Origin: a virus
Virus record (IMG/VR): IMGVR_UViG_3300032180_000009
Span: 1 to 50,554 of that record
Length of the DNA: 50,554 nucleotides
Direction: 5' to 3' (one strand)
Every line of letters begins with the position of its first letter. Position 1 is the first letter of the stretch. Below are positions 1 through 50,554 of the stretch, in pieces. A model generated the notes under the pieces. That model had not been told where the DNA came from and did not search any database. It was given only the letters and a program-made list of their open reading frames with translations. A program made the translations under genes and the position numbers.

Positions 1-121
1 CGTCGCACCGACGCGTCGGTCGTTCTGATCCCGCGCTGCGGTAGCTGCACCGCACCATAGGCCCTGCCCTCAGCCGTTGGCCGGGGGTGGGGCCAAAATT
101 TTGGCCCCACGCGAGGGCCAG
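1..121. repeat. Terminal direct repeat, left copy
   Basis: Bases 1-121 are identical to 50434-50554. This is either a true direct terminal repeat, as in many podoviruses, or the overlap left when an assembler closes a circular contig. It contains the last codons of the gene that begins at 50198 and a long palindrome. A repeat of exactly 121 bases is short for a T7-type repeat and looks like an assembly k-mer length, so I lean towards a circular-map artefact. Confidence 0.95.
87..110. other. Perfect 24-bp palindrome
   Basis: A perfect self-complementary sequence with GC-rich outer arms (GTGGGGCC) and an AAAATTTT centre, copied again in the right terminal repeat. It lies just after the stop codon of the gene that crosses the contig ends and about 65 bp before the first plus-strand promoter. 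The T-run lies inside the palindrome and not after it, so it is not a classical intrinsic terminator. It could be a protein-binding or packaging site. Confidence 0.7.
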
Positions 122-173
122 TCTACCCCAGCAAATTGTGTAAGAAAATTGAATCATGCATACAATGGGGTGC

Positions 174-201
174 TTGACATTCACGCCTAATGTGCCATAG
201 T
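174..201 (+). promoter_or_regulatory. Sigma70-like promoter for the plus-strand block
   Basis: TTGACA at 174-179 and CATAGT at 196-201, spaced 16 bp, with TGTGC just before the -10 box. It lies about 50 bases before the first plus-strand start codon at 250. The -10 area resembles those of the minus-strand promoters at 49612 and 46150, so these may form one phage promoter family read by host RNA polymerase. Confidence 0.7.
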
Positions 202-249
202 GATGGGTGACGGTGGTAGACCGACTCTGCCACGATTGGAGTGAAGGCG

Positions 250-630
250 ATGTTGGAGGGTTTTGTTGATGTGACGCCGATCGTTCGGTGTGGCGTCTAT
301 GCCTTGGTTCGGGATGGCGCGGTGGTTTACGTGGGTCAGGGCAAGAAGATGATTGCCCGAGTGGAGGCCCATCGCTCAAACTGGGGCCGGAAGTCAGTGC
401 CTGCTTGGATGCCGGTGTCGCTTCGAGGGGTGCTATTCGACCAAGTCTACGTCCTCCCCTGTCGCGTTGAAGACCTTGACCGCCTCGAAGCCGCCATGAT
501 CGACCTATACAAGCCGAAGTTCAACATCAAGCTCAAGGCTCCAACCCCATTGACTCGGCAACCCATTTCTGTGGCTGGAGTCCCACTGAACTTCCGTCCG
601 CCCACTCAAGGCTTCGAACGAAGGATCTAA
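250..630 (+). CDS. GIY-YIG family endonuclease
   Basis: The N-terminus shows the GIY-YIG core in variant form: GVYALV, then VVYVGQGKK about ten residues later, an Arg-containing helix (ARVEAH), and a conserved Glu region ending DLYKPKFN. This fold makes metal-dependent DNA cuts and is common in free-standing phage homing nucleases. I chose ATG 250 because GGAG at 238-241 is well spaced; a GTG at 241 is also possible. It is the first gene behind the plus promoter, directly before the terminase genes, where such nucleases often sit. A role in packaging or host DNA cleavage is also possible. The C-terminal 30 residues are Pro-rich and unassigned. Confidence 0.75.
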   Translation: MLEGFVDVTPIVRCGVYALVRDGAVVYVGQGKKMIARVEAHRSNWGRKSVPAWMPVSLRGVLFDQVYVLPCRVEDLDRLEAAMIDLYKPKFNIKLKAPTPLTRQPISVAGVPLNFRPPTQGFERRI

Positions 631-633
631 CCC

Positions 634-1248
634 GTGCCCCTCAAGGCAGGCCATATCAACGCCGCCCAACCCGAGATCTCTGGCATCCGGGTGCTTGCGC
701 GTGCGGATTTGAGTGTGCTCCTTGAGAAGCGCCCTCAGACCCTCCTCAAGTCCCTTAGCGATGGCCATCACCGTGTGGCTCGAGCCGTGGCGGCCGGCCT
801 TTCCAATGTCGATGTGGCTGCCATCACCGGCCGTACTGCCAATCGCATTGCTATGCTTAAGCAGGACCCTGCCTTCATCGAACTGGTCGCTCACTACCGT
901 GGCATTGTCACCTCGGACTATGTTCAGTCAGTCGACTCCTACATGGAAGTCGCCACTGCGAACATGCTCAAGGCTGAGACCATGCTTGGGGACAAACTGG
1001 ACGAAGCTCAAGACTCGGGCGAATCCTTGCCCACTCGAGACCTCATTGCCATCTCCCGCGACGCCGCCGATCGCTTCGGCTACGGCAAGATGCAAAAGAA
1101 CCTGAACGTCAATGTCGACTTCGCGTCTCAACTCGAAGCCGCCCGAAAGCGTTCATCTCAGGCCCGAAGCCAACCGGCTCGGGCGGCCCCAGAGACTCCC
1201 CCTGCCCTAGCCTTGTCTCTGGGGCCAACGTCGTTCAGGAGACTGTAA
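634..1248 (+). CDS. Small terminase subunit candidate
   Basis: A 204-residue protein with a helix-turn-helix-like segment near residues 45-70 (VARAVAAGLSNVDVAAITGR), followed by a long helical region and a basic Ala/Ser/Pro tail. That layout, together with its place immediately before the large terminase gene, fits a small terminase subunit that recognises the packaging site and recruits the motor. The start is GTG 634, four bases after the GIY-YIG stop, with an AAGGA-type ribosome binding site at 621-625. The family is assigned by architecture and context only. Confidence 0.65.
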   Translation: MPLKAGHINAAQPEISGIRVLARADLSVLLEKRPQTLLKSLSDGHHRVARAVAAGLSNVDVAAITGRTANRIAMLKQDPAFIELVAHYRGIVTSDYVQSVDSYMEVATANMLKAETMLGDKLDEAQDSGESLPTRDLIAISRDAADRFGYGKMQKNLNVNVDFASQLEAARKRSSQARSQPARAAPETPPALALSLGPTSFRRL

Positions 1249-1391
1249 TGGCCTCCTGTCATAGTAGGGACCCTACAGATGCTTGATCGCCCAGATGGTA
1301 GTCGGACATCGTTCGGTGTCGATCGTTCTGTGGGGTCCCGACCACCTCAGTGCCCGCCAGGGCTGCACGTTCCTTCCGAAAGCATCACTGC

Positions 1392-2975
1392 ATGGATATG
1401 AATCGACGACAACTACTTACCGGTGTGGGTGCCGTTGCGCTTGCCGGTGGTGCGTCTTCAACTTCAGCCATGTCCGCCGACCTCCTCGATTGGCTCGCCT
1501 CCGTCGCCGACGATCCCTATGCCTTCGCCCTAGGCGCCTTCCCGTGGGGCGAAGCCGGAACAGTGTTGGAGAACCACGTCCTAGACCCATGGCAAGTCTG
1601 GGTCCTCTGCGCCATCCGCGATCGCATCCTCAACATCGACGAGGCCATCCAAATCGCAGTCGCCTCCGGCCACGGCATCGGCAAGTCCGCCCTCGTCGCA
1701 ATCATCATCCTATGGGCCTTCACCACCTTTCCCGACACCCTAGGCATCGTTACCGCCAACACTGAAACCCAGCTCAAGACCAAAACCTGGGCCGCCCTCG
1801 GTAAGTGGTTCAACCTCTGTTGGTTCGCGCGAGAACACTTCACCCTGAATGCCACCTCACTGTTGAGCAAAGACCCTAGCCGAGAGCGCACATGGCGCAT
1901 CGACATGATCCCCTGGTCCGAAAAGAACCCCGAAGCCTTTGCCGGTATGCACAACGAAGGCAAGCGCATCCTGATGATCTTCGACGAGGCCTCAGCCATC
2001 CACGACCTCATCTGGGAAACCGCCGAAGGCGCCCTCACCGACGCCAAAACCCAAATCCTGTGGCTTTGCTTCGGCAACCCCACCCGCAACTCCGGCCGCT
2101 TCCGTGAATGCTTCGAAGGAGGAAAACACAATGCCTTTTGGCTCACCAGACAGATCGATTCGCGGACTGTTGCTATTACGAACAAGTCTCGCTTTGAGAA
2201 ATGGATCAAGGCCTACGGCGCCGACTCTGACTTTGTTCGCGTCCGTGTCTTGGGCCAGTTCCCACGAATCGGCGAGATGGAGTTCTTCAGCGCCACTGAT
2301 ATCGATGCAGCTATGGCGCCTGATCGCGAGGTATTTGTGGATGCTTTCACACCACTGGCGCTTGGCGTCGATGTCGCTCGCTTCGGCCGAAACAACTCCG
2401 TTCTATTTCCTCGTAAAGGCCGGGACGCCCGTTCCATTCCCAAGCGAGTCTACAACGGCCTCTCCACCGTCGAAGTAGCCAACCGAGTTCACTCCTGCTT
2501 CACCGAACTCCGGCCCGATGGAATCTTCATAGACGAAGGCGGTGTCGGTGGCGGCGTCGTTGACAACTGCCGGCGTCAGCAACTCTACGTCCTCGGCATT
2601 CAGTTCCAACAAAAGGACTCCATCACCGGCGTCGTCAACGACAACTCCGGAGAACGTTATGCCAACATGCGAGCGGCTATGTACGGCGCTGCTCGTGCTT
2701 GGCTCAAGGGCGGCATGTTGCCAATCGATCCTGACCTTCGCGCCGCAATGCTTGCCATCAAATACACCTTCAACCTCCGTGATGAAATCATCTTGGTTTC
2801 CAAAGAGGACTTGCTTGACGACAACCCCGACCTTGACCTCGACACTCTCGATGCCTTCTGCCTAACCTTTGGTGGACCACTGGCATCAAATGCCTATGCT
2901 GGAGGCGACCATCCACATAAACCTCTAGTCGAGTCAGAGTATGATCCATATAGTTCAGAAAGGATGAGTGCATAA
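1392..2975 (+). CDS. Terminase large subunit (packaging ATPase and nuclease)
   Basis: The DNA packaging motor. Counting from ATG 1392, Walker A is GHGIGKS at residues 93-99 and Walker B is LMIFDEAS with D198/E199. A nuclease domain has D327 in LGVDVAR and D381/E382 in IFIDEGG. FGNPTRNSGRF lies between the domains. The start is uncertain: GTG 1350, ATG 1392/1398 and ATG 1470 are in frame and none has a strong ribosome binding site. Oddly, the segment from 1398 to 1470 reads like a twin-arginine signal (NRRQLL followed by an Ala/Gly-rich hydrophobic stretch and Ala-Met-Ser-Ala). The conserved domain begins after 1470. The 143 bases between this gene and the previous one hold only a short GTAGGG-A-CCCTAC palindrome (1264-1276). 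Confidence 0.93.
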   Translation: MDMNRRQLLTGVGAVALAGGASSTSAMSADLLDWLASVADDPYAFALGAFPWGEAGTVLENHVLDPWQVWVLCAIRDRILNIDEAIQIAVASGHGIGKSALVAIIILWAFTTFPDTLGIVTANTETQLKTKTWAALGKWFNLCWFAREHFTLNATSLLSKDPSRERTWRIDMIPWSEKNPEAFAGMHNEGKRILMIFDEASAIHDLIWETAEGALTDAKTQILWLCFGNPTRNSGRFRECFEGGKHNAFWLTRQIDSRTVAITNKSRFEKWIKAYGADSDFVRVRVLGQFPRIGEMEFFSATDIDAAMAPDREVFVDAFTPLALGVDVARFGRNNSVLFPRKGRDARSIPKRVYNGLSTVEVANRVHSCFTELRPDGIFIDEGGVGGGVVDNCRRQQLYVLGIQFQQKDSITGVVNDNSGERYANMRAAMYGAARAWLKGGMLPIDPDLRAAMLAIKYTFNLRDEIILVSKEDLLDDNPDLDLDTLDAFCLTFGGPLASNAYAGGDHPHKPLVESEYDPYSSERMSA

Positions 2976-3238
2976 TGGTCGACCCCATCACCCTTACCGG
3001 CCTCGCCCTCGCTGCCGTCGGTGGTGCCACAGCCGCTGGCCTTGCGGGAGGTGGTGCCAGCGCCGCTCCCGCTCCCACACCGGCCTCCCCAACTGCTCCT
3101 GCTCCCACCGCTTCGGCCCCACCGGCCTCCAACCCCATGGGTCAAGCCAAGAAGCCGCCACCGCAGCAACAATCGTTCATCGGTGCAGCAGCGACTCCGA
3201 ATACCCAAAGCGGATCCAAGACACTTTTGGGACAGTGA
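2975..3238 (+). CDS. Small Ala/Pro-rich phage protein
   Basis: An 87-residue protein with a Gly/Ala-rich hydrophobic N-terminus (about residues 5-30), a Pro/Ala/Thr-rich middle and a polar tail. Its ATG overlaps the terminase stop by one base, so it is translated in series with it. Small proteins of this composition often lie between terminase and portal genes. I cannot assign a function; the N-terminus could be membrane-associated. Confidence 0.7.
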   Translation: MVDPITLTGLALAAVGGATAAGLAGGGASAAPAPTPASPTAPAPTASAPPASNPMGQAKKPPPQQQSFIGAAATPNTQSGSKTLLGQ

Positions 3239-3239
3239 T

Positions 3240-3386
3240 ATGCGTCTAGGCCCGACCAACCTCACAATCTACCGCTCCGGCGTCTGGTGGGGATGGATCA
3301 ACCTTCGCCACTGCCACTCGTGGCGCTGGGCCATTCTCTACCTCGGCCGCGTTGGCATTTGCTGGCATGTGCGCCCATGCCCGTAG
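3240..3386 (+). CDS. Small Trp-rich hypothetical protein
   Basis: A 48-codon ORF whose ATG lies one base after the preceding stop and whose end overlaps the next start by ten bases. It encodes a compact, basic and aromatic peptide with seven Trp and a hydrophobic AILYLGRVGICW segment, possibly membrane-interacting. The only support is the tight spacing and the lack of a better frame here. Confidence 0.45.
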   Translation: MRLGPTNLTIYRSGVWWGWINLRHCHSWRWAILYLGRVGICWHVRPCP

Positions 3387-3553
3387 TTCCCATGCCCACT
3401 GCGAAGCCATCGACCAAAGGTCCCAAGCACCTTCAAGACACTCGCCCTCCACCTTCCCAACCCTTTGCCCTTATGGCGGCCGCGCAAATGCATGACGAAG
3501 GGCGTCTCATTCCCGACCTCCCACCGCAGATGGGCGGTAAGGAACCTTCATGA
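3377..3553 (+). CDS. Small hypothetical protein before the portal
   Basis: A 58-residue, Pro-rich protein with a C-terminal segment MAAAQMHDEGRLIPDLPPQM. It begins at ATG 3377 inside the end of the previous small gene and its stop overlaps the portal start (ATGA at 3550), so translation is probably coupled. No function recognised. Confidence 0.6.
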   Translation: MPVVPMPTAKPSTKGPKHLQDTRPPPSQPFALMAAAQMHDEGRLIPDLPPQMGGKEPS

Positions 3554-5292
3554 ACGCCCATACCCCACCACCCATCGAAGCCAATGGCAACACCCGCGAC
3601 CAAGCCGCCCTTCGCTATTCCGAAGGTCGCCTCATTGGCCTTCGCGTCAACCGCTACTCTTGGTGGACCCACTGGCGTGAATTAGCCGATTACTTCCTCC
3701 CGAGGAGATACAAGTGGATCATAACCCCAAACATGATGGCTCGAGGCTCTCCGATCAATCAGCATATCCTCGATTCGACTGGTGTCATCTGTGCGCGCAA
3801 CCTAGCCTCCGGCCTCGTGAGTGGCAAGAGCTCACCCACCAGACCTTGGTTCAAACTCCGGATTGGCAAGATCGATTCAACGCAAACGTCTCCCGTTTCG
3901 CTTTGGCTCGCTGAGTGTGAGCGCCTCCTCTACCTCATCTTCTCCGAATCCAACTTCTACAACACCATCGCCCAGTTCTACTTCGACCTTGTGATCTTCG
4001 GCACTGCCTCAATGCTCATCTACGAGGACTTCGAGAATGTCATCAATTGCATCAACCCCTGCGCAGGGGAGTACTACGTCGACATTGATGGTAAGTACCG
4101 TCCGACCATTTTCTATCGTGAGTTCACGCTCACGGTGGACGCAGTTGTGGCTGAGTTCGGCTTTGACAACTGCTCCGACTCCGTCCAACAACTCTACCGC
4201 GATGCCGGTGGCGCCAATCGAACCCGAGAACTCATAATCGCCCACTCCATCGAACCCAACAACGACGGCAATGCCGAGGCCTTTGGTATCCCCACCATGT
4301 TCGCCTTCCGTGAGTTCTATTGGGAATGGGGCGGCTCTGCATCCCCTCAAGGTTCCAACTTCCAACCCCGCGGCTTCCTTCGCAAGAAGGGCTACTTCGA
4401 ACAACCTAACATCACCGGCAGATGGGACATCGTCTCCAACGACGCCTACGGCCGCTCCCCCGCCATGGACGCCCTGCCCGATCAGAAGCAAGTCCAACTC
4501 GAACAGCGCCGCAAGGCCCAAGCCATTGACAAGATGGTGAACCCGCCTCTCGTAGCCGATGTCCAGTTGAAGAATCAACCCGCCTCCCTCCTTCCGGGCG
4601 GGATGACCTATGTCAGTGGCTTTACCACCACCGGCAGACCCGGCATAGCCTCAGTCTACGACACCAAGTTCCCCGTCGCTGAGATCGTTCAAGACCTCGA
4701 AGAAGTCCGAGCCCGCCTTGGGAAGATCTTCTTCAATGACGTTCTGATGACCGCGTCCCAGTTCGAAACCCGTTCCAACGTCACCGCTGTTGAATGGAAT
4801 ATGCGCAAGTCTGAGTCCATGGTGGCCTTAGGCCCTGCCCTCGATCGGATTGATTTCGAAGTCCTTAGTCCCACCATAGAACGTGTCTTCGGCATTGCCT
4901 CACGCGCTGGCATCCTACCGCCTGCACCTCCAGAGATCGCCGGCGCCATGATCAATATCACCTACATCTCCATGCTAAAGCAGGCTCAAGACGCCAGTGC
5001 TTCCTCTGGCATCGAAGACGTCCTCCGCATGGCCGGTGAGTTGGTCGCCACCAAACCCGAGGCCATGGACAACATCGACATCGACTACGCTATTGACAAA
5101 TACTCCTACCTACGCGGTAATGATCCCAAGATGATCCGTAGTCCCCAAGACCTTGAACAGATCCGTGCCGATCGGGCCCAGCAAGCCCAAGCCGCTCAGC
5201 AGGCCCAGATTGCCGAACAGCTTTCCTCTGGCGCTGCCAATCTCTCCAAGGCCGGCCTAATGCCTCGTGGCCAACAACCGGTGCCAGCATGA
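3550..5292 (+). CDS. Portal (head-tail connector) protein
   Basis: A 580-residue protein of the podovirus head-to-tail connector type. The N-terminus (RYSEGRLIGLRVNRYSWWTHWRELADYFLPRR) and the following NQHILDSTG...ARNLASGLVSG region are typical. A long central helix region (DALPDQKQVQLEQRRKAQAI), a late ETRSNVTAVEW segment and a Gln/Ala-rich C-terminus complete the family pattern. Twelve copies normally form the ring through which DNA enters and leaves the capsid. The length is normal for the family. It lies between the terminase and scaffold genes, as expected. Confidence 0.92.
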   Translation: MNAHTPPPIEANGNTRDQAALRYSEGRLIGLRVNRYSWWTHWRELADYFLPRRYKWIITPNMMARGSPINQHILDSTGVICARNLASGLVSGKSSPTRPWFKLRIGKIDSTQTSPVSLWLAECERLLYLIFSESNFYNTIAQFYFDLVIFGTASMLIYEDFENVINCINPCAGEYYVDIDGKYRPTIFYREFTLTVDAVVAEFGFDNCSDSVQQLYRDAGGANRTRELIIAHSIEPNNDGNAEAFGIPTMFAFREFYWEWGGSASPQGSNFQPRGFLRKKGYFEQPNITGRWDIVSNDAYGRSPAMDALPDQKQVQLEQRRKAQAIDKMVNPPLVADVQLKNQPASLLPGGMTYVSGFTTTGRPGIASVYDTKFPVAEIVQDLEEVRARLGKIFFNDVLMTASQFETRSNVTAVEWNMRKSESMVALGPALDRIDFEVLSPTIERVFGIASRAGILPPAPPEIAGAMINITYISMLKQAQDASASSGIEDVLRMAGELVATKPEAMDNIDIDYAIDKYSYLRGNDPKMIRSPQDLEQIRADRAQQAQAAQQAQIAEQLSSGAANLSKAGLMPRGQQPVPA

Positions 5293-5492
5293 CCATAATT
5301 GCATCCTGCGGCCAAGTCCGCCATATCACCGTCGATCCCTTCGGCCGCGTTTTCGAAGTCACCAATCTTTTCGACAAGTTTGGCGAACCCACCCTCGATC
5401 CCGTACTTGCGTCCACCTGTGTTATCATGCTTTCCGATGGCGCATGGCTACCCCAAGATGCCAACGACGTTCCCATCTACACGGTGCATTGA
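5289..5492 (+). CDS. Small hypothetical protein
   Basis: A 67-residue protein beginning MTIIASCG, overlapping the portal stop by four bases (ATGA). It has a DPFGRVFEVTNLFDKFGEP segment typical of a small beta fold. Genes of this size with this opening are frequent beside phage portal genes, but I know no function. Confidence 0.65.
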   Translation: MTIIASCGQVRHITVDPFGRVFEVTNLFDKFGEPTLDPVLASTCVIMLSDGAWLPQDANDVPIYTVH

Positions 5493-5924
5493 ATGAACAA
5501 TGCCGCTGACCGAAAGTCCATCCGCCGCTTGGAGAAGCAGGCCAAACTCGTCGACGCCAATCGCCGTGCCGTCATAACTCAGTTGATGTCCACTTCCTTC
5601 GGCCGGGAGTGGATGTGGGATGTCCTCGCCCAGTGCCATTGCTTTGCCACCACCTTCAACGGCGATGCCCTTCAATCCGCTTTCATGGAGGGCCAACGTG
5701 CGATTGGCCTTGCCATCATCTCCGACATCATGCTCGCGTGCCCCGACCAATACATTCAAGCCATGAGAGAGTCAAATGAACGATCAAGTCTCGATGAACG
5801 ACGTAGCAGCCCGGAGTCCGACGGGGGAGATTCTGGATCAGTCGACGGTGACGACTCCGGGGGCGACCTCAACGGACCCGACCCTTACGCAACAGTCCCA
5901 ACAGGATCCTACGAAGTCCGCTGA
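5493..5924 (+). CDS. Bbp19-like phage protein
   Basis: The first ~95 residues match what I know of the Bordetella phage BPP-1 Bbp19 family: GREWMWDVLAQC, FATTFNGDALQSAFMEGQRAIGLAI and YIQAMRESNE. This family is found in head gene clusters of related podoviruses and its function is uncertain. The C-terminal 50 residues are acidic, Ser/Gly-rich and encoded in the same DNA as the start of the next gene: the two reading frames overlap for 149 bases. The start directly follows the previous stop. Confidence 0.75.
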   Translation: MNNAADRKSIRRLEKQAKLVDANRRAVITQLMSTSFGREWMWDVLAQCHCFATTFNGDALQSAFMEGQRAIGLAIISDIMLACPDQYIQAMRESNERSSLDERRSSPESDGGDSGSVDGDDSGGDLNGPDPYATVPTGSYEVR

Positions 5925-6531
5925 TGCAACACCTCCGAGTGACCCGACCAAGTCTACTGATCCCACACAGCCCCCTCCGGCCAAAGCCGACGCCGGTACC
6001 ACTGTTCCCGAGAAATATGAATTCAAAGCTCCCGACAACTACACCATTGATCCCGCCGCCATTGCCGCCGCGACCCCGATCTTCAAGGAACTCGGCCTGA
6101 CCCAAGATCAAGCCCAGAAGCTGATGGACATCCAAATCGCCCGTGAGATTGCCCTAGCCAAAGCCCCCGACGAGGCTGTTCGCACAATGCGCAATGGCTG
6201 GCGCGGTGAGACAGAATCTCACGCTGAGATCAAAGCCACCGTGGACAAAAACAGTGGCAAAACCGGAATGGACGCAGTCAAGGTCAACATCGCCCGGACC
6301 CTCTCCGTCCTCCCGGTGGATCTCCAAGTCGAGTTCAAAGACGCCATGAACCTTACCGGCGCTGGTGACCATCCGGCCTTCGTCCGCGCCTTCAACAAAC
6401 TCGCAGCCTTCGTGACCGAAGGCTCTCACGTCAACGGCAAAGGCCCATCCGAACTGGGCCAAACCAGACCCGGCACCACTACCAAACCCGACGCTGCCGC
6501 AGCTATGTATCCCGGCTTGGCCAGGGGTTAA
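5776..6531 (+). CDS. Capsid scaffold protein
   Basis: A 251-residue protein with a disordered Asp/Pro/Thr/Gln-rich N-terminus (residues 1-75) containing tandem DPTKS/T-like repeats, then a helical region (PEKYEFKAPDNYTIDP; LGLTQDQAQKLMDIQ; NGWRGETESHAEIKATV) typical of podovirus scaffolds. Such proteins guide capsid shell assembly and leave before packaging. Its ATG lies inside the previous gene, preceded by GAGAG. It lies between the portal and capsid genes, with an HNH gene in between. Confidence 0.8.
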   Translation: MNDQVSMNDVAARSPTGEILDQSTVTTPGATSTDPTLTQQSQQDPTKSADATPPSDPTKSTDPTQPPPAKADAGTTVPEKYEFKAPDNYTIDPAAIAAATPIFKELGLTQDQAQKLMDIQIAREIALAKAPDEAVRTMRNGWRGETESHAEIKATVDKNSGKTGMDAVKVNIARTLSVLPVDLQVEFKDAMNLTGAGDHPAFVRAFNKLAAFVTEGSHVNGKGPSELGQTRPGTTTKPDAAAAMYPGLARG

Positions 6532-6534
6532 TCA

Positions 6535-7041
6535 ATGCTCGACTACGATCGCCTAGTTGAACTGTTTGAGCTTTACGACAATGGCTGGTTCATAAACCGA
6601 GTTAGTCGCGGTCGTGCTAAAGAAGGCGAGCGTGCTGGTCAATTAGATATTCACGGCTATCGCCGTATCGTAATCGACTACGTTAAATACTACGAACACC
6701 ATCTCGTTTGGTTCTGGGTTCATGGTGAGTGGCCAGACGAGATTGATCATATCGATGGCGATCGAGCTAACAACGCACCCGATAACTTGCGTTGTTGTAC
6801 TCGCACTGAAAACTGTTTTAATGCCAAGAGAGAAACTGGTCAGTCCGGCCTCAAAGGGGCGTACCTGGATAAACGGAACCTTCAATGGTATTCCAAAATC
6901 CAGATCGGTGGTCAGGTGAAGTTCTTGGGAAACCACGGCTCTGCTGAAGAAGCACATGCGGCTTTCATGGCAGCAGTCGAACTTCATCATGGAGAGTTCG
7001 CTTTCCATAATAGACCACACCCTCAACAGGAGACTGAATAA
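6535..7041 (+). CDS. HNH homing-type endonuclease with AP2-like tail
   Basis: The HNH motif is clear: HHLVWFWVHGEWP, then DEIDHIDGDRANNAPDNLR (about residues 60-90), typical of the HNH_3 class. The tail (GLKGAYLDKRNLQWYSKIQIGGQVKFLGNHGSAEEAHAAFMAA, split at will) resembles an AP2-like DNA-binding domain. Free-standing genes of this kind cut DNA and spread between phages. It interrupts the normal scaffold-capsid order and looks lower in G+C than its neighbours, in line with late arrival. Its stop overlaps the capsid start by one base. Confidence 0.88.
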   Translation: MLDYDRLVELFELYDNGWFINRVSRGRAKEGERAGQLDIHGYRRIVIDYVKYYEHHLVWFWVHGEWPDEIDHIDGDRANNAPDNLRCCTRTENCFNAKRETGQSGLKGAYLDKRNLQWYSKIQIGGQVKFLGNHGSAEEAHAAFMAAVELHHGEFAFHNRPHPQQETE

Positions 7042-8084
7042 TGGCTGCTATTGGAAGTCTAGCCCTGACGTACGCGGACTGGGCAAAAAGATTGGAAGAT
7101 GGGTATCGAGTAGCAAATATCATCGAACTGCTTTCCCAGACCAACGAGATCCTCGACGATATCTTGGTTGTCGAAGGCAACCTCCCCACCGGACACAAGA
7201 CCACCGTCCGTACCGGTCTCCCTCAGGCCACTTGGCGCCTGTTGAACGCTGGCGTCCCCACCGGCAAATCAACCACCGCTCAGATCGTCGACACCGTCGG
7301 CAACCTCGAGACCTATGCCGATATCGACAAGGACATCGCAGACCTCAACGGTAATACCGCTGACTTCCGCCTGTCGGAAGTGCGCGCGTTCTTGGAAGGC
7401 ATGTCCCAACAGGTCGCCGCAACCCTGATCTACGGCAACCAATACGTCAACCCTGAGCGCTTCACTGGCCTTGCCCCACGCTACTCCACGGTCAACTCCG
7501 CCAACTCTCAGACCTCTGCCAACGTCCTCGATGCCGGCGGCGTTGCCTCCACCAACACCTCCTTGTGGATTGCCACCTGGGGCTCAGACACCCTCCACGC
7601 CATCTTCCCCAAGGGCAAAATCACCGGCCTCCAGCACCGTGACATGGGTGAGTGGCCGAACCTCGACGCCTCGGGCAACAAGTACCAAGTCTACCGCGAT
7701 CACTTCAAGTGGGAGATCGGGCTCTGCCTTCGCGACTGGCGCTATGTCGTTCGCGTCGCCAACATCGACGTCACTCAGCTAACCGGCGTCTCCGCAGCCA
7801 ACTTGATCAACTTGATCGTCCGTGGCCTCTACCGGCTGCCCACTGCCCCGTCGATGGCCACTGCCATTCAGACCAGCGACTCGCCGATGGTCCGTGCCAA
7901 CATGGGCAGGGTGTCGATCTACTGCAACCGCATCGTTAGGACCTATCTCGATCTTCAGGCCATGAATAAGACCAACGTCTTGCTCCGCCTTGAAGAGTTC
8001 GATGGCAAGGTCATCACCACCTTCCGCGGCATCGCAGTGCGCACCTGTGACGCCATCCTCAACAACGAGGCCCGAGTGGTCTAA
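7041..8084 (+). CDS. Major capsid protein
   Basis: A 347-residue protein placed right after the scaffold, starting AIGSLALTYADWAKR. Features seen in podovirus capsid proteins of this type include EILDDILVVEGNLPTGHK, TTVRTGLPQATWRLLN, AFLEGMSQQVAATLIYGN, and a C-terminal region with FDGKVITTFRGIAVRTCD. It should form the HK97-fold shell. The ATG overlaps the HNH stop, so expression may rely on upstream translation plus a site inside the HNH gene end. An AGGAGG ribosome binding site for the next gene follows it. Confidence 0.9.
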   Translation: MAAIGSLALTYADWAKRLEDGYRVANIIELLSQTNEILDDILVVEGNLPTGHKTTVRTGLPQATWRLLNAGVPTGKSTTAQIVDTVGNLETYADIDKDIADLNGNTADFRLSEVRAFLEGMSQQVAATLIYGNQYVNPERFTGLAPRYSTVNSANSQTSANVLDAGGVASTNTSLWIATWGSDTLHAIFPKGKITGLQHRDMGEWPNLDASGNKYQVYRDHFKWEIGLCLRDWRYVVRVANIDVTQLTGVSAANLINLIVRGLYRLPTAPSMATAIQTSDSPMVRANMGRVSIYCNRIVRTYLDLQAMNKTNVLLRLEEFDGKVITTFRGIAVRTCDAILNNEARVV

Positions 8085-8096
8085 TAGGAGGCTATC

Positions 8097-8636
8097 GTGA
8101 TTCTTGACAACCTACTCTCCTTCGGTGTTACCCAAAACCTGGCCCAGGTAACCGGCACCTACACTTCACTCAACTCCCTCGATCTCCACGTCGCTGCCAC
8201 CGGTCTCCCTGTCCTCGCTAACCTTCAGGGCGCTCGCGACCTTGGCATCGGCGATGACCCGGCCCTCAAGCTCTTGGTCCAAGTCACCACCACCTTCACC
8301 TCCGGTGGCGCTGGCACCCTCCAAGTCAAATTCCAGGGTGCTACTGACAACGGCTCTGGCGCCGCCAACGCCTTCTCGGACTGGTGGGTCTCCCCTGCCT
8401 ATGCCCTTGCGACCCTTGTCCAAGGCGCTCGCCTCATGGACATGGATATGCCTCGCCCGCCGGCAGGCATCGCCGTGCCTAGGTTCCTCCAACTCTCGTA
8501 TGTGATCGGTGGCGCCACCATGACCGCGGGACAGGTCTCGGCCTTCCTCGTCCTTGATCGCCACGACCAGATGTACCTGAGCACTGTAAACTCCACCCTC
8601 GGCGGCTATCCCGCCGGCATCACCGTCGCGAACTGA
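8097..8636 (+). CDS. Bbp16-like capsid cement protein
   Basis: A 179-residue protein with the pattern of the Bbp16 family: an N-terminal LLSFG segment, ARDLGIGDDPALKLLVQVT, a beta-rich GAGTLQVKFQGATD stretch, and PRFLQLSYVIGG...AGQVSAFLVLDRHDQ. This family decorates or stabilises capsids beside the major capsid gene. It uses a GTG start with a strong AGGAGG site. Confidence 0.75.
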   Translation: MILDNLLSFGVTQNLAQVTGTYTSLNSLDLHVAATGLPVLANLQGARDLGIGDDPALKLLVQVTTTFTSGGAGTLQVKFQGATDNGSGAANAFSDWWVSPAYALATLVQGARLMDMDMPRPPAGIAVPRFLQLSYVIGGATMTAGQVSAFLVLDRHDQMYLSTVNSTLGGYPAGITVAN

Positions 8637-8646
8637 GGAGCCCCAA

Positions 8647-9288
8647 ATGAAGCGCCTCCTTCTCGCAACTGCACTTGGTTTGGGGCTTTTAGCCCCAGCC
8701 TCGGCTCAGGTCAACTTCACACCGCAAGCCGGCATCACCTCGGGCTACCTGCCGAAAACTACCTACTCCTCAGCCTTCTTCGGCTTCGTGCCCTTTACCA
8801 GCGCCACTGATGAAGTCTGTATCTCTGGCTCTGCGACCAAAGTCGTTCGTGTCGACCGCATCGTCATCGGTGGCACTGCCAGTACGCTCATCAACGTCCC
8901 GGTCACCGTCCTTCGTCGAGCGTCCCTCGACACAGGCGGCACCGCGGCTACAACCACTGCCAACCCTGGTATCACCACTCAAATCGCTTCACGCGACACG
9001 GGCCAGGCTCCTAACACTGCCGCCACTGCGGTCCTAGTCTCCTACACCGCTGCCCCAACTATAGTCGACACCGCGCCGGTTTATATAGATTCCGGCACTA
9101 TGGCCCTACCCGCCACTGGCACCACCAATGGCTTCGGCAACTTGGAGTTCATTTGGTCACGTGATATCGAGAACAACGTTCAAGTCCCAACCCTTCGTGG
9201 TGCTGCCCAGCAAATCTGCCTTAACTTCAACGGAACCACCCCAGGCACTGCTTTGTTGAATGGTTCCATCACTTGGACGGAGGAATGA
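8647..9288 (+). CDS. Secreted-type phage protein with Sec signal peptide
   Basis: A 213-residue protein starting MKRLLLATALGLGLLAPASA, a standard Sec signal peptide with a predicted cut before QVNF. The mature part is Thr/Ala-rich, beta-type, with two Cys (DEVCISG near the start and QQICLNF near the end) that could form a disulphide. It is the first of five signal-peptide genes in the tail-fibre region. It has a good ribosome binding site (GGAG). Function unknown; it could be a tail or envelope-located protein. Confidence 0.75.
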   Translation: MKRLLLATALGLGLLAPASAQVNFTPQAGITSGYLPKTTYSSAFFGFVPFTSATDEVCISGSATKVVRVDRIVIGGTASTLINVPVTVLRRASLDTGGTAATTTANPGITTQIASRDTGQAPNTAATAVLVSYTAAPTIVDTAPVYIDSGTMALPATGTTNGFGNLEFIWSRDIENNVQVPTLRGAAQQICLNFNGTTPGTALLNGSITWTEE

Positions 9289-9289
9289 T

Positions 9290-9595
9290 ATGAGTATTTC
9301 ATTCTGGCCAACGCTACAGACAGTTACTAATGGATTGGTGGGGTCTCCTACATCAATAGCTAAAGATTCCCAATGGACTATTGTGACTTGCACATCTACA
9401 GATGCAAGTCACGTATATGCATCATTGCCTTCAGGTGGTTCTATTGGTGATGTCGTAGAAGTTCATGATTCAGGCAGTGGATGGGCTACTCAAGTAGTTC
9501 CCCCATCAGGTGAGTCATTATATGGTGGTGTTGCGGTCGCAGCGCCGAGACTATTTCGTAAGATAGACTCATCCACATGGTCATATCTAACATAA
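9290..9595 (+). CDS. Small hypothetical protein
   Basis: A 101-residue protein rich in Ser/Val/Thr with a beta pattern (GDVVEVHDSGSGWATQVVPPSGESLYGG), resembling small tail-tip or fibre-associated domains. It starts one base after the previous stop behind a GGAGGA site. It is visibly more A+T-rich than its neighbours, suggesting separate acquisition. It has no signal peptide. Confidence 0.65.
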   Translation: MSISFWPTLQTVTNGLVGSPTSIAKDSQWTIVTCTSTDASHVYASLPSGGSIGDVVEVHDSGSGWATQVVPPSGESLYGGVAVAAPRLFRKIDSSTWSYLT

Positions 9596-9605
9596 AGGAG
9601 CTATC

Positions 9606-10049
9606 ATGCGTAAATATCTACTCCCTTCAGTTCTTATCCTTCTTCTTGGTCTGAGCTATACTCTAGCTCAGACCATCACTAGAGCCCTTCAACTCAGTCA
9701 AGATACCACTGGTGCATTCAGTGTTGACACTAACAACGGTGTCTACTTTCCCGGCCACATTCTCTCTACCGGCACCAACCGCCCCGCACCAACCGTAGCT
9801 GGCACTGGTTCAACTCCCACCATTGCCTCTACTTCAACTGACAATGCCGGCACAATCACTGCCGGCACCTTATCCACCGTTATCAACCTGACCTTTGGCC
9901 AACCTTGGGTATCTACACCTAACTGTGTCGTTACTGCTCAATCTGGCGGCACTCCGGTAACTTACACTCCGGTCACTACCTCACTTGCCATCACCCAAGG
10001 CGCCACTACTGGCAATAAACTTGGCTATATCTGTCTGAGCCCAAGCTAA
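9606..10049 (+). CDS. Signal-peptide protein with tail-fibre-like domain
   Basis: A 147-residue protein starting MRKYLLPSVLILLLGLSYTLAQ, a Sec signal peptide. The mature part has a Pro/Thr/Ser-rich linker (STGTNRPAPTVAGTGSTP) and a C-terminal beta-domain with two Cys (PNCVVTA and YICLSPS). Linkers and domains like this occur in phage fibre proteins. It overlaps the next ORF by one base. Confidence 0.7.
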   Translation: MRKYLLPSVLILLLGLSYTLAQTITRALQLSQDTTGAFSVDTNNGVYFPGHILSTGTNRPAPTVAGTGSTPTIASTSTDNAGTITAGTLSTVINLTFGQPWVSTPNCVVTAQSGGTPVTYTPVTTSLAITQGATTGNKLGYICLSPS

Positions 10050-11110
10050 TGTTTATTCTCGGCCTATTGCTTCCAATCTGCTACATTCCAGGTTACACTG
10101 GGGCGTCAATCCCGACGCAATGGGCTGTGCTATCCCTTGCCTTACCTTTCCTTCTCCACTGTGCATCCATCTCCCGAGTGTGGTTGGGCTTCATCGCCTT
10201 CGCCATCCTTGGCACCTTGTGGGCCCCACAGGTCTACGACTCAATCTTCGGTATCTGGGTTGTGGTCTTGTGGGGCCTATCTTTTCAGCTAGGGCAGTCG
10301 AGTGAAGACCCAACGTCACTCTACAAGGGCCTTGCCTATGGGCTCTCTGTATCCTCCTTCATTGCCATCTTCCAATGGTTTGGCTACACCCCACTCCCCG
10401 TTGCCTATGGCAACAACGTCGCTGGCTTACTCTACAACCGAACCGTACTCAGCGCCGCATCGGCACTCCTCATCCTCTGCCTAATCGAACACCGCCTATG
10501 GCTCTACATCCCATCCCTACTCCCCGGCCTAATCCTTTCCGGCTCCCGGGGAGGCTGGGTCGTTCTCATCTGCGGAATCGCAGTCCGCATCCATTGGTCC
10601 TTAGTCATCGCCCAACTCGCCCTCGTCGCCCTGATCTTCGGCACCTCCGCATCCAGTTCCGACACCGAGCGATCTCTAATCTGGGCCTCAGCCATCCACG
10701 GCCTCAACTGGCTTGGTTGGTCCGCAAACTCCTTCATCGGCATCTATGTCCTCACCACCCATTCCCTAATCCATCCGGAGTTCGCCCACAATGACTACCT
10801 CCAACTCGGATTCGAATTCGGCAGCGCCTCACTCTTCCTATTTTCCATCCCAATCCTATCCTTGGTATGGCGCCCGACACTGGCCGTATTCGGTTTCATC
10901 ATACTCGCCACATTCTATTTCCCTCTCTATACCCCACTCACGGCTTTCATTTGCTGCTTTGCTCTCGGCCATTCTCTACGTGGCTTTAGCCCTTCTGGCC
11001 TTCTCATCCGTCACTGCCGACCTGATCTCCTACCGTGGGCTCACGACCCAAGACCCGAGTATGACCCAGCTTGGCGCTCAACTCTTCCCGTTCAGCCGCG
11101 AACTTCGTAA
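10049..11110 (+). CDS. O-antigen ligase/polymerase-like membrane protein
   Basis: A 353-residue protein with roughly ten hydrophobic segments across its length. Signature pieces of the WaaL/Wzy_C family are present: an SGSRGGW motif about residues 165-171, and a large periplasmic-type loop containing HNDYLQLGFEFG, where the conserved His lies. The family joins or polymerises O-antigen or related glycans at the periplasmic face of the inner membrane. Its place between signal-peptide and fibre genes suggests it changes the host surface during infection, perhaps blocking re-adsorption. The last ~35 residues are not family-like and overlap another reading frame. Confidence 0.75.
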   Translation: MFILGLLLPICYIPGYTGASIPTQWAVLSLALPFLLHCASISRVWLGFIAFAILGTLWAPQVYDSIFGIWVVVLWGLSFQLGQSSEDPTSLYKGLAYGLSVSSFIAIFQWFGYTPLPVAYGNNVAGLLYNRTVLSAASALLILCLIEHRLWLYIPSLLPGLILSGSRGGWVVLICGIAVRIHWSLVIAQLALVALIFGTSASSSDTERSLIWASAIHGLNWLGWSANSFIGIYVLTTHSLIHPEFAHNDYLQLGFEFGSASLFLFSIPILSLVWRPTLAVFGFIILATFYFPLYTPLTAFICCFALGHSLRGFSPSGLLIRHCRPDLLPWAHDPRPEYDPAWRSTLPVQPRTS

Positions 11111-11126
11111 CCGGAGGCTTAAATGA
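10980..11126 (+). CDS. Overlapping small membrane protein candidate
   Basis: In the +1 frame relative to the O-antigen-type gene lies a peptide of 48 residues (GTG 10980) or 55 (TTG 10959): a hydrophobic segment VALALLAFSSVTADLISYRG followed by a polar tail ending LFPFSRELRNRRLK. Its stop overlaps the next ATG. The tail resembles segments found after Wzy-type proteins, whereas the ligase frame loses family likeness here. It may be a partner gene or the sign of a frameshift. Confidence 0.4.
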   Translation: MALALLAFSSVTADLISYRGLTTQDPSMTQLGAQLFPFSRELRNRRLK

Positions 11127-12385
11127 AACGCTTTCTCCTTAGCGCCTTTGCCTTCTGGTTCGGGTTGGCGCCATTGCTAGCTCAGCAGTTCCCTATCCAA
11201 GGTGGTGCTAACGTTGTCCCTCAGGCCGGGTCCTTCTCCAACGGCACCCAAGGCGTTCCCATCGGCGCTGTTCCCACCACCAACGGCGGCTGGGTTCAAA
11301 ACTGGCCGGATCAAACCAAGCAACTCTTCGTGGATGATTTCTCCACTGGTACCCTCAATACCATCAACCGTTGGCAAACCCCCACCGCCGGCACTGGCGG
11401 TACCGCTGCGTCCAACGCCGTAGGCCAAACCACCCTTGCCGGTGGCACTACCGCCAATGGCTTCTCTGCCCTCTCCACTCAGTTGATCTTCTTCGACAAG
11501 AACCCGGGCTATGTGTTCTTTCAAGCCAACATCAACCTGTCCAATCCTGCCACCACCAACACGGTTGAGTACATCGGCTTTGGCACCATTCCAACCACCC
11601 CCACCGCCGCTGCCTACTGCACCAACTGCGTCGGCTTTGAAGATGGCATCGATGGTAAACTCCGTGCCGTAACTTGGGCCTCTGGCGGCAAAACCATAAT
11701 CGCTGACCTCTCCGTTGCTCAAGGCATAACCCCAACCTCAACCGCTGCCCTATCCGGCGCTGTCGGCTCTTTCACCGGTGGCTGCAACTGTACCCCACAG
11801 CACACAGACACTGGGTCATACAAATACGTCATCTACTTCCGTGGTGACAACATCCTGTGGTATATGGAAAACCAAGTCAACGGCCAGTTGCTGTTGGTTG
11901 CCTTCACCACCCGCGGTGCCCTTGGCCCTGACGTAAACCAACTCCCCGCCAGCTTCGTCGTGGTCAACAACACCGTCGGCCCAGCCACCGGTTCCACGAT
12001 GCAGATCAACCAAGTCACCGTGGGGGACTCCTCTGGCAATCCCATAACCGCAGTCTCCACCATCGCTGGCTCGACAGCCTCGTCCTCTGTGCTCAAAGCC
12101 GCAGCCGGCCATCTAATCGGTGCCTATGCCAATTGCACTGCTGCGTGTTGGTTGATGATCTTCAACTCCGCCACTGCCCCCTCTAATGGCGCAACCACTG
12201 CCGGCACCGGCTCTGGCGGCCTCCAAGACTGTGTCCCCATTGCCGCTGGTGGCATTGGCTCCATCAACTACACCCCGCAACCGTTTGAGTTCTTCTCCAC
12301 TGGTATCACCGCAGCCATCTCCTCCACTGCTTGTGGCACCCTCACCCTGTCCACGGTTGGCTTCATTCATGGAACAGTACAATGA
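11123..12385 (+). CDS. Large signal-peptide protein, lectin-like fold candidate
   Basis: A 420-residue protein with a Sec signal peptide (MKRFLLSAFAFWFGLAPLLA). The mature region has DDFSTGTLNTINRWQTP, a Gly/Thr-rich stretch, then alternating beta segments (GYVFFQANINL; YKYVIYFRGDNILWYMEN) that resemble a concanavalin-type jelly roll. The last ~110 residues form a second domain (AAAGHLIGAYANCTAACWLM). Several Cys occur in close pairs (YCTNC, GCNC, NCTAAC), typical of proteins folded outside the cytoplasm. Likely binds or processes surface glycans. Coupled to the next gene by ATGA. Confidence 0.7.
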   Translation: MKRFLLSAFAFWFGLAPLLAQQFPIQGGANVVPQAGSFSNGTQGVPIGAVPTTNGGWVQNWPDQTKQLFVDDFSTGTLNTINRWQTPTAGTGGTAASNAVGQTTLAGGTTANGFSALSTQLIFFDKNPGYVFFQANINLSNPATTNTVEYIGFGTIPTTPTAAAYCTNCVGFEDGIDGKLRAVTWASGGKTIIADLSVAQGITPTSTAALSGAVGSFTGGCNCTPQHTDTGSYKYVIYFRGDNILWYMENQVNGQLLLVAFTTRGALGPDVNQLPASFVVVNNTVGPATGSTMQINQVTVGDSSGNPITAVSTIAGSTASSSVLKAAAGHLIGAYANCTAACWLMIFNSATAPSNGATTAGTGSGGLQDCVPIAAGGIGSINYTPQPFEFFSTGITAAISSTACGTLTLSTVGFIHGTVQ

Positions 12386-12642
12386 TCGATCGCATCCTAA
12401 TCTCCATTCTGAGTTTTGCCTTTGGCTTTGCCATTGTACATGCTCAGACCGTCACCGCTTCAGGCATCACATCTCTTCCACGATCAGCTATTGGTAGCCT
12501 CCCAACCTGCAATGCTGCAGCCGAAGGCACTCTGTTCGGCGTTACCGATGCCTTAATCCCTGCCGCTCTCGCCACAGTAGCCGCCGGCGGTGCCGTTCAC
12601 GTCTCTGTCTACTGCAATGGAACCAACTGGATTGTACTTTGA
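12382..12642 (+). CDS. Small signal-peptide protein with fibre-tip-like domain
   Basis: An 86-residue protein with a Sec signal peptide (MIDRILISILSFAFGFAIVHAQ) and a mature domain LPTCNAAAEGTLFGVTDA...VYCNGTNW. This small domain with two Cys is a recurrent C-terminal module of phage fibre proteins. The start overlaps the stop of the previous gene, suggesting that the two products work together. Confidence 0.7.
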   Translation: MIDRILISILSFAFGFAIVHAQTVTASGITSLPRSAIGSLPTCNAAAEGTLFGVTDALIPAALATVAAGGAVHVSVYCNGTNWIVL

Positions 12643-12654
12643 AAGGACCACCAA

Positions 12655-13206
12655 ATGTCTAATGTTGAAGCCCCCCGCTGGCGCCTAACCGAGGCCCATC
12701 ATCTCGCAATCGAAGTCCTTCCGGACGGCACCAAGGTCGAGTGGGAACACAAAGAAACCTCCCGCGAATCCGGCCGCGCTGTGCGAAAGCTCTTCGCTGT
12801 GCCGATGTTTCTTGAACCCAAAGACGCCGCTGATCACAACTACCCCGGCGAGATCATCGTCGCCCACGAGGTCGACGGTGCCCACAACATGGCCAAGGAC
12901 TACATCTTCACCGGTCCGCCGACCCCAGGAATGGAGCCGCTGAACGAAGCTGCTGGGCTTCTGTCCGAAGAATGGAAACACAAGTGGAACAACCCCGTTG
13001 AATCCCTTCCGGCCAACGGTGGAATGAACGCAGCCGAATCCGCTTTCCTTGCCAAGATGATGGAAGCCTTCGAACGCATTGCACCGCCGCGGGCAGAGCC
13101 CAAGGCCGATCCCAGTGAGGTTGCCGATCTGAAGGAACGCCTTGCCCGGCTTGAGGCCCTCATTGCCGCCCAAAACAAAATCCCAGCCGAGGGACGTCGG
13201 GTCTGA
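12655..13206 (+). CDS. Hypothetical virion-region protein
   Basis: A 183-residue soluble protein with no signal peptide. The N-terminal half contains HHLAIEVLPDGTKVEWEHKE and PGEIIVAHEVDGAHNMAKDY; the C-terminal 45 residues (PSEVADLKERLARLEALIAAQ) form a probable coiled coil. It sits between fibre genes and starts behind an AAAGGA site. No family recognised. Confidence 0.65.
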   Translation: MSNVEAPRWRLTEAHHLAIEVLPDGTKVEWEHKETSRESGRAVRKLFAVPMFLEPKDAADHNYPGEIIVAHEVDGAHNMAKDYIFTGPPTPGMEPLNEAAGLLSEEWKHKWNNPVESLPANGGMNAAESAFLAKMMEAFERIAPPRAEPKADPSEVADLKERLARLEALIAAQNKIPAEGRRV

Positions 13207-13646
13207 TGGCCTCGCAACTCGACCTCGATCAAGGCGGAACCAATCGTCAAACCCACCGAGTGTACCTCGGGCCATCGGTGGGCTGGCAAGAGGTCTCGTG
13301 GGAGTGGGTGCTCAACATCACTGTTGGTGGCACCACTACCATGTTGCTCGGTTCCAACCTCGTCTTGGTCAACTTCAATGGCGCCGTCTCGATCCAACTC
13401 CCTTCCTTCAAAGCCACCTCAGCCGGTGCTCAAGCAATCCCCCGGCAGTTCCTGATTCTTCCTGTGACCATTTCCGACGTTGGTGGGTTTGCCACCGCCA
13501 ATCCCATCACCATCCTTCCGTTCGGCACCGAGCTAATCTCTGGCCTCTTTAACAACACAACCACACTACTTCAACTCTCGTCGAACTACGGCTCCATTGT
13601 AATTCGACCCGACACAGTCAATGGCGGAGGCACGCTACTCCAATGA
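13206..13646 (+). CDS. Hypothetical beta-rich tail-region protein
   Basis: A 146-residue protein, beta-rich, without signal peptide; DLDQGGTNRQTHRVYLGPSVGW and a long TTTMLLGSNLVLVNFNGAVSIQLP stretch. It overlaps both neighbours (ATG 13206 within the stop of the previous gene; ATGA with the tailspike gene), so it belongs to the fibre operon and may be a tailspike adaptor or chaperone. Confidence 0.6.
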   Translation: MASQLDLDQGGTNRQTHRVYLGPSVGWQEVSWEWVLNITVGGTTTMLLGSNLVLVNFNGAVSIQLPSFKATSAGAQAIPRQFLILPVTISDVGGFATANPITILPFGTELISGLFNNTTTLLQLSSNYGSIVIRPDTVNGGGTLLQ

Positions 13647-15412
13647 AACGCATTCTCCTTGCCCTTTGGCTTTTGCTTCTTCCCTCAGTTGCGCAAGCGC
13701 AATGTAACGGCGTCTTCGCTGCCCACACCGTTTGCGGCAATAACACCGCCAACCCCGGCATCCCAGGTCAAGTTCCTCAGGCCTCAATTATCGGCCCCGG
13801 TGGCACTAACGGCTCAATACAATACAACAATGGAGGTTTCTTCGGCGGTGTTTCTGGCACGGCCAATCAAATTCCAGTTTTTCCTGGTGGTACGGCAGCT
13901 CCGGTTGCAACTCCAGCATCAACATGGTTCGACAACGCATATTGTAACACTATTGGTTACATAATCGCTCGTACCACAGGTGGGTGGGTTTGTACGAGAG
14001 GTATCCCTGTTAATATAGTTTGGCTTGGAGCTATAGCTGATGGTAGCACCGCGTACAGTTCAACTAATGCAACAACTAATGCAACTGCATTAACCACGGC
14101 ATTAGCCACTGGCAGTTGCGCCTTTATTCCATATAACGTTAATGGCTATAGCTTTGCCGGTTCAATCACCATTAATAGTGGCAATTGTATTCAAGGTGAA
14201 AATCAGGTCTTAGTCAAATCACAAGCTACGACTCAGTTTTTAGATATTGTATCATTCAATTATCCATTTACACACATAGAAAATATTCATATAGATATGA
14301 CTGGCTCAGGAGCATCTTCTACAGCTTTTCTTATTGATACTACAGCGGCTAATGTGTATGCAATTAAATTCGATAAAATATATGCAACAAACTGCGTGCA
14401 TGTTATTACTGATGTCGGAACTTTTGGTGCAGTGGATGTTTCTATAACTAATTTCCGCTCGGCTCTTACTCGAGGTACACAAATATATTTTAAAAAATCA
14501 CTTGGACTTATGTACTTTCAACAAGTACAAATAGACAACACTTCTAATGTGGGGGCCGTAACTTGGAACGGTATTCAATTTGATCTAGTTGCCGGTATAG
14601 AATTAAATGCTGTAGATGTCATTGGACCAACAACTGGTTCTTATCAGTCTGGTGTATACGGTATTCAAATAAATGGTGGCACTGGCTCTGCCGCGGTTTG
14701 GATGGAGCGCGTAAATGTTGATACAACTACAGGAAATGGTATTGGAATCAGTCTTACTAATTTTCTTTGGTTGTCGCATTTAGATATTAATGCAAATTTG
14801 GGAAATGCAGTTGTTCTTACTGCAACAAATACAGTCGAAATCTCGGATAGTTTTATAGGCGGAGGTTTTGGGCGTACTGGTGCAGCTGCTGGCGCAGCAG
14901 GTTTATCGATTACATCTAGTAATGATGTTCATGTTGTAAATTTAACAACAACTAATAACGTTGGTTCTGGAGTTATTATTAATGGAACATCCAATAGAGT
15001 AAACTTGGGCAATGTTAGTTCAACATTAAATGGATTTCCTTATGCATTGCAAAATACAGCTTCAAACGTTATTTTCTTGAATGGTGCCTTTGCTAGTAAT
15101 TCTTCTGGAGTTTCTAATACTTCATCCGGAACAGGTAACATCATAAAAGATATATCAGGTTACAATCCGATAGGAGCCACTGCGGCACAGAATGTTGGAG
15201 CTTCACCGGCTACGGTATGTGCAGGAACATCACCGGAAACACATTACTTAATTCAATCCGCCACTAACACTGCTACAGTTACACAAGGCGGTGTTCAAAT
15301 TTTAGCATTAAGTAACGCTAACAATTTCTACACGGTACAACTTAATTCGAATGAATGCTATATAGTCACATGGCTTACTACACAGCCTACTTACACTAAA
15401 TTCGTGCACTGA
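13643..15412 (+). CDS. Beta-helix tailspike with Sec signal peptide
   Basis: A 589-residue protein. Residues 1-20 are a clear Sec signal peptide (MKRILLALWLLLLPSVAQA). Next comes a Cys-containing module (CNGVFAAHTVCGNNTANPG), a Gly/Asn-rich neck, then a long run of short alternating repeats (ITINSGNCIQGENQ; IENIHIDMTG; VEISDSFIGG; SNDVHVVNL) typical of a right-handed beta-helix, and a ~75-residue tip. Such spikes bind and often degrade cell-surface polysaccharide. The DNA turns visibly A+T-rich from about 13850 to the end while the first ~200 bases match the genome, pointing to exchange of the receptor-binding part. Confidence 0.82.
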   Translation: MKRILLALWLLLLPSVAQAQCNGVFAAHTVCGNNTANPGIPGQVPQASIIGPGGTNGSIQYNNGGFFGGVSGTANQIPVFPGGTAAPVATPASTWFDNAYCNTIGYIIARTTGGWVCTRGIPVNIVWLGAIADGSTAYSSTNATTNATALTTALATGSCAFIPYNVNGYSFAGSITINSGNCIQGENQVLVKSQATTQFLDIVSFNYPFTHIENIHIDMTGSGASSTAFLIDTTAANVYAIKFDKIYATNCVHVITDVGTFGAVDVSITNFRSALTRGTQIYFKKSLGLMYFQQVQIDNTSNVGAVTWNGIQFDLVAGIELNAVDVIGPTTGSYQSGVYGIQINGGTGSAAVWMERVNVDTTTGNGIGISLTNFLWLSHLDINANLGNAVVLTATNTVEISDSFIGGGFGRTGAAAGAAGLSITSSNDVHVVNLTTTNNVGSGVIINGTSNRVNLGNVSSTLNGFPYALQNTASNVIFLNGAFASNSSGVSNTSSGTGNIIKDISGYNPIGATAAQNVGASPATVCAGTSPETHYLIQSATNTATVTQGGVQILALSNANNFYTVQLNSNECYIVTWLTTQPTYTKFVH

Positions 15413-15420
15413 GGATTCTA

Positions 15421-15828
15421 ATGCCCGACGAACCCGAATACAAACTCGACGACTCTCTTACCGAGCGGGACCTCCTATTTCGCATCGCTCGTGAACTAAC
15501 CACCATGCGCCAGATGCTCACCAAAGTCGTTAACTACATGGTCGACGCCGAAAGCGAAGTCCCTGAGAAGATGCGCCGGTTCATTATGTACATGCACGAT
15601 ATGCATGATGTCAAAAACCTCTACGATGAACATGGGATCACGGTTCCAGCCTATGTGATGCGTGAGGTCGAACGCTGCGACGACCGCTTACGCCAGCTTC
15701 TTCAAGACCTTCACTCCGATGGCAACGCCTTCGAGAAGGTCCGACGGGAGATGGCCGCAGACACCGAGAACAAATGGGACCACACTGCGCTACTATCCTA
15801 CCTCAAACCAAAGGACATAACCAAATGA
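15421..15828 (+). CDS. Hypothetical charged helical protein
   Basis: A 135-residue, strongly charged and helical protein (LTERDLLFRIARELTTMRQMLTKVVNYM; YVMREVERCDDRLRQLLQDLH). It starts behind GAGGA. It follows the tailspike and overlaps the next small gene by four bases. No family assigned; possibly an assembly chaperone. Confidence 0.65.
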   Translation: MPDEPEYKLDDSLTERDLLFRIARELTTMRQMLTKVVNYMVDAESEVPEKMRRFIMYMHDMHDVKNLYDEHGITVPAYVMREVERCDDRLRQLLQDLHSDGNAFEKVRREMAADTENKWDHTALLSYLKPKDITK

Positions 15829-16031
15829 AGAAACAAGGACGTGCGGATAGGGATGTCCGTGAATCCACACCGCCCTCGACGGTGTCGAAGTCTGTGAGTC
15901 CGGCGGGCGCCACCGCTCCTGGCACCATCACCTACAGCAAATCCGCGCCGATGTATGATAACAAACCGGCGTTTCAATCTCCACCGGCCAAGGCCAGGGA
16001 GTTCAACAAAGGTTCGCAAGGGAAACACTGA
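15825..16031 (+). CDS. Small disordered hypothetical protein
   Basis: A 68-residue, Lys/Ser/Pro-rich, probably disordered protein. The ATG at 15825 overlaps the preceding stop. Related small basic proteins occur among tail genes of podoviruses, but nothing here shows a role. Confidence 0.6.
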   Translation: MKKQGRADRDVRESTPPSTVSKSVSPAGATAPGTITYSKSAPMYDNKPAFQSPPAKAREFNKGSQGKH

Positions 16032-16032
16032 T

Positions 16033-16500
16033 ATGAGCATCGACATGAACCGAGTGGGGCTGTTGCTCCATGTAATTACCGAGGCCATTCAGCACGGGTC
16101 GGCCTATCGCGACATCATCGCCGAGGCCAATGCGGAGTTGATCGTGGTCAACGACACCGCACGTAAGGACGCCCTCGATCGGGCAAAGGCCAAAGCTGAT
16201 GAGTTTGCCAAGGCCAAAGCCGAAGAACAAGCCCGGGCTGATGAACTGGCTGTGGAGCAAGAGGCCAAGTTGAAGGCTGAGGCTCAAGCCAAGATCGATG
16301 ACGAAATCCGCACCAAGGCTCAAGTACTTGCAGCCGCTCAAGCAAAGGCCGAAGCCGATGCGAAGCCTCCGGCCGACGCCCCGGCTGATGCGCCAGTCAC
16401 TGCGCCGCCAGTGGCATTAACCCCGGCCGAGGCCCCAGATGGTGACGGCACTCCTGGCCCTGAGGCCACCATGACCACAATCGCTGATCGGAGGGTGTGA
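16033..16500 (+). CDS. Coiled-coil Ala/Lys/Glu-rich protein
   Basis: A 155-residue protein starting MSIDMNRVGLLLHVITEAIQHG, followed by a long Ala/Lys/Glu helix (about residues 45-115) and a Pro/Ala-rich tail. The helix should form a coiled coil. The start at ATG 16033 comes one base after the preceding stop. Function unknown; perhaps structural. Confidence 0.65.
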   Translation: MSIDMNRVGLLLHVITEAIQHGSAYRDIIAEANAELIVVNDTARKDALDRAKAKADEFAKAKAEEQARADELAVEQEAKLKAEAQAKIDDEIRTKAQVLAAAQAKAEADAKPPADAPADAPVTAPPVALTPAEAPDGDGTPGPEATMTTIADRRV

Positions 16501-16730
16501 TGGGTGTCTCCAGGGATGGTGGCAAGCCCAATGTCATCGATGTGAATCGCTATTCCGAACCCGTCGGGCCGAAGCGGAACTACCCCGCAGCGCCCGGGCT
16601 CGGTGCGGACAACTACGGCTGCTGTGGCACTCAAGGCGGCGGGGGCACCAGTGCAGCCACTGGCGGTGGTGTCGGCATAGTTCGCAAGGGCGGTGAGAAC
16701 CGTGACATGGGCACTCAAGGTAAACGCTGA
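16500..16730 (+). CDS. Small Gly-rich hypothetical protein
   Basis: A 76-residue Gly-rich protein with adjacent Cys (NYGCCGTQGGGG) and a basic tail. A GGAGG site at 16489-16493 supports ATG 16500 (GTG 16497 is also possible). The stop overlaps the next gene start by one base. No function recognised. Confidence 0.6.
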   Translation: MGVSRDGGKPNVIDVNRYSEPVGPKRNYPAAPGLGADNYGCCGTQGGGGTSAATGGGVGIVRKGGENRDMGTQGKR

Positions 16731-17824
16731 TGCCTTCCAACACCGACATCTGTAACAGATCGCTCCAAACCTTTGGCACCCGCACTGACGTTACAGATGC
16801 CGAACTCGCAGCCAACTCCACCAATGAGGCAAAGCAATTCAACCTCATTGCGTTCAACCTCCGCGATGACCTCCTGCGCCTAGCCCCATGGGACTGTGGC
16901 CTCCGGGTTGCCAACCTCACCTACATCTCCTCCGTCGTCGGCACCCCGGAGAACCAATCCCCAATCACTGCCCTATGGACTCCAGGGCAACCAGCACCGC
17001 CGTGGCAATACGAATACCAATACCCAGTGGATTGCCTCCGTGCGGTTTCCATCATCCCCGCCAATCAAGTCGGCTTCTCGGGCACCATCCCCATCTCCCC
17101 CGCTGTCACTGGTGGTGCCTCCACTTGGTGGCAGGGTCAACCAGTCAAGTACAAAGTCCAAACGGATCAATTCCGCCCAGTGACTTCGGCCACTGTGGCT
17201 GCCGGTGGCACAGGTCACGCCGTAGGCGACATCATCACCCTTCCTCTTGGCCCGGTAACCTCAGCCCCCGTGGGTGCCCCGGTTCAACTTCAGGTCCTGA
17301 CCGCCCCCGGCGGCATCATAGGCACTGTGGCTGTGGTCAATGTCATCATCGGCACACCCATTGCGGCTCCACTCGGCGGATCATACTTCGGTGTGCAAAC
17401 CAACCCCATTGCCCAAGCCTCCACCACAGGTGTTGGCATCAACGCCACCTTCAACCTAGTCCAAGGTCCTGCGGATGACCAGCGTGTCATCCTAACCAAT
17501 CAAGAATTCGCCACGTTGATGTATGTAAAGCAAGTCACTAACCCCAATGTGATGGACACCTTGTTCCAAACCGCTTGGATCAAGCTCACTGGCGCGGCTA
17601 TGCAAATGGCCCTGCGCGGGGACAAGGGTGTCTCCAATATGTTGATTGAGGAGGTCAACAAAGCCATTCAATCCGCGCGGTCCATCGATGGCAATGAAGG
17701 CCTCACCATTAATGACGTGACCCCAGATTGGATCCGCATGCGAGGCATTGCGTGGTCCGACGGTTATATGTCTGGTCCATTCGCAGGCTTCGATTGGGGC
17801 GGCCTGTGGCCCTCCTATCAGTAA
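16730..17824 (+). CDS. Tail tubular protein A (T7 gp11-like adaptor)
   Basis: A 364-residue protein. The N-terminal part (DICNRSLQTFGTRTDVTDAEL; LRDDLLRLAPWDCGLR; YEYQYPVDCLRAVSI) and the C-terminal part (NQEFATLMYVKQVTNPN; LFQTAWIKLTGAAMQMAL) match the gatekeeper/adaptor proteins that join portal and nozzle. Residues ~150-246 are an extra Gly/Ala/Thr/Val-rich beta-domain inserted between the two halves; a similar repeated domain occurs in the next protein. Longer than the usual ~200 residues because of this insert. Confidence 0.85.
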   Translation: MPSNTDICNRSLQTFGTRTDVTDAELAANSTNEAKQFNLIAFNLRDDLLRLAPWDCGLRVANLTYISSVVGTPENQSPITALWTPGQPAPPWQYEYQYPVDCLRAVSIIPANQVGFSGTIPISPAVTGGASTWWQGQPVKYKVQTDQFRPVTSATVAAGGTGHAVGDIITLPLGPVTSAPVGAPVQLQVLTAPGGIIGTVAVVNVIIGTPIAAPLGGSYFGVQTNPIAQASTTGVGINATFNLVQGPADDQRVILTNQEFATLMYVKQVTNPNVMDTLFQTAWIKLTGAAMQMALRGDKGVSNMLIEEVNKAIQSARSIDGNEGLTINDVTPDWIRMRGIAWSDGYMSGPFAGFDWGGLWPSYQ

Positions 17825-17833
17825 GGCACCGTT

Positions 17834-20695
17834 GTGACTGAAACCATTATCCAAGCCTCCTTCAACTCTGGTGAGTGGTCTCCAAAGCTCTTTGCCCGTG
17901 TCGATCTAGCCAAATACCGCTCGGGCGCTGCCCTACTCCAGAACTTCTTCGTTGACTACCGTGGTGGCGCTTCCACACGCATGGGCACCCGGTACATCAT
18001 TCAATGTCGAAACTCTGCCGCTGCTGTCCGTCTCATCACCTTCCAAGCCAGCTTCGCCGTTGGCTATGAGCTTGAGTTCGGTGAGCAATACATACGGTTC
18101 ATCTTTCAGGGCGCTCCGGTTCTTGAAGCCACCACGGCAATCTCAGCCATAAACATCGGCACCTCAACAATCACCGACACTGGGCATGGCTACGTCAATG
18201 GCGATTGGATTTTCATCGCCAGCATCCTCGGCACTGTTGGTAATCAACTCAACGGCAATTACTTCATAATCGCTGGCGCCACCGCCAACACCTACACCCT
18301 AACCGACCTAAACGGTGTGGCCATTGTCTTCACCGGAGCCTACACATCCGGTGGCACAGCCGCTCGGGTCTACACCCTTGCCTCTCCATACCACGCCGTG
18401 GATCTTCAGCTTTTGAAATTCGCCCAGAACGTTTCGCAGATGGTAATCTGCCATCCCAGCTACCAGCCCTATGTCCTGACGCTAATCTCCGCTACCAACT
18501 GGACCTTGCTTCCGGTGGTGATTGGTACAACAGCATCCACCCCCGGTTCGCCGGTTGTGACGGTGAATTTCCCAGCCCCAGGCGCTGCACCTGCGTCAAC
18601 ATTCTACTCCTATGCCATCACCTCCATTGATAGCAATGGCCAAGAATCCTCACCATCTACAGGCGGCGGTTTTGGTCCGACATACGATATTCGAAGCGTG
18701 GCTGGGTCACTTCAAGTTGCGTGGCCGGCGGTTGCAGGGGCTGTAGGTTACAACGTATACAAGGCCGATGTAAGTTATATCGGAGTTGTTCCCGCCGGGG
18801 TCACCTATGGCTTCATCGGCAGTACCGCGGGCAATGGCAGTACAAGTTTAATCGATTCCAACATCAATCCCGACTTCACCCAAACCCCGCCCATTTCCAA
18901 AAACCCATTCCTTGGCAATGGTGTGGCCTCGGTTGCTGTCACTGCCGCTGGCACCTACACAACGGTTCCGGGTGTGTCCTTCACCGGGGCAGCCTCAACC
19001 ATTGCTGGCTCCTGCGCCGCAGTGCTTCAGGTTCAAGGCACTCCCACAATCGGTGCTGGCGGAGCCAACTACGCCGTTAACGATCGAGTGACCTTTACCA
19101 ATGGCGTGGTTTTGGTTGTGGCCACCCTTGCCGGCAGCGCCGTAGCCACATGGAAAATCATCTCAACCTCTGGCGGAAGCCCCGGCTCCGTGACCGTAGG
19201 CAACACCCCAGCCAATCCTGTAGCTCAGCTCACAACCACAGGCATTGGCACAGGCGCTACCGCTAACCTCACCTGGGGTGTGGGCGTTGTACAAGTCACA
19301 GCCCCAGGCTCTGGCTACACCTCAACTCCCACCGTGACCTTCTCCTCAGGCGCTGCTACTGCGACTGCCACTCTCGGCGCTGCCTCCAATGGCTTTCCAT
19401 CTGTGCCGGGGTACTTCCAACAGCGGCTGGTGCTGGCATCGCCATCGGCAGCCCCATCGACCTTCTATTGCTCCCAACCCGGTGCGTACTTCAACTTCAA
19501 CGTCTCACAAATCACTCAAGCCGACGACTCCATCACCGGAACGCTTGTGTCTGGACAACTCAACACCATCAAACAGATGGTCCCACAGACCTCTGGCTTG
19601 TTGATGTTCACCGACCGAACCTCGTGGCTCATCAACGGTGGCAGCCCCGGCTCTGCCATCTCGCCTCAAGCCCTAGTCGCCAATCCCCAATCCTTCAATG
19701 GCATCGCCGACATTCAACCCATCATCGCCAATTTCGATGTGCTCTACATTCAAGCTAAGGGCTCAATCGTTCGCGATAGCACCTACAACATCTACGCCAA
19801 TGTCTACACCGGCACTGACATCTCGGCCATTGCGTCGCATCTATTCTTCGGCTTCACCATCACCAGTTGGGCCTGGGCCGAAGAGCCCTTCAAGGTTGTG
19901 TGGGCTATCCGTTCCGATGGCACTATGCTAACCCTCACCTTCCTCAAGGAACAAGAATTCATCGGCTGGGCCCATTCCATAACCCAAGGCACTTTCCTAT
20001 CCGTTGCCACAGTGATCGAACCCACAGCCACTGCGGGGAATGTCGATGCGGTTTATGTTGTGGTTCAGCGCACTATCAATGGCAACATCGTCAAATACAT
20101 CGAACGTGTTGCGGAGCGGACCTTTCCGTCCGGTGTCGCTGATGCTTGGTGCGTGGACTGTGGCATTCAGTACTCAGGCGCTCCCGCCACGACCTTCAGC
20201 GGCGCACAGCAACTAGCCGGGGCCACCGTCACTGGCCTTGCCGATGGCGTTGTGATCCCACCGTTTGTGATGCCAACCACTGGCACCTTCACCCTTGGCA
20301 CGGCAGCGTCTAAGGTCACTATTGGTCTTGGGTACACCTGCGATCTTCAGACCCTGCCCTTGGATATTGGTGAGCCCACCATTCAGGGCAAGGTGAAGAA
20401 AATCTACGCCGTGGATGTTCGTGTGGCCGATACCCTCGGGCTTTCGATTGGCAGCGACTTCTCCCACCTTGTCCCGATGAAGGATCTGGTAGTTGGCAAT
20501 GTCTCCTCGATGCTTACTGGGCAATCGGTTCAGGTTGTGTCTGGGCTTGTCAATGGCGATGCTAGAACAATCCTTGATCCGAGATTCATCGTGCCTGGGC
20601 AATACTGCATTCGCCAATCCCAGCCCCTGCCCGCCACAATCCTTGGCGTTCTTCCTCAGTTCGAACTCGGCGAGCCAGGATCCAAATCCCGATGA
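17834..20695 (+). CDS. Tail tubular protein B (T7 gp12-like nozzle)
   Basis: A 953-residue protein beginning TETIIQASFNSGEWSPKLFARVDLAKY, followed by a FVDYRGGASTRMGTRYI segment; both are hallmarks of podovirus nozzle proteins. Further family-like pieces include YEVEFGEQYIRF-type sequence near residue 80 and WSHSIT-type sequence near residue 715. Residues ~360-516 contain repeated beta units (VTAAGTYTTVPGVSFTG; VTAPGSGYTSTPTVTFSSG) that look inserted. It starts at GTG 17834 after AAGG. It should form the tail tube tip through which ejection proteins and DNA pass. Confidence 0.87.
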   Translation: MTETIIQASFNSGEWSPKLFARVDLAKYRSGAALLQNFFVDYRGGASTRMGTRYIIQCRNSAAAVRLITFQASFAVGYELEFGEQYIRFIFQGAPVLEATTAISAINIGTSTITDTGHGYVNGDWIFIASILGTVGNQLNGNYFIIAGATANTYTLTDLNGVAIVFTGAYTSGGTAARVYTLASPYHAVDLQLLKFAQNVSQMVICHPSYQPYVLTLISATNWTLLPVVIGTTASTPGSPVVTVNFPAPGAAPASTFYSYAITSIDSNGQESSPSTGGGFGPTYDIRSVAGSLQVAWPAVAGAVGYNVYKADVSYIGVVPAGVTYGFIGSTAGNGSTSLIDSNINPDFTQTPPISKNPFLGNGVASVAVTAAGTYTTVPGVSFTGAASTIAGSCAAVLQVQGTPTIGAGGANYAVNDRVTFTNGVVLVVATLAGSAVATWKIISTSGGSPGSVTVGNTPANPVAQLTTTGIGTGATANLTWGVGVVQVTAPGSGYTSTPTVTFSSGAATATATLGAASNGFPSVPGYFQQRLVLASPSAAPSTFYCSQPGAYFNFNVSQITQADDSITGTLVSGQLNTIKQMVPQTSGLLMFTDRTSWLINGGSPGSAISPQALVANPQSFNGIADIQPIIANFDVLYIQAKGSIVRDSTYNIYANVYTGTDISAIASHLFFGFTITSWAWAEEPFKVVWAIRSDGTMLTLTFLKEQEFIGWAHSITQGTFLSVATVIEPTATAGNVDAVYVVVQRTINGNIVKYIERVAERTFPSGVADAWCVDCGIQYSGAPATTFSGAQQLAGATVTGLADGVVIPPFVMPTTGTFTLGTAASKVTIGLGYTCDLQTLPLDIGEPTIQGKVKKIYAVDVRVADTLGLSIGSDFSHLVPMKDLVVGNVSSMLTGQSVQVVSGLVNGDARTILDPRFIVPGQYCIRQSQPLPATILGVLPQFELGEPGSKSR

Positions 20696-21108
20696 ACATC
20701 ATGAAGTTCAAATCGCAAGATGCGTGGGACTTGCTTTACCCTGAGCATCTGTCAATGCTAAGTGAGTTCAACCAAGATACAATGCGTCGGGCTATACTCA
20801 ACTCAACTTGGGTTTGGATAGGAGACGTTAATGGCAGAATATTCGGTTTCTGGGGACTTATCGCTCCGACCCTTTTTAGTGACAGAGCTTACCTCTGGTT
20901 CTTCTCTACCCCGTATTTGGATCAATGCCGATTCGGATTGGTACGACATTCCCGTAGAGTTACTGCCGAACTTCTTAGCCACTATCCCATCTTGGTCGGA
21001 CATGGACGAGCCGATGATCCAAAAAGCCTGCGATGGCTTACTTGGTGTGGTGCGGTGTTCGGAGAAAGCCAAGGCGACCTAATCCCCTTTGAAATAAGGT
21101 CTGTGTGA
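20692..21108 (+). CDS. T7 gp13-like protein (GNAT-like fold)
   Basis: A 138-residue protein with the pattern of phage gp13/DUF2833 proteins: N-terminal DAWDLLYPEH, then WVWIGDVNGRIFGFWGLIAPTLF, AYLWFFSTPYLDQCRFGLVRHSRR, and a terminal segment ESQGDLIPFEI. In T7, gp13 is needed for virion morphogenesis and the fold resembles acetyltransferases. The gene begins inside the nozzle stop (ATGA), matching the gp12-gp13 order. Confidence 0.75.
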   Translation: MNIMKFKSQDAWDLLYPEHLSMLSEFNQDTMRRAILNSTWVWIGDVNGRIFGFWGLIAPTLFSDRAYLWFFSTPYLDQCRFGLVRHSRRVTAELLSHYPILVGHGRADDPKSLRWLTWCGAVFGESQGDLIPFEIRSV

Positions 21109-21647
21109 TGGTAGCCGCAATTGGTGCTATTGGTATTGGAGCCTCTTTAGCTGGAGGCATCCTCGGTGCGGAGGGAGCGAAGCAATCCGCTGCCTCCCAA
21201 CAGCAGATGTACAACTACCAAGCCGGTATCGCCAAGATCAACTCCCAGATTGACCTACAGAACCGCGACTATGCGTTGAATGTGGGCGAAATCCAGGCCA
21301 CGAAGTTCGGGCTTCAGGAGGCTCAGCAAGAAGGCCATATTCGGACACAGCAATCCGCGTCCAATCTCGATGTGAACTCCGGGTCGAACCTAGATGTCCA
21401 AACCTCTCAGCGCAAGCTTGGGCAGATGGACCTAACCCAGATCCGATCCAACGCTGCTAAGACCGCCTATGACTTTGATGTGAAGTCCACAATGGACCTG
21501 AACCAATCCACCCTCGACATCATGGGCGGGCAGAATGCCATCACCGCTGGCAACATTCAAGCCGAGGCCTCCATCATTGGGTCGGTTGGATCGGTGTCGT
21601 CGAAGTGGATGCAGGGTAATCAAGCTGGAATGTGGAGCACTGGTTGA
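21108..21647 (+). CDS. Internal virion protein, gp14-like
   Basis: A 179-residue protein starting MVAAIGAIGIGASLAGGILGA, a Gly/Ala-rich membrane-active segment, followed by a Gln-rich helical region (AKQSAASQQQMYNYQAGIAKINSQID). This architecture is typical of gp14-like ejection proteins, which enter the host envelope to form a channel. GTG 21105 is an alternative start. It precedes two larger ejection proteins, as in T7. Confidence 0.78.
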   Translation: MVAAIGAIGIGASLAGGILGAEGAKQSAASQQQMYNYQAGIAKINSQIDLQNRDYALNVGEIQATKFGLQEAQQEGHIRTQQSASNLDVNSGSNLDVQTSQRKLGQMDLTQIRSNAAKTAYDFDVKSTMDLNQSTLDIMGGQNAITAGNIQAEASIIGSVGSVSSKWMQGNQAGMWSTG

Positions 21648-21811
21648 TGGTCATGATCAAAATCGTAGCACTCAACGATCTTGGAGATGAGATTACCTTT
21701 GTGACAATCACCGACTTGGATATTGACAATAAGCCGGAAGAGCACAAGTTGGTACGTAGCGCCTTTAGGTTACTCAATGAGGAATTGATTCAAATTGGGT
21801 TGAAAGATTAG
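21647..21811 (+). CDS. Small hypothetical protein
   Basis: A 54-codon ORF starting at ATG 21647, overlapping the previous stop by one base and ending four bases before the next start. The translation MVMIKIVALNDLGDEITFVT and a charged helical tail looks like a compact alpha/beta peptide. It fills the gap exactly in the operon, which supports it; function unknown. Confidence 0.6.
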   Translation: MVMIKIVALNDLGDEITFVTITDLDIDNKPEEHKLVRSAFRLLNEELIQIGLKD

Positions 21812-21814
21812 TCT

Positions 21815-23971
21815 ATGCCCCAAGTGCCGTACTCAGGTGCCCCGACCGTTTCGCCACAGAATGACGCCACTCCGCGCTACGATGCCAATGTCACTCCAGA
21901 TATGTTCGGCGTCAACATCGGCCAAGCCGTTCAGCGCCTAGGTGCAACCGCGGATCAGGTTGGGAATGAGATTTTCGCTCGCGGCCTCGCGATGCAGGAC
22001 CTGGCCAACCATAGTGAAGCCCAAAAGGCCGATGCTGATTATATGGAGAAGGCCGGGGAACTGCACGCTGAGTTCTCGTCGAAGCAGGGCAAAGACGCAG
22101 TCGATGCCTATCCCCAATACATGGAGGACCTACGAAAGGCCCGCACTGACATAGGGGCTAAACTTTCCAACCCCATGTCCCAAAAGCTATACGACGCCGG
22201 GTCATTGTCCACCTACGGCCGCACAGTGTTCAATGGTGCCGGCCACGCTGCCACTCAGAACAAAGTCTATGCCCTTGGGGCCTCACAGGCTAAAGTGGAT
22301 GCCATCGGCAATCGCACTCTGGGGATGCCTACGGACGAGAATGCCTTTCAAGATGGGCTTCAGGATTCAGAAGACGAAGTTCGCGCTCAGGGTGCCCTCA
22401 AGGGCATGGCACCTGAGGCCATTGATCAAGCAGTGGCTGCCCAAACCTCCAGCCTTTGGTCCCAGCGCATCAAAGGCCTTGTGAAAACTCAACCCATCCA
22501 GGCTGGGAAGATGCTTGAGCAGGCCATTAAGGATGGTGAAGTCCAAGGCGAGGACATTGGCAAACTCACCGGTCTAGTGCAAACCGCCCGCAATACCACT
22601 GGGGCTAGAGTGGTTTCCAATCAGGTCTTCAGTGGGGTCAATGGTCGCTGGGGTCAGGGCCAAGTTGATATCAAGGCCGCCGGTGAAGCCATTGGGCAAA
22701 TCGAATCCGGTGGGAACTACGACACTGTGGGTGTGCAAACTGCTCACGGTAAGGCCCTTGGTAAGTATCAGGTGATGGAAGAGTTTCTGCCGGAGTTTTT
22801 GCAGAAGGCCGGTCTCCCTGCCATGACTTCAGCGGAGTTCTTGAAGAACCACTCTGCGCAGGACGCAGTCTTCAGTGCCAACTTCGGCGCCTACATGAAG
22901 CAAACCGGCTCAGCCAATGACGCTGCGTCTATGTGGCTGACTGGCAAGCCCCTAGCCGAAGCCGGTGGCCGCAAAGACGCTCTTGGTACTGACGCTCAGA
23001 CCTACGTCCAACGGTTCAACGCCGCACTTGCCAAAGGCGCACCACTCTCAGCTAAGGTGGCCATGGGCAAATCCATAGCCGCTGAGCAGGCCCCTGAGGA
23101 CCCACTCTTCCCGGACTATGTCCAACAACGGGTCGAGACCGATCACAATCAACAAATCGCCATTAAACGGGATGACATCTGGCAGGCGCAGCAACCGATC
23201 GAGAATGCCCTCACTGGCGGTGGTCAAGGTGGGAAGATCCCAACTACCATCGAGGAACTGACCTCCGACCCCAAGATTGCTCAAGCCTGGGACCGCCTCG
23301 GCGAACTCAATCCAGCGAAGCAACGGTACTACCTCGATGTGATGTCCAGGCATGCCAAAGGCGATCATGCTCTGACTGCCTCCAACATGCCCACCTACCT
23401 CAAATTCACCGGCATGGCCAATGACCCGGACCGTGCGGCGGATTTTGTGGATGACAGCACCTCCAAAGCCATCCTCGACTCCGACATCCCCATTGCCAAG
23501 AAGTCTGAACTCTTGCAACTCCAGCAGAAGATGCGTGGGAAAACCGAGGCCGCCAACCCACAGATCCGGCAAGCGTTACAAATCCTCGGCCCTGATCTTC
23601 AAGCCGCTGGGCTCAACGACCCCACTCGCAAAGACGATAAGGCGCAGTTTGTGGGGGCCCTTGCCGATCAGCTTCGACAGTTCAGCGTCGACAACACCCG
23701 ACCGCCGAAGTTCGAAGAATACCGCCAGATGGGTGCGCGCCTCCTTCAGAACCAAGAAGTCCCAGGGCGCCTGTGGGGCACCAACACCACTCCGGTGTAC
23801 CAAGTCCCGGTGCCATACGACGTGCTTACTCAGGCCAAAAAGCTAAACCCCGCCCTCAGCGATTGGGACATCCAACGCGAATACACTCGGCAACTCTACA
23901 AGGAGAAGTTCGGCAAACCCGCTAAGGCCGAAGCCTCCCCTTCCAACTCCGGCGCTCCGGTGAGCCAATAA
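21815..23971 (+). CDS. Internal virion protein with lytic transglycosylase domain
   Basis: A 718-residue protein. The N-terminal ~280 residues are long charged helices. Residues ~285-400 carry a lysozyme-like/transglycosylase site: AIGQIESGGNYDTVG with E297 as the catalytic candidate, followed by ALGKYQVMEEFLPEF. The rest is helical. It probably opens peptidoglycan locally when ejection proteins leave the capsid, as the gp16 transglycosylase does in T7. The stop overlaps the next start by one base. Confidence 0.82.
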   Translation: MPQVPYSGAPTVSPQNDATPRYDANVTPDMFGVNIGQAVQRLGATADQVGNEIFARGLAMQDLANHSEAQKADADYMEKAGELHAEFSSKQGKDAVDAYPQYMEDLRKARTDIGAKLSNPMSQKLYDAGSLSTYGRTVFNGAGHAATQNKVYALGASQAKVDAIGNRTLGMPTDENAFQDGLQDSEDEVRAQGALKGMAPEAIDQAVAAQTSSLWSQRIKGLVKTQPIQAGKMLEQAIKDGEVQGEDIGKLTGLVQTARNTTGARVVSNQVFSGVNGRWGQGQVDIKAAGEAIGQIESGGNYDTVGVQTAHGKALGKYQVMEEFLPEFLQKAGLPAMTSAEFLKNHSAQDAVFSANFGAYMKQTGSANDAASMWLTGKPLAEAGGRKDALGTDAQTYVQRFNAALAKGAPLSAKVAMGKSIAAEQAPEDPLFPDYVQQRVETDHNQQIAIKRDDIWQAQQPIENALTGGGQGGKIPTTIEELTSDPKIAQAWDRLGELNPAKQRYYLDVMSRHAKGDHALTASNMPTYLKFTGMANDPDRAADFVDDSTSKAILDSDIPIAKKSELLQLQQKMRGKTEAANPQIRQALQILGPDLQAAGLNDPTRKDDKAQFVGALADQLRQFSVDNTRPPKFEEYRQMGARLLQNQEVPGRLWGTNTTPVYQVPVPYDVLTQAKKLNPALSDWDIQREYTRQLYKEKFGKPAKAEASPSNSGAPVSQ

Positions 23972-26900
23972 TGGTTGACGCAACCGATATTGTCACTGGG
24001 TTGGCGCAAAGTCGCAATGAGGCGCTGCCGCAGGTTGTTGGCAACATCGACGAAGATCCCGATCGGGCTCAGCGGGCCTATGACCTTGCCAAGATCACTG
24101 GTACTCCGGCTACATCGATCTATGGCGACCTTGATGAATTTGAACGCAACACCAAAGCCAAAGTCGCCTCCGACATCGTCGCCAATAACCCGCACCTATC
24201 GACGTTCGTCCAATCCAATCCCATGGTGCCGAAGATCTTCGCCAACTCCTATGGCGTCTTGGATGAAGTCTCGTCGAAGATCTCGGCTATGTCCCTGCCA
24301 GTGCGGAAGGGCTTCAACATTGGCGTTGGCTCAGGGAAGCTTGGGGATTGGACTGGCGTTGATTGGGAAGACCCTGCGTTCCAAGCCGAACACCCCAACC
24401 AATCCATGGTGGCGGCCTTAGCCACTGGCGTTACCGATCCCTTTGAAGCCGCAATGCGGATGATGTCGGGCGGGGTGTATGGCACTGCCTATGGGCTGGC
24501 CGCGGCGTACAAGTCCATTGTGGGTAAAGATTCCCCAATCGACCCGGACGACCTTGCGCAAGCGGTGCAGGACCCAGCCACAATGGCGACCTTAGGTCCC
24601 CTAGGCGAGATGGCAGGCGCTGCCCTGAGCCACAATGCCCACCTAGCTAAAGCCATTCCTTGGATCGAACATGACCGCCTGCCGCCGCCTACAGTGCTTC
24701 CTGAGTTGGATAAATTCCGCGAGGACCAAAACGCCAAAGACATTGAAAGGCTTCTGGATGCAACCAAAGCCGCAGCCGGAGTGCCCGAACGAACCACCTC
24801 CCCAGACCTGTACCGCCAATTCATTGCAGATCACACGGATGCTGAGATCTCGGTCAGTGGGGACGCAGTGGCTGCTCTTTACGGAGATAAACTTCCCCTA
24901 CCCGATGATAATCTATTGGGATGGGTCCCTGGAATTGAGGATAAAGTAGCGGCGGCTAGGGCCTCGGGGGATGATGTGCACATTCCCCTTGCGGATTGGC
25001 TCACTCACATCCCCGACCTGCCGGATGTGATGAAGGCGCTGGAGGATGACATTCGGGTGCGGCCGGAGGGGATTACCAAGAACGAAGCCGAGTTGGCTAA
25101 GGAGGCCAAAGAGGCTCAGCCTGAGAGTACACCCGATACCACGCCACTGCCTGATACTGTCTCTGCCGTTCGCGCTGCCTCTGCCCTTGAGCCAATGTTG
25201 TCCATCGGGGATCGGAAGCTTGAGATTCAGCGAATGAAAGATACTGGCAGTAGCCAGTTCGGTCAAGCCCAGGGCTTTCATGACTTCCATCTGGTGGATG
25301 AAAAAGGCAATGTGGTTGGTTCACTCAACCTCAGTGAACAGAAAGGCGGTAAGGAACTCTATATCGATATGATCAATGGGGTGAATGGGCTTGGGCCACG
25401 CGATTTCGGCCCAGCATTGATGCGGGATTTGTTTCGACAATTGCGCGCTGCGTTTCCTAACGCTGAGACTTTGGGTGGGCATAGAGTCTCGGGTGCACGA
25501 GATCGATTCAACACCTACAACGAACCTCATGCCATGTGGCATCTGCCGATGGATAAGCTTGACCGAGCGGACTCGGCGGCTGACTTTCGCCAGATCCTTG
25601 AGGATGGTCAATGGGAGACCTTCTCGCCAACGACCCAGGCCTACATCAAGCCCGACTTTGCGTACAGTGAGCAATCTCGTGCGCTGATTCAAACTGTCAA
25701 TGATGAACTCTCTCGTATAGCTCCGAAGAAGGTTTCAGGCGGGGCCGTTGAAAGTATTAAGGTCGACGCCAAAGGCATTGCTGGACAAAGGGCTGGTGAA
25801 GACATTCAGGCTGCCGGCATCTATATGCGCTATCGCGAGGGTTATCCGATTATCCTTGCGGCGTTGGATGGGCAAGATGCTCTTGGAAGTCTCAGGCATG
25901 AGGCCATTCACCACCTGCGGCAGTATGGGTTCTTTAAGCCTGAGGAATGGACTGGACTTCAGGCAGCGGCTCTTCAACGTGATGCTGAAGGCAAGAACTG
26001 GCTTGATCGTTATAACATCGATAAGCTATACCCAACTGGCAACCTTGAACTAAAGCTTGAAGAAGCCATCGCCGAGCGTTACAAGGACTGGGTTCGGGAT
26101 GGTCGTATCGATGACATGACCGCCAGTGAGGTTGGCGTCTTTCAGCGGCTGAAGCAACTGTTTGATGCCATCAAGGAACGCATTTCCCAGATGCTGGGCA
26201 AACCAGCCACATGGGAGGACATCTTCAAGAAGGTCGACACTGGGGAGATAGGGTCGAGGGAGGGCACAACGCCGATTGATCCAAGGTCGTTTGATGAGAA
26301 GCTGAGTGTGCCGCCGGAGGGTGGTTCCCGTTCTTTCGAGCGCGCTCAAACCTTAGGCACGACCGATACTGCTTTCCGTGCCTATGACAAGCGCCTTCAG
26401 GAACGCCATGCGGACGATGTGGCCAAATCCACCGAACGTGCTGAACGCCAGAAGTCCCGCCAACTAACCACAGAGTGGAAATCCAATCGTGTCGATGTCA
26501 GAAAAGAAGTATCCGACGGCATTCGCAATCGTCCGGATGTCGCTGCTGATTTGTTTCTGGCTGGTGATGGGCTTTATGGTCGCCAACGTGGGATGGCGTA
26601 TAAGCTCGATGCTGATGCCTTGACGGCAAAGCAAAAAGCCATGCTACCGCCGGAGTACTATGGAAAGGATGGCCTCCATCCGGACGATGTGGCTAGGATG
26701 TTTGGGTATGGCAGTGGCGACACCATGGTGGATAAGTTGTCGGCGTACAACGTCACCCGTCGAATGGCGAATATGTCGTCTAAGGACTTCGTGGCCAGGG
26801 TCATCGATATCGAAACCGATCGGCAGATGAAGCTGCGGTATGGCAACCTTGATGAAAACATCATGGACTCCGTGAAGGAACAAGTGGCTGGGGAGACCCA

Positions 26901-29667
26901 ACAGAACCTTGTTCATGAGGAGACACTGTACTACGGTCAGAAGATCGGCCAAGCCCCTGCCACTCGAGAGAACATCCTCACCGCGGTGAAGGCTGAGTTT
27001 GGGAAGTCCACGGTTGGGACGGTGTCCTCCGATCGGCTAATGCGCAAGGTCGGTCAACAGGGCCGGGCCATCGAGGCCGCTCACCTGAAAGAAGACTGGG
27101 CCACTGCGTTCCGCCTTGCCCAGCAGCGGGAGTACACCCTGGCCGTGGCCCAAGAAGCCATGAAGGTCGAACGCGATCAAGCCAAGTTCAACAAAACCAT
27201 CAAGCCTATGGCGAAGCAGTGGGACCCCACGAAGAAGCAATCCATCGCGGCGGATTGGAACATTTACATGCGGGATATACTGTCTCGAGTGGAGCGGCCG
27301 TATGGGATGTCGGTGCAGGGGCTGGCGAAGGCCATTGGGGAATCGGGCTACGACGGGCTTAAGGACTTCATTGAAACAAAGGAACGGGACAACGCAATTC
27401 AAGGGCTCAACATTCCAGTTGCGGACTATCTACTCGATCCCCAGTTCCACAAGCCCTTTGGTGATCTTACCGTTGATGAATTTCGAGGGCTCAAGCAATC
27501 CATTGACAGTCTCCGACACCTCGGAAGAGAGGAACAACGAATTGAGGTGGCTGGGGAGAAGCAAGACCGGAAAGACTGGTTAAGCAAGTCCCATGATCAG
27601 ATCGCGCAGAAGTTTCCAGCCGTCAAGGTCATCACCAAAGCTGGCGCGGCCCGAACCTATCTCGCTGCCTTGACCAACCTCGAGACCCTCTTCGGCCGGT
27701 TCGATGGCCGAGATCCCCGAGGGCTGTTCACCAAGTTCTTCATCTATCCCGGAATGGAAGCAGGCTCCTACAAGACCCGCCTTGAGAAGGACTTCGCTTC
27801 AGTGGCCGCAGACCTTGGCAAGATCAAAGACCCCAAGAAGGCCCTAGACTCGCCCTTCGTCGATCCGCACAACGGCGAGAAGATTCCCTTCACCCGGAAT
27901 AACCTCGAAGCCGTCCTTGCCAACATGGGCAACCCATACAACATCCGAGTCCTTACCGAAGGTTGGAAGATCAACAAAGACGCCTTGTGGAAGTGGCTGG
28001 AGATGGTAACCACCTCCGAAGACTGGGATCGGGCTCAGGCCCGAGGGGATATGTTTTCCAAGGCCAAGGGGATGTCAGATACGGTGTATCAGCAGATGTA
28101 TGGGGTGGCGCCTGAGGACATTCAGGTGGCACCGTTTACCATCCATGGAAAGACCTACCCTGGGTATTATCATCCGATTGATTATGATCCGCTGAGGTCG
28201 CGGTTGTCGAAGATTCAATCTAGCGATCCTTCCAAACCCAAGTTCGATTCCTTTTGGCCCTCGCCATCCAATGCCTACACCAAGCGCCGTTCGGGCAACA
28301 TCGATGTGATAAACCTCGATCCAGATATGATCCCGATTAAGCTCAATCAGATCCTTCATGACATTGCCTTTCGGCAGTTCGTTGCCAACACGGCTAAGAT
28401 CACTCGAGACAATGGCTTCCGTCGGGACATCTCCTATCACTATGGCCCGGAGTATGTGGAGGCCATCGACAAGTGGCTGGAGCGGATTGCAGGGAATGCC
28501 AGTTACAACTCCGATGCCATGGCCCTTGCATCCAAGATCTCCAACCGACTCCGTCAGAATGTAGTCTCGACCTATATTGCCTTTGGCCTCACCACCATCG
28601 AAAAGCATGGGCCCACAGCGGCATTGATGTCGGCGAAGGAAGTTGGCAACGCCGCGAAGTTCGCCAGAGTGTCGGCTGAGGTCGGTGCCAGCCACTTCTC
28701 CAATGCCATGCTTGACCTCTTCGGCCGTGACCCTGACCTTGGCAATAGCTTGTGGAAGCACGCGGTGGACTCCAGTGAAGAACTCCAACAACGCGATCGG
28801 AACTTCCTCAACACTGTGATGGGCCAACATGACATCCTCACAGGTAAGTCTACCCTTCGGAACAAGGTGGCTGAGATTGGATCCAAGGGCGTGGCGTTTA
28901 GCGATATGCTCTCCGCGGTGCCGCTGTGGGTAGCCAAGTATCGTGAGGCCCTGGAAGAAAACCCCGATCATGGTGAAGCCACATACATAGCCAACCGCGC
29001 GGTGAGGCGGGCACACGGATCGACCAATGTGGTTAACCAACCCATGATTGTCTCCACCAACGGCGTCTTGGCTCCATGGCTCACCTCGATCTACGGGTTC
29101 TTCGGCACCAACATGCAACGCCGGATTGAGATTGCACATGATGTTAACGATGCCTACAAGCTTGGGCGACAAGGTGATATCAGTGGCGCAGCCAAGATGG
29201 CACCCCAGATAGTGTCCTCACTGTTTACGTATGTGATTTGGCCAGGGCTTGTTGAAGAGTGGGTCACTGGTCAGTTCACCGATGACGAACGCGGATGGGG
29301 AACCCATGCACTGAGCTTTGCCCTAGGGACCGCCGCCTCAACCTTCATCGGCCTTCGGGATATGGTCTATGGCCTCACACACGGCCGGGACCCGCAGGTA
29401 GGATTGCTGGGGTCCCCCCTCGACGATGTGAAGCGCCTCGTTGGCGATGCCACTAAACACCGCCCGGTGGACAAACAAAACGCAGGTAAGCTCGTTCAAG
29501 ACGCCATCACTGTCTTCGGTGATGCCACTGGCATGGGGCCAAAGCACATCGGCACCGCCGTTCGCTATGGCATGGACGTCTACAACGACATTCAACGACC
29601 AAAGACCGTGGGGGATATCTTCCGTGGGGTTGTGTCCGGCAAGCAAAGCAAACATGTGGAGAAATAA
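23971..29667 (+). CDS. Giant internal virion (polyvalent-type) protein with peptidase and GNAT-like segments
   Basis: A 1,898-residue protein, the longest in the genome. Visible parts: residues ~280-385 with a repeated GVPERT...IPLADWLTHIPD module; ~411-510 with a GNAT-like pattern (VGSLNLSEQKGGKELYID followed by GPALMRDLFRQLRA); ~635-705 with RHEAIHH (H643, E644, H647) and a downstream EEAIAER, as in zinc metallopeptidases; then long helical regions to the end, including HGPTAALMSAKEVG and TFIGLRDMVYGLTHG near a possible membrane stretch. It follows the transglycosylase gene in the gp15/gp16 position, so it is probably ejected into the host. The mix of domains recalls the 'polyvalent protein' class of ejected phage proteins. 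Confidence 0.8.
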   Translation: MVDATDIVTGLAQSRNEALPQVVGNIDEDPDRAQRAYDLAKITGTPATSIYGDLDEFERNTKAKVASDIVANNPHLSTFVQSNPMVPKIFANSYGVLDEVSSKISAMSLPVRKGFNIGVGSGKLGDWTGVDWEDPAFQAEHPNQSMVAALATGVTDPFEAAMRMMSGGVYGTAYGLAAAYKSIVGKDSPIDPDDLAQAVQDPATMATLGPLGEMAGAALSHNAHLAKAIPWIEHDRLPPPTVLPELDKFREDQNAKDIERLLDATKAAAGVPERTTSPDLYRQFIADHTDAEISVSGDAVAALYGDKLPLPDDNLLGWVPGIEDKVAAARASGDDVHIPLADWLTHIPDLPDVMKALEDDIRVRPEGITKNEAELAKEAKEAQPESTPDTTPLPDTVSAVRAASALEPMLSIGDRKLEIQRMKDTGSSQFGQAQGFHDFHLVDEKGNVVGSLNLSEQKGGKELYIDMINGVNGLGPRDFGPALMRDLFRQLRAAFPNAETLGGHRVSGARDRFNTYNEPHAMWHLPMDKLDRADSAADFRQILEDGQWETFSPTTQAYIKPDFAYSEQSRALIQTVNDELSRIAPKKVSGGAVESIKVDAKGIAGQRAGEDIQAAGIYMRYREGYPIILAALDGQDALGSLRHEAIHHLRQYGFFKPEEWTGLQAAALQRDAEGKNWLDRYNIDKLYPTGNLELKLEEAIAERYKDWVRDGRIDDMTASEVGVFQRLKQLFDAIKERISQMLGKPATWEDIFKKVDTGEIGSREGTTPIDPRSFDEKLSVPPEGGSRSFERAQTLGTTDTAFRAYDKRLQERHADDVAKSTERAERQKSRQLTTEWKSNRVDVRKEVSDGIRNRPDVAADLFLAGDGLYGRQRGMAYKLDADALTAKQKAMLPPEYYGKDGLHPDDVARMFGYGSGDTMVDKLSAYNVTRRMANMSSKDFVARVIDIETDRQMKLRYGNLDENIMDSVKEQVAGETQQNLVHEETLYYGQKIGQAPATRENILTAVKAEFGKSTVGTVSSDRLMRKVGQQGRAIEAAHLKEDWATAFRLAQQREYTLAVAQEAMKVERDQAKFNKTIKPMAKQWDPTKKQSIAADWNIYMRDILSRVERPYGMSVQGLAKAIGESGYDGLKDFIETKERDNAIQGLNIPVADYLLDPQFHKPFGDLTVDEFRGLKQSIDSLRHLGREEQRIEVAGEKQDRKDWLSKSHDQIAQKFPAVKVITKAGAARTYLAALTNLETLFGRFDGRDPRGLFTKFFIYPGMEAGSYKTRLEKDFASVAADLGKIKDPKKALDSPFVDPHNGEKIPFTRNNLEAVLANMGNPYNIRVLTEGWKINKDALWKWLEMVTTSEDWDRAQARGDMFSKAKGMSDTVYQQMYGVAPEDIQVAPFTIHGKTYPGYYHPIDYDPLRSRLSKIQSSDPSKPKFDSFWPSPSNAYTKRRSGNIDVINLDPDMIPIKLNQILHDIAFRQFVANTAKITRDNGFRRDISYHYGPEYVEAIDKWLERIAGNASYNSDAMALASKISNRLRQNVVSTYIAFGLTTIEKHGPTAALMSAKEVGNAAKFARVSAEVGASHFSNAMLDLFGRDPDLGNSLWKHAVDSSEELQQRDRNFLNTVMGQHDILTGKSTLRNKVAEIGSKGVAFSDMLSAVPLWVAKYREALEENPDHGEATYIANRAVRRAHGSTNVVNQPMIVSTNGVLAPWLTSIYGFFGTNMQRRIEIAHDVNDAYKLGRQGDISGAAKMAPQIVSSLFTYVIWPGLVEEWVTGQFTDDERGWGTHALSFALGTAASTFIGLRDMVYGLTHGRDPQVGLLGSPLDDVKRLVGDATKHRPVDKQNAGKLVQDAITVFGDATGMGPKHIGTAVRYGMDVYNDIQRPKTVGDIFRGVVSGKQSKHVEK

Positions 29668-29670
29668 CTA

Positions 29671-30315
29671 ATGATTGACCAAATGATCACCCTTGCGCCA
29701 TGGTTCGTGGTGTTGGTTGTGTACGTAGGTGAGAAGATCCAACAGATCATTCAAGCCCGGTCGCTGAACGCAGCGCTTGAGCGCGCACAGGGTGCAGTGC
29801 ATTCAACCATTGCGCCGGCACCACAACCTGAGCCACAGCAGCCACCGAAGCCAGTGGCTGCTCCCACTCCGCACATCTCCACCCAACCTGTCGATGTTGT
29901 CGATCAAGGTCTCGTAGACTTCATCAAGAAGGAAGAAGGCTTTACAGCCCGAGCCATGTGGGACTACAAGCAATACTCCATTGGTTATGGCACAAAGGCC
30001 AACTCAGCCACCGAGGTCATAACCGCGGCCGAAGCCGAAGCCCGACTCACGGTTGAGATCGACAAGGCCTGGAAACTGGTGGAGCCAATCCTGCCTGAGG
30101 GTACCCCCATTGGCATTAAGCAGGCCCTACTTGACCTGACCTACAACGCCGGTCCTGGGTGGGAACATGAGTCCTTAGGCGCTGCGGTTAAGACCGCCAA
30201 ATGGGACACAGTGAAAGCAGACATCCTTCGGTATAACCACGCTGGAGGGGCGGTAAACGCTGGGCTCACCGCCCGTCGTGAAGCCGAAGTATCGTGGTTC
30301 GACAACCCCTTGTGA
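29671..30315 (+). CDS. Membrane-anchored GH24-type lysozyme (endolysin)
   Basis: A 214-residue protein. Residues ~5-22 (MITLAPWFVVLVVYVG) form an uncleaved hydrophobic anchor, a Pro/Gln-rich linker follows (48-70), then a T4-lysozyme-like domain with E89 (IKKEEGF), D98 (MWDYKQY) and SIGYGTKA. The usual Thr of the E-D-T triad appears as Ser103 in a loop one residue shorter. The C-terminus has LLDLTYNAGPGW and LTARREAEVSWF, both typical of GH24. The anchor suggests Sec-dependent export like SAR endolysins. It opens the lysis region. Confidence 0.85.
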   Translation: MIDQMITLAPWFVVLVVYVGEKIQQIIQARSLNAALERAQGAVHSTIAPAPQPEPQQPPKPVAAPTPHISTQPVDVVDQGLVDFIKKEEGFTARAMWDYKQYSIGYGTKANSATEVITAAEAEARLTVEIDKAWKLVEPILPEGTPIGIKQALLDLTYNAGPGWEHESLGAAVKTAKWDTVKADILRYNHAGGAVNAGLTARREAEVSWFDNPL

Positions 30316-30322
30316 GGACATT

Positions 30323-30676
30323 ATGACTGAAGCCACTACCGTTACTACCTCTGCCACGTCTGGCATTGCGTCTGCCGCAGCCACTGCTGAAAAGGTCGTT
30401 GAGGCCATTGCCAAAGTTGAAGGCCCCATCCTAACCGGTGTTTCGATCTTCGTCCCCGGCGCCGCTGCGATCACTGTTCCGTTGGAGACCATTCTGCCGC
30501 TGATCATCCCCGACATCGAACGGGCCCTCAACGACATCTCCAAAGGATCCTATTCGGATATCTTCACGGTTGCCCGGGAGTTCGTGCAGCACATCTCCAA
30601 GGGCCTGCCGAACTCACCGATCTTGTCAAAGATTGAGGCCGCTACCAAGGCTGTTGGCCCAATCACAGCAGGCTAA
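30323..30676 (+). CDS. Small hydrophobic protein in lysis region
   Basis: A 117-residue protein with a Thr/Ala-rich N-terminus, a hydrophobic middle (ILTGVSIFVPGAAAITVPLETILPLIIPDI) and a polar helical tail. It starts at ATG 30323, eight bases after the lysozyme stop, with GAGGA upstream. The hydrophobic middle might cross or lie on a membrane. A holin-like or accessory role is possible but not shown. Confidence 0.65.
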   Translation: MTEATTVTTSATSGIASAAATAEKVVEAIAKVEGPILTGVSIFVPGAAAITVPLETILPLIIPDIERALNDISKGSYSDIFTVAREFVQHISKGLPNSPILSKIEAATKAVGPITAG

Positions 30677-30687
30677 GGACTACTCCG

Positions 30688-31194
30688 ATGGCGGATGCAG
30701 TGATCAGACTTCGCTTTGTCCGCCATCGGGGCTTTGCTTGTGGCGCTATTGTGTGGAGGTCGGGGATGGTGGGGATGCCGTTTATCCCCACCCATGTGGA
30801 ATGTGTGACGCCGGAATGGACTTGTGTTGGGCAGTTTGGTTATGGTGGGATGCAAGAACGGCCGATGGGATATGATCTGAAGGAGATTTACATAGATCGC
30901 AACTACGGTCCGTGTGCCATCATAGTGAAGTTGCCGGTCACTCAAACACAGGCATGTGAGTTCTACACCTCGGCTCGTGCAGACATCGGCGAGCCCTATG
31001 ATTGGTCTGCCCCATGGGGGTTTCTATTCCCTGGGCACCATCATAGGAAATACCACTCTGTTTGTTCCTCGAAGATGTTCCTATTGCTGCGTAAGGTTGG
31101 TTACTTCCGCTGGCCTATCACGGTGCCCGCTCACCTTGTTGACCCCCGAGACCTTATGATGATTCTTTCGACCCACGTGGAGATCCCACATTGA
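30688..31194 (+). CDS. Permuted NlpC/P60-like cysteine hydrolase
   Basis: A 168-residue protein with the order of motifs seen in YiiX/LRAT-type permuted papain folds: an N-terminal strand and PTHVECVTPE with H36, and later YDWSAPWGFLF then HSVCSSKMFLLLRK with C126 as the nucleophile candidate. Such enzymes cut peptide or amide bonds, often in peptidoglycan or lipids. It lies in the lysis block with AAGGA at 30675, so a second wall-degrading activity fits. Confidence 0.7.
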   Translation: MADAVIRLRFVRHRGFACGAIVWRSGMVGMPFIPTHVECVTPEWTCVGQFGYGGMQERPMGYDLKEIYIDRNYGPCAIIVKLPVTQTQACEFYTSARADIGEPYDWSAPWGFLFPGHHHRKYHSVCSSKMFLLLRKVGYFRWPITVPAHLVDPRDLMMILSTHVEIPH

Positions 31195-31203
31195 GGAATG
31201 GAA

Positions 31204-31497
31204 ATGGCCAATGACTTCTATGGGCTCAACTTAAAAGAAATCGCCATAGGCATCCAAGGGGCGTTCTCTGGAGTATTTATCCTACGACGGAAGAAGCTCT
31301 GGGATGTACTAGGCACCATCTTCGTTGGCGCTGTCACTGCCAATTACGTTGGTCCGGCACTGGCACGGTATTTAAACCTAACCGATTATCATGACCTGAT
31401 TGTTTATTTTTGTGGGTTAGGGGGTTGGACCGTTTGCCTAGGTGTGTTGAAATGGTTCGACCTTTATTCAAGACCGTATGAAAGGTCCAAGGAATGA
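31204..31497 (+). CDS. Holin-like membrane protein
   Basis: A 97-residue protein with two or three hydrophobic segments (IGIQGAFSGVFIL; LGTIFVGAVTANYVGPAL; DLIVYFCGLGGWTVCLGVL) separated by short charged loops and ending in a charged tail, a holin-like layout. GAGGA at 31193-31197 favours ATG 31204 over ATG 31198. Overlaps the next gene by four bases. Assigned by topology and neighbourhood only. Confidence 0.6.
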   Translation: MANDFYGLNLKEIAIGIQGAFSGVFILRRKKLWDVLGTIFVGAVTANYVGPALARYLNLTDYHDLIVYFCGLGGWTVCLGVLKWFDLYSRPYERSKE

Positions 31498-31814
31498 ACT
31501 TGTATGCTTGGATTGATTTAGCTGGAGTGGTTGTGGTGCTGGTTGTAATGACGCTAACGGAGCATGACGAGATCAATCGTGTAGCGCCAATTTGGCTTCA
31601 ATGGCTGCGCAGAGCGTCGCTGGGGTCGTTGGTGTTTTTGCTGTGCAACGCCATTCGGCAGGAGGGGTCTGAGATGTCCCTACGATTGCTTGAGTGGGAT
31701 GGGATTGCGGTGATGGTTATCAATGCTGTGGCACTGACCCTTCGCAAGACCCCAGACGAGAATGGCAGTCGAGTGCCGGCACCAAATGCAGCCAAGGAAA
31801 GACAACGGCAATGA
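31494..31814 (+). CDS. Small membrane protein
   Basis: A 106-residue protein with three hydrophobic stretches (WIDLAGVVVVLVVMTLT; ASLGSLVFLLCNAI; GIAVMVINAVALTL) and a polar basic tail. It overlaps both neighbours by four bases. In the lysis block this could be a second holin, an antiholin or a spanin-like partner; no motif decides. Confidence 0.6.
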   Translation: MNLYAWIDLAGVVVVLVVMTLTEHDEINRVAPIWLQWLRRASLGSLVFLLCNAIRQEGSEMSLRLLEWDGIAVMVINAVALTLRKTPDENGSRVPAPNAAKERQRQ

Positions 31815-32020
31815 ATGGTTGGATGGATACTGTACTTCGAATCATGACTGCTGTGGCTGCTCTTGGTGCAGTGATCATGAGTATCATCAATTCGTTTAAG
31901 ATCCGCGAGGTTCATGTGTCAATCAATAGCCGCATGGACCAGTTGCTGGAGCAGAAGGGCCTGGCGGCTAAAGCTGAAGGGGCAGCCGAAGAACGTGCGT
32001 TTAGGGGCGAACAGCCTTAA
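31811..32020 (+). CDS. Small membrane protein with coiled-coil tail
   Basis: A 69-residue protein: a hydrophobic segment (VLRIMTAVAALGAVIMSII) followed by a charged coiled-coil-like tail (VSINSRMDQLLEQKGLAAKAEG). Small proteins of this form are common in phage lysis blocks. It is the last plus-strand gene; its 3' end overlaps the 3' end of the convergent minus-strand gene by 20 bases, with no terminator hairpin in between. Confidence 0.65.
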   Translation: MNGWMDTVLRIMTAVAALGAVIMSIINSFKIREVHVSINSRMDQLLEQKGLAAKAEGAAEERAFRGEQP

Positions 32021-33239
32021 ACCACCTCTGCCCGAACTTGTCGATGCCTTTAGCAGTGATCTGCCCCGACGCCACCATAACCTCAATAACCCGGAGGATG
32101 GAGTGCATCGGGATTCGGGTTCTGGCAAAGTTCACGATCTGATGTTCCGGCAGCCCCTGGCCCTTGTCTAAGGCGTGGATGAAGTGGACGATTTCGTCGA
32201 CGGCTCGGGCATCGGTGCCATTCGATCCCGAGGTGAAAATATCCGGCATAGTGGACTCTGCTTCGAGTAGCCAACCCATAGCCCGATTGAAATCCTCCTT
32301 CGTGAGGAGAAGTACGTCACCTCGGTCCGCAGCAGCCACCATCGCAAGCTTATACAAGTGTACGCGCCTTCGCGTTTTATAGTGTAGAAGCTTTGGGTGG
32401 CTGACACTAGGGGGCTCACCCAACGCCCGCCAATTGTTAACCGCATCACGAAAGTCCGCGGTGACCTTGAACTCCCCACAGAGCGCTCCTATCATTTTAA
32501 TGTCATGAACCAAATCATCATTGGGTCGGACTTCCTTCTCCGCGAAGTCATCCCCGATTATGCGTTCGTCCGAATTGATAAGCATAATCCTTGAGGTAAA
32601 CCCTTGGTCCCATGCGAACTCCGGCATCATAGAAAGTAGATTAGATGGGGTTGTAGCGGAGATGAGATTCACCTGCCCGCGGGAGATCTTGACCTTGTTC
32701 TCCGGCCGCCCGCGGCGTTCTTCTTCGTATGGGTCGGGGTCGTAGAAGTGTGACAGAAGGCTGACCATCTGCGCGGTATATTCATGCATGAACGCACCAA
32801 GCTCTTCAGCAGTGATCACGGTGTTGTAGTACTCAAGGGGTGGGTCTGGGAGCCTAGGGATGAAGCGCTTGGACGCAGCGATCTTATCTACAAGGCTAGC
32901 GCCGGTCACTGAGGTTGGAGCAAAGTGGAACTCAGGTAACTCTGCCATGAACTTCTTTGCTGCTCGGATGATGCGGGTCTTGCCTACCCCTGGGTGTCCG
33001 ATGATGAACACATACATGTTGGGATAGAGCAACGACCCGGCTGACACCATTCCACACTTCATCTCCATGGCAGCGGCTATGGTGAAGATGGCCGCCCACT
33101 TCCGAAACAGCGCCGGGCTCTCCAGATTATCGGTATGCTCGGCGAACGACTCTATCCAAGATGGACACTTCCTCTTGCCGGGTCCTCGAGTCGTGGCCAG
33201 TGTAGTCTCTGAGCCCTTCGGGGTTCGTTGATGCATCAT
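32001..33239 (-). CDS. P-loop ATPase, probable replicative helicase
   Basis: A 412-residue protein. SPALFRKWAAIFTIAAAMEMK then Walker A GHPGVGKT (residues 81-88) match the DUF3987-like helicase/ATPase group of phages. VITAEELGAFMH lies at the Walker B region, and DQGFTSRIMLI and a C-terminal winged-helix-like part (LPEHQIVNFARTRIPMHSILRVIE) follow. I chose ATG 33239 because AAAGG lies six bases upstream; an earlier start at 33296 lacks one. The gene overlaps the 3' end of the polymerase gene by 113 bases. It is the last of the minus-strand operon. Confidence 0.75.
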   Translation of the reverse strand: MMHQRTPKGSETTLATTRGPGKRKCPSWIESFAEHTDNLESPALFRKWAAIFTIAAAMEMKCGMVSAGSLLYPNMYVFIIGHPGVGKTRIIRAAKKFMAELPEFHFAPTSVTGASLVDKIAASKRFIPRLPDPPLEYYNTVITAEELGAFMHEYTAQMVSLLSHFYDPDPYEEERRGRPENKVKISRGQVNLISATTPSNLLSMMPEFAWDQGFTSRIMLINSDERIIGDDFAEKEVRPNDDLVHDIKMIGALCGEFKVTADFRDAVNNWRALGEPPSVSHPKLLHYKTRRRVHLYKLAMVAAADRGDVLLLTKEDFNRAMGWLLEAESTMPDIFTSGSNGTDARAVDEIVHFIHALDKGQGLPEHQIVNFARTRIPMHSILRVIEVMVASGQITAKGIDKFGQRWFKAVRP

Positions 33240-34632
33240 ATTCGCCTTTGTTCCAGCCCACCTTGCAGTCATAGGGAATGGCCAACTCCCGGCCATGCTT
33301 CAGTGGTATCCGCACCACTAAGTCGTTCATGATTCTGGGGATGATTTCGTCTTCAAGGTTTTCTGGGTACTGGAATGTGAGGGCGTCGTGTTCGTGCATC
33401 ATCAGGGTGGTGTAGTTCTGGCGCCAGATATGGAGCATGGCGCGGTTTACGATGTCGGCTAGGGAGCCTTGTGGATCATAGGCAATGGCTTCACGGAGGA
33501 CATCAGGATCGTTGCGCCTTCCCATGAACCATCGTTTGCGCCCAGTGATAGTAACAAGGTAGCCAATTCGTCGGAGAGTGGAATCAACACTCTGCTGCCA
33601 TTGCTGATGTGCAGGAAAAGCTTTGAAGTATTTTGGTTGGAAGGCGATGACGACATCGATGGGGAGTCGGCTTTGCTTAGCGAGGGTGTTGGGTTGACCT
33701 CCATAGTTCGAGCCATGTCCGAGCTTTTTGCACATGAAACGGTAAGAGTAATGTCGATAGTATGGCTGTTCTGCGATATGCTTATCCTGTTTGAGTATTC
33801 CTGTCCAAGGTAATTCTGGCCAGCAAATTCGCGCAACAGCTGTGTGAGGGTCTCCAGATTCGCAAGCTTCGAGGTATCTTGGGTCATTGAACAGGTTCCA
33901 TTCTATTGCGCCAACCACAAATGATTCACCCGACTTCGCGTCGCACTTCGCAAACTTCATCCCCCGATCGGCGATGAATATGCTTCTAAGACTTTCCTCC
34001 ACATTCTGAAGATTGCCGCCTGTTCCAAAAGCGCTGAAGCTAGAACTAAAGCGACCAGTTGAAGTTCCGGCGATGTTGTATGACGTTCGGATTCGGCCAT
34101 CGGGGTCTACCTCTGTTTTGAGCTTTTTGATCTTCTCAGCAAGGTCAGCGATTGCGTTCATATGAGTAATGATTGGCTTCGCAATCGTATACTGTTCCAT
34201 CTTCTCCCGGGCGGCGCGGTCGGTTGTGGGGCGGCCTTTGTTCTTGATGGGTGGAATGCCCAAGCGGTCGTAAAAGAGGGCCATCCGGTCCGGCGGACTG
34301 CGCCAGTTGAACCCTGGCATGCCCACGCCCTCGAGAACGATACGGCTTAGGTTTCGTTCGAGGTGGTCGATTTTGTCGTAGAAGTCGTCGATGACTTCAC
34401 CAAGTCTTCCACGATCCACACGTACTCCCCGCAATGACATTTCGAGCGCTGGAGCCTGGAGTTCTCGGCTAAAGTCATATGTTGCACTGGTATAGCTATC
34501 CAGTTGGGGCAGCATTCCATCTAGGGCCATCCTTGTTGCTAGGACATCGGTTCCGTTGTAAACCATGTCCAAAGACCATTGATCGGGTAGATCTTCGGGC
34601 ATGGTAATGGCGGTGTTGATTATGTAGGCCAT
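33127..34632 (-). CDS. Family A DNA polymerase, polymerase domain with Exo III
   Basis: A 501-residue polymerase lacking most of its proofreading domain. It opens with YNGTD (25-29), which matches the Exo III YxxxD motif, then the thumb, TSTGRFSSS (190-198), NLQN, motif A with D231 (KCDAKSGESF, not the usual DYSQIE), motif B with K302/K303 and Y310 (CKKLGHGSNYGG), and motif C HEHDALTF with D416. The rest of the exonuclease lies on the ORF at 34802-35914. The ATG overlaps the stop of a 57-residue ORF. The two pieces probably associate. Confidence 0.9.
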   Translation of the reverse strand: MAYIINTAITMPEDLPDQWSLDMVYNGTDVLATRMALDGMLPQLDSYTSATYDFSRELQAPALEMSLRGVRVDRGRLGEVIDDFYDKIDHLERNLSRIVLEGVGMPGFNWRSPPDRMALFYDRLGIPPIKNKGRPTTDRAAREKMEQYTIAKPIITHMNAIADLAEKIKKLKTEVDPDGRIRTSYNIAGTSTGRFSSSFSAFGTGGNLQNVEESLRSIFIADRGMKFAKCDAKSGESFVVGAIEWNLFNDPRYLEACESGDPHTAVARICWPELPWTGILKQDKHIAEQPYYRHYSYRFMCKKLGHGSNYGGQPNTLAKQSRLPIDVVIAFQPKYFKAFPAHQQWQQSVDSTLRRIGYLVTITGRKRWFMGRRNDPDVLREAIAYDPQGSLADIVNRAMLHIWRQNYTTLMMHEHDALTFQYPENLEDEIIPRIMNDLVVRIPLKHGRELAIPYDCKVGWNKGEYDASTNPEGLRDYTGHDSRTRQEEVSILDRVVRRAYR

Positions 34633-34805
34633 CAGGCAACTGGGAAGTCTGCAAGGCCACTAGCCAATTCGGCCATGCGCATACAAGTCTTTACCAACAC
34701 ATGTTGTTTGCTAGGTTTGATTCCGCCATCAGTTATGGCCGAGACTATGATTGCGGCATGATACGCAATCAAGGCTTGAACTTCTGCTGCGTCTTCAAGT
34801 TTCAC
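34632..34805 (-). CDS. Small ORF inserted in the split polymerase
   Basis: A 57-residue ORF (GTG 34805) whose start overlaps the stop of the glycosylase-exonuclease ORF (GTGA) and whose stop overlaps the polymerase ATG (TGATG). It encodes a helical peptide (MKLEDAAEVQALIAYHAAII; TCMRMAELASGLADF). I recognise no family. Its precise placement between the two polymerase halves suggests coupled translation and perhaps a bridging role, or it may simply be what filled the break. Confidence 0.6.
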   Translation of the reverse strand: MKLEDAAEVQALIAYHAAIIVSAITDGGIKPSKQHVLVKTCMRMAELASGLADFPVA

Positions 34806-35914
34806 TTATCTCTCCCAATGGTTTCGAGCTTCCGGTTCGACTTCCACGGCCCAAAGTCAGTGTAGATGGAGCCGAGGTACCCTAGGCCCTTGAGGGATTC
34901 GGGTTGTAGTGCATGGCTGAGGAGCATGGTATCATGTTGAGCGTTCACAACTCTGATTCCGTATCCTTTCCAAAGTCTGGCAATGTCGAAGAGTCCATTC
35001 TGGAACAGTTTTGCAATCCTTGAGTCAGCAAGAACGTTTGCAATAATGTACCAAGCTTGGAGTTCATCTTCTCGAGTAAGCCAATAGTTTCCATCCGGTC
35101 TTCGTTCGTCATCGAAAGGAATAACGATTGCCCGTATTGCATCAACTGCGAACCCGATGCAGGTAATTCTCGTTCCAGCTGTCTCAATGTCAACTGAAAG
35201 GAGGTTGCAGCAAGCTTCGTATATGTAGCGTCGGATAAAGACACGGATATCCTCCAAAGTTGGTTCAATCCAAATCTCACACGCCGGTCGGCGAACATCT
35301 GGAAAGGCGTTCTCCCGACCGGCCTTTGCGAGATCAATACACGTAGTCGGCCTCAACTCCCACTGCCTCAACACCGCCGCTGGGTGATAGGTCGGCATGA
35401 GTTTGAAGCCAGATACAAGATGCGTTGTGAGTGTGGTGGTGCCACGGAGTTTCGATACGCCCGTGCGGCCGCATAGAGCCCAAAGAGCAGTATTGCCCAG
35501 AGCAACAATGAGATTAGGATCGCAGGCAAGAATTTCATCCCCAAGTCGGTCCAACTCCGATTGATACCCGGCTTGGACATATTTGCTTGGCAGGAGCGGA
35601 GGATATCCTGGGATTCGGTTTTCTTTAGGGCCACAGAACCACTCCAATCGATTAGCGGGGGGATGGATGTTGAAGACATTGGTGCGGTAGAACTCGTCAC
35701 GATGTAGTGCCCATATCGACGCCACCGAATTCGGGTCGCCGCGGGAGTAGAAGTCGGAGATGTACTGTCGGTCGATGGAGGTAAGGGTGAGTTGTCCAGC
35801 ATCTTGGAGCATCCTTAAGAGTTCGAGGCCGGAGTGGCCACAGAATGGGGTTGAGATGCGAGCTTCGTTCTCGCCCCAGGCTTCACCGATGAGCATGAGG
35901 GGCTTCAAAAACAC
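34802..35914 (-). CDS. Uracil-DNA glycosylase fused to split polymerase exonuclease half
   Basis: A 370-residue fusion. The N-terminal half is a family-4/5-like uracil-DNA glycosylase: LMLIGEAWGENE (7-17), CGHSGLELLRML, LIVALGNTALWAL and TYHPAAVLRQ (175-184). The C-terminal half is a DEDD exonuclease: SVDIET (D242, E244) as Exo I and QNGLFDIARL (N306, D310) as Exo II, then NAQHDTMLLSHAL. Exo III is missing here and sits on the next polymerase ORF. Elsewhere, glycosylase, exonuclease and polymerase can occur in one chain, so this gene appears split. GTG start; overlaps the upstream gene. Confidence 0.85.
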   Translation of the reverse strand: MFLKPLMLIGEAWGENEARISTPFCGHSGLELLRMLQDAGQLTLTSIDRQYISDFYSRGDPNSVASIWALHRDEFYRTNVFNIHPPANRLEWFCGPKENRIPGYPPLLPSKYVQAGYQSELDRLGDEILACDPNLIVALGNTALWALCGRTGVSKLRGTTTLTTHLVSGFKLMPTYHPAAVLRQWELRPTTCIDLAKAGRENAFPDVRRPACEIWIEPTLEDIRVFIRRYIYEACCNLLSVDIETAGTRITCIGFAVDAIRAIVIPFDDERRPDGNYWLTREDELQAWYIIANVLADSRIAKLFQNGLFDIARLWKGYGIRVVNAQHDTMLLSHALQPESLKGLGYLGSIYTDFGPWKSNRKLETIGRDK

Positions 35915-36375
35915 TTCTCCTCAACCAATCTTGCATAACCAACCACGTCCTCCCAGTGCTGTTTCTCCATCGACCGTCCAGACAGAATTCTGGAGAACTT
36001 CAGTGCGATCATATCCATCGATTCACGCTCAATCGCACTCAGCCGGTGCCAACCCGGAAAGCTTCGAAAGATGTCTTTCAACATTTGACTGACTATGGCA
36101 TTATCCTCGAAAATGCCATGGGTGGTTCGGCGGCGATCTATGAGGTCTTCCGCAGCAGTTTGATGATCGTCGCTTCGCTCCGGAGCAACGCCCGGGCTAT
36201 CGTTCGAATTGTCATCCCCTCGCGGCGCGCCGAAAGAGCGAGGCCCCGTTCCAGCGGCGTCATGTGACATTTCGACCCCAGCTTTGATAGGGGTCTCCGT
36301 GTGGTTTTGAGCTTCCCCGAGTAAGGAATTAACATCGAACACGGGCCTCCGTTTTAGGTCGTCGGTGACTTTCAT
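35905..36375 (-). CDS. DUF6378-like phage protein
   Basis: A 156-residue protein. The C-terminal 80 residues (RRRTTHGIFEDNAIVSQMLKDI; AIERESMDMIALKFSRILSG; WEDVVGYARLVEEK) match a small domain family common in phages, to my knowledge DUF6378, with no set function. The N-terminal 70 residues look disordered and are read in another frame by an HTH-like ORF, so the true start may lie further in. A terminator-like hairpin (36389-36422) lies just upstream. Confidence 0.7.
   Translation of the reverse strand: MKVTDDLKRRPVFDVNSLLGEAQNHTETPIKAGVEMSHDAAGTGPRSFGAPRGDDNSNDSPGVAPERSDDHQTAAEDLIDRRRTTHGIFEDNAIVSQMLKDIFRSFPGWHRLSAIERESMDMIALKFSRILSGRSMEKQHWEDVVGYARLVEEKCF
36138..36263 (-). CDS. Nested helix-turn-helix peptide candidate
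   Basis: In a different frame inside the previous gene, the peptide MTPLERGLALSARREGMTIR followed by TIARALLRSEATIIKLLRKTS has the spacing of a compact helix-turn-helix (41 residues from ATG 36263; the open frame starts at 36335). Third codon positions are mostly G or C here, more so than in the overlapping frame, which favours real coding. If so, it is a small DNA-binding regulator. No strong ribosome binding site is seen. Confidence 0.42.
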   Translation of the reverse strand: MTPLERGLALSARREGMTIRTIARALLRSEATIIKLLRKTS

Positions 36376-36388
36376 TTGGTGGGTCCTT

Positions 36389-36422
36389 AAAAGAGTGGCC
36401 CCAAGCGGGATGCCTGGGGCCA
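36389..36422 (-). terminator. Intrinsic terminator or attenuator inside the early operon
   Basis: On the minus strand, TGGCCCCAGGC and GCTTGGGGCCA pair (11 bp, one G-T) around ATCCC and are followed by CTCTTTT. It lies between the gene ending at 36433 and the start at 36375, so it may cut transcription before the polymerase-helicase group. Confidence 0.7.
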
Positions 36423-36432
36423 GAGGGAATGG

Positions 36433-36918
36433 TTACTCGGCCGGCATGGTCTTCTTCAACTCGGCGAAGATCTGTTCACCATCCTGCGATGCAACATGGC
36501 CGATGGTGATCTTCACTGAGCAGTTGGGGGTTTCGCTGAGGCACTGCCGAATGGTCTTATCGGTCTGGTCAATGCCGCAGTGATCAAGGAAGTCCGTGAG
36601 TCGGAACATAGAGTCCGGCGTGGTGTAGAACTTGGTGGAGTTGTTCTTCAACACGACGCCTTGCAAGGACTTCACTGTGCCGTCCTTTTGTGTCAGGTAC
36701 GCATCTAGTTCGTCTTCATCAACGTCTTCGTCGGCGGCTTGGATCAGGAAGGCGAATTGAACGAAAGGCGTCTTCTTTTGACTTGAGACTCCTTCTTCAT
36801 ATAGTCCGTTGACAATGGCGTCATAGGTCCCTGCCGGGATGGGCTTCGGGCGTTCGACATCGGCTGCCGGCATGTCGAGGATGGATTCGAAGGTGGGGGT
36901 GTGGAGGGGTTTTGCCAT
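36433..36918 (-). CDS. Hypothetical replication/recombination-cluster protein
   Basis: A 161-residue protein with PIPAGTYDAIVNGLYEEG, KKTPFVQFAFLI, FYTTPDSMFRLTDFLDHCGI and ITIGHVASQDGEQIF. Beta-rich, acidic. Proteins of this type accompany RecA-like ATPases and exonucleases in phages, and the arrangement suggests single-strand DNA binding, but I have no motif that proves it. The start at 36918 was chosen because the upstream extension is low-complexity. Confidence 0.65.
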   Translation of the reverse strand: MAKPLHTPTFESILDMPAADVERPKPIPAGTYDAIVNGLYEEGVSSQKKTPFVQFAFLIQAADEDVDEDELDAYLTQKDGTVKSLQGVVLKNNSTKFYTTPDSMFRLTDFLDHCGIDQTDKTIRQCLSETPNCSVKITIGHVASQDGEQIFAELKKTMPAE

Positions 36919-36940
36919 GGAGGTTGGTTTCCTGTTTGGT

Positions 36941-37141
36941 TCAGAAAGGGATGTCGTCGTCGTCGGAGTTGCGTGGTGGTGGTGCCTTTGGTGTTCTGGT
37001 TTTGTCATTCTCCAATGTTGCTTTATCAACTTCGTGTGTGAGTAGCGTTTCCACTCTGTAGTATAGAGTGGTCGCTGCGTTGATCCTCGACAAGGCCTCA
37101 AGGGCAATGGCGAGGTTTTTGATGGCAAGGGAGTTGGTCAC
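36941..37141 (-). CDS. Small protein ending in an SSB-like acidic tip
   Basis: A 66-residue protein (GTG 37141, overlapping the previous stop) with a helical body and a disordered tail ending SDDDDIPF. That ending closely copies the C-terminal tip of single-stranded DNA-binding proteins, which docks RecQ, RecO, Pol III chi and other partners. The body is too short for a full OB fold. Its neighbours are recombination genes, so it may recruit host repair or replication proteins. Confidence 0.6.
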   Translation of the reverse strand: MTNSLAIKNLAIALEALSRINAATTLYYRVETLLTHEVDKATLENDKTRTPKAPPPRNSDDDDIPF

Positions 37142-37413
37142 GAAGCCTTATCCTCCGTCTCATGCTTCTTGGCCTGGCCGACTTGGTAAGGCATCCATTC
37201 CACGTAGGGTGAGTCACCAATGGTGTAGGGACTGCCGTCTTGAACGATTGGCACTGAAGTCGTTGCAGTGGGCACACCATTCGGAGTGAACACACACAGA
37301 TTCACCATGTTGTCGCCCCAGACGTGAGTGACGATGGCAGCCCAAGGTTGATCGCCGCGTTCATCCCTAACGGGCCAATACCACATGATGCGTCCGCAGG
37401 TTGGTTTAATCAT
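37138..37413 (-). CDS. Hypothetical phage protein
   Basis: A 91-residue protein starting MIKPTCGRIMWYWPVRDERG and containing PWAAIVTHVWGDNMVNLCVF, a beta-type small domain. The opening resembles small phage proteins I have seen near replication genes, but the function is unknown. Short overlaps on one side and a three-base gap on the other place it in the operon. Confidence 0.65.
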   Translation of the reverse strand: MIKPTCGRIMWYWPVRDERGDQPWAAIVTHVWGDNMVNLCVFTPNGVPTATTSVPIVQDGSPYTIGDSPYVEWMPYQVGQAKKHETEDKAS

Positions 37414-37416
37414 GAC

Positions 37417-38274
37417 TTATATCCTCTTCAATGTGAGAGCCTTGGGCTTTTCAGGCTTCGCAGGGGGCTCTCGGAGAACTGCGAAGAAGTCACTTAGCCC
37501 CGTTTCGATGGGATAGGATTTCTCCATCTTGAACGGCGCTGGGTTGGCGAGGTCTATCAATGGCGTGGAGTTGGTTTGGATAGTGCGCTTGCCGCCCTTG
37601 TTGGTGTAGAGAACGGCACTGGGAAAGTACTGTGGGATTTTGGGGGAGAGCTTCTGCCCTACGCCTTGAGGGAAGCCCTTGGTGGTGCCATCTCCAAGCT
37701 CCATGTACTGAACGTGAGCGATCACGATGACGTTCGTTCCAAAGTTACTGGAGGTTAAGGTCGCGAGAAGCATCTCGACGGCATCCTGCGCGTCTCCATA
37801 CACTGCACGCATATCTCGCTCTCCACTCTTCCCGACTGGAACAAGTGGCTCTCTAAAGTCAAAAGCTGCGTCGCACAAACGTGACAGCGAATCGATGATA
37901 AGGATACAGTCAGGTCCCCACTCACTGGGCTTTCCAAGATCAACTTCGATACCGTCGTCATCTGTATATTTCCATCGGTCAAGAAGTTTCATTCCATCCA
38001 CAAAGGCCTTGGGTTTGCCGTCAATGACCGACCCAGCCGGTGTGGTCTTGCGCTTGTCCCGAAGGGAGACGTATTCGATGTTGTCGAGCATCTCCGGGCA
38101 TTCGTTCTGGACGTAGTATTTGAGCACGTCCAGTTTGTTATCGTAGTCTTGGATGCGGAGGCGGTATCCGGCCTTTACTAGGGACACAAGTGAACCGGTC
38201 TTGCCGGACATGGCTTCACCGATGAGGAGGAGTTTGGTTAGGGTGTTGGATTGATGGTTAGCTAGGCTTGGCAT
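37417..38274 (-). CDS. RecA-like ATPase, Sak4-type recombinase
   Basis: A 285-residue protein with Walker A GEAMSGKT (19-26), an aspartate-rich strand (RIQDYDNKLDV), Walker B ILIIDSLS with D128, and VIVIAHVQYM as a sensor-like strand. This pattern and size fit phage Sak4/AAA_24 proteins that promote single-strand annealing with SSB. It sits beside a RecB-type nuclease and a possible SSB-like protein, so a recombination-dependent replication role is likely. Overlaps its upstream gene by 17 bases. Confidence 0.82.
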   Translation of the reverse strand: MPSLANHQSNTLTKLLLIGEAMSGKTGSLVSLVKAGYRLRIQDYDNKLDVLKYYVQNECPEMLDNIEYVSLRDKRKTTPAGSVIDGKPKAFVDGMKLLDRWKYTDDDGIEVDLGKPSEWGPDCILIIDSLSRLCDAAFDFREPLVPVGKSGERDMRAVYGDAQDAVEMLLATLTSSNFGTNVIVIAHVQYMELGDGTTKGFPQGVGQKLSPKIPQYFPSAVLYTNKGGKRTIQTNSTPLIDLANPAPFKMEKSYPIETGLSDFFAVLREPPAKPEKPKALTLKRI

Positions 38275-38479
38275 CAGTCGGTCCTTTCAAAAACACCTCG
38301 GTGTAAATGGTTACAATGTCCCCATTATGGATGTCACAGCGTTCGATGAATGGGTCATCGATTCGGATTGTGGTAGGGGCGCCATATTGAGCGCCTAAGG
38401 CAATGGTGATGTGGCTGGGGCCGTGGTCGGTGATGGGGGCTTTCAGCAAAGGCAAGATTGCACGCATTGGTTTGGTCAC
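38258..38479 (-). CDS. Small hypothetical protein
   Basis: A 73-residue protein with a beta-rich stretch (SHITIALGAQYGAPTTIRID; GDIVTIYTEVFLKGP). It overlaps the recombinase start and the nuclease end, so it is translated in series with them. No family recognised. Confidence 0.6.
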   Translation of the reverse strand: MTKPMRAILPLLKAPITDHGPSHITIALGAQYGAPTTIRIDDPFIERCDIHNGDIVTIYTEVFLKGPTDAKPS

Positions 38480-39531
38480 TCAGAGCTCCTATCAAAGAAC
38501 GGATTGTTCGCGGTCTGAAGCGGATCGACCCTATCGAATGACGCCGCTAAGTAAGTCTCCCGAACCTGTGGCGACTTTGAACACACCTCTCGGAACTTAC
38601 ACCCACCGAACTTACCGCAGGAGGTATCGTTCTGGGGCCAGTAGTTGGCCGTGGCGAAGGCTTCGGCCTGGCCGAGCCAAAAGCGTAGGTCGTCGGTCCA
38701 TTCGGAGAGTTGGTCTGGGGTGCGATAGGTGAAGCCACGCTGAAATGCGTTGGGTTCTTCGAGTTTGATCTGCGCCGCGGAGATGATGACGCCTTTGACT
38801 GGGGAGTGGAGCACGATGTTCCCAGCGTAGGTATAGAGGGTCATTTGGTTCGATGGGGACCACTGGTTGAAGTAGTAGCCGGAGAGGGTCGACATGGAGG
38901 TTTTATGGTCCATCACGTAGAGGTTGTCGCAGTAGGTGACAATTCGGTCGAGGTGGCCACATAGGAGGTAGGGTTGATCGAAGATGCGAGTGGCCTTCTT
39001 CTCTCCAGACATTACCTCCATTAGGTTGCCATCCATCTCGACGTGAGATGTTGCCTTTGGTCCCCAATCAAGCTCCAACCTGAAGCTCAACTCGACAGCG
39101 GGTTCGCCGGATTCGAGGATGAATGTTTCGGCAGGATCATCTACAAAATGATCAAGGTAATCCACAACCAAGCTAACAATTGACTCCCGATTCTTGTACT
39201 TCCCAGCACGACTGCTGCGGTCAACAACCCAATCGTAAACCCGGCCTTGAAGCTGCTGGATAGTATCATGAATGGCATCCTCATGGTTGATCTCCTTCGC
39301 TCTGGCAATAGCATATTCTTGTAGAGCAGTATGGTATTCGATTCCAAACCGCAGGTGAATGGATTCGTCCCGTGAGGCCCAACCTTGAATGACGGTGTAT
39401 TCATAGAGCCGAGGACATGTCTTTAGTAGGTCCAGGGTTGTGGATGACCATGCGTATTGGATGTTGGTGCCGGGGAGGAACGGGGAGCGGACTTCGGAAG
39501 GCGCTATGTGTTCCGCTGCGATTTGCATCAA
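38476..39531 (-). CDS. PD-(D/E)XK nuclease with probable Fe-S cluster (Cas4/RecB-like)
   Basis: A 351-residue protein with STTLDLLKTCPRLYEY (C39), GIEYHTAL (H67), GHLDRIVTY (D195), VMDHKTS (D208, K210) and QMTLYTYAG, the ordered motifs of the RecB/Cas4 nuclease clan. C305, C311 and C317 (TSCGKFGGCKFREVC) plus C39 would bind a 4Fe-4S cluster. This enzyme likely resects DNA ends for the Sak4-type recombinase next to it. Confidence 0.87.
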   Translation of the reverse strand: MMQIAAEHIAPSEVRSPFLPGTNIQYAWSSTTLDLLKTCPRLYEYTVIQGWASRDESIHLRFGIEYHTALQEYAIARAKEINHEDAIHDTIQQLQGRVYDWVVDRSSRAGKYKNRESIVSLVVDYLDHFVDDPAETFILESGEPAVELSFRLELDWGPKATSHVEMDGNLMEVMSGEKKATRIFDQPYLLCGHLDRIVTYCDNLYVMDHKTSMSTLSGYYFNQWSPSNQMTLYTYAGNIVLHSPVKGVIISAAQIKLEEPNAFQRGFTYRTPDQLSEWTDDLRFWLGQAEAFATANYWPQNDTSCGKFGGCKFREVCSKSPQVRETYLAASFDRVDPLQTANNPFFDRSSE

Positions 39532-39800
39532 ATCCTCCTCAACCCACCGGCCTTGGGTGGTGTGATCACCGAAGGCGGCTTTACTAAGCCAAGGGCTGCT
39601 GCGAGGTCAATCGTCTGCGTTGGTGCTTTTGGCTTTCGCCCTCCCTTCGGCGCTTCACGTTGCGCACGATAGTTGCGTTGCATGGCGATGATCTTGTCGA
39701 TGTCTAAGGCGCTAAGTTCGAGAGGATCACGACTGATAAGCTCGTCCAATTCGGATGGAGATGGAGGCGAGATGGCTGGGGTATCGAGGATATTAGTCAT
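39528..39800 (-). CDS. Small charged hypothetical protein
   Basis: A 90-residue protein with an acidic N-terminal helix (SPSELDELISRDPLELSALD), a helix with IIAMQRNYRAQREAPKGGRK and a basic Pro-rich tail. It overlaps the nuclease start by four bases and the next gene by four. Unknown function; the motif may bind another replication protein. Confidence 0.65.
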   Translation of the reverse strand: MTNILDTPAISPPSPSELDELISRDPLELSALDIDKIIAMQRNYRAQREAPKGGRKPKAPTQTIDLAAALGLVKPPSVITPPKAGGLRRI

Positions 39801-39976
39801 TCTAGGTCTCCAAGTGTACGTAAGTACGGTTCTTTGCGTTCATGGACAATGGCATGGATGTGTTGCCTCACACGCTCAGTCCACCCTCGGCCGTAGGTCT
39901 TTTCAAGCCATACGCAGTCGGCTTCGTACAAATTAAGTGTGACTCGCCTGAGTGGGTCGTCCGATCGGACTGGCAT
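39797..39976 (-). CDS. Small DNA-binding-like hypothetical protein
   Basis: A 59-codon ORF from ATG 39976, ending in a TGA that overlaps the next ATG. The peptide MPVRSDDPLRRVTLNLYEAD then VWLEKTYGRGWTERVRQHIH resembles the short ribbon-helix-helix-like regulators common in phages (a beta strand followed by two helices). Its stop-start coupling and plausible composition make it credible. Part of it overlaps the end of the Cys-rich ORF. Confidence 0.6.
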   Translation of the reverse strand: MPVRSDDPLRRVTLNLYEADCVWLEKTYGRGWTERVRQHIHAIVHERKEPYLRTLGDLE

Positions 39977-40104
39977 GACTCATCCTTCAGTTTCGGCTTC
40001 CAAGTGTCCTTATGGTATCGATTTCGGCGCCAGAATGAACATAGGCGAGTATGCTCTTCACCTGGACCACAATTACATTCTGGGCAATGGGTCCAAGTGG
40101 TCAT
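39868..40104 (-). CDS. Small Cys-rich protein
   Basis: A 78-residue protein with a possible zinc-binding knuckle near the N-terminus (HCPECNCGPGEEHTRLC). The first ~40 residues fill a gap between genes and look genuine; the last 36 overlap the 59-codon ORF and may be a chance extension. Upstream gene overlap is four bases. Confidence 0.5.
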   Translation of the reverse strand: MTTWTHCPECNCGPGEEHTRLCSFWRRNRYHKDTWKPKLKDESCQSDRTTHSGESHLICTKPTAYGLKRPTAEGGLSV

Positions 40105-40340
40105 GCATCCATCTCCACACTCTTCTTACAGATCCAAATCTCATTCTCGCATGGCGCGGCCGGTTCGAACAGAATGAGTTCGTTGTATCGAGGGTCCGCG
40201 GAAGTCTTCCTTGCGGTGCGTAAGGTCATGGCGAAGTACTTTCGGCTGACACCGGAGATAGTAAAGGCGATGCCGATCTCTTGATCTAGGGCGTGGTCGA
40301 GGAGGAACAAATACGTAAGTGGGTTAGGTCGTGGGGCCAT
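40101..40340 (-). CDS. Small hypothetical protein
   Basis: A 79-residue protein with LFLLDHALDQEIGIAFTISG and RTARKTSADPRYNELILFEP, a compact alpha/beta peptide. The ATG at 40340 overlaps the upstream stop (TAATG) and follows GGAG at the right distance, so I prefer it to the ATG at 40352. No family recognised. Confidence 0.65.
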   Translation of the reverse strand: MAPRPNPLTYLFLLDHALDQEIGIAFTISGVSRKYFAMTLRTARKTSADPRYNELILFEPAAPCENEIWICKKSVEMDA

Positions 40341-40525
40341 TAGTCGCTCCATCGATCTAGTGAAGCTTCAATCTCAGCACGAACTGCCTGACGTTCCCTA
40401 TCTTTCAGTTCACGTATTTCCTTGTCAGTGAAAACATGTACTGCACCGTCGGACGTGCTCATGTCCAATTCTAGTCGGGCCCATAGGGCGCCATCGATTT
40501 CCTTCAGGTATGTGATCTTAGGCAT
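40340..40525 (-). CDS. Small hypothetical protein
   Basis: A 61-residue protein (MPKITYLKEIDGALWARLEL) with a charged helical C-terminus (DKEIRELKDRERQAVRAEIE). ATG 40525 lies in the end of the upstream gene behind GGAG; the 40543 start lacks one. Overlaps the downstream gene by one base. Confidence 0.6.
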   Translation of the reverse strand: MPKITYLKEIDGALWARLELDMSTSDGAVHVFTDKEIRELKDRERQAVRAEIEASLDRWSD

Positions 40526-40901
40526 TGTCGCTCCGATCCTCAATTAGGTGAACTTCAGTTCCTTCCGAATCAATCAACTCCCCGACTTCACTCAGGCCCT
40601 CAATGTGGAGGATCTGGGCGCTGCGCGAGGTGATGTAGAGCCAAAATAGGCCGTCTTCGTCCTCGATAATCTGAAGGACGTAGTCATCATAGGCCGAAGC
40701 GCCATGCATCGGGTGACCGGCTTCGTACATATCGGCGTTGGCCCGCCGGTCGAGGTTGCGGTAGTAGTGCATTCGCTGGCGCTTTTGGAAGCAGGCTTCG
40801 AAGGTGCCGAGGCATGCGCGGATGCCTTTGGGATCGGCACAGGCGCGGAGGAAGAGGTCTTCGCAATCGCGGTAGGCGCCGAGGGTGATGGGTAAGGACA
40901 T
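40518..40901 (-). CDS. Hypothetical phage protein
   Basis: A 127-residue protein with LGAYRDCEDLFLRACADPKG, RYRNL-type basic helix around RMHYYRNLDRRANADMYEAG, and DYVLQIIEDEDGLFWLYITS. It begins at ATG 40901, within the stop of the P-loop gene. It resembles small phage proteins from replication clusters; function not known. Confidence 0.65.
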   Translation of the reverse strand: MSLPITLGAYRDCEDLFLRACADPKGIRACLGTFEACFQKRQRMHYYRNLDRRANADMYEAGHPMHGASAYDDYVLQIIEDEDGLFWLYITSRSAQILHIEGLSEVGELIDSEGTEVHLIEDRSDNA

Positions 40902-41116
40902 TAGCGTAGCGCCTCTGCAATGTGAATACACTTTGCCAATGAGTTGTACATTAGCTCCTCTGGTTGTTGAGTCAGTACCAGATCACCTGTATGAAGTTCA
41001 CGCACATCTCCAGGTACCCATTCATCGACTACGCGCTTGCAGCCGAATTTACCTTTTAAGTAATGGGCGTTTGTGGTTTTACCACTGCCGGATGGGCCGT
41101 AGATTACGGTGATCAT
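40901..41116 (-). CDS. Miniature P-loop NTPase-like protein
   Basis: A 71-residue protein beginning MITVIYGPSGSGKTTNAHYL with a full Walker A (GPSGSGKTT) and a possible Walker B (KRVVDEW). At this size it can hold only the first part of a P-loop fold. Similar tiny proteins occur in other tailed phages. It may bind nucleotides as an oligomer or act as a regulator. The longer in-frame extension to 41218 has no support. Confidence 0.65.
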   Translation of the reverse strand: MITVIYGPSGSGKTTNAHYLKGKFGCKRVVDEWVPGDVRELHTGDLVLTQQPEELMYNSLAKCIHIAEALR

Positions 41117-41325
41117 GCCCTTGGCCTTGTGTGAAAGAGGAAGTCGAACTTCTGGTTGGTGGGGATGTGAGCGATGTTTAGTTCGATGGTCTTGAACCGA
41201 TGGCCGCACGCGAGGCACTTGCGCCAGCGTTGGATGTTTTGGTGGTGATGTTTGGTTTCAACCACCTTGGTGGAAATGCTTTCACATCGGCCACAGTGGA
41301 TGGATGGGCGGTATTGAGTTTTCAT
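41113..41325 (-). CDS. NrdR-type zinc-ribbon protein
   Basis: A 70-residue protein whose body matches the NrdR zinc ribbon: CGRCES then TKVVETKHHHQNIQRWRKCLACGHRFKTIE (two CxxC pairs). It lacks the ATP-cone of full NrdR. NrdR represses ribonucleotide reductase genes, so a stand-alone ribbon might interfere with host dNTP control or regulate phage genes. Confidence 0.7.
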   Translation of the reverse strand: MKTQYRPSIHCGRCESISTKVVETKHHHQNIQRWRKCLACGHRFKTIELNIAHIPTNQKFDFLFHTRPRA

Positions 41326-41510
41326 CGCAGGAGGCTCCGGCCGTATATGGCAAGTACGGGCTCCATAATTCTGTTGATTCTATACGAATCAAGTTTATCG
41401 ATCAGGCATATTGTGGGTTCTTGTTGGAAATCACAAGACACCTGCCAAATACGCCCATCTGCACATAGCAGATACGCTTTGTCTTGATAGGCTTCAGCTT
41501 TGATTATCAT
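41322..41510 (-). CDS. Small hypothetical protein
   Basis: A 62-residue protein with a beta-type N-terminus (KAYLLCADGRIWQVSCDF) containing two Cys. Sits between the helicase and zinc-ribbon genes with short spacing. No family recognised. Confidence 0.6.
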   Translation of the reverse strand: MIIKAEAYQDKAYLLCADGRIWQVSCDFQQEPTICLIDKLDSYRINRIMEPVLAIYGRSLLR

Positions 41511-41511
41511 T

Positions 41512-42942
41512 TTACCACCGGATGCATGAGGAGTCCAGCATTGTGAGTTTATTCTGGCTTCGTGTGGTGATTACGTAGGACAGGTTCTTGTCCTGTTCGG
41601 TGTCTTTGCAAAGCCATGGGTCGAGCCAGAACACATTGTCGAACTCCAGGCCCTTGGATTTATGGCCGGTTAGGAGTCGGATGGTTCCGGTCTGAGCGAA
41701 GATGTGTTCGGCGTAGGAGATGGCTTGGCTGAGGCTGTCGCCGTGTTCACACAGGACCCGCATGCAGTCGGCGAGGTCGTTGGCGGATTTGGAGCCGGCG
41801 ACAAGCTTGGTCTCACGCCACTCTTCGATCGCACTCATTGCCTTCTCACGTGGCATTGTGCTGTCGCCTAATTTCTTGAGGACACCCACCAAGCGAGGAC
41901 CAAGTTCAGAACCCAGCACGTTAACAGACCTGCCAACACTAATGAGCTGGAAGGCCAATCGAAGAAGAGGAGCATTATTGCGACAGATGATTGTTGAATC
42001 ATCAGCAAAAGAACGCCCGTCCAAAGGCTCTGTTTGTGTGGCCACATGTCCTCCGGCTTTGGTCCACTTAAAGTGTGGCACTCGCCATCTTGCGGCTTCG
42101 ACGATGGCTTGGGGACATCGGAAGCTAACAGATAGTGGCAGTTCGGACATCGAATAGGTTGATATTGCATTGGTCATTCCCCCTGACTTTGCACCACGGA
42201 AGCCGTAGATGTTTTGGAATGGATCTCCAACTCCAATGATCCGACCTTTGACAAGTCGCGCGAGCATAGCGTGGTTAACTGGACTTTGGTCTTGATATTC
42301 ATCCACCATGACTCTGGGAAATTTAGGAAATGTTCCTCCAAACAGTGCGGGCATATATATCTGATCATTGAAATCGATACAGCCACTATAGGCAGATTTG
42401 ATGGACTCAAGGAGGATGTCGTCGATGAGGTTGGAGGCGATGTCATTGGGGATCTCGTCCATGGCGTTGTGGAAGGTGTGTTGGTCGATCAATGCGGTGT
42501 GGGGGAGTTTGCATCCCTTCGGCACATAGCCAAGGGCCTTGGCCTTCTCAAGGCCATCCATAACCACGTGGTACTCAGGCCAAGCCGCAGTGGCTTCGGC
42601 CTTAGTCATGTCATCGACAAGGCGGCGCCAGAGGGTTCGGGATTTGGCTTTGTCGAGGACGAGTTTGGCACTGACGTAGCCGGCCCAGATGCCATGGCCG
42701 CAGGCGTTGAAGGTCTTGATGGTGGTTGTGGTGCGGAAGCCTTCGGAGGCTTTGGCTTCGTCGGCGTTGCGTTTGTTGAACACCAAGTACAGGGCAGGAT
42801 GGATCTTCGAGGCCTTGTCGATCATCTTGAGTGTGGCGGATTTGCCGGTGCCGGCAAGTGCGTTGAGCATGAGGTTGGGGTGAGCAGTCTTGGTACAATG
42901 TTCGATTGCACTCTGTTGTTCTTCAGTCGGAGTTTGGGTCAT
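41512..42942 (-). CDS. UvrD/Rep-type DNA helicase
   Basis: A 476-residue superfamily 1 helicase. Motif I is ALAGTGKSAT (30-37), motif Ia TIKTFNACGHG, motif II VDEYQDQS (213-220), motif III GDPFQNIYGFRGA (239-251), motif IV about LSVSFRCPQAIVEAA, and motifs V/VI appear as GHKSKGLEFDNVFWL and NLSYVITTRSQNKL. It unwinds DNA with 3'-5' polarity in this family. It is the largest early enzyme before the nuclease and recombinase genes. Its upstream neighbour overlaps by one base. Confidence 0.88.
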   Translation of the reverse strand: MTQTPTEEQQSAIEHCTKTAHPNLMLNALAGTGKSATLKMIDKASKIHPALYLVFNKRNADEAKASEGFRTTTTIKTFNACGHGIWAGYVSAKLVLDKAKSRTLWRRLVDDMTKAEATAAWPEYHVVMDGLEKAKALGYVPKGCKLPHTALIDQHTFHNAMDEIPNDIASNLIDDILLESIKSAYSGCIDFNDQIYMPALFGGTFPKFPRVMVDEYQDQSPVNHAMLARLVKGRIIGVGDPFQNIYGFRGAKSGGMTNAISTYSMSELPLSVSFRCPQAIVEAARWRVPHFKWTKAGGHVATQTEPLDGRSFADDSTIICRNNAPLLRLAFQLISVGRSVNVLGSELGPRLVGVLKKLGDSTMPREKAMSAIEEWRETKLVAGSKSANDLADCMRVLCEHGDSLSQAISYAEHIFAQTGTIRLLTGHKSKGLEFDNVFWLDPWLCKDTEQDKNLSYVITTRSQNKLTMLDSSCIRW

Positions 42943-43175
42943 CAGTTCATCTTCCTCATCATTATCTCTCGAACCTGAGTCCGTACCATCTGCAACATCT
43001 CTCCGACTCCATACCAGCCCTTGGCCATTAGTTTGGACATGTTATCATCTTCGGTGTTGAAGAAGTGGCCAATCACAAGGGCTTGGTTCTGGGCCTCTTC
43101 GAGGTGATGTTGGAGTTTGCGGTAGGCTTCGTCCTTCGTCGCGACGCCGCCGATGGTGGAGAAGGGTTCGGTCAT
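42942..43175 (-). CDS. Small hypothetical helical protein
   Basis: A 77-residue charged, helical protein (DEAYRKLQHHLEEAQNQALV; LQMVRTQVREIMMRKM). It begins within the stop of a 54-codon ORF and ends within the helicase start, so it is part of the coupled series. No family recognised. Confidence 0.65.
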   Translation of the reverse strand: MTEPFSTIGGVATKDEAYRKLQHHLEEAQNQALVIGHFFNTEDDNMSKLMAKGWYGVGEMLQMVRTQVREIMMRKMN

Positions 43176-43336
43176 TTGAGTTCCTTTCGGAAGTAGGCCT
43201 TGTCACTGGTTAGGGTGTATAAAGCAAAGCCCTCTTTCAAATAACGACGAATCAATCGCAGGTTAGCGCCGGCGGACTTGAAGAGAAAAACCATTACGAT
43301 GGTGGGAGGTGGTGGAGTTAAGTCGGGTTCAGTCAT
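43172..43336 (-). CDS. Small hypothetical protein
   Basis: A 54-codon ORF from ATG 43336 (MTEPDLTPPPPTIVMVFLFK) with a basic alpha/beta body (LRLIRRYLKEGFALYTLTS) and a stop that overlaps the next ATG. The start overlaps the end of the upstream gene. It fills an otherwise empty 160-bp gap. Confidence 0.6.
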   Translation of the reverse strand: MTEPDLTPPPPTIVMVFLFKSAGANLRLIRRYLKEGFALYTLTSDKAYFRKELK

Positions 43337-43530
43337 TTGCGTTTGGCTTTCATGTTGTAGGTCGGATCATCACGCCAAAGGTATTCACTTCCGGACGCAA
43401 TGCCCTTCTGCGCAGAGCGTTGCATTTCCTCGGGCGCAACCCAGCGGTTGACGCGGGAAACCCATATTGGCATGTTAGGATCACGCCAGTCGGGGCGAGT
43501 GTCAGGTGGAAGTGATTTTCTTCTGGGCAT
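43333..43530 (-). CDS. Small conserved-type hypothetical protein
   Basis: A 65-residue basic protein with PRRKSLPPDTRPDWRDPNMP and WVAPEEMQRSAQKGIA. The N-terminal string resembles small proteins seen repeatedly in phage genomes. Overlaps the upstream coiled-coil gene by 29 bases. Confidence 0.65.
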   Translation of the reverse strand: MPRRKSLPPDTRPDWRDPNMPIWVSRVNRWVAPEEMQRSAQKGIASGSEYLWRDDPTYNMKAKRK

Positions 43531-43861
43531 TGATGGGCCTAGGGGTGTAGGTGTCGATTAGTTCTTGGCGCATGATGTCGCCGATGCGATTGGATTCGGC
43601 CACTTTGCGAGCGGTCATGGCGTCGCTGAGGTGAAGGAAATATGGGCGCATTGCGTTCCAGTCTGTGCATTGGGACATGGCAAAGATCTGGTCGTCCATC
43701 TGACGGATTGTGCGGACTAAGTACTCGACTTGGTTGCGGAGGGCAGTGCTTTCAGAGTTGCGTTCTTTCCATTGGTCTTCCCACTCACTTAAACGACGAT
43801 TGAGATTGGCATTGGCTTGCTCAAGCTCCACAATGCGCTTACGTCCGAATAGGTCAAACAT
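43502..43861 (-). CDS. Coiled-coil hypothetical protein
   Basis: A 119-residue protein (ATG 43861, GAGGA upstream) with a long coiled coil from residue 10 (IVELEQANANLNRRLSEWED) to about 65 and a helical tail. Function unknown. Confidence 0.65.
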   Translation of the reverse strand: MFDLFGRKRIVELEQANANLNRRLSEWEDQWKERNSESTALRNQVEYLVRTIRQMDDQIFAMSQCTDWNAMRPYFLHLSDAMTARKVAESNRIGDIMRQELIDTYTPRPINAQKKITST

Positions 43862-44178
43862 CAAATCCTCCTGTCGATCTTCGTCCAGCGTGGCGTTATT
43901 CCTAAGACCTCAGCTAGACTGACCTTGGGCGTTGCGTGATTGGTGGCGTAGTGGTCGGCCTCGATGTGTAAATGTTCGACCCAACCCTCCGGAATCGCAG
44001 GTAGAGGATCGTCAATGGCTATTGTGTAGAATGGCAAGATGATGTTGCCATCGCGGTCGACCCAATCACCAGAGAGGGACTTCGATATCACAATCCATTC
44101 AACCTCGGCTCGCGATGGTGAGGTCGCGTTGATACAATAGGCTGCGAGGTAGTAGCCGTCGGGGCTGATGTCGGTCAT
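43861..44178 (-). CDS. Hypothetical protein
   Basis: A 105-residue protein with a beta-rich body (GYYLAAYCINATSPSRAEVE; GNIILPFYTIAIDDPLPAIP) and a His-rich stretch (EHLHIEADHYATNHATP). No family recognised. Tight overlaps with both neighbours support it as a real gene. Confidence 0.65.
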   Translation of the reverse strand: MTDISPDGYYLAAYCINATSPSRAEVEWIVISKSLSGDWVDRDGNIILPFYTIAIDDPLPAIPEGWVEHLHIEADHYATNHATPKVSLAEVLGITPRWTKIDRRI

Positions 44179-44366
44179 GGTTTCAACCCTACAGCTTTAA
44201 TAATGGCCGAAGCCAAATCCAAATGCACTTTGTAAGCGTGGCTGCATCCCTTATTTCGCGCATCCCCAAGTTGATCCATACAGATCATAGCACAAGTTCC
44301 TTGTCCGGTTTCGAACTTGCCGCTTCGGCATATAACCTCGCACGCTGCTTTTGTCTCTGGGCTCAT
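44175..44366 (-). CDS. Small Cys-rich hypothetical protein
   Basis: A 63-residue protein with five Cys (ACEVICRSGKFETGQGTCAM, then ICMDQLGDARNKGCSHA). The spacing could allow a small metal-binding fold. It starts one base before the previous stop. No family recognised. Confidence 0.6.
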   Translation of the reverse strand: MSPETKAACEVICRSGKFETGQGTCAMICMDQLGDARNKGCSHAYKVHLDLASAIIKAVGLKP

Positions 44367-44708
44367 CTACTTAATCCCCAGCTTCTCAAGCACCTTCTTG
44401 GCATTTTCCCGCTGGGCCTCAGTGGTTTCGGCCTTGAGCTTTTCATGCCAGCGGTCGAGTTTCACTTGGGGTTGGCGTGGGGGGTGAGTGTAGTTCGCAG
44501 GTGCAGAAGGCGTTGGGCGAGGGACTTCGGCTTGGCGTTTCATGAGGACGGCAAGGGCCATTGAGAGGCCACCTTCTGACTTTGGGTAGCGAGCCACATA
44601 TGGCGTGCCCCCTGCGGTCATTGGCAGTTCAACGTATATATTGCCTTCATCAGCCCACATTGTCACTGCCCAAGGTGGCCGAAAGCTATCTGTCCTCTGC
44701 CCCATCAT
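44367..44708 (-). CDS. Hypothetical protein downstream of the tRNA
   Basis: A 113-residue protein with WAVTMWADEGNIYVELPMTA and RYPKSEGGLSMALAVLMKRQ, a Pro-rich linker and a charged helical tail (DRWHEKLKAETTEAQRENAK). GGAG six bases upstream favours ATG 44708; ATG 44720 is also open. It begins about 35 bases after the tRNA 3' end. Confidence 0.65.
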   Translation of the reverse strand: MMGQRTDSFRPPWAVTMWADEGNIYVELPMTAGGTPYVARYPKSEGGLSMALAVLMKRQAEVPRPTPSAPANYTHPPRQPQVKLDRWHEKLKAETTEAQRENAKKVLEKLGIK

Positions 44709-45067
44709 ATGCGTCTCCATGAATGGCCTTCGGTCGCAGGTGTGGTGCCCCCAACAGGAATTGAACCTGCAACCTGATCATTACAAATGACCTGCTCTAC
44801 CAATTGAGCTACAGGGGCGGAAGGATTGCCGTCGGCATCTACGCAGGTGTGGCGTTCGAAGTCCCAAAAGAACTCGGTGTCGACCAAGGGCAATAGGTCC
44901 CTTAGCATCTGTCTGTGGCGACAGGTTGAGCGAGTGCCGGCGGGACACTCGCAGGTCCAGTGACCACTATCACCAACCATGATGTAGGATGATTCCACAT
45001 CCAAGTCCTTGGTGAACTTGGTAATGCGGTAGTCATCGAGGGCGGTGCGGAGGTTGTAGAGGGTCAT
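44705..45067 (-). CDS. SWIM zinc-finger protein with tRNA inside its 3' end
   Basis: A 120-residue ORF. Residues 36-55 form a SWIM finger (HWTCECPAGTRSTCRHRQML: CxC...CxH). The last ~40 residues (from SAPVAQLVEQ) are simply the translation of the tRNA gene on the same strand, so the true protein either ends in tRNA-encoded residues or was truncated by the tRNA's arrival. SWIM fingers bind DNA or proteins; the role here is unknown. Confidence 0.65.
   Translation of the reverse strand: MTLYNLRTALDDYRITKFTKDLDVESSYIMVGDSGHWTCECPAGTRSTCRHRQMLRDLLPLVDTEFFWDFERHTCVDADGNPSAPVAQLVEQVICNDQVAGSIPVGGTTPATEGHSWRRI
44743..44818 (-). tRNA. tRNA-Thr (anticodon UGU)
   Basis: Read on the minus strand, GCCCCTG pairs with TGGGGGC (acceptor, with G-U pairs), followed by discriminator A and an encoded CCA. 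D-arm AGCTCAATTGGTAGAGC; anticodon stem GGTCA/TGATC with loop TTTGTAA, giving anticodon TGT (reads ACA); T-arm GCAGGTTCAATTCCTGT. The cloverleaf is complete. It reads a codon that is rare in the G+C-rich genes but fits A+T-rich ones such as the tailspike. Confidence 0.95.
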
Positions 45068-45423
45068 GACTTCACCTCATCGAAGTCCACACTCTCACTG
45101 TAATAGCCATTGGAGACACCATGCCAACGAATTTCTACACTGCCTTTAATAGTGCGAAGCTTGTAGAAGGTCCATGTGTCGGAGTCGATAGCCTCAGAGC
45201 CCTCAGGACAATCGGTGCTTGAAGCTTCTTCAGCTAGCAGAATGGGAACGCCAACTAGGTTAGCATAGTCACCGGCCACTTCCTCTACGATGACGATCTC
45301 ACAACAATCTTGATAGTGGTGCAGCATGAAGGTACGGCCATCATCAAGAGTGAAGTGGATTTCATCCTCGCCCTTTTGTTCGACTTTGACGCAGGTTTTG
45401 CCTTGCAGGTCACTGAAGTTCAT
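45064..45423 (-). CDS. DUF7448-like phage protein
   Basis: A 119-residue protein: LQGKTCVKVEQKGEDEIHFT, MLHHYQDCCEIVIVEEVAGD and LVGVPILLAEEAS match a small phage-associated domain I know as DUF7448; function unknown. The paired Cys (DCCE) is part of the pattern. GGAG precedes the start. Overlaps both neighbours by four bases. Confidence 0.75.
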   Translation of the reverse strand: MNFSDLQGKTCVKVEQKGEDEIHFTLDDGRTFMLHHYQDCCEIVIVEEVAGDYANLVGVPILLAEEASSTDCPEGSEAIDSDTWTFYKLRTIKGSVEIRWHGVSNGYYSESVDFDEVKS

Positions 45424-45581
45424 AGAAGTTCTCCATCATATCGGGACCAATCTTCGGGACTGAAGCGATAGCCGCGCTCAGCCATCCAGTAGAGTGCTTG
45501 CAGTTTGCCATTGGCATTACGTAACGCACGCCACAGGTACCAATCAATCACATGGTTGTTGAAGTGATGGGAGTAGGTCAT
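45420..45581 (-). CDS. Small hypothetical protein
   Basis: A 53-residue protein from ATG 45581 (MTYSHHFNNHVIDWYLWRAL) with a helical, aromatic body. It overlaps a 32-codon ORF upstream by four bases. No family recognised. Confidence 0.6.
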   Translation of the reverse strand: MTYSHHFNNHVIDWYLWRALRNANGKLQALYWMAERGYRFSPEDWSRYDGELL

Positions 45582-45676
45582 GACACACACTGACCCAACA
45601 ACCACCCAAGCCCAAAGACAAAGGCCGCGATGGCAGCCATGCCCCAGATGAAGAAGAAGCCATAGGTGTAGGGCAT
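45578..45676 (-). CDS. Very small membrane peptide
   Basis: A 32-codon ORF from ATG 45676, MPYTYGFFFIWGMAAIAAFV followed by FGLGWLLGQCVS: one transmembrane helix. Its ends overlap the genes on both sides (ATGA pattern), which supports translation. It could be a membrane-acting effector or regulator. Confidence 0.5.
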   Translation of the reverse strand: MPYTYGFFFIWGMAAIAAFVFGLGWLLGQCVS

Positions 45677-45882
45677 TAGGCGAACTCCTTCATGACCTTT
45701 GAAGCATGCTTCTTGGCAAAGGCCAAGGCTTTGCCAGCGCTAATGTGATGGGCAATGTATTCAACCACTGAGGGGTAGGAGTGGTTAGCGAACCAATATT
45801 CGTATCGAATGCCGTTTATGCTCAGGGTTACGGTGTTGTCGGTAAGGTTGCTGCCGTGATAGAGGATCGTGGCTTTAGTCAT
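45676..45882 (-). CDS. Small KTSC-like protein candidate
   Basis: A 68-residue protein from ATG 45882 with INGIRYEYWFANHSYPSVVE and AGKALAFAKKHAS, a strand-helix pattern that recalls KTSC domains, found in RNA/DNA-related contexts. The match is by eye only. The longer upstream extension to 45999 has no support. Confidence 0.55.
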   Translation of the reverse strand: MTKATILYHGSNLTDNTVTLSINGIRYEYWFANHSYPSVVEYIAHHISAGKALAFAKKHASKVMKEFA

Positions 45883-46123
45883 TGGCTTCTTCCCATGGCA
45901 TCTTGGGCATAGAGGGTTTGCGCCGGGTCTTCTGTTGCGATGCACGACGAAGAGTGACTTGGGTAGTGGTGAGATCGCTGGAGGTAGGGTTGTAGCCATA
46001 GCGGCTGCGTTTGATTATCAGGCTGGGAGCAGGCAATGGGCTGGCGTGAACATCTCCGGCCACGTGGCCGTATTCGCGCATTAGTCGGATTTGCTGTGAG
46101 CTTGGATATCGAATGCGGGTCAT
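45875..46123 (-). CDS. First gene of the long early operon, hypothetical
   Basis: An 82-residue basic protein (SSQQIRLMREYGHVAGDVHA; SLIIKRSRYGYNPTSSD; basic RRKPSMPKMPWEE tail). It lies about 25 bases downstream of a good minus-strand promoter (46150-46178), behind GGGAG, so it heads the run of genes reaching 32001. Function unknown. Confidence 0.65.
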   Translation of the reverse strand: MTRIRYPSSQQIRLMREYGHVAGDVHASPLPAPSLIIKRSRYGYNPTSSDLTTTQVTLRRASQQKTRRKPSMPKMPWEEAND

Positions 46124-46149
46124 TGAGCGGACTCCCTGATTATGCTACC

Positions 46150-46178
46150 ATAGTACCACAACGCGCAGCGAAAGTCAA
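46150..46178 (-). promoter_or_regulatory. Promoter for the long minus-strand operon
   Basis: Minus-strand TTGACT (46173-46178), 17-bp spacer ending GCGCGTTGTGG, and TACTAT (46150-46155). The spacer end is nearly the same as in the promoter at 49612-49640 (GCGCGGTGTGG), which marks a shared promoter design. Confidence 0.75.
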
Positions 46179-46205
46179 CTCTCATAACGTCTGAACACTA
46201 CTCAT

Positions 46206-46238
46206 GAAAAAGCACCCAAGGCTTGCGCCAAGGGTGCT
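46206..46238 (-). terminator. Intrinsic terminator
   Basis: On the minus strand, AGCACCC and GGGTGCT enclose an inner GGC-GCAA-GCC hairpin with a stable GCAA tetraloop, followed by TTTTT. It lies 33-65 bases after the stop at 46271 and just before the next promoter, separating the two early transcription units. Confidence 0.88.
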
Positions 46239-46270
46239 GAGGTTGCAACGACCGGGAGGTGTCGTTGGGT

Positions 46271-47116
46271 CTAGAAGGCGGAAGAGTTGGCTTGGCGCAT
46301 TATGCGGCGTTCGTTCCAAGAGTACCACTCACGGGTCCAGCGTTCAGCGGGTTCGGGGTCGAGGTCCGAACCAACATCGCTTGTAGGGATCACAGTGTTC
46401 GACGCAGAAATAGTCGAAGTCGTATCTGGGGTGTATGCAACGGTAGGGTCCGAAGGCACACTGACGCCTTCACCAATCGAAGTCTTCGGCGCAGCAGTGG
46501 TCTCCGTTGTAGAAGCCACACTCTGTGACAAGTCCACCGTATCGACATGCAAAGGGCTTACACTCTCACCCTTGGCGCCGCCGTCGGAGGATGCATCGGT
46601 AGAGGGCGTGGTGTCGTGGAAAGCCAAAGGCGGTAAAGGGCTAAGTGGCCCATCCTCCAATTCCCAAGTGTCAGACTTCACCCCCTGAAAGGTGTCACGG
46701 GGTTCAACCCATTCGCCTGTGTGGGTTTCGATATAGGTTGGTGCAATGCCTTCGGAGCTTGGCGTTCCGACAGGCTCAGCCACTGGCGTCGGCGGCTCAA
46801 TCGCCTTCAGTGCCCCATCAGCTTCTGCCATAGCACGGCGCAGAACGCTCTTGAGAGTTGAGGCAATGTCTTCAGTTTCGAGAAACCTCAACTCAGCAGC
46901 AGTGTTAGCCACCTCCAGATCGTGGACCTTTTGCTCAAGCGAGGCGGCGTAACGGCGGGAAGCCTCCAGGGAGACTTCAAGGTCAGTGTTGCGAAGTTCG
47001 TGGTTGGTGATGACCTGTTGGTGCTGGCTCAGTTGGGCTTCAAGCTGTGGCACTCGCTCCATCGCCTTGGCCATCTCCACAAGAGAGGCCGCGAAGTTGG
47101 TTACTGTATCGTTCAT
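46271..47116 (-). CDS. Coiled-coil and Ser/Thr-rich early protein
   Basis: A 281-residue protein: a coiled coil over residues ~10-105 (LEAQLSQHQQVITNHELRNT; AASLEQKVHDLEVANTAAEL), a Pro-rich linker, a long Ser/Thr/Asp-rich disordered region and a C-terminal segment WTREWYSWNERRIMRQANSS. The start at 47116 was chosen because GGAG lies upstream; 47167 remains possible. The stop is followed by a hairpin (46246-46267) and an intrinsic terminator. Function unknown; it may scaffold other proteins. Confidence 0.7.
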   Translation of the reverse strand: MNDTVTNFAASLVEMAKAMERVPQLEAQLSQHQQVITNHELRNTDLEVSLEASRRYAASLEQKVHDLEVANTAAELRFLETEDIASTLKSVLRRAMAEADGALKAIEPPTPVAEPVGTPSSEGIAPTYIETHTGEWVEPRDTFQGVKSDTWELEDGPLSPLPPLAFHDTTPSTDASSDGGAKGESVSPLHVDTVDLSQSVASTTETTAAPKTSIGEGVSVPSDPTVAYTPDTTSTISASNTVIPTSDVGSDLDPEPAERWTREWYSWNERRIMRQANSSAF

Positions 47117-47167
47117 AGTCGGAAACTCCATTTGGGTTGCAGTATCCAAGGCATCCTTGAAGGCCAA

Positions 47168-47531
47168 GGGCCTTGCTCATGCCTTGCGTTTGCAGAAACA
47201 GAGAGCAGGAAGGGCTAGAGTGCTCTCTGCATTCACGCTCACTGTCCTGAACGACTCAGGTAGTGCCCTCGTGTAGATTATGCTCAAGTGATACGCAGAT
47301 TGCCGGGCCTTGCACCGGGTTAAGGCTTAGGGCGGCTCTGTTTCTCACTTGGGGAACACTCAATTAGGTAGGTAGGTGAGGGCGCACCCTCAAGTCCACA
47401 GTGATCCTAGGCTATTCGAACCGTAGGCAGTAGATCAACGGAGAGTGATTTGGCACACACTCATTTAACCGTGTCTTGCGTACTGCTTCGGTGGGTTCCC
47501 ATTACTCACTGTGGATACTTTGCCTTATGGC
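47168..47531. other. Intergenic region with hairpins
   Basis: About 365 bp without a credible gene. It contains a perfect 9-bp inverted repeat (47199-47207 with 47221-47229, CAGAGAGCA/TGCTCTCTG), a small GAGGG/CCCTC hairpin near 47382 and a GGTA tandem run. On the minus strand the first hairpin is followed by TTTCTG, so it may terminate transcripts from the gene ending at 47532. No strong promoter seen. Confidence 0.5.
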
Positions 47532-48254
47532 TTAGTGCGCGGTGTGGCCGTGTGTCACACCTTGAGTCATCTTGGCAGCCACTGCTGCGTCAGGGCCTTT
47601 GGCCTTCGCCCTCGGGGCAACCTTCCCCGCTTGGGTCTTGGACAAGGGCTTGTCAGCCTTTGCCTTGGCCGCCTTGGCTTCTGCCTTGGCCACCAGTTCG
47701 GGATCGGCCTTGATCAACGAAGCAATGTCGATCTTGATAGGCGTCTCCGCACGCTTGGCAAGGTTGGCTTCGGCCGTGGTCACGATCGACGGATCGTTCG
47801 CAATCAGGGCCTTGGCCGCCACGGTGATGTCACTGGCTTTGACCGTGGAGATCTTGATCTTGTTCGCCTTCATGGCGTCCTTGACCAAGTTCCTAGCGAG
47901 GCGCATGGCTTCCGTCATGACCGCACCAGAGGCTTTCTTCACGGCAACTGCGCCGGTGATTTTCACCTTACCAGCGTACATGTCCTCGACGTTGGCTTCG
48001 GCTTTGGCCTTGATGGCGCCGCGGCGTTCGGCTTCGTCGGGGTAGGCTTCTTTGGTGATCTTGGACATTGCCCGTTCGGCGATTACCTTGAGGCCCTGAA
48101 GGAGGGCTTCGCGGTAAACGTCGTCGGGAAGGAACCGGACATCCACGTCCACACTGCCCGCGCCGTTCTTCAACGGAATGGCCATGATCTTGTCAGGATC
48201 GGGAACGTAGGTGCCTTCGGCAATGGCCTTGGCGTATTCGCTTAGGTCACTCAT
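47532..48254 (-). CDS. Ala/Lys-rich early protein
   Basis: A 240-residue protein. Residues 1-65 (LSEYAKAIAEGTYVPDPDKI; DVRFLPDDVYREALLQGLKV) look folded; residues 65-160 are helical and residues 160-240 are Ala/Lys-rich and histone-tail-like (AKAEAKAAKAKADKPLSKTQ). The basic tail could bind nucleic acid. The C-terminus ends HGHTAH. Family unknown. Confidence 0.7.
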   Translation of the reverse strand: MSDLSEYAKAIAEGTYVPDPDKIMAIPLKNGAGSVDVDVRFLPDDVYREALLQGLKVIAERAMSKITKEAYPDEAERRGAIKAKAEANVEDMYAGKVKITGAVAVKKASGAVMTEAMRLARNLVKDAMKANKIKISTVKASDITVAAKALIANDPSIVTTAEANLAKRAETPIKIDIASLIKADPELVAKAEAKAAKAKADKPLSKTQAGKVAPRAKAKGPDAAVAAKMTQGVTHGHTAH

Positions 48255-48257
48255 AAG

Positions 48258-48542
48258 CTAGTGCCTCTTGGGTAGAACCATCACTACCACATCATTAACG
48301 AGGATCATAAGGATTGAAAGAGCCTTTAGCGCTTGGGGGCCGAAGCCCTGCGGGCACTGTATCGCTCTAGCATTGTCCCTACCTCTGATGGGTCTTTGGG
48401 TGGTTAATCGTGCGGGATTGCACGCCGCGATAGCAGACAGCTTATCCTTCGTGTCAACTCGGAAAGCCTGTATGGTGTTGACAGTCTGGTTAAGGACATC
48501 CACACAAGCATGCGCTGCTGCTATCTCGGAGTACAATCCCAT
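48258..48542 (-). CDS. Possible small early protein
   Basis: A 94-codon ORF whose first 45 residues (MGLYSEIAAAHACVDVLNQT) look protein-like; the rest is less convincing. It has a hydrophobic end (LSILMILVNDVVVMVL). No clear ribosome binding site. A repeat (48586-48601) lies upstream, as it does upstream of the next gene, so the region may be regulatory instead. Confidence 0.42.
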   Translation of the reverse strand: MGLYSEIAAAHACVDVLNQTVNTIQAFRVDTKDKLSAIAACNPARLTTQRPIRGRDNARAIQCPQGFGPQALKALSILMILVNDVVVMVLPKRH

Positions 48543-48585
48543 TTGGCCTGCGCTAGTCTGCGCCCTTGCCGAAGTGTCAATGGTG

Positions 48586-48601
48586 AGTGTAATCAGTGTA
48601 C
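48586..48601 (-). repeat. Repeat copy A (TACACT-N3-TACACT)
   Basis: The minus strand reads GTACACTGATTACACT. A copy with one mismatch lies at 48940-48955. Each is 25-45 bp upstream of a minus-strand start codon and contains TACACT twice. An operator for a small regulator is possible. Confidence 0.5.
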
Positions 48602-48618
48602 GGCTTTGGGAGCCGAGC

Positions 48619-48915
48619 TTAGTCCTCAGTCTCGTGCAAGGTCATTTCACTCCATGAGCTGTAATCGGTAATGTGCCACTCGAAGCTGTGCATGAGCTTC
48701 ATTACGTTCTGTGTAAGAAGCCGAAGCAGAAATTTACTGTGCTCAAACCTATAGCTCTCTGTCTGCTCAGGGTGTTCACTCAGCCACTGCTTCAATAGCG
48801 CGTCAGGCTCAATATCAACCACAGCCATATAGACGCCGTCCACATTGTAATCGCTGTACTCACCCATAGTGATGGTGAACACATTGCCCGCTGGAATTGT
48901 AGTGGCCACTTTCAT
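48619..48915 (-). CDS. Hypothetical early protein
   Basis: A 98-residue acidic protein with AGNVFTITMGEYSDYNVDGV, YMAVVDIEPDALLKQWLSEH and a helical end (HSKFLLRLLTQNVMKLMHSF). GGAG six bases upstream favours ATG 48915 over ATG 48927. The same ATGGAGACG leader also precedes the gene at 44708. Family unknown. Confidence 0.68.
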   Translation of the reverse strand: MKVATTIPAGNVFTITMGEYSDYNVDGVYMAVVDIEPDALLKQWLSEHPEQTESYRFEHSKFLLRLLTQNVMKLMHSFEWHITDYSSWSEMTLHETED

Positions 48916-49370
48916 ATCCGTCTCCATTCTGTTGTCTTAAGTGTAATGAGTGTACACCCACTGCCTTCGGAGCGAACCCCTGCGGGGACTGTCACTGGCC
49001 TAGGGATGGCAGGCTGAGCGACCGTAGCTTCGCCCTTTACCACAACCCTATTCCACTTCCTTTTATGATACGCAAGTCGGTCTGTACATGGGCGTGCAGA
49101 TGGCAGGGACAGCCTGCCATCCTGTGGGCTTTCGGCCTTTGGCTTTAGTATTCCCACTGAGGTTAGCAACTGTGCAGCCACTGTGGCCTTGGCCCTATGA
49201 CCTTCATCAATGATCTCTTGCGCACTACGCATAGCCTTAGGCATTGGTGCACCCACTGGCATTATGGCTTCGCCGGTGAAATCATCAATCAATGGTGCAG
49301 CCACTGACCTGCCATCCGAGAGGCTTTCCACCTTCAACACTGGTGGGTTAGGGCGTGATTTGCGAGGCAT
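48912..49370 (-). CDS. Hypothetical early protein
   Basis: A 152-residue basic protein: DGRSVAAPLIDDFTGEAIMP, a helix (MRSAQEIIDEGHRAKATVAA), a Ser/Pro-rich linker and a beta-like end (TVPAGVRSEGSGCTLITLKT). It overlaps both the upstream and downstream genes by a few bases. No family recognised. Confidence 0.62.
   Translation of the reverse strand: MPRKSRPNPPVLKVESLSDGRSVAAPLIDDFTGEAIMPVGAPMPKAMRSAQEIIDEGHRAKATVAAQLLTSVGILKPKAESPQDGRLSLPSARPCTDRLAYHKRKWNRVVVKGEATVAQPAIPRPVTVPAGVRSEGSGCTLITLKTTEWRRI
48940..48955 (-). repeat. Repeat copy B (TACACT-N3-TACACT)
   Basis: The minus strand reads GTACACTCATTACACT, fifteen of sixteen bases like copy A at 48586-48601, placed 25 bp upstream of the start at 48915, inside the end of the upstream gene. 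Confidence 0.5.
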
Positions 49371-49582
49371 TATCTAAGTGCCTCAGTAAACCCCGCGTTT
49401 ATTGCAGGCATCAATCGACTTAACACGCTCTTTCGCAAGGCAAGCTTGCCTTCAACTGTGCCACTGCGCCCATCAGTGCATCTGCGCACACACTCAATCA
49501 ACTCCTGTTGTGTGGCATACTCAATCCACCAATCAGGCTTGTGTGTATCTAATGTATCCATCAATTGATCTATGGTGCTCAT
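49370..49582 (-). CDS. First early gene, small hypothetical protein
   Basis: A 70-residue protein from ATG 49582, preceded by GAGGGAAGG, with a helical body (STIDQLMDTLDTHKPDWWIE; ECVRRCTDGRSGTVEGKLAL). It is the first gene behind the near-consensus minus promoter (49612-49640), so it should be expressed immediately after infection. Early first genes often take over host functions; no motif shows which. Confidence 0.7.
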   Translation of the reverse strand: MSTIDQLMDTLDTHKPDWWIEYATQQELIECVRRCTDGRSGTVEGKLALRKSVLSRLMPAINAGFTEALR

Positions 49583-49611
49583 GGCCCTTCCCTCTTCCAT
49601 TGTGTCCTCAG

Positions 49612-49640
49612 ACTATACCACACCGCGCCACATTTGTCAA
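49612..49640 (-). promoter_or_regulatory. Strong early promoter
   Basis: On the minus strand TTGACA (49635-49640), a 17-bp spacer ending GCGCGGTGTGG, and TATAGT (49612-49617): almost a perfect sigma70 consensus. Transcription should start near 49605, about 23 bases before the ATG at 49582. Confidence 0.87.
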
Positions 49641-49720
49641 CGCAAATCGCGAGTGAAATCGCCATTGGCAGGTCTGTGGCCGCAGGTATTGCCCTCAGCC
49701 ACTGTCTCCGTCACCTGCCA

Positions 49721-49893
49721 TTCCCTTCAAGGTCCCCTGATACCCTCATACCACACCTAGGGTAGCCCGGCTCTGGGTCTGGGTCTAGGTCTATGTTCAT
49801 CAGGATTTTTTTTTTTAGACGAGACCCAGACCCAAGCCCTTGGCTGCCTGCCCGGGGTAGTGGTATGAGAGTATGTGAGGACCTTGAGGGGAA
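49721..49893. repeat. Large imperfect inverted repeat with T11 tract
   Basis: The inner arms TGGGTCTGGGTCT... (about 49774-49793) and AGACGAGACCCAGACCCA (49817-49834) pair closely around a loop with an 11-T run (49806-49816). Outside them, 49721-49770 pairs imperfectly with about 49850-49893 (for example CTCATACCAC with GTGGTATGAG, and CCTTCAAGG with CCTTGAGGG). It lies in the gene-free divergent region. Candidate origin, structured leader RNA or mobile-repeat remnant. Confidence 0.75.
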
Positions 49894-50047
49894 CGTGAGA
49901 TGACCTAGGTGCAGGTTAGCAGGTACGATAGCCCAAGGTGAGGCCAATGGCCCTGAGCCACTTGCGGTATGTGGAGACATGGTGATTGTAATGGTGCATG
50001 GTGTCGGGCTCCATGTGTGAGTGTGGCCTTTGGCTGGCCACACCGCG

Positions 50048-50076
50048 ATGATAGCCGAACGGCGATCCGGCGTCAA
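50048..50076 (-). promoter_or_regulatory. Minus-strand promoter of the divergent pair
   Basis: Minus-strand TTGACG (50071-50076), 17-bp spacer, TATCAT (50048-50053). One operator-like site (50078-50091) touches its -35. The transcript would run through the large inverted repeat before reaching the gene at 49582. Confidence 0.62.
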
Positions 50077-50077
50077 G

Positions 50078-50111
50078 TCACGATTTTGTGACCGCGATCA
50101 CGATTTTGTGA
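50078..50111. promoter_or_regulatory. Tandem operator-like sites TCACGATTTTGTGA
   Basis: The 14-bp sequence occurs twice, at 50078-50091 and 50098-50111, exactly 20 bp apart (about two helical turns). Each has TCAC/GTGA half-sites around six bases. The pair is framed by GTCAA (50072-50076) and TTGAC (50113-50117), the -35 boxes of two divergent promoters. A regulator bound here could control both. Confidence 0.75.
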
Positions 50112-50112
50112 A

Positions 50113-50141
50113 TTGACCGAGCCCGACCAATGTGCGATGCT
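50113..50141 (+). promoter_or_regulatory. Plus-strand promoter of the divergent pair
   Basis: TTGACC (50113-50118), 17-bp spacer ending AATGTGC, GATGCT (50136-50141). The -10 is weak, but AATGTGC also precedes the -10 of the promoter at 174-201. It lies next to an operator-like site and about 57 bases before the ATG at 50198. Confidence 0.5.
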
Positions 50142-50197
50142 GTGTGGGTCGCCGAGGCCACAGGCATTCCGCCACAGGCCGCGACATGGAGCATCAC

Positions 50198-50461
50198 ATG
50201 GCCAAGTCCCAGAACGAATACATCGCCATCAATCCCAAAGGCAAGTCTCAGGACTTCATGACTGCCTACGCCGACATGCAAGACGAGATCGAACGCCACC
50301 GCGCCACCATGCGGGACATGAGCGACCTGCTCCTCACCTGTGCCGTGGCCGAGGGCTTCGAGATCCCCAAGGGCAAGCAAGCCCGCATTGTGGCCTCACG
50401 CTTCGATGGCGCATTGCAGATCATGCTCTCGGACGTCGCACCGACGCGTCGGTCGTTCTGA
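50198..50461 (+). CDS. Small protein spanning the contig ends
   Basis: An 87-residue protein from ATG 50198 (GGAG at 50188-50191): MAKSQNEYIAINPKGKSQDF, a helix (AYADMQDEIERHRATMRDMS) and LLLTCAVAEGFEIPKGKQAR. An upstream GTG/ATG extension is less likely. Its last 28 bases lie in the terminal repeat and occur again at 1-28, so in a circular map it is the first plus-strand gene after the switch region. Possibly a regulator; no family recognised. Confidence 0.65.
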   Translation: MAKSQNEYIAINPKGKSQDFMTAYADMQDEIERHRATMRDMSDLLLTCAVAEGFEIPKGKQARIVASRFDGALQIMLSDVAPTRRSF

Positions 50462-50554
50462 TCCCGCGCTGCGGTAGCTGCACCGCACCATAGGCCCTGC
50501 CCTCAGCCGTTGGCCGGGGGTGGGGCCAAAATTTTGGCCCCACGCGAGGGCCAG
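50434..50554. repeat. Terminal direct repeat, right copy
   Basis: Identical to 1-121 over all 121 bases, including the 24-bp palindrome (here 50520-50543). See the left copy for the choice between a real terminal repeat and circular closure. Confidence 0.95.

Follow-up and report, generated by a model that had tools for sequence, protein, structure and literature searches.

Across a lineage of uncultured bacteriophages from soil, a cassette of genes between structural genes of the virion encodes proteins that carry Sec signal peptides, up to seven of them per phage. The leaders, their conservation, the disulphide signature of the proteins behind them, the fibre, lectin and spike folds predicted for many of those proteins, and the WaaL fold predicted for a neighbouring membrane protein are all well supported at the level of sequence and modelled structure. 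That the cassette constitutes receptor-binding equipment whose proteins are exported, form disulphides and join the particles when the cell lyses is a proposal to which we give about an even chance. The leader observation made in a preliminary description of this DNA is correct, and it is larger in scope than was stated there.

The window, meaning the whole stretch of 50,554 bases analysed, is an IMG/VR virus record that by gene content belongs to a BPP-1/phiV10-like podophage. Homologues of the portal, protease, capsid protein, Bbp16 and tail genes occur in the same order as in BPP-1/epsilon15-like podophages; the full series of terminase, portal, protease, capsid protein, Bbp16 homologue, and tail and internal virion proteins follows that of BPP-1, phiV10 and BcepC6B, with a capsid protein about 48-53% identical to theirs, and the opposite strand carries a replication block. 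Unlike these phages, the window possesses a leader-gene cassette of 7-8 kb, all of it on the plus strand, flanked upstream by the Bbp16 homologue (8097..8636; Pfam PF21190, 8e-11; PHROG 427) and downstream by a tail protein (16730..17824, plus strand; phrog_394), neither of which has a leader. In cultured relatives this interval holds only 1-2 small genes, and the fibre, where seen, is encoded at the module end, a position at which no fibre gene could be recognised in the window. The "tail-region cassette" of the preliminary description therefore needs a correction of its site: it precedes the first tail gene and follows the Bbp16 homologue, and does not lie within the tail genes. As to a possible host, the nearest pointers are a Terriglobia MAG contig (L082, 36 kb) and Acetobacteraceae prophages.

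Each of the five starts first reported (8647, 9606, 11123, 12382 and 13643) opens a reading frame with a leader. The first protein, s1 (8647..9288; 213 aa), has the leader MKRLLLATALGLGLLAPASA^Q at 8647-8706, the caret marking the predicted cut. It is followed by g2 (9290..9595), a small protein without a leader and with no function assigned, and by s3 (9606..10049; 147 aa), a fibre-tip or H-type-lectin-like protein with the leader MRKYLLPSVLILLLGLSYTLA^Q at 9606-9668 and an invariant cysteine pair, C107/C143. Beyond a membrane protein gene lie s5 (11123..12385; 420 aa; leader MKRFLLSAFAFWFGLAPLLA^Q at 11123-11182), conserved over about 120 aa at its C-terminus and variable in the middle, and the small s6 (12382..12642; 86 aa), whose leader, MIDRILISILSFAFGFAIVHA^Q at 12382-12444, has a net charge of 0 and is the weakest of the five. 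The last, s9 (13643..15412; leader MKRILLALWLLLLPSVAQA^Q at 13643-13699), is a spike or fibre protein. Between s6 and s9 are two leaderless genes: g7 (12655..13206), which lacks cysteine, has a homologue in 53 loci as the most widely conserved gene of the cassette and is likely a virion or adaptor protein, and g8 (13206..13646), which is beta-rich, has a homologue in 27 loci, overlaps s9 by 4 nt and is a candidate docking partner of it. A good ribosome-binding site stands at the leader start in three of the five genes, and s6 and s9 each share 4 nt with the end of the gene before them.

Leaders were called by a home-made rule, not by SignalP, that asks for a basic n-region, 8 or more hydrophobic residues and small residues at -3 and -1. 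These features of Sec and signal peptidase I substrates are present in 5/5 window leaders and in 175 distinct leaders of relatives. With a rate of 1.4% in shuffled sequences, about 0.2 leaders would be expected by chance among the 14 cassette genes (P about 1e-6, by our own arithmetic); one false positive of the rule in the window is the terminase ORF with an extended start. Related loci were fetched by their capsid protein, and their ORFs were scored with the same rule, which was passed by 214 of 575 ORFs in the cassette but by none of the 371 core virion genes. Outside the cassette 10 of 552 ORFs passed, as did 1.4% of shuffled N-termini, and not one of the 25 complete cassettes lacks a leader. 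Ala occupies -1 in 174 of the 175 distinct leaders and Gln +1 in 138, frequencies that are partly built in, since the rule itself favours both residues, though hardly to that degree. When the mature part of each protein served as the query and the N-terminus was read afterwards, the leader was found to be kept in 85/85 homologues (s1 21/21, s3 31/31, s5 13/13, s9 20/20). Related phages, to which the preliminary description had pointed as a check, thus conserve the leader, and no relative was found whose start codon lies after it. No leaderless homologue of s1, s3, s5 or s9 held up within the lineage, most candidates being artefacts of start choice, and the shuffles together with this conservation rule out chance or wrong start codons as the source of the leaders. 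The bodies behind the leaders are often unrelated between genomes while the n-h-c architecture stays clean, and the leader is therefore a property of the gene slot.

An independent sign that the leaders work as exporters, a conclusion that the sequences support well, comes from cysteine parity. Cysteine makes up 1.7% of mature leader-bearing proteins versus 0.7% of core proteins, and its number per complete leader-bearing protein is even in 164, odd in 8 and zero in 19. With one protein taken per BLAST cluster, the ratio of even to odd is 22:1 for leader-bearing proteins, as against 17:27 for leaderless proteins of the same cassettes (Fisher 3e-6) and 28:23 for other leaderless proteins. Proteins with the IQYNN stalk motif likewise contain 2.0% cysteine when they have a leader versus 0.97% when the rule scores them leaderless. 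The simplest cause of the even pattern would be disulphides made in an oxidising compartment. In the window the mature cysteines number 2, 2, 8, 2 and 9 (s1, s3, s5, s6, s9), which bears out the earlier remark that most of the proteins have cysteine pairs, with s9 as an exception to even parity.

Several lines of evidence connect the leader-bearing proteins with host recognition. A scan of 88 of them returned the PHROG categories tail spike, fibre and collar and the Pfam Collar, Peptidase_S74 and pectate-lyase families, and scans of single proteins agree on fibre and spike families (for example L022:3938-5497 and L071:11690-13288). The Bbp16 homologue aside, a Pfam and PHROG scan of the window cassette gave no useful match, including s1, s5, s6 and s9 against fibre families. 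For s3, a structural model (pLDDT 77) has as its top PDB fold matches the receptor-binding domain of the Pam1 tailspike, the R2 pyocin fibre and H-type lectins, all with weak E-values. These PDB matches agree in kind despite their E-values. The same model matched phage proteins in BFVD down to E 2e-5, several of them named tail fibres, and the s3 profile had no useful match to PDB sequences. Several small free-standing lectin-like units are found per genome.

In s9, about 50 aa after the cut are conserved (QCNGVF..TVCGN, then GGTNGQIQYNN) and little beyond, the bodies being swapped; the putative docking peptide QCNG..TVCGN lies at about 13700-13849, and QCNG is present in 20/20 homologues. Known receptor-binding proteins (RBPs) are modular, with a conserved N-terminal anchor or docking part (PMC6872550), and the fixed N-terminus and swapped bodies of s9 follow this plan, which counts for a receptor-binding role. 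The GC content of the s9 body is low (0.43 at 14001-16000 versus 0.56), which fits a receptor-binding body acquired by exchange. Assignment of the window's s9 to the fibres is by the docking peptide and the IQYNN motif only, and QCNG is shared by two phages that seem to be of other types, an oddity if the peptide docks on one kind of particle. Among 23 distinct complete cassettes, most have a leader on all large proteins (borderline leaders judged by eye), and true leaderless fibres are encoded in a few, such as L018 and L074.

The O-antigen ligase-like protein noticed earlier among the leader genes is real. LIG (10049..11110), whose start codon shares 1 nt with the stop codon of s3, is a putative membrane glycan transferase of the WaaL/Wzy_C superfamily; its AF2 model aligns with WaaL (7tpg) at a VIA Z of 17.9 over 292 residues (4.6 A), and the next match reaches 9.3. 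PF04932 (Wzy_C) is matched by 6/10 LIG homologues, the window copy itself being without a match, and the LIG profile found no useful match among PDB sequences. Invariant residues are R167, R208 and HND247-249, so that Arg, Arg and His are conserved as in WaaL (R215/R288/H338) when compared by type, not position by position. Of the superfamily domains only PF04932 was found in the homologues; PglL_A and PglL_B motifs were not found, and PilO is likewise without them (PMC3643930). In BPP-1-like loci LIG lies directly 3' of s3, start and stop usually overlapping, and in other phage types more distant homologues are frequently encoded 1-3 genes downstream of a small protein with a leader, several of these small proteins having one cysteine pair; PglL and PilO genes often adjoin the gene of their acceptor (PMC3643930). 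By analogy, LIG probably glycosylates the exported s3 lectin, or else it may alter the host's own LPS or surface glycan. A split of s3 into 2-Cys and 4-Cys forms, with versus without the ligase, was not counted as a functional link, the tree needing 1-2 changes only; LIG and the s3 subtype have just 1-2 origins in common, so that gene order is the main support for linking them. The WaaL fold and the leaders support the earlier idea of a glycan-ligase-type partner facing the periplasm beside exported proteins.

In the mechanism proposed here, the spike or depolymerase, the fibre-tip lectin and the accessory fibres would be made as Sec-exported precursors. Late in infection the precursors would cross the inner membrane, have their leader cut at A-x-A^Q, and then fold and form disulphides in the periplasm; LIG would transfer a host lipid-linked glycan to the exported s3 lectin. 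Heads and tails would be built in the cytoplasm, lysis would mix the compartments, and the exported proteins would dock on particles by way of their conserved N-terminal peptides. We infer that the leaders are cut, that folding takes place in the periplasm, that the proteins dock at lysis and are present in the virion, and which protein accepts the glycan. The two-compartment scheme as a whole, with a cytoplasmic head and tail tube and with periplasmic, disulphide-bonded RBPs, possibly glycosylated by the phage WaaL-type enzyme, joined at lysis, is given somewhat less than an even chance. Conserved export leaders, receptor-binding-type proteins and a ligase-type partner speak for the earlier suggestion of a receptor-binding apparatus or surface layer built outside the cytoplasm; joining of these proteins to the virion is a proposal. 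Spikes of the P22 type can be attached in vitro to particles that are already complete; we know of no precedent for a periplasmic fibre finding a cytoplasmic particle.

The main rival to virion joining is that the exported proteins stay free, lectins and depolymerases masking or trimming host surface glycans and thereby blocking superinfection or keeping progeny from adhering to debris, with the WaaL-type enzyme remodelling LPS likewise; this is possible, if on the doubtful side. Acetobacteraceae prophages, whose capsid protein is 53-55% identical, provide evidence both ways. Their slot between two tail genes holds spike-like proteins with the start WxQxYxPTxxEW, which is leaderless in six prophages and immediately follows a leader in two, L097 and L087, though in L087 this leader might instead be a lipoprotein signal. 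L097 is a prophage of the cultured Bombella pluederhausensis TMW 2.2543 and L087 one of Saccharibacter floricola DSM 15669; after cleavage their spikes would begin with QVSPARW or QVPPQKW. Similar spikes with and without a leader suggest that leaders were gained or lost on otherwise alike spikes, and the common N-terminus argues against free factors. The enzymes in this slot include a GH32 without a leader and GH66 proteins with one; leader-bearing GH66 dextranase-family proteins adjoin the spike gene in Bombella prophages, so some exported neighbours may be free enzymes, and export alone need not mean a place in the virion. The strong export signature and the small free-standing lectin-like units also fit free factors, as does lambda Lom, an exported outer-membrane protein encoded between tail genes (PMC12309495). 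Against them count the docking-type N-terminus of s9, conserved before swapped bodies, a site in the structural gene block with overlaps to leaderless structural-type genes, and the scarcity of complete cassettes in which a leaderless large fibre could serve as an alternative RBP.

Uetakevirus relatives are temperate and alter O-antigen, and together with the WaaL-type enzyme this would suit a cassette of lysogenic-conversion genes of a prophage with no part in particle building. Such a role is improbable, as a scan of window proteins, covering part of the ORFs, recognised no integrase or repressor, the leader genes overlap and alternate with the conserved leaderless structural-type g7 and g8, and the cassettes of relatives contain fibre and spike domains. 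About as improbable is that the leaders stay uncleaved and serve as hydrophobic anchors, which would fix fibres to the inner membrane or within the particle, and that the proteins remain cytoplasmic. Some virion proteins do have hydrophobic N-termini, but the strict A-x-A^Q sites and the cysteine enrichment with even parity, which also disfavour the borrowed, uncleaved leaders once suggested, argue otherwise, as do clean n-h-c leaders kept before unrelated bodies.

Known systems share parts of the picture. The tailspikes and RBPs of T7/K1F/G7C/KP32-type podophages resemble the cassette proteins in their short conserved N-terminus, swapped bodies, beta-helix and lectin-like domains, and number of several per phage, but they are assembled from the cytoplasm, whereas the cassette proteins have a Sec signal peptide before the docking peptide and are cysteine-rich with even parity. 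PilO/TfpO and PglL are, like LIG, WaaL/Wzy_C-superfamily membrane enzymes encoded directly beside a small exported protein; LIG differs in being phage-borne, in having a fibre-tip lectin as its putative acceptor, and in that PglL-specific motifs were not found. Proteins of the lambda Lom/Bor type are exported and encoded among tail genes, yet they are outer-membrane proteins, one or two in number, in contrast to the fibres and spikes of the cassette. The pIII and pVIII of filamentous phages are virion proteins made with Sec leaders, as proposed for the cassette proteins, but filamentous phages assemble in the membrane, whereas the window phage is tailed, with cytoplasmic heads.

The accepted view is that tailed phages complete their particles in the cytoplasm, so that only proteins able to fold under reducing conditions can be used; with assembly placed inside the cell, an export tag on host-recognition proteins is unexpected. 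No report of Sec leaders on tailed-phage fibres was found in the open-access literature, and 50,697 public phage records gave 0 homologues when searched with s1, s3, s5, s9, two ligase homologues and the N-terminus of s9; no cultured relative with these proteins came to light. With homologues absent from all phages of that collection, a widespread trait was easily overlooked. Exported disulphide-rich fibres, if real, would be sturdier in soil, and the host's export and Dsb machinery would become late morphogenesis factors, while the phage-borne glycan ligase is offered a testable function. Extracytoplasmic joining of such proteins, if true, would mean that tailed phages can assemble in a new way.

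Outside the cassette of genes with predicted Sec signal peptides (leaders), a Tat-like leader, MDMNRRQLLTGVGAVALAGGASSTSA, lies at 1392-1470 (+) of the window as a possible in-frame extension of the terminase ORF. Because the terminase start in relatives lies downstream of this segment, the leader is probably an artefact of start choice. An HNH_3 endonuclease ORF between the protease and capsid genes (6535-7041, +) is likely a mobile insertion. On the minus strand, the DNA polymerase is split over two ORFs (33127-35914) that match separate parts of phrog_17 and are separated by about 170 nt, and a tRNA-Thr (TGT) gene (44743-44818) overlaps an ORF at 44705-45067.

Over the body of s9, the leader-bearing putative spike or fibre gene, G+C falls to 0.43 (14001-16000), as compared to about 0.56 in its surroundings. 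The spike slot between two tail genes in bee-associated Acetobacteraceae prophages holds leader-bearing GH66 family proteins and one leaderless GH32 protein (L084:13439-15796, L097:13613-15592, L083:13221-14852).

A few genes upstream of the ligase, the WaaL-fold membrane protein, three other loci encode a small, predicted exported protein whose sequence includes the motif NPGRKGVTICN and a single pair of Cys residues (L119:4876-5271, L120:4777-5172, L125:4119-4511). Contigs L121, L123 and L134, from which a recognisable homologue of the window's capsid protein is absent, combine a ligase homologue with nearby runs of leader-bearing genes. Thus, as judged from predicted leaders, such runs are not limited to the window's lineage.
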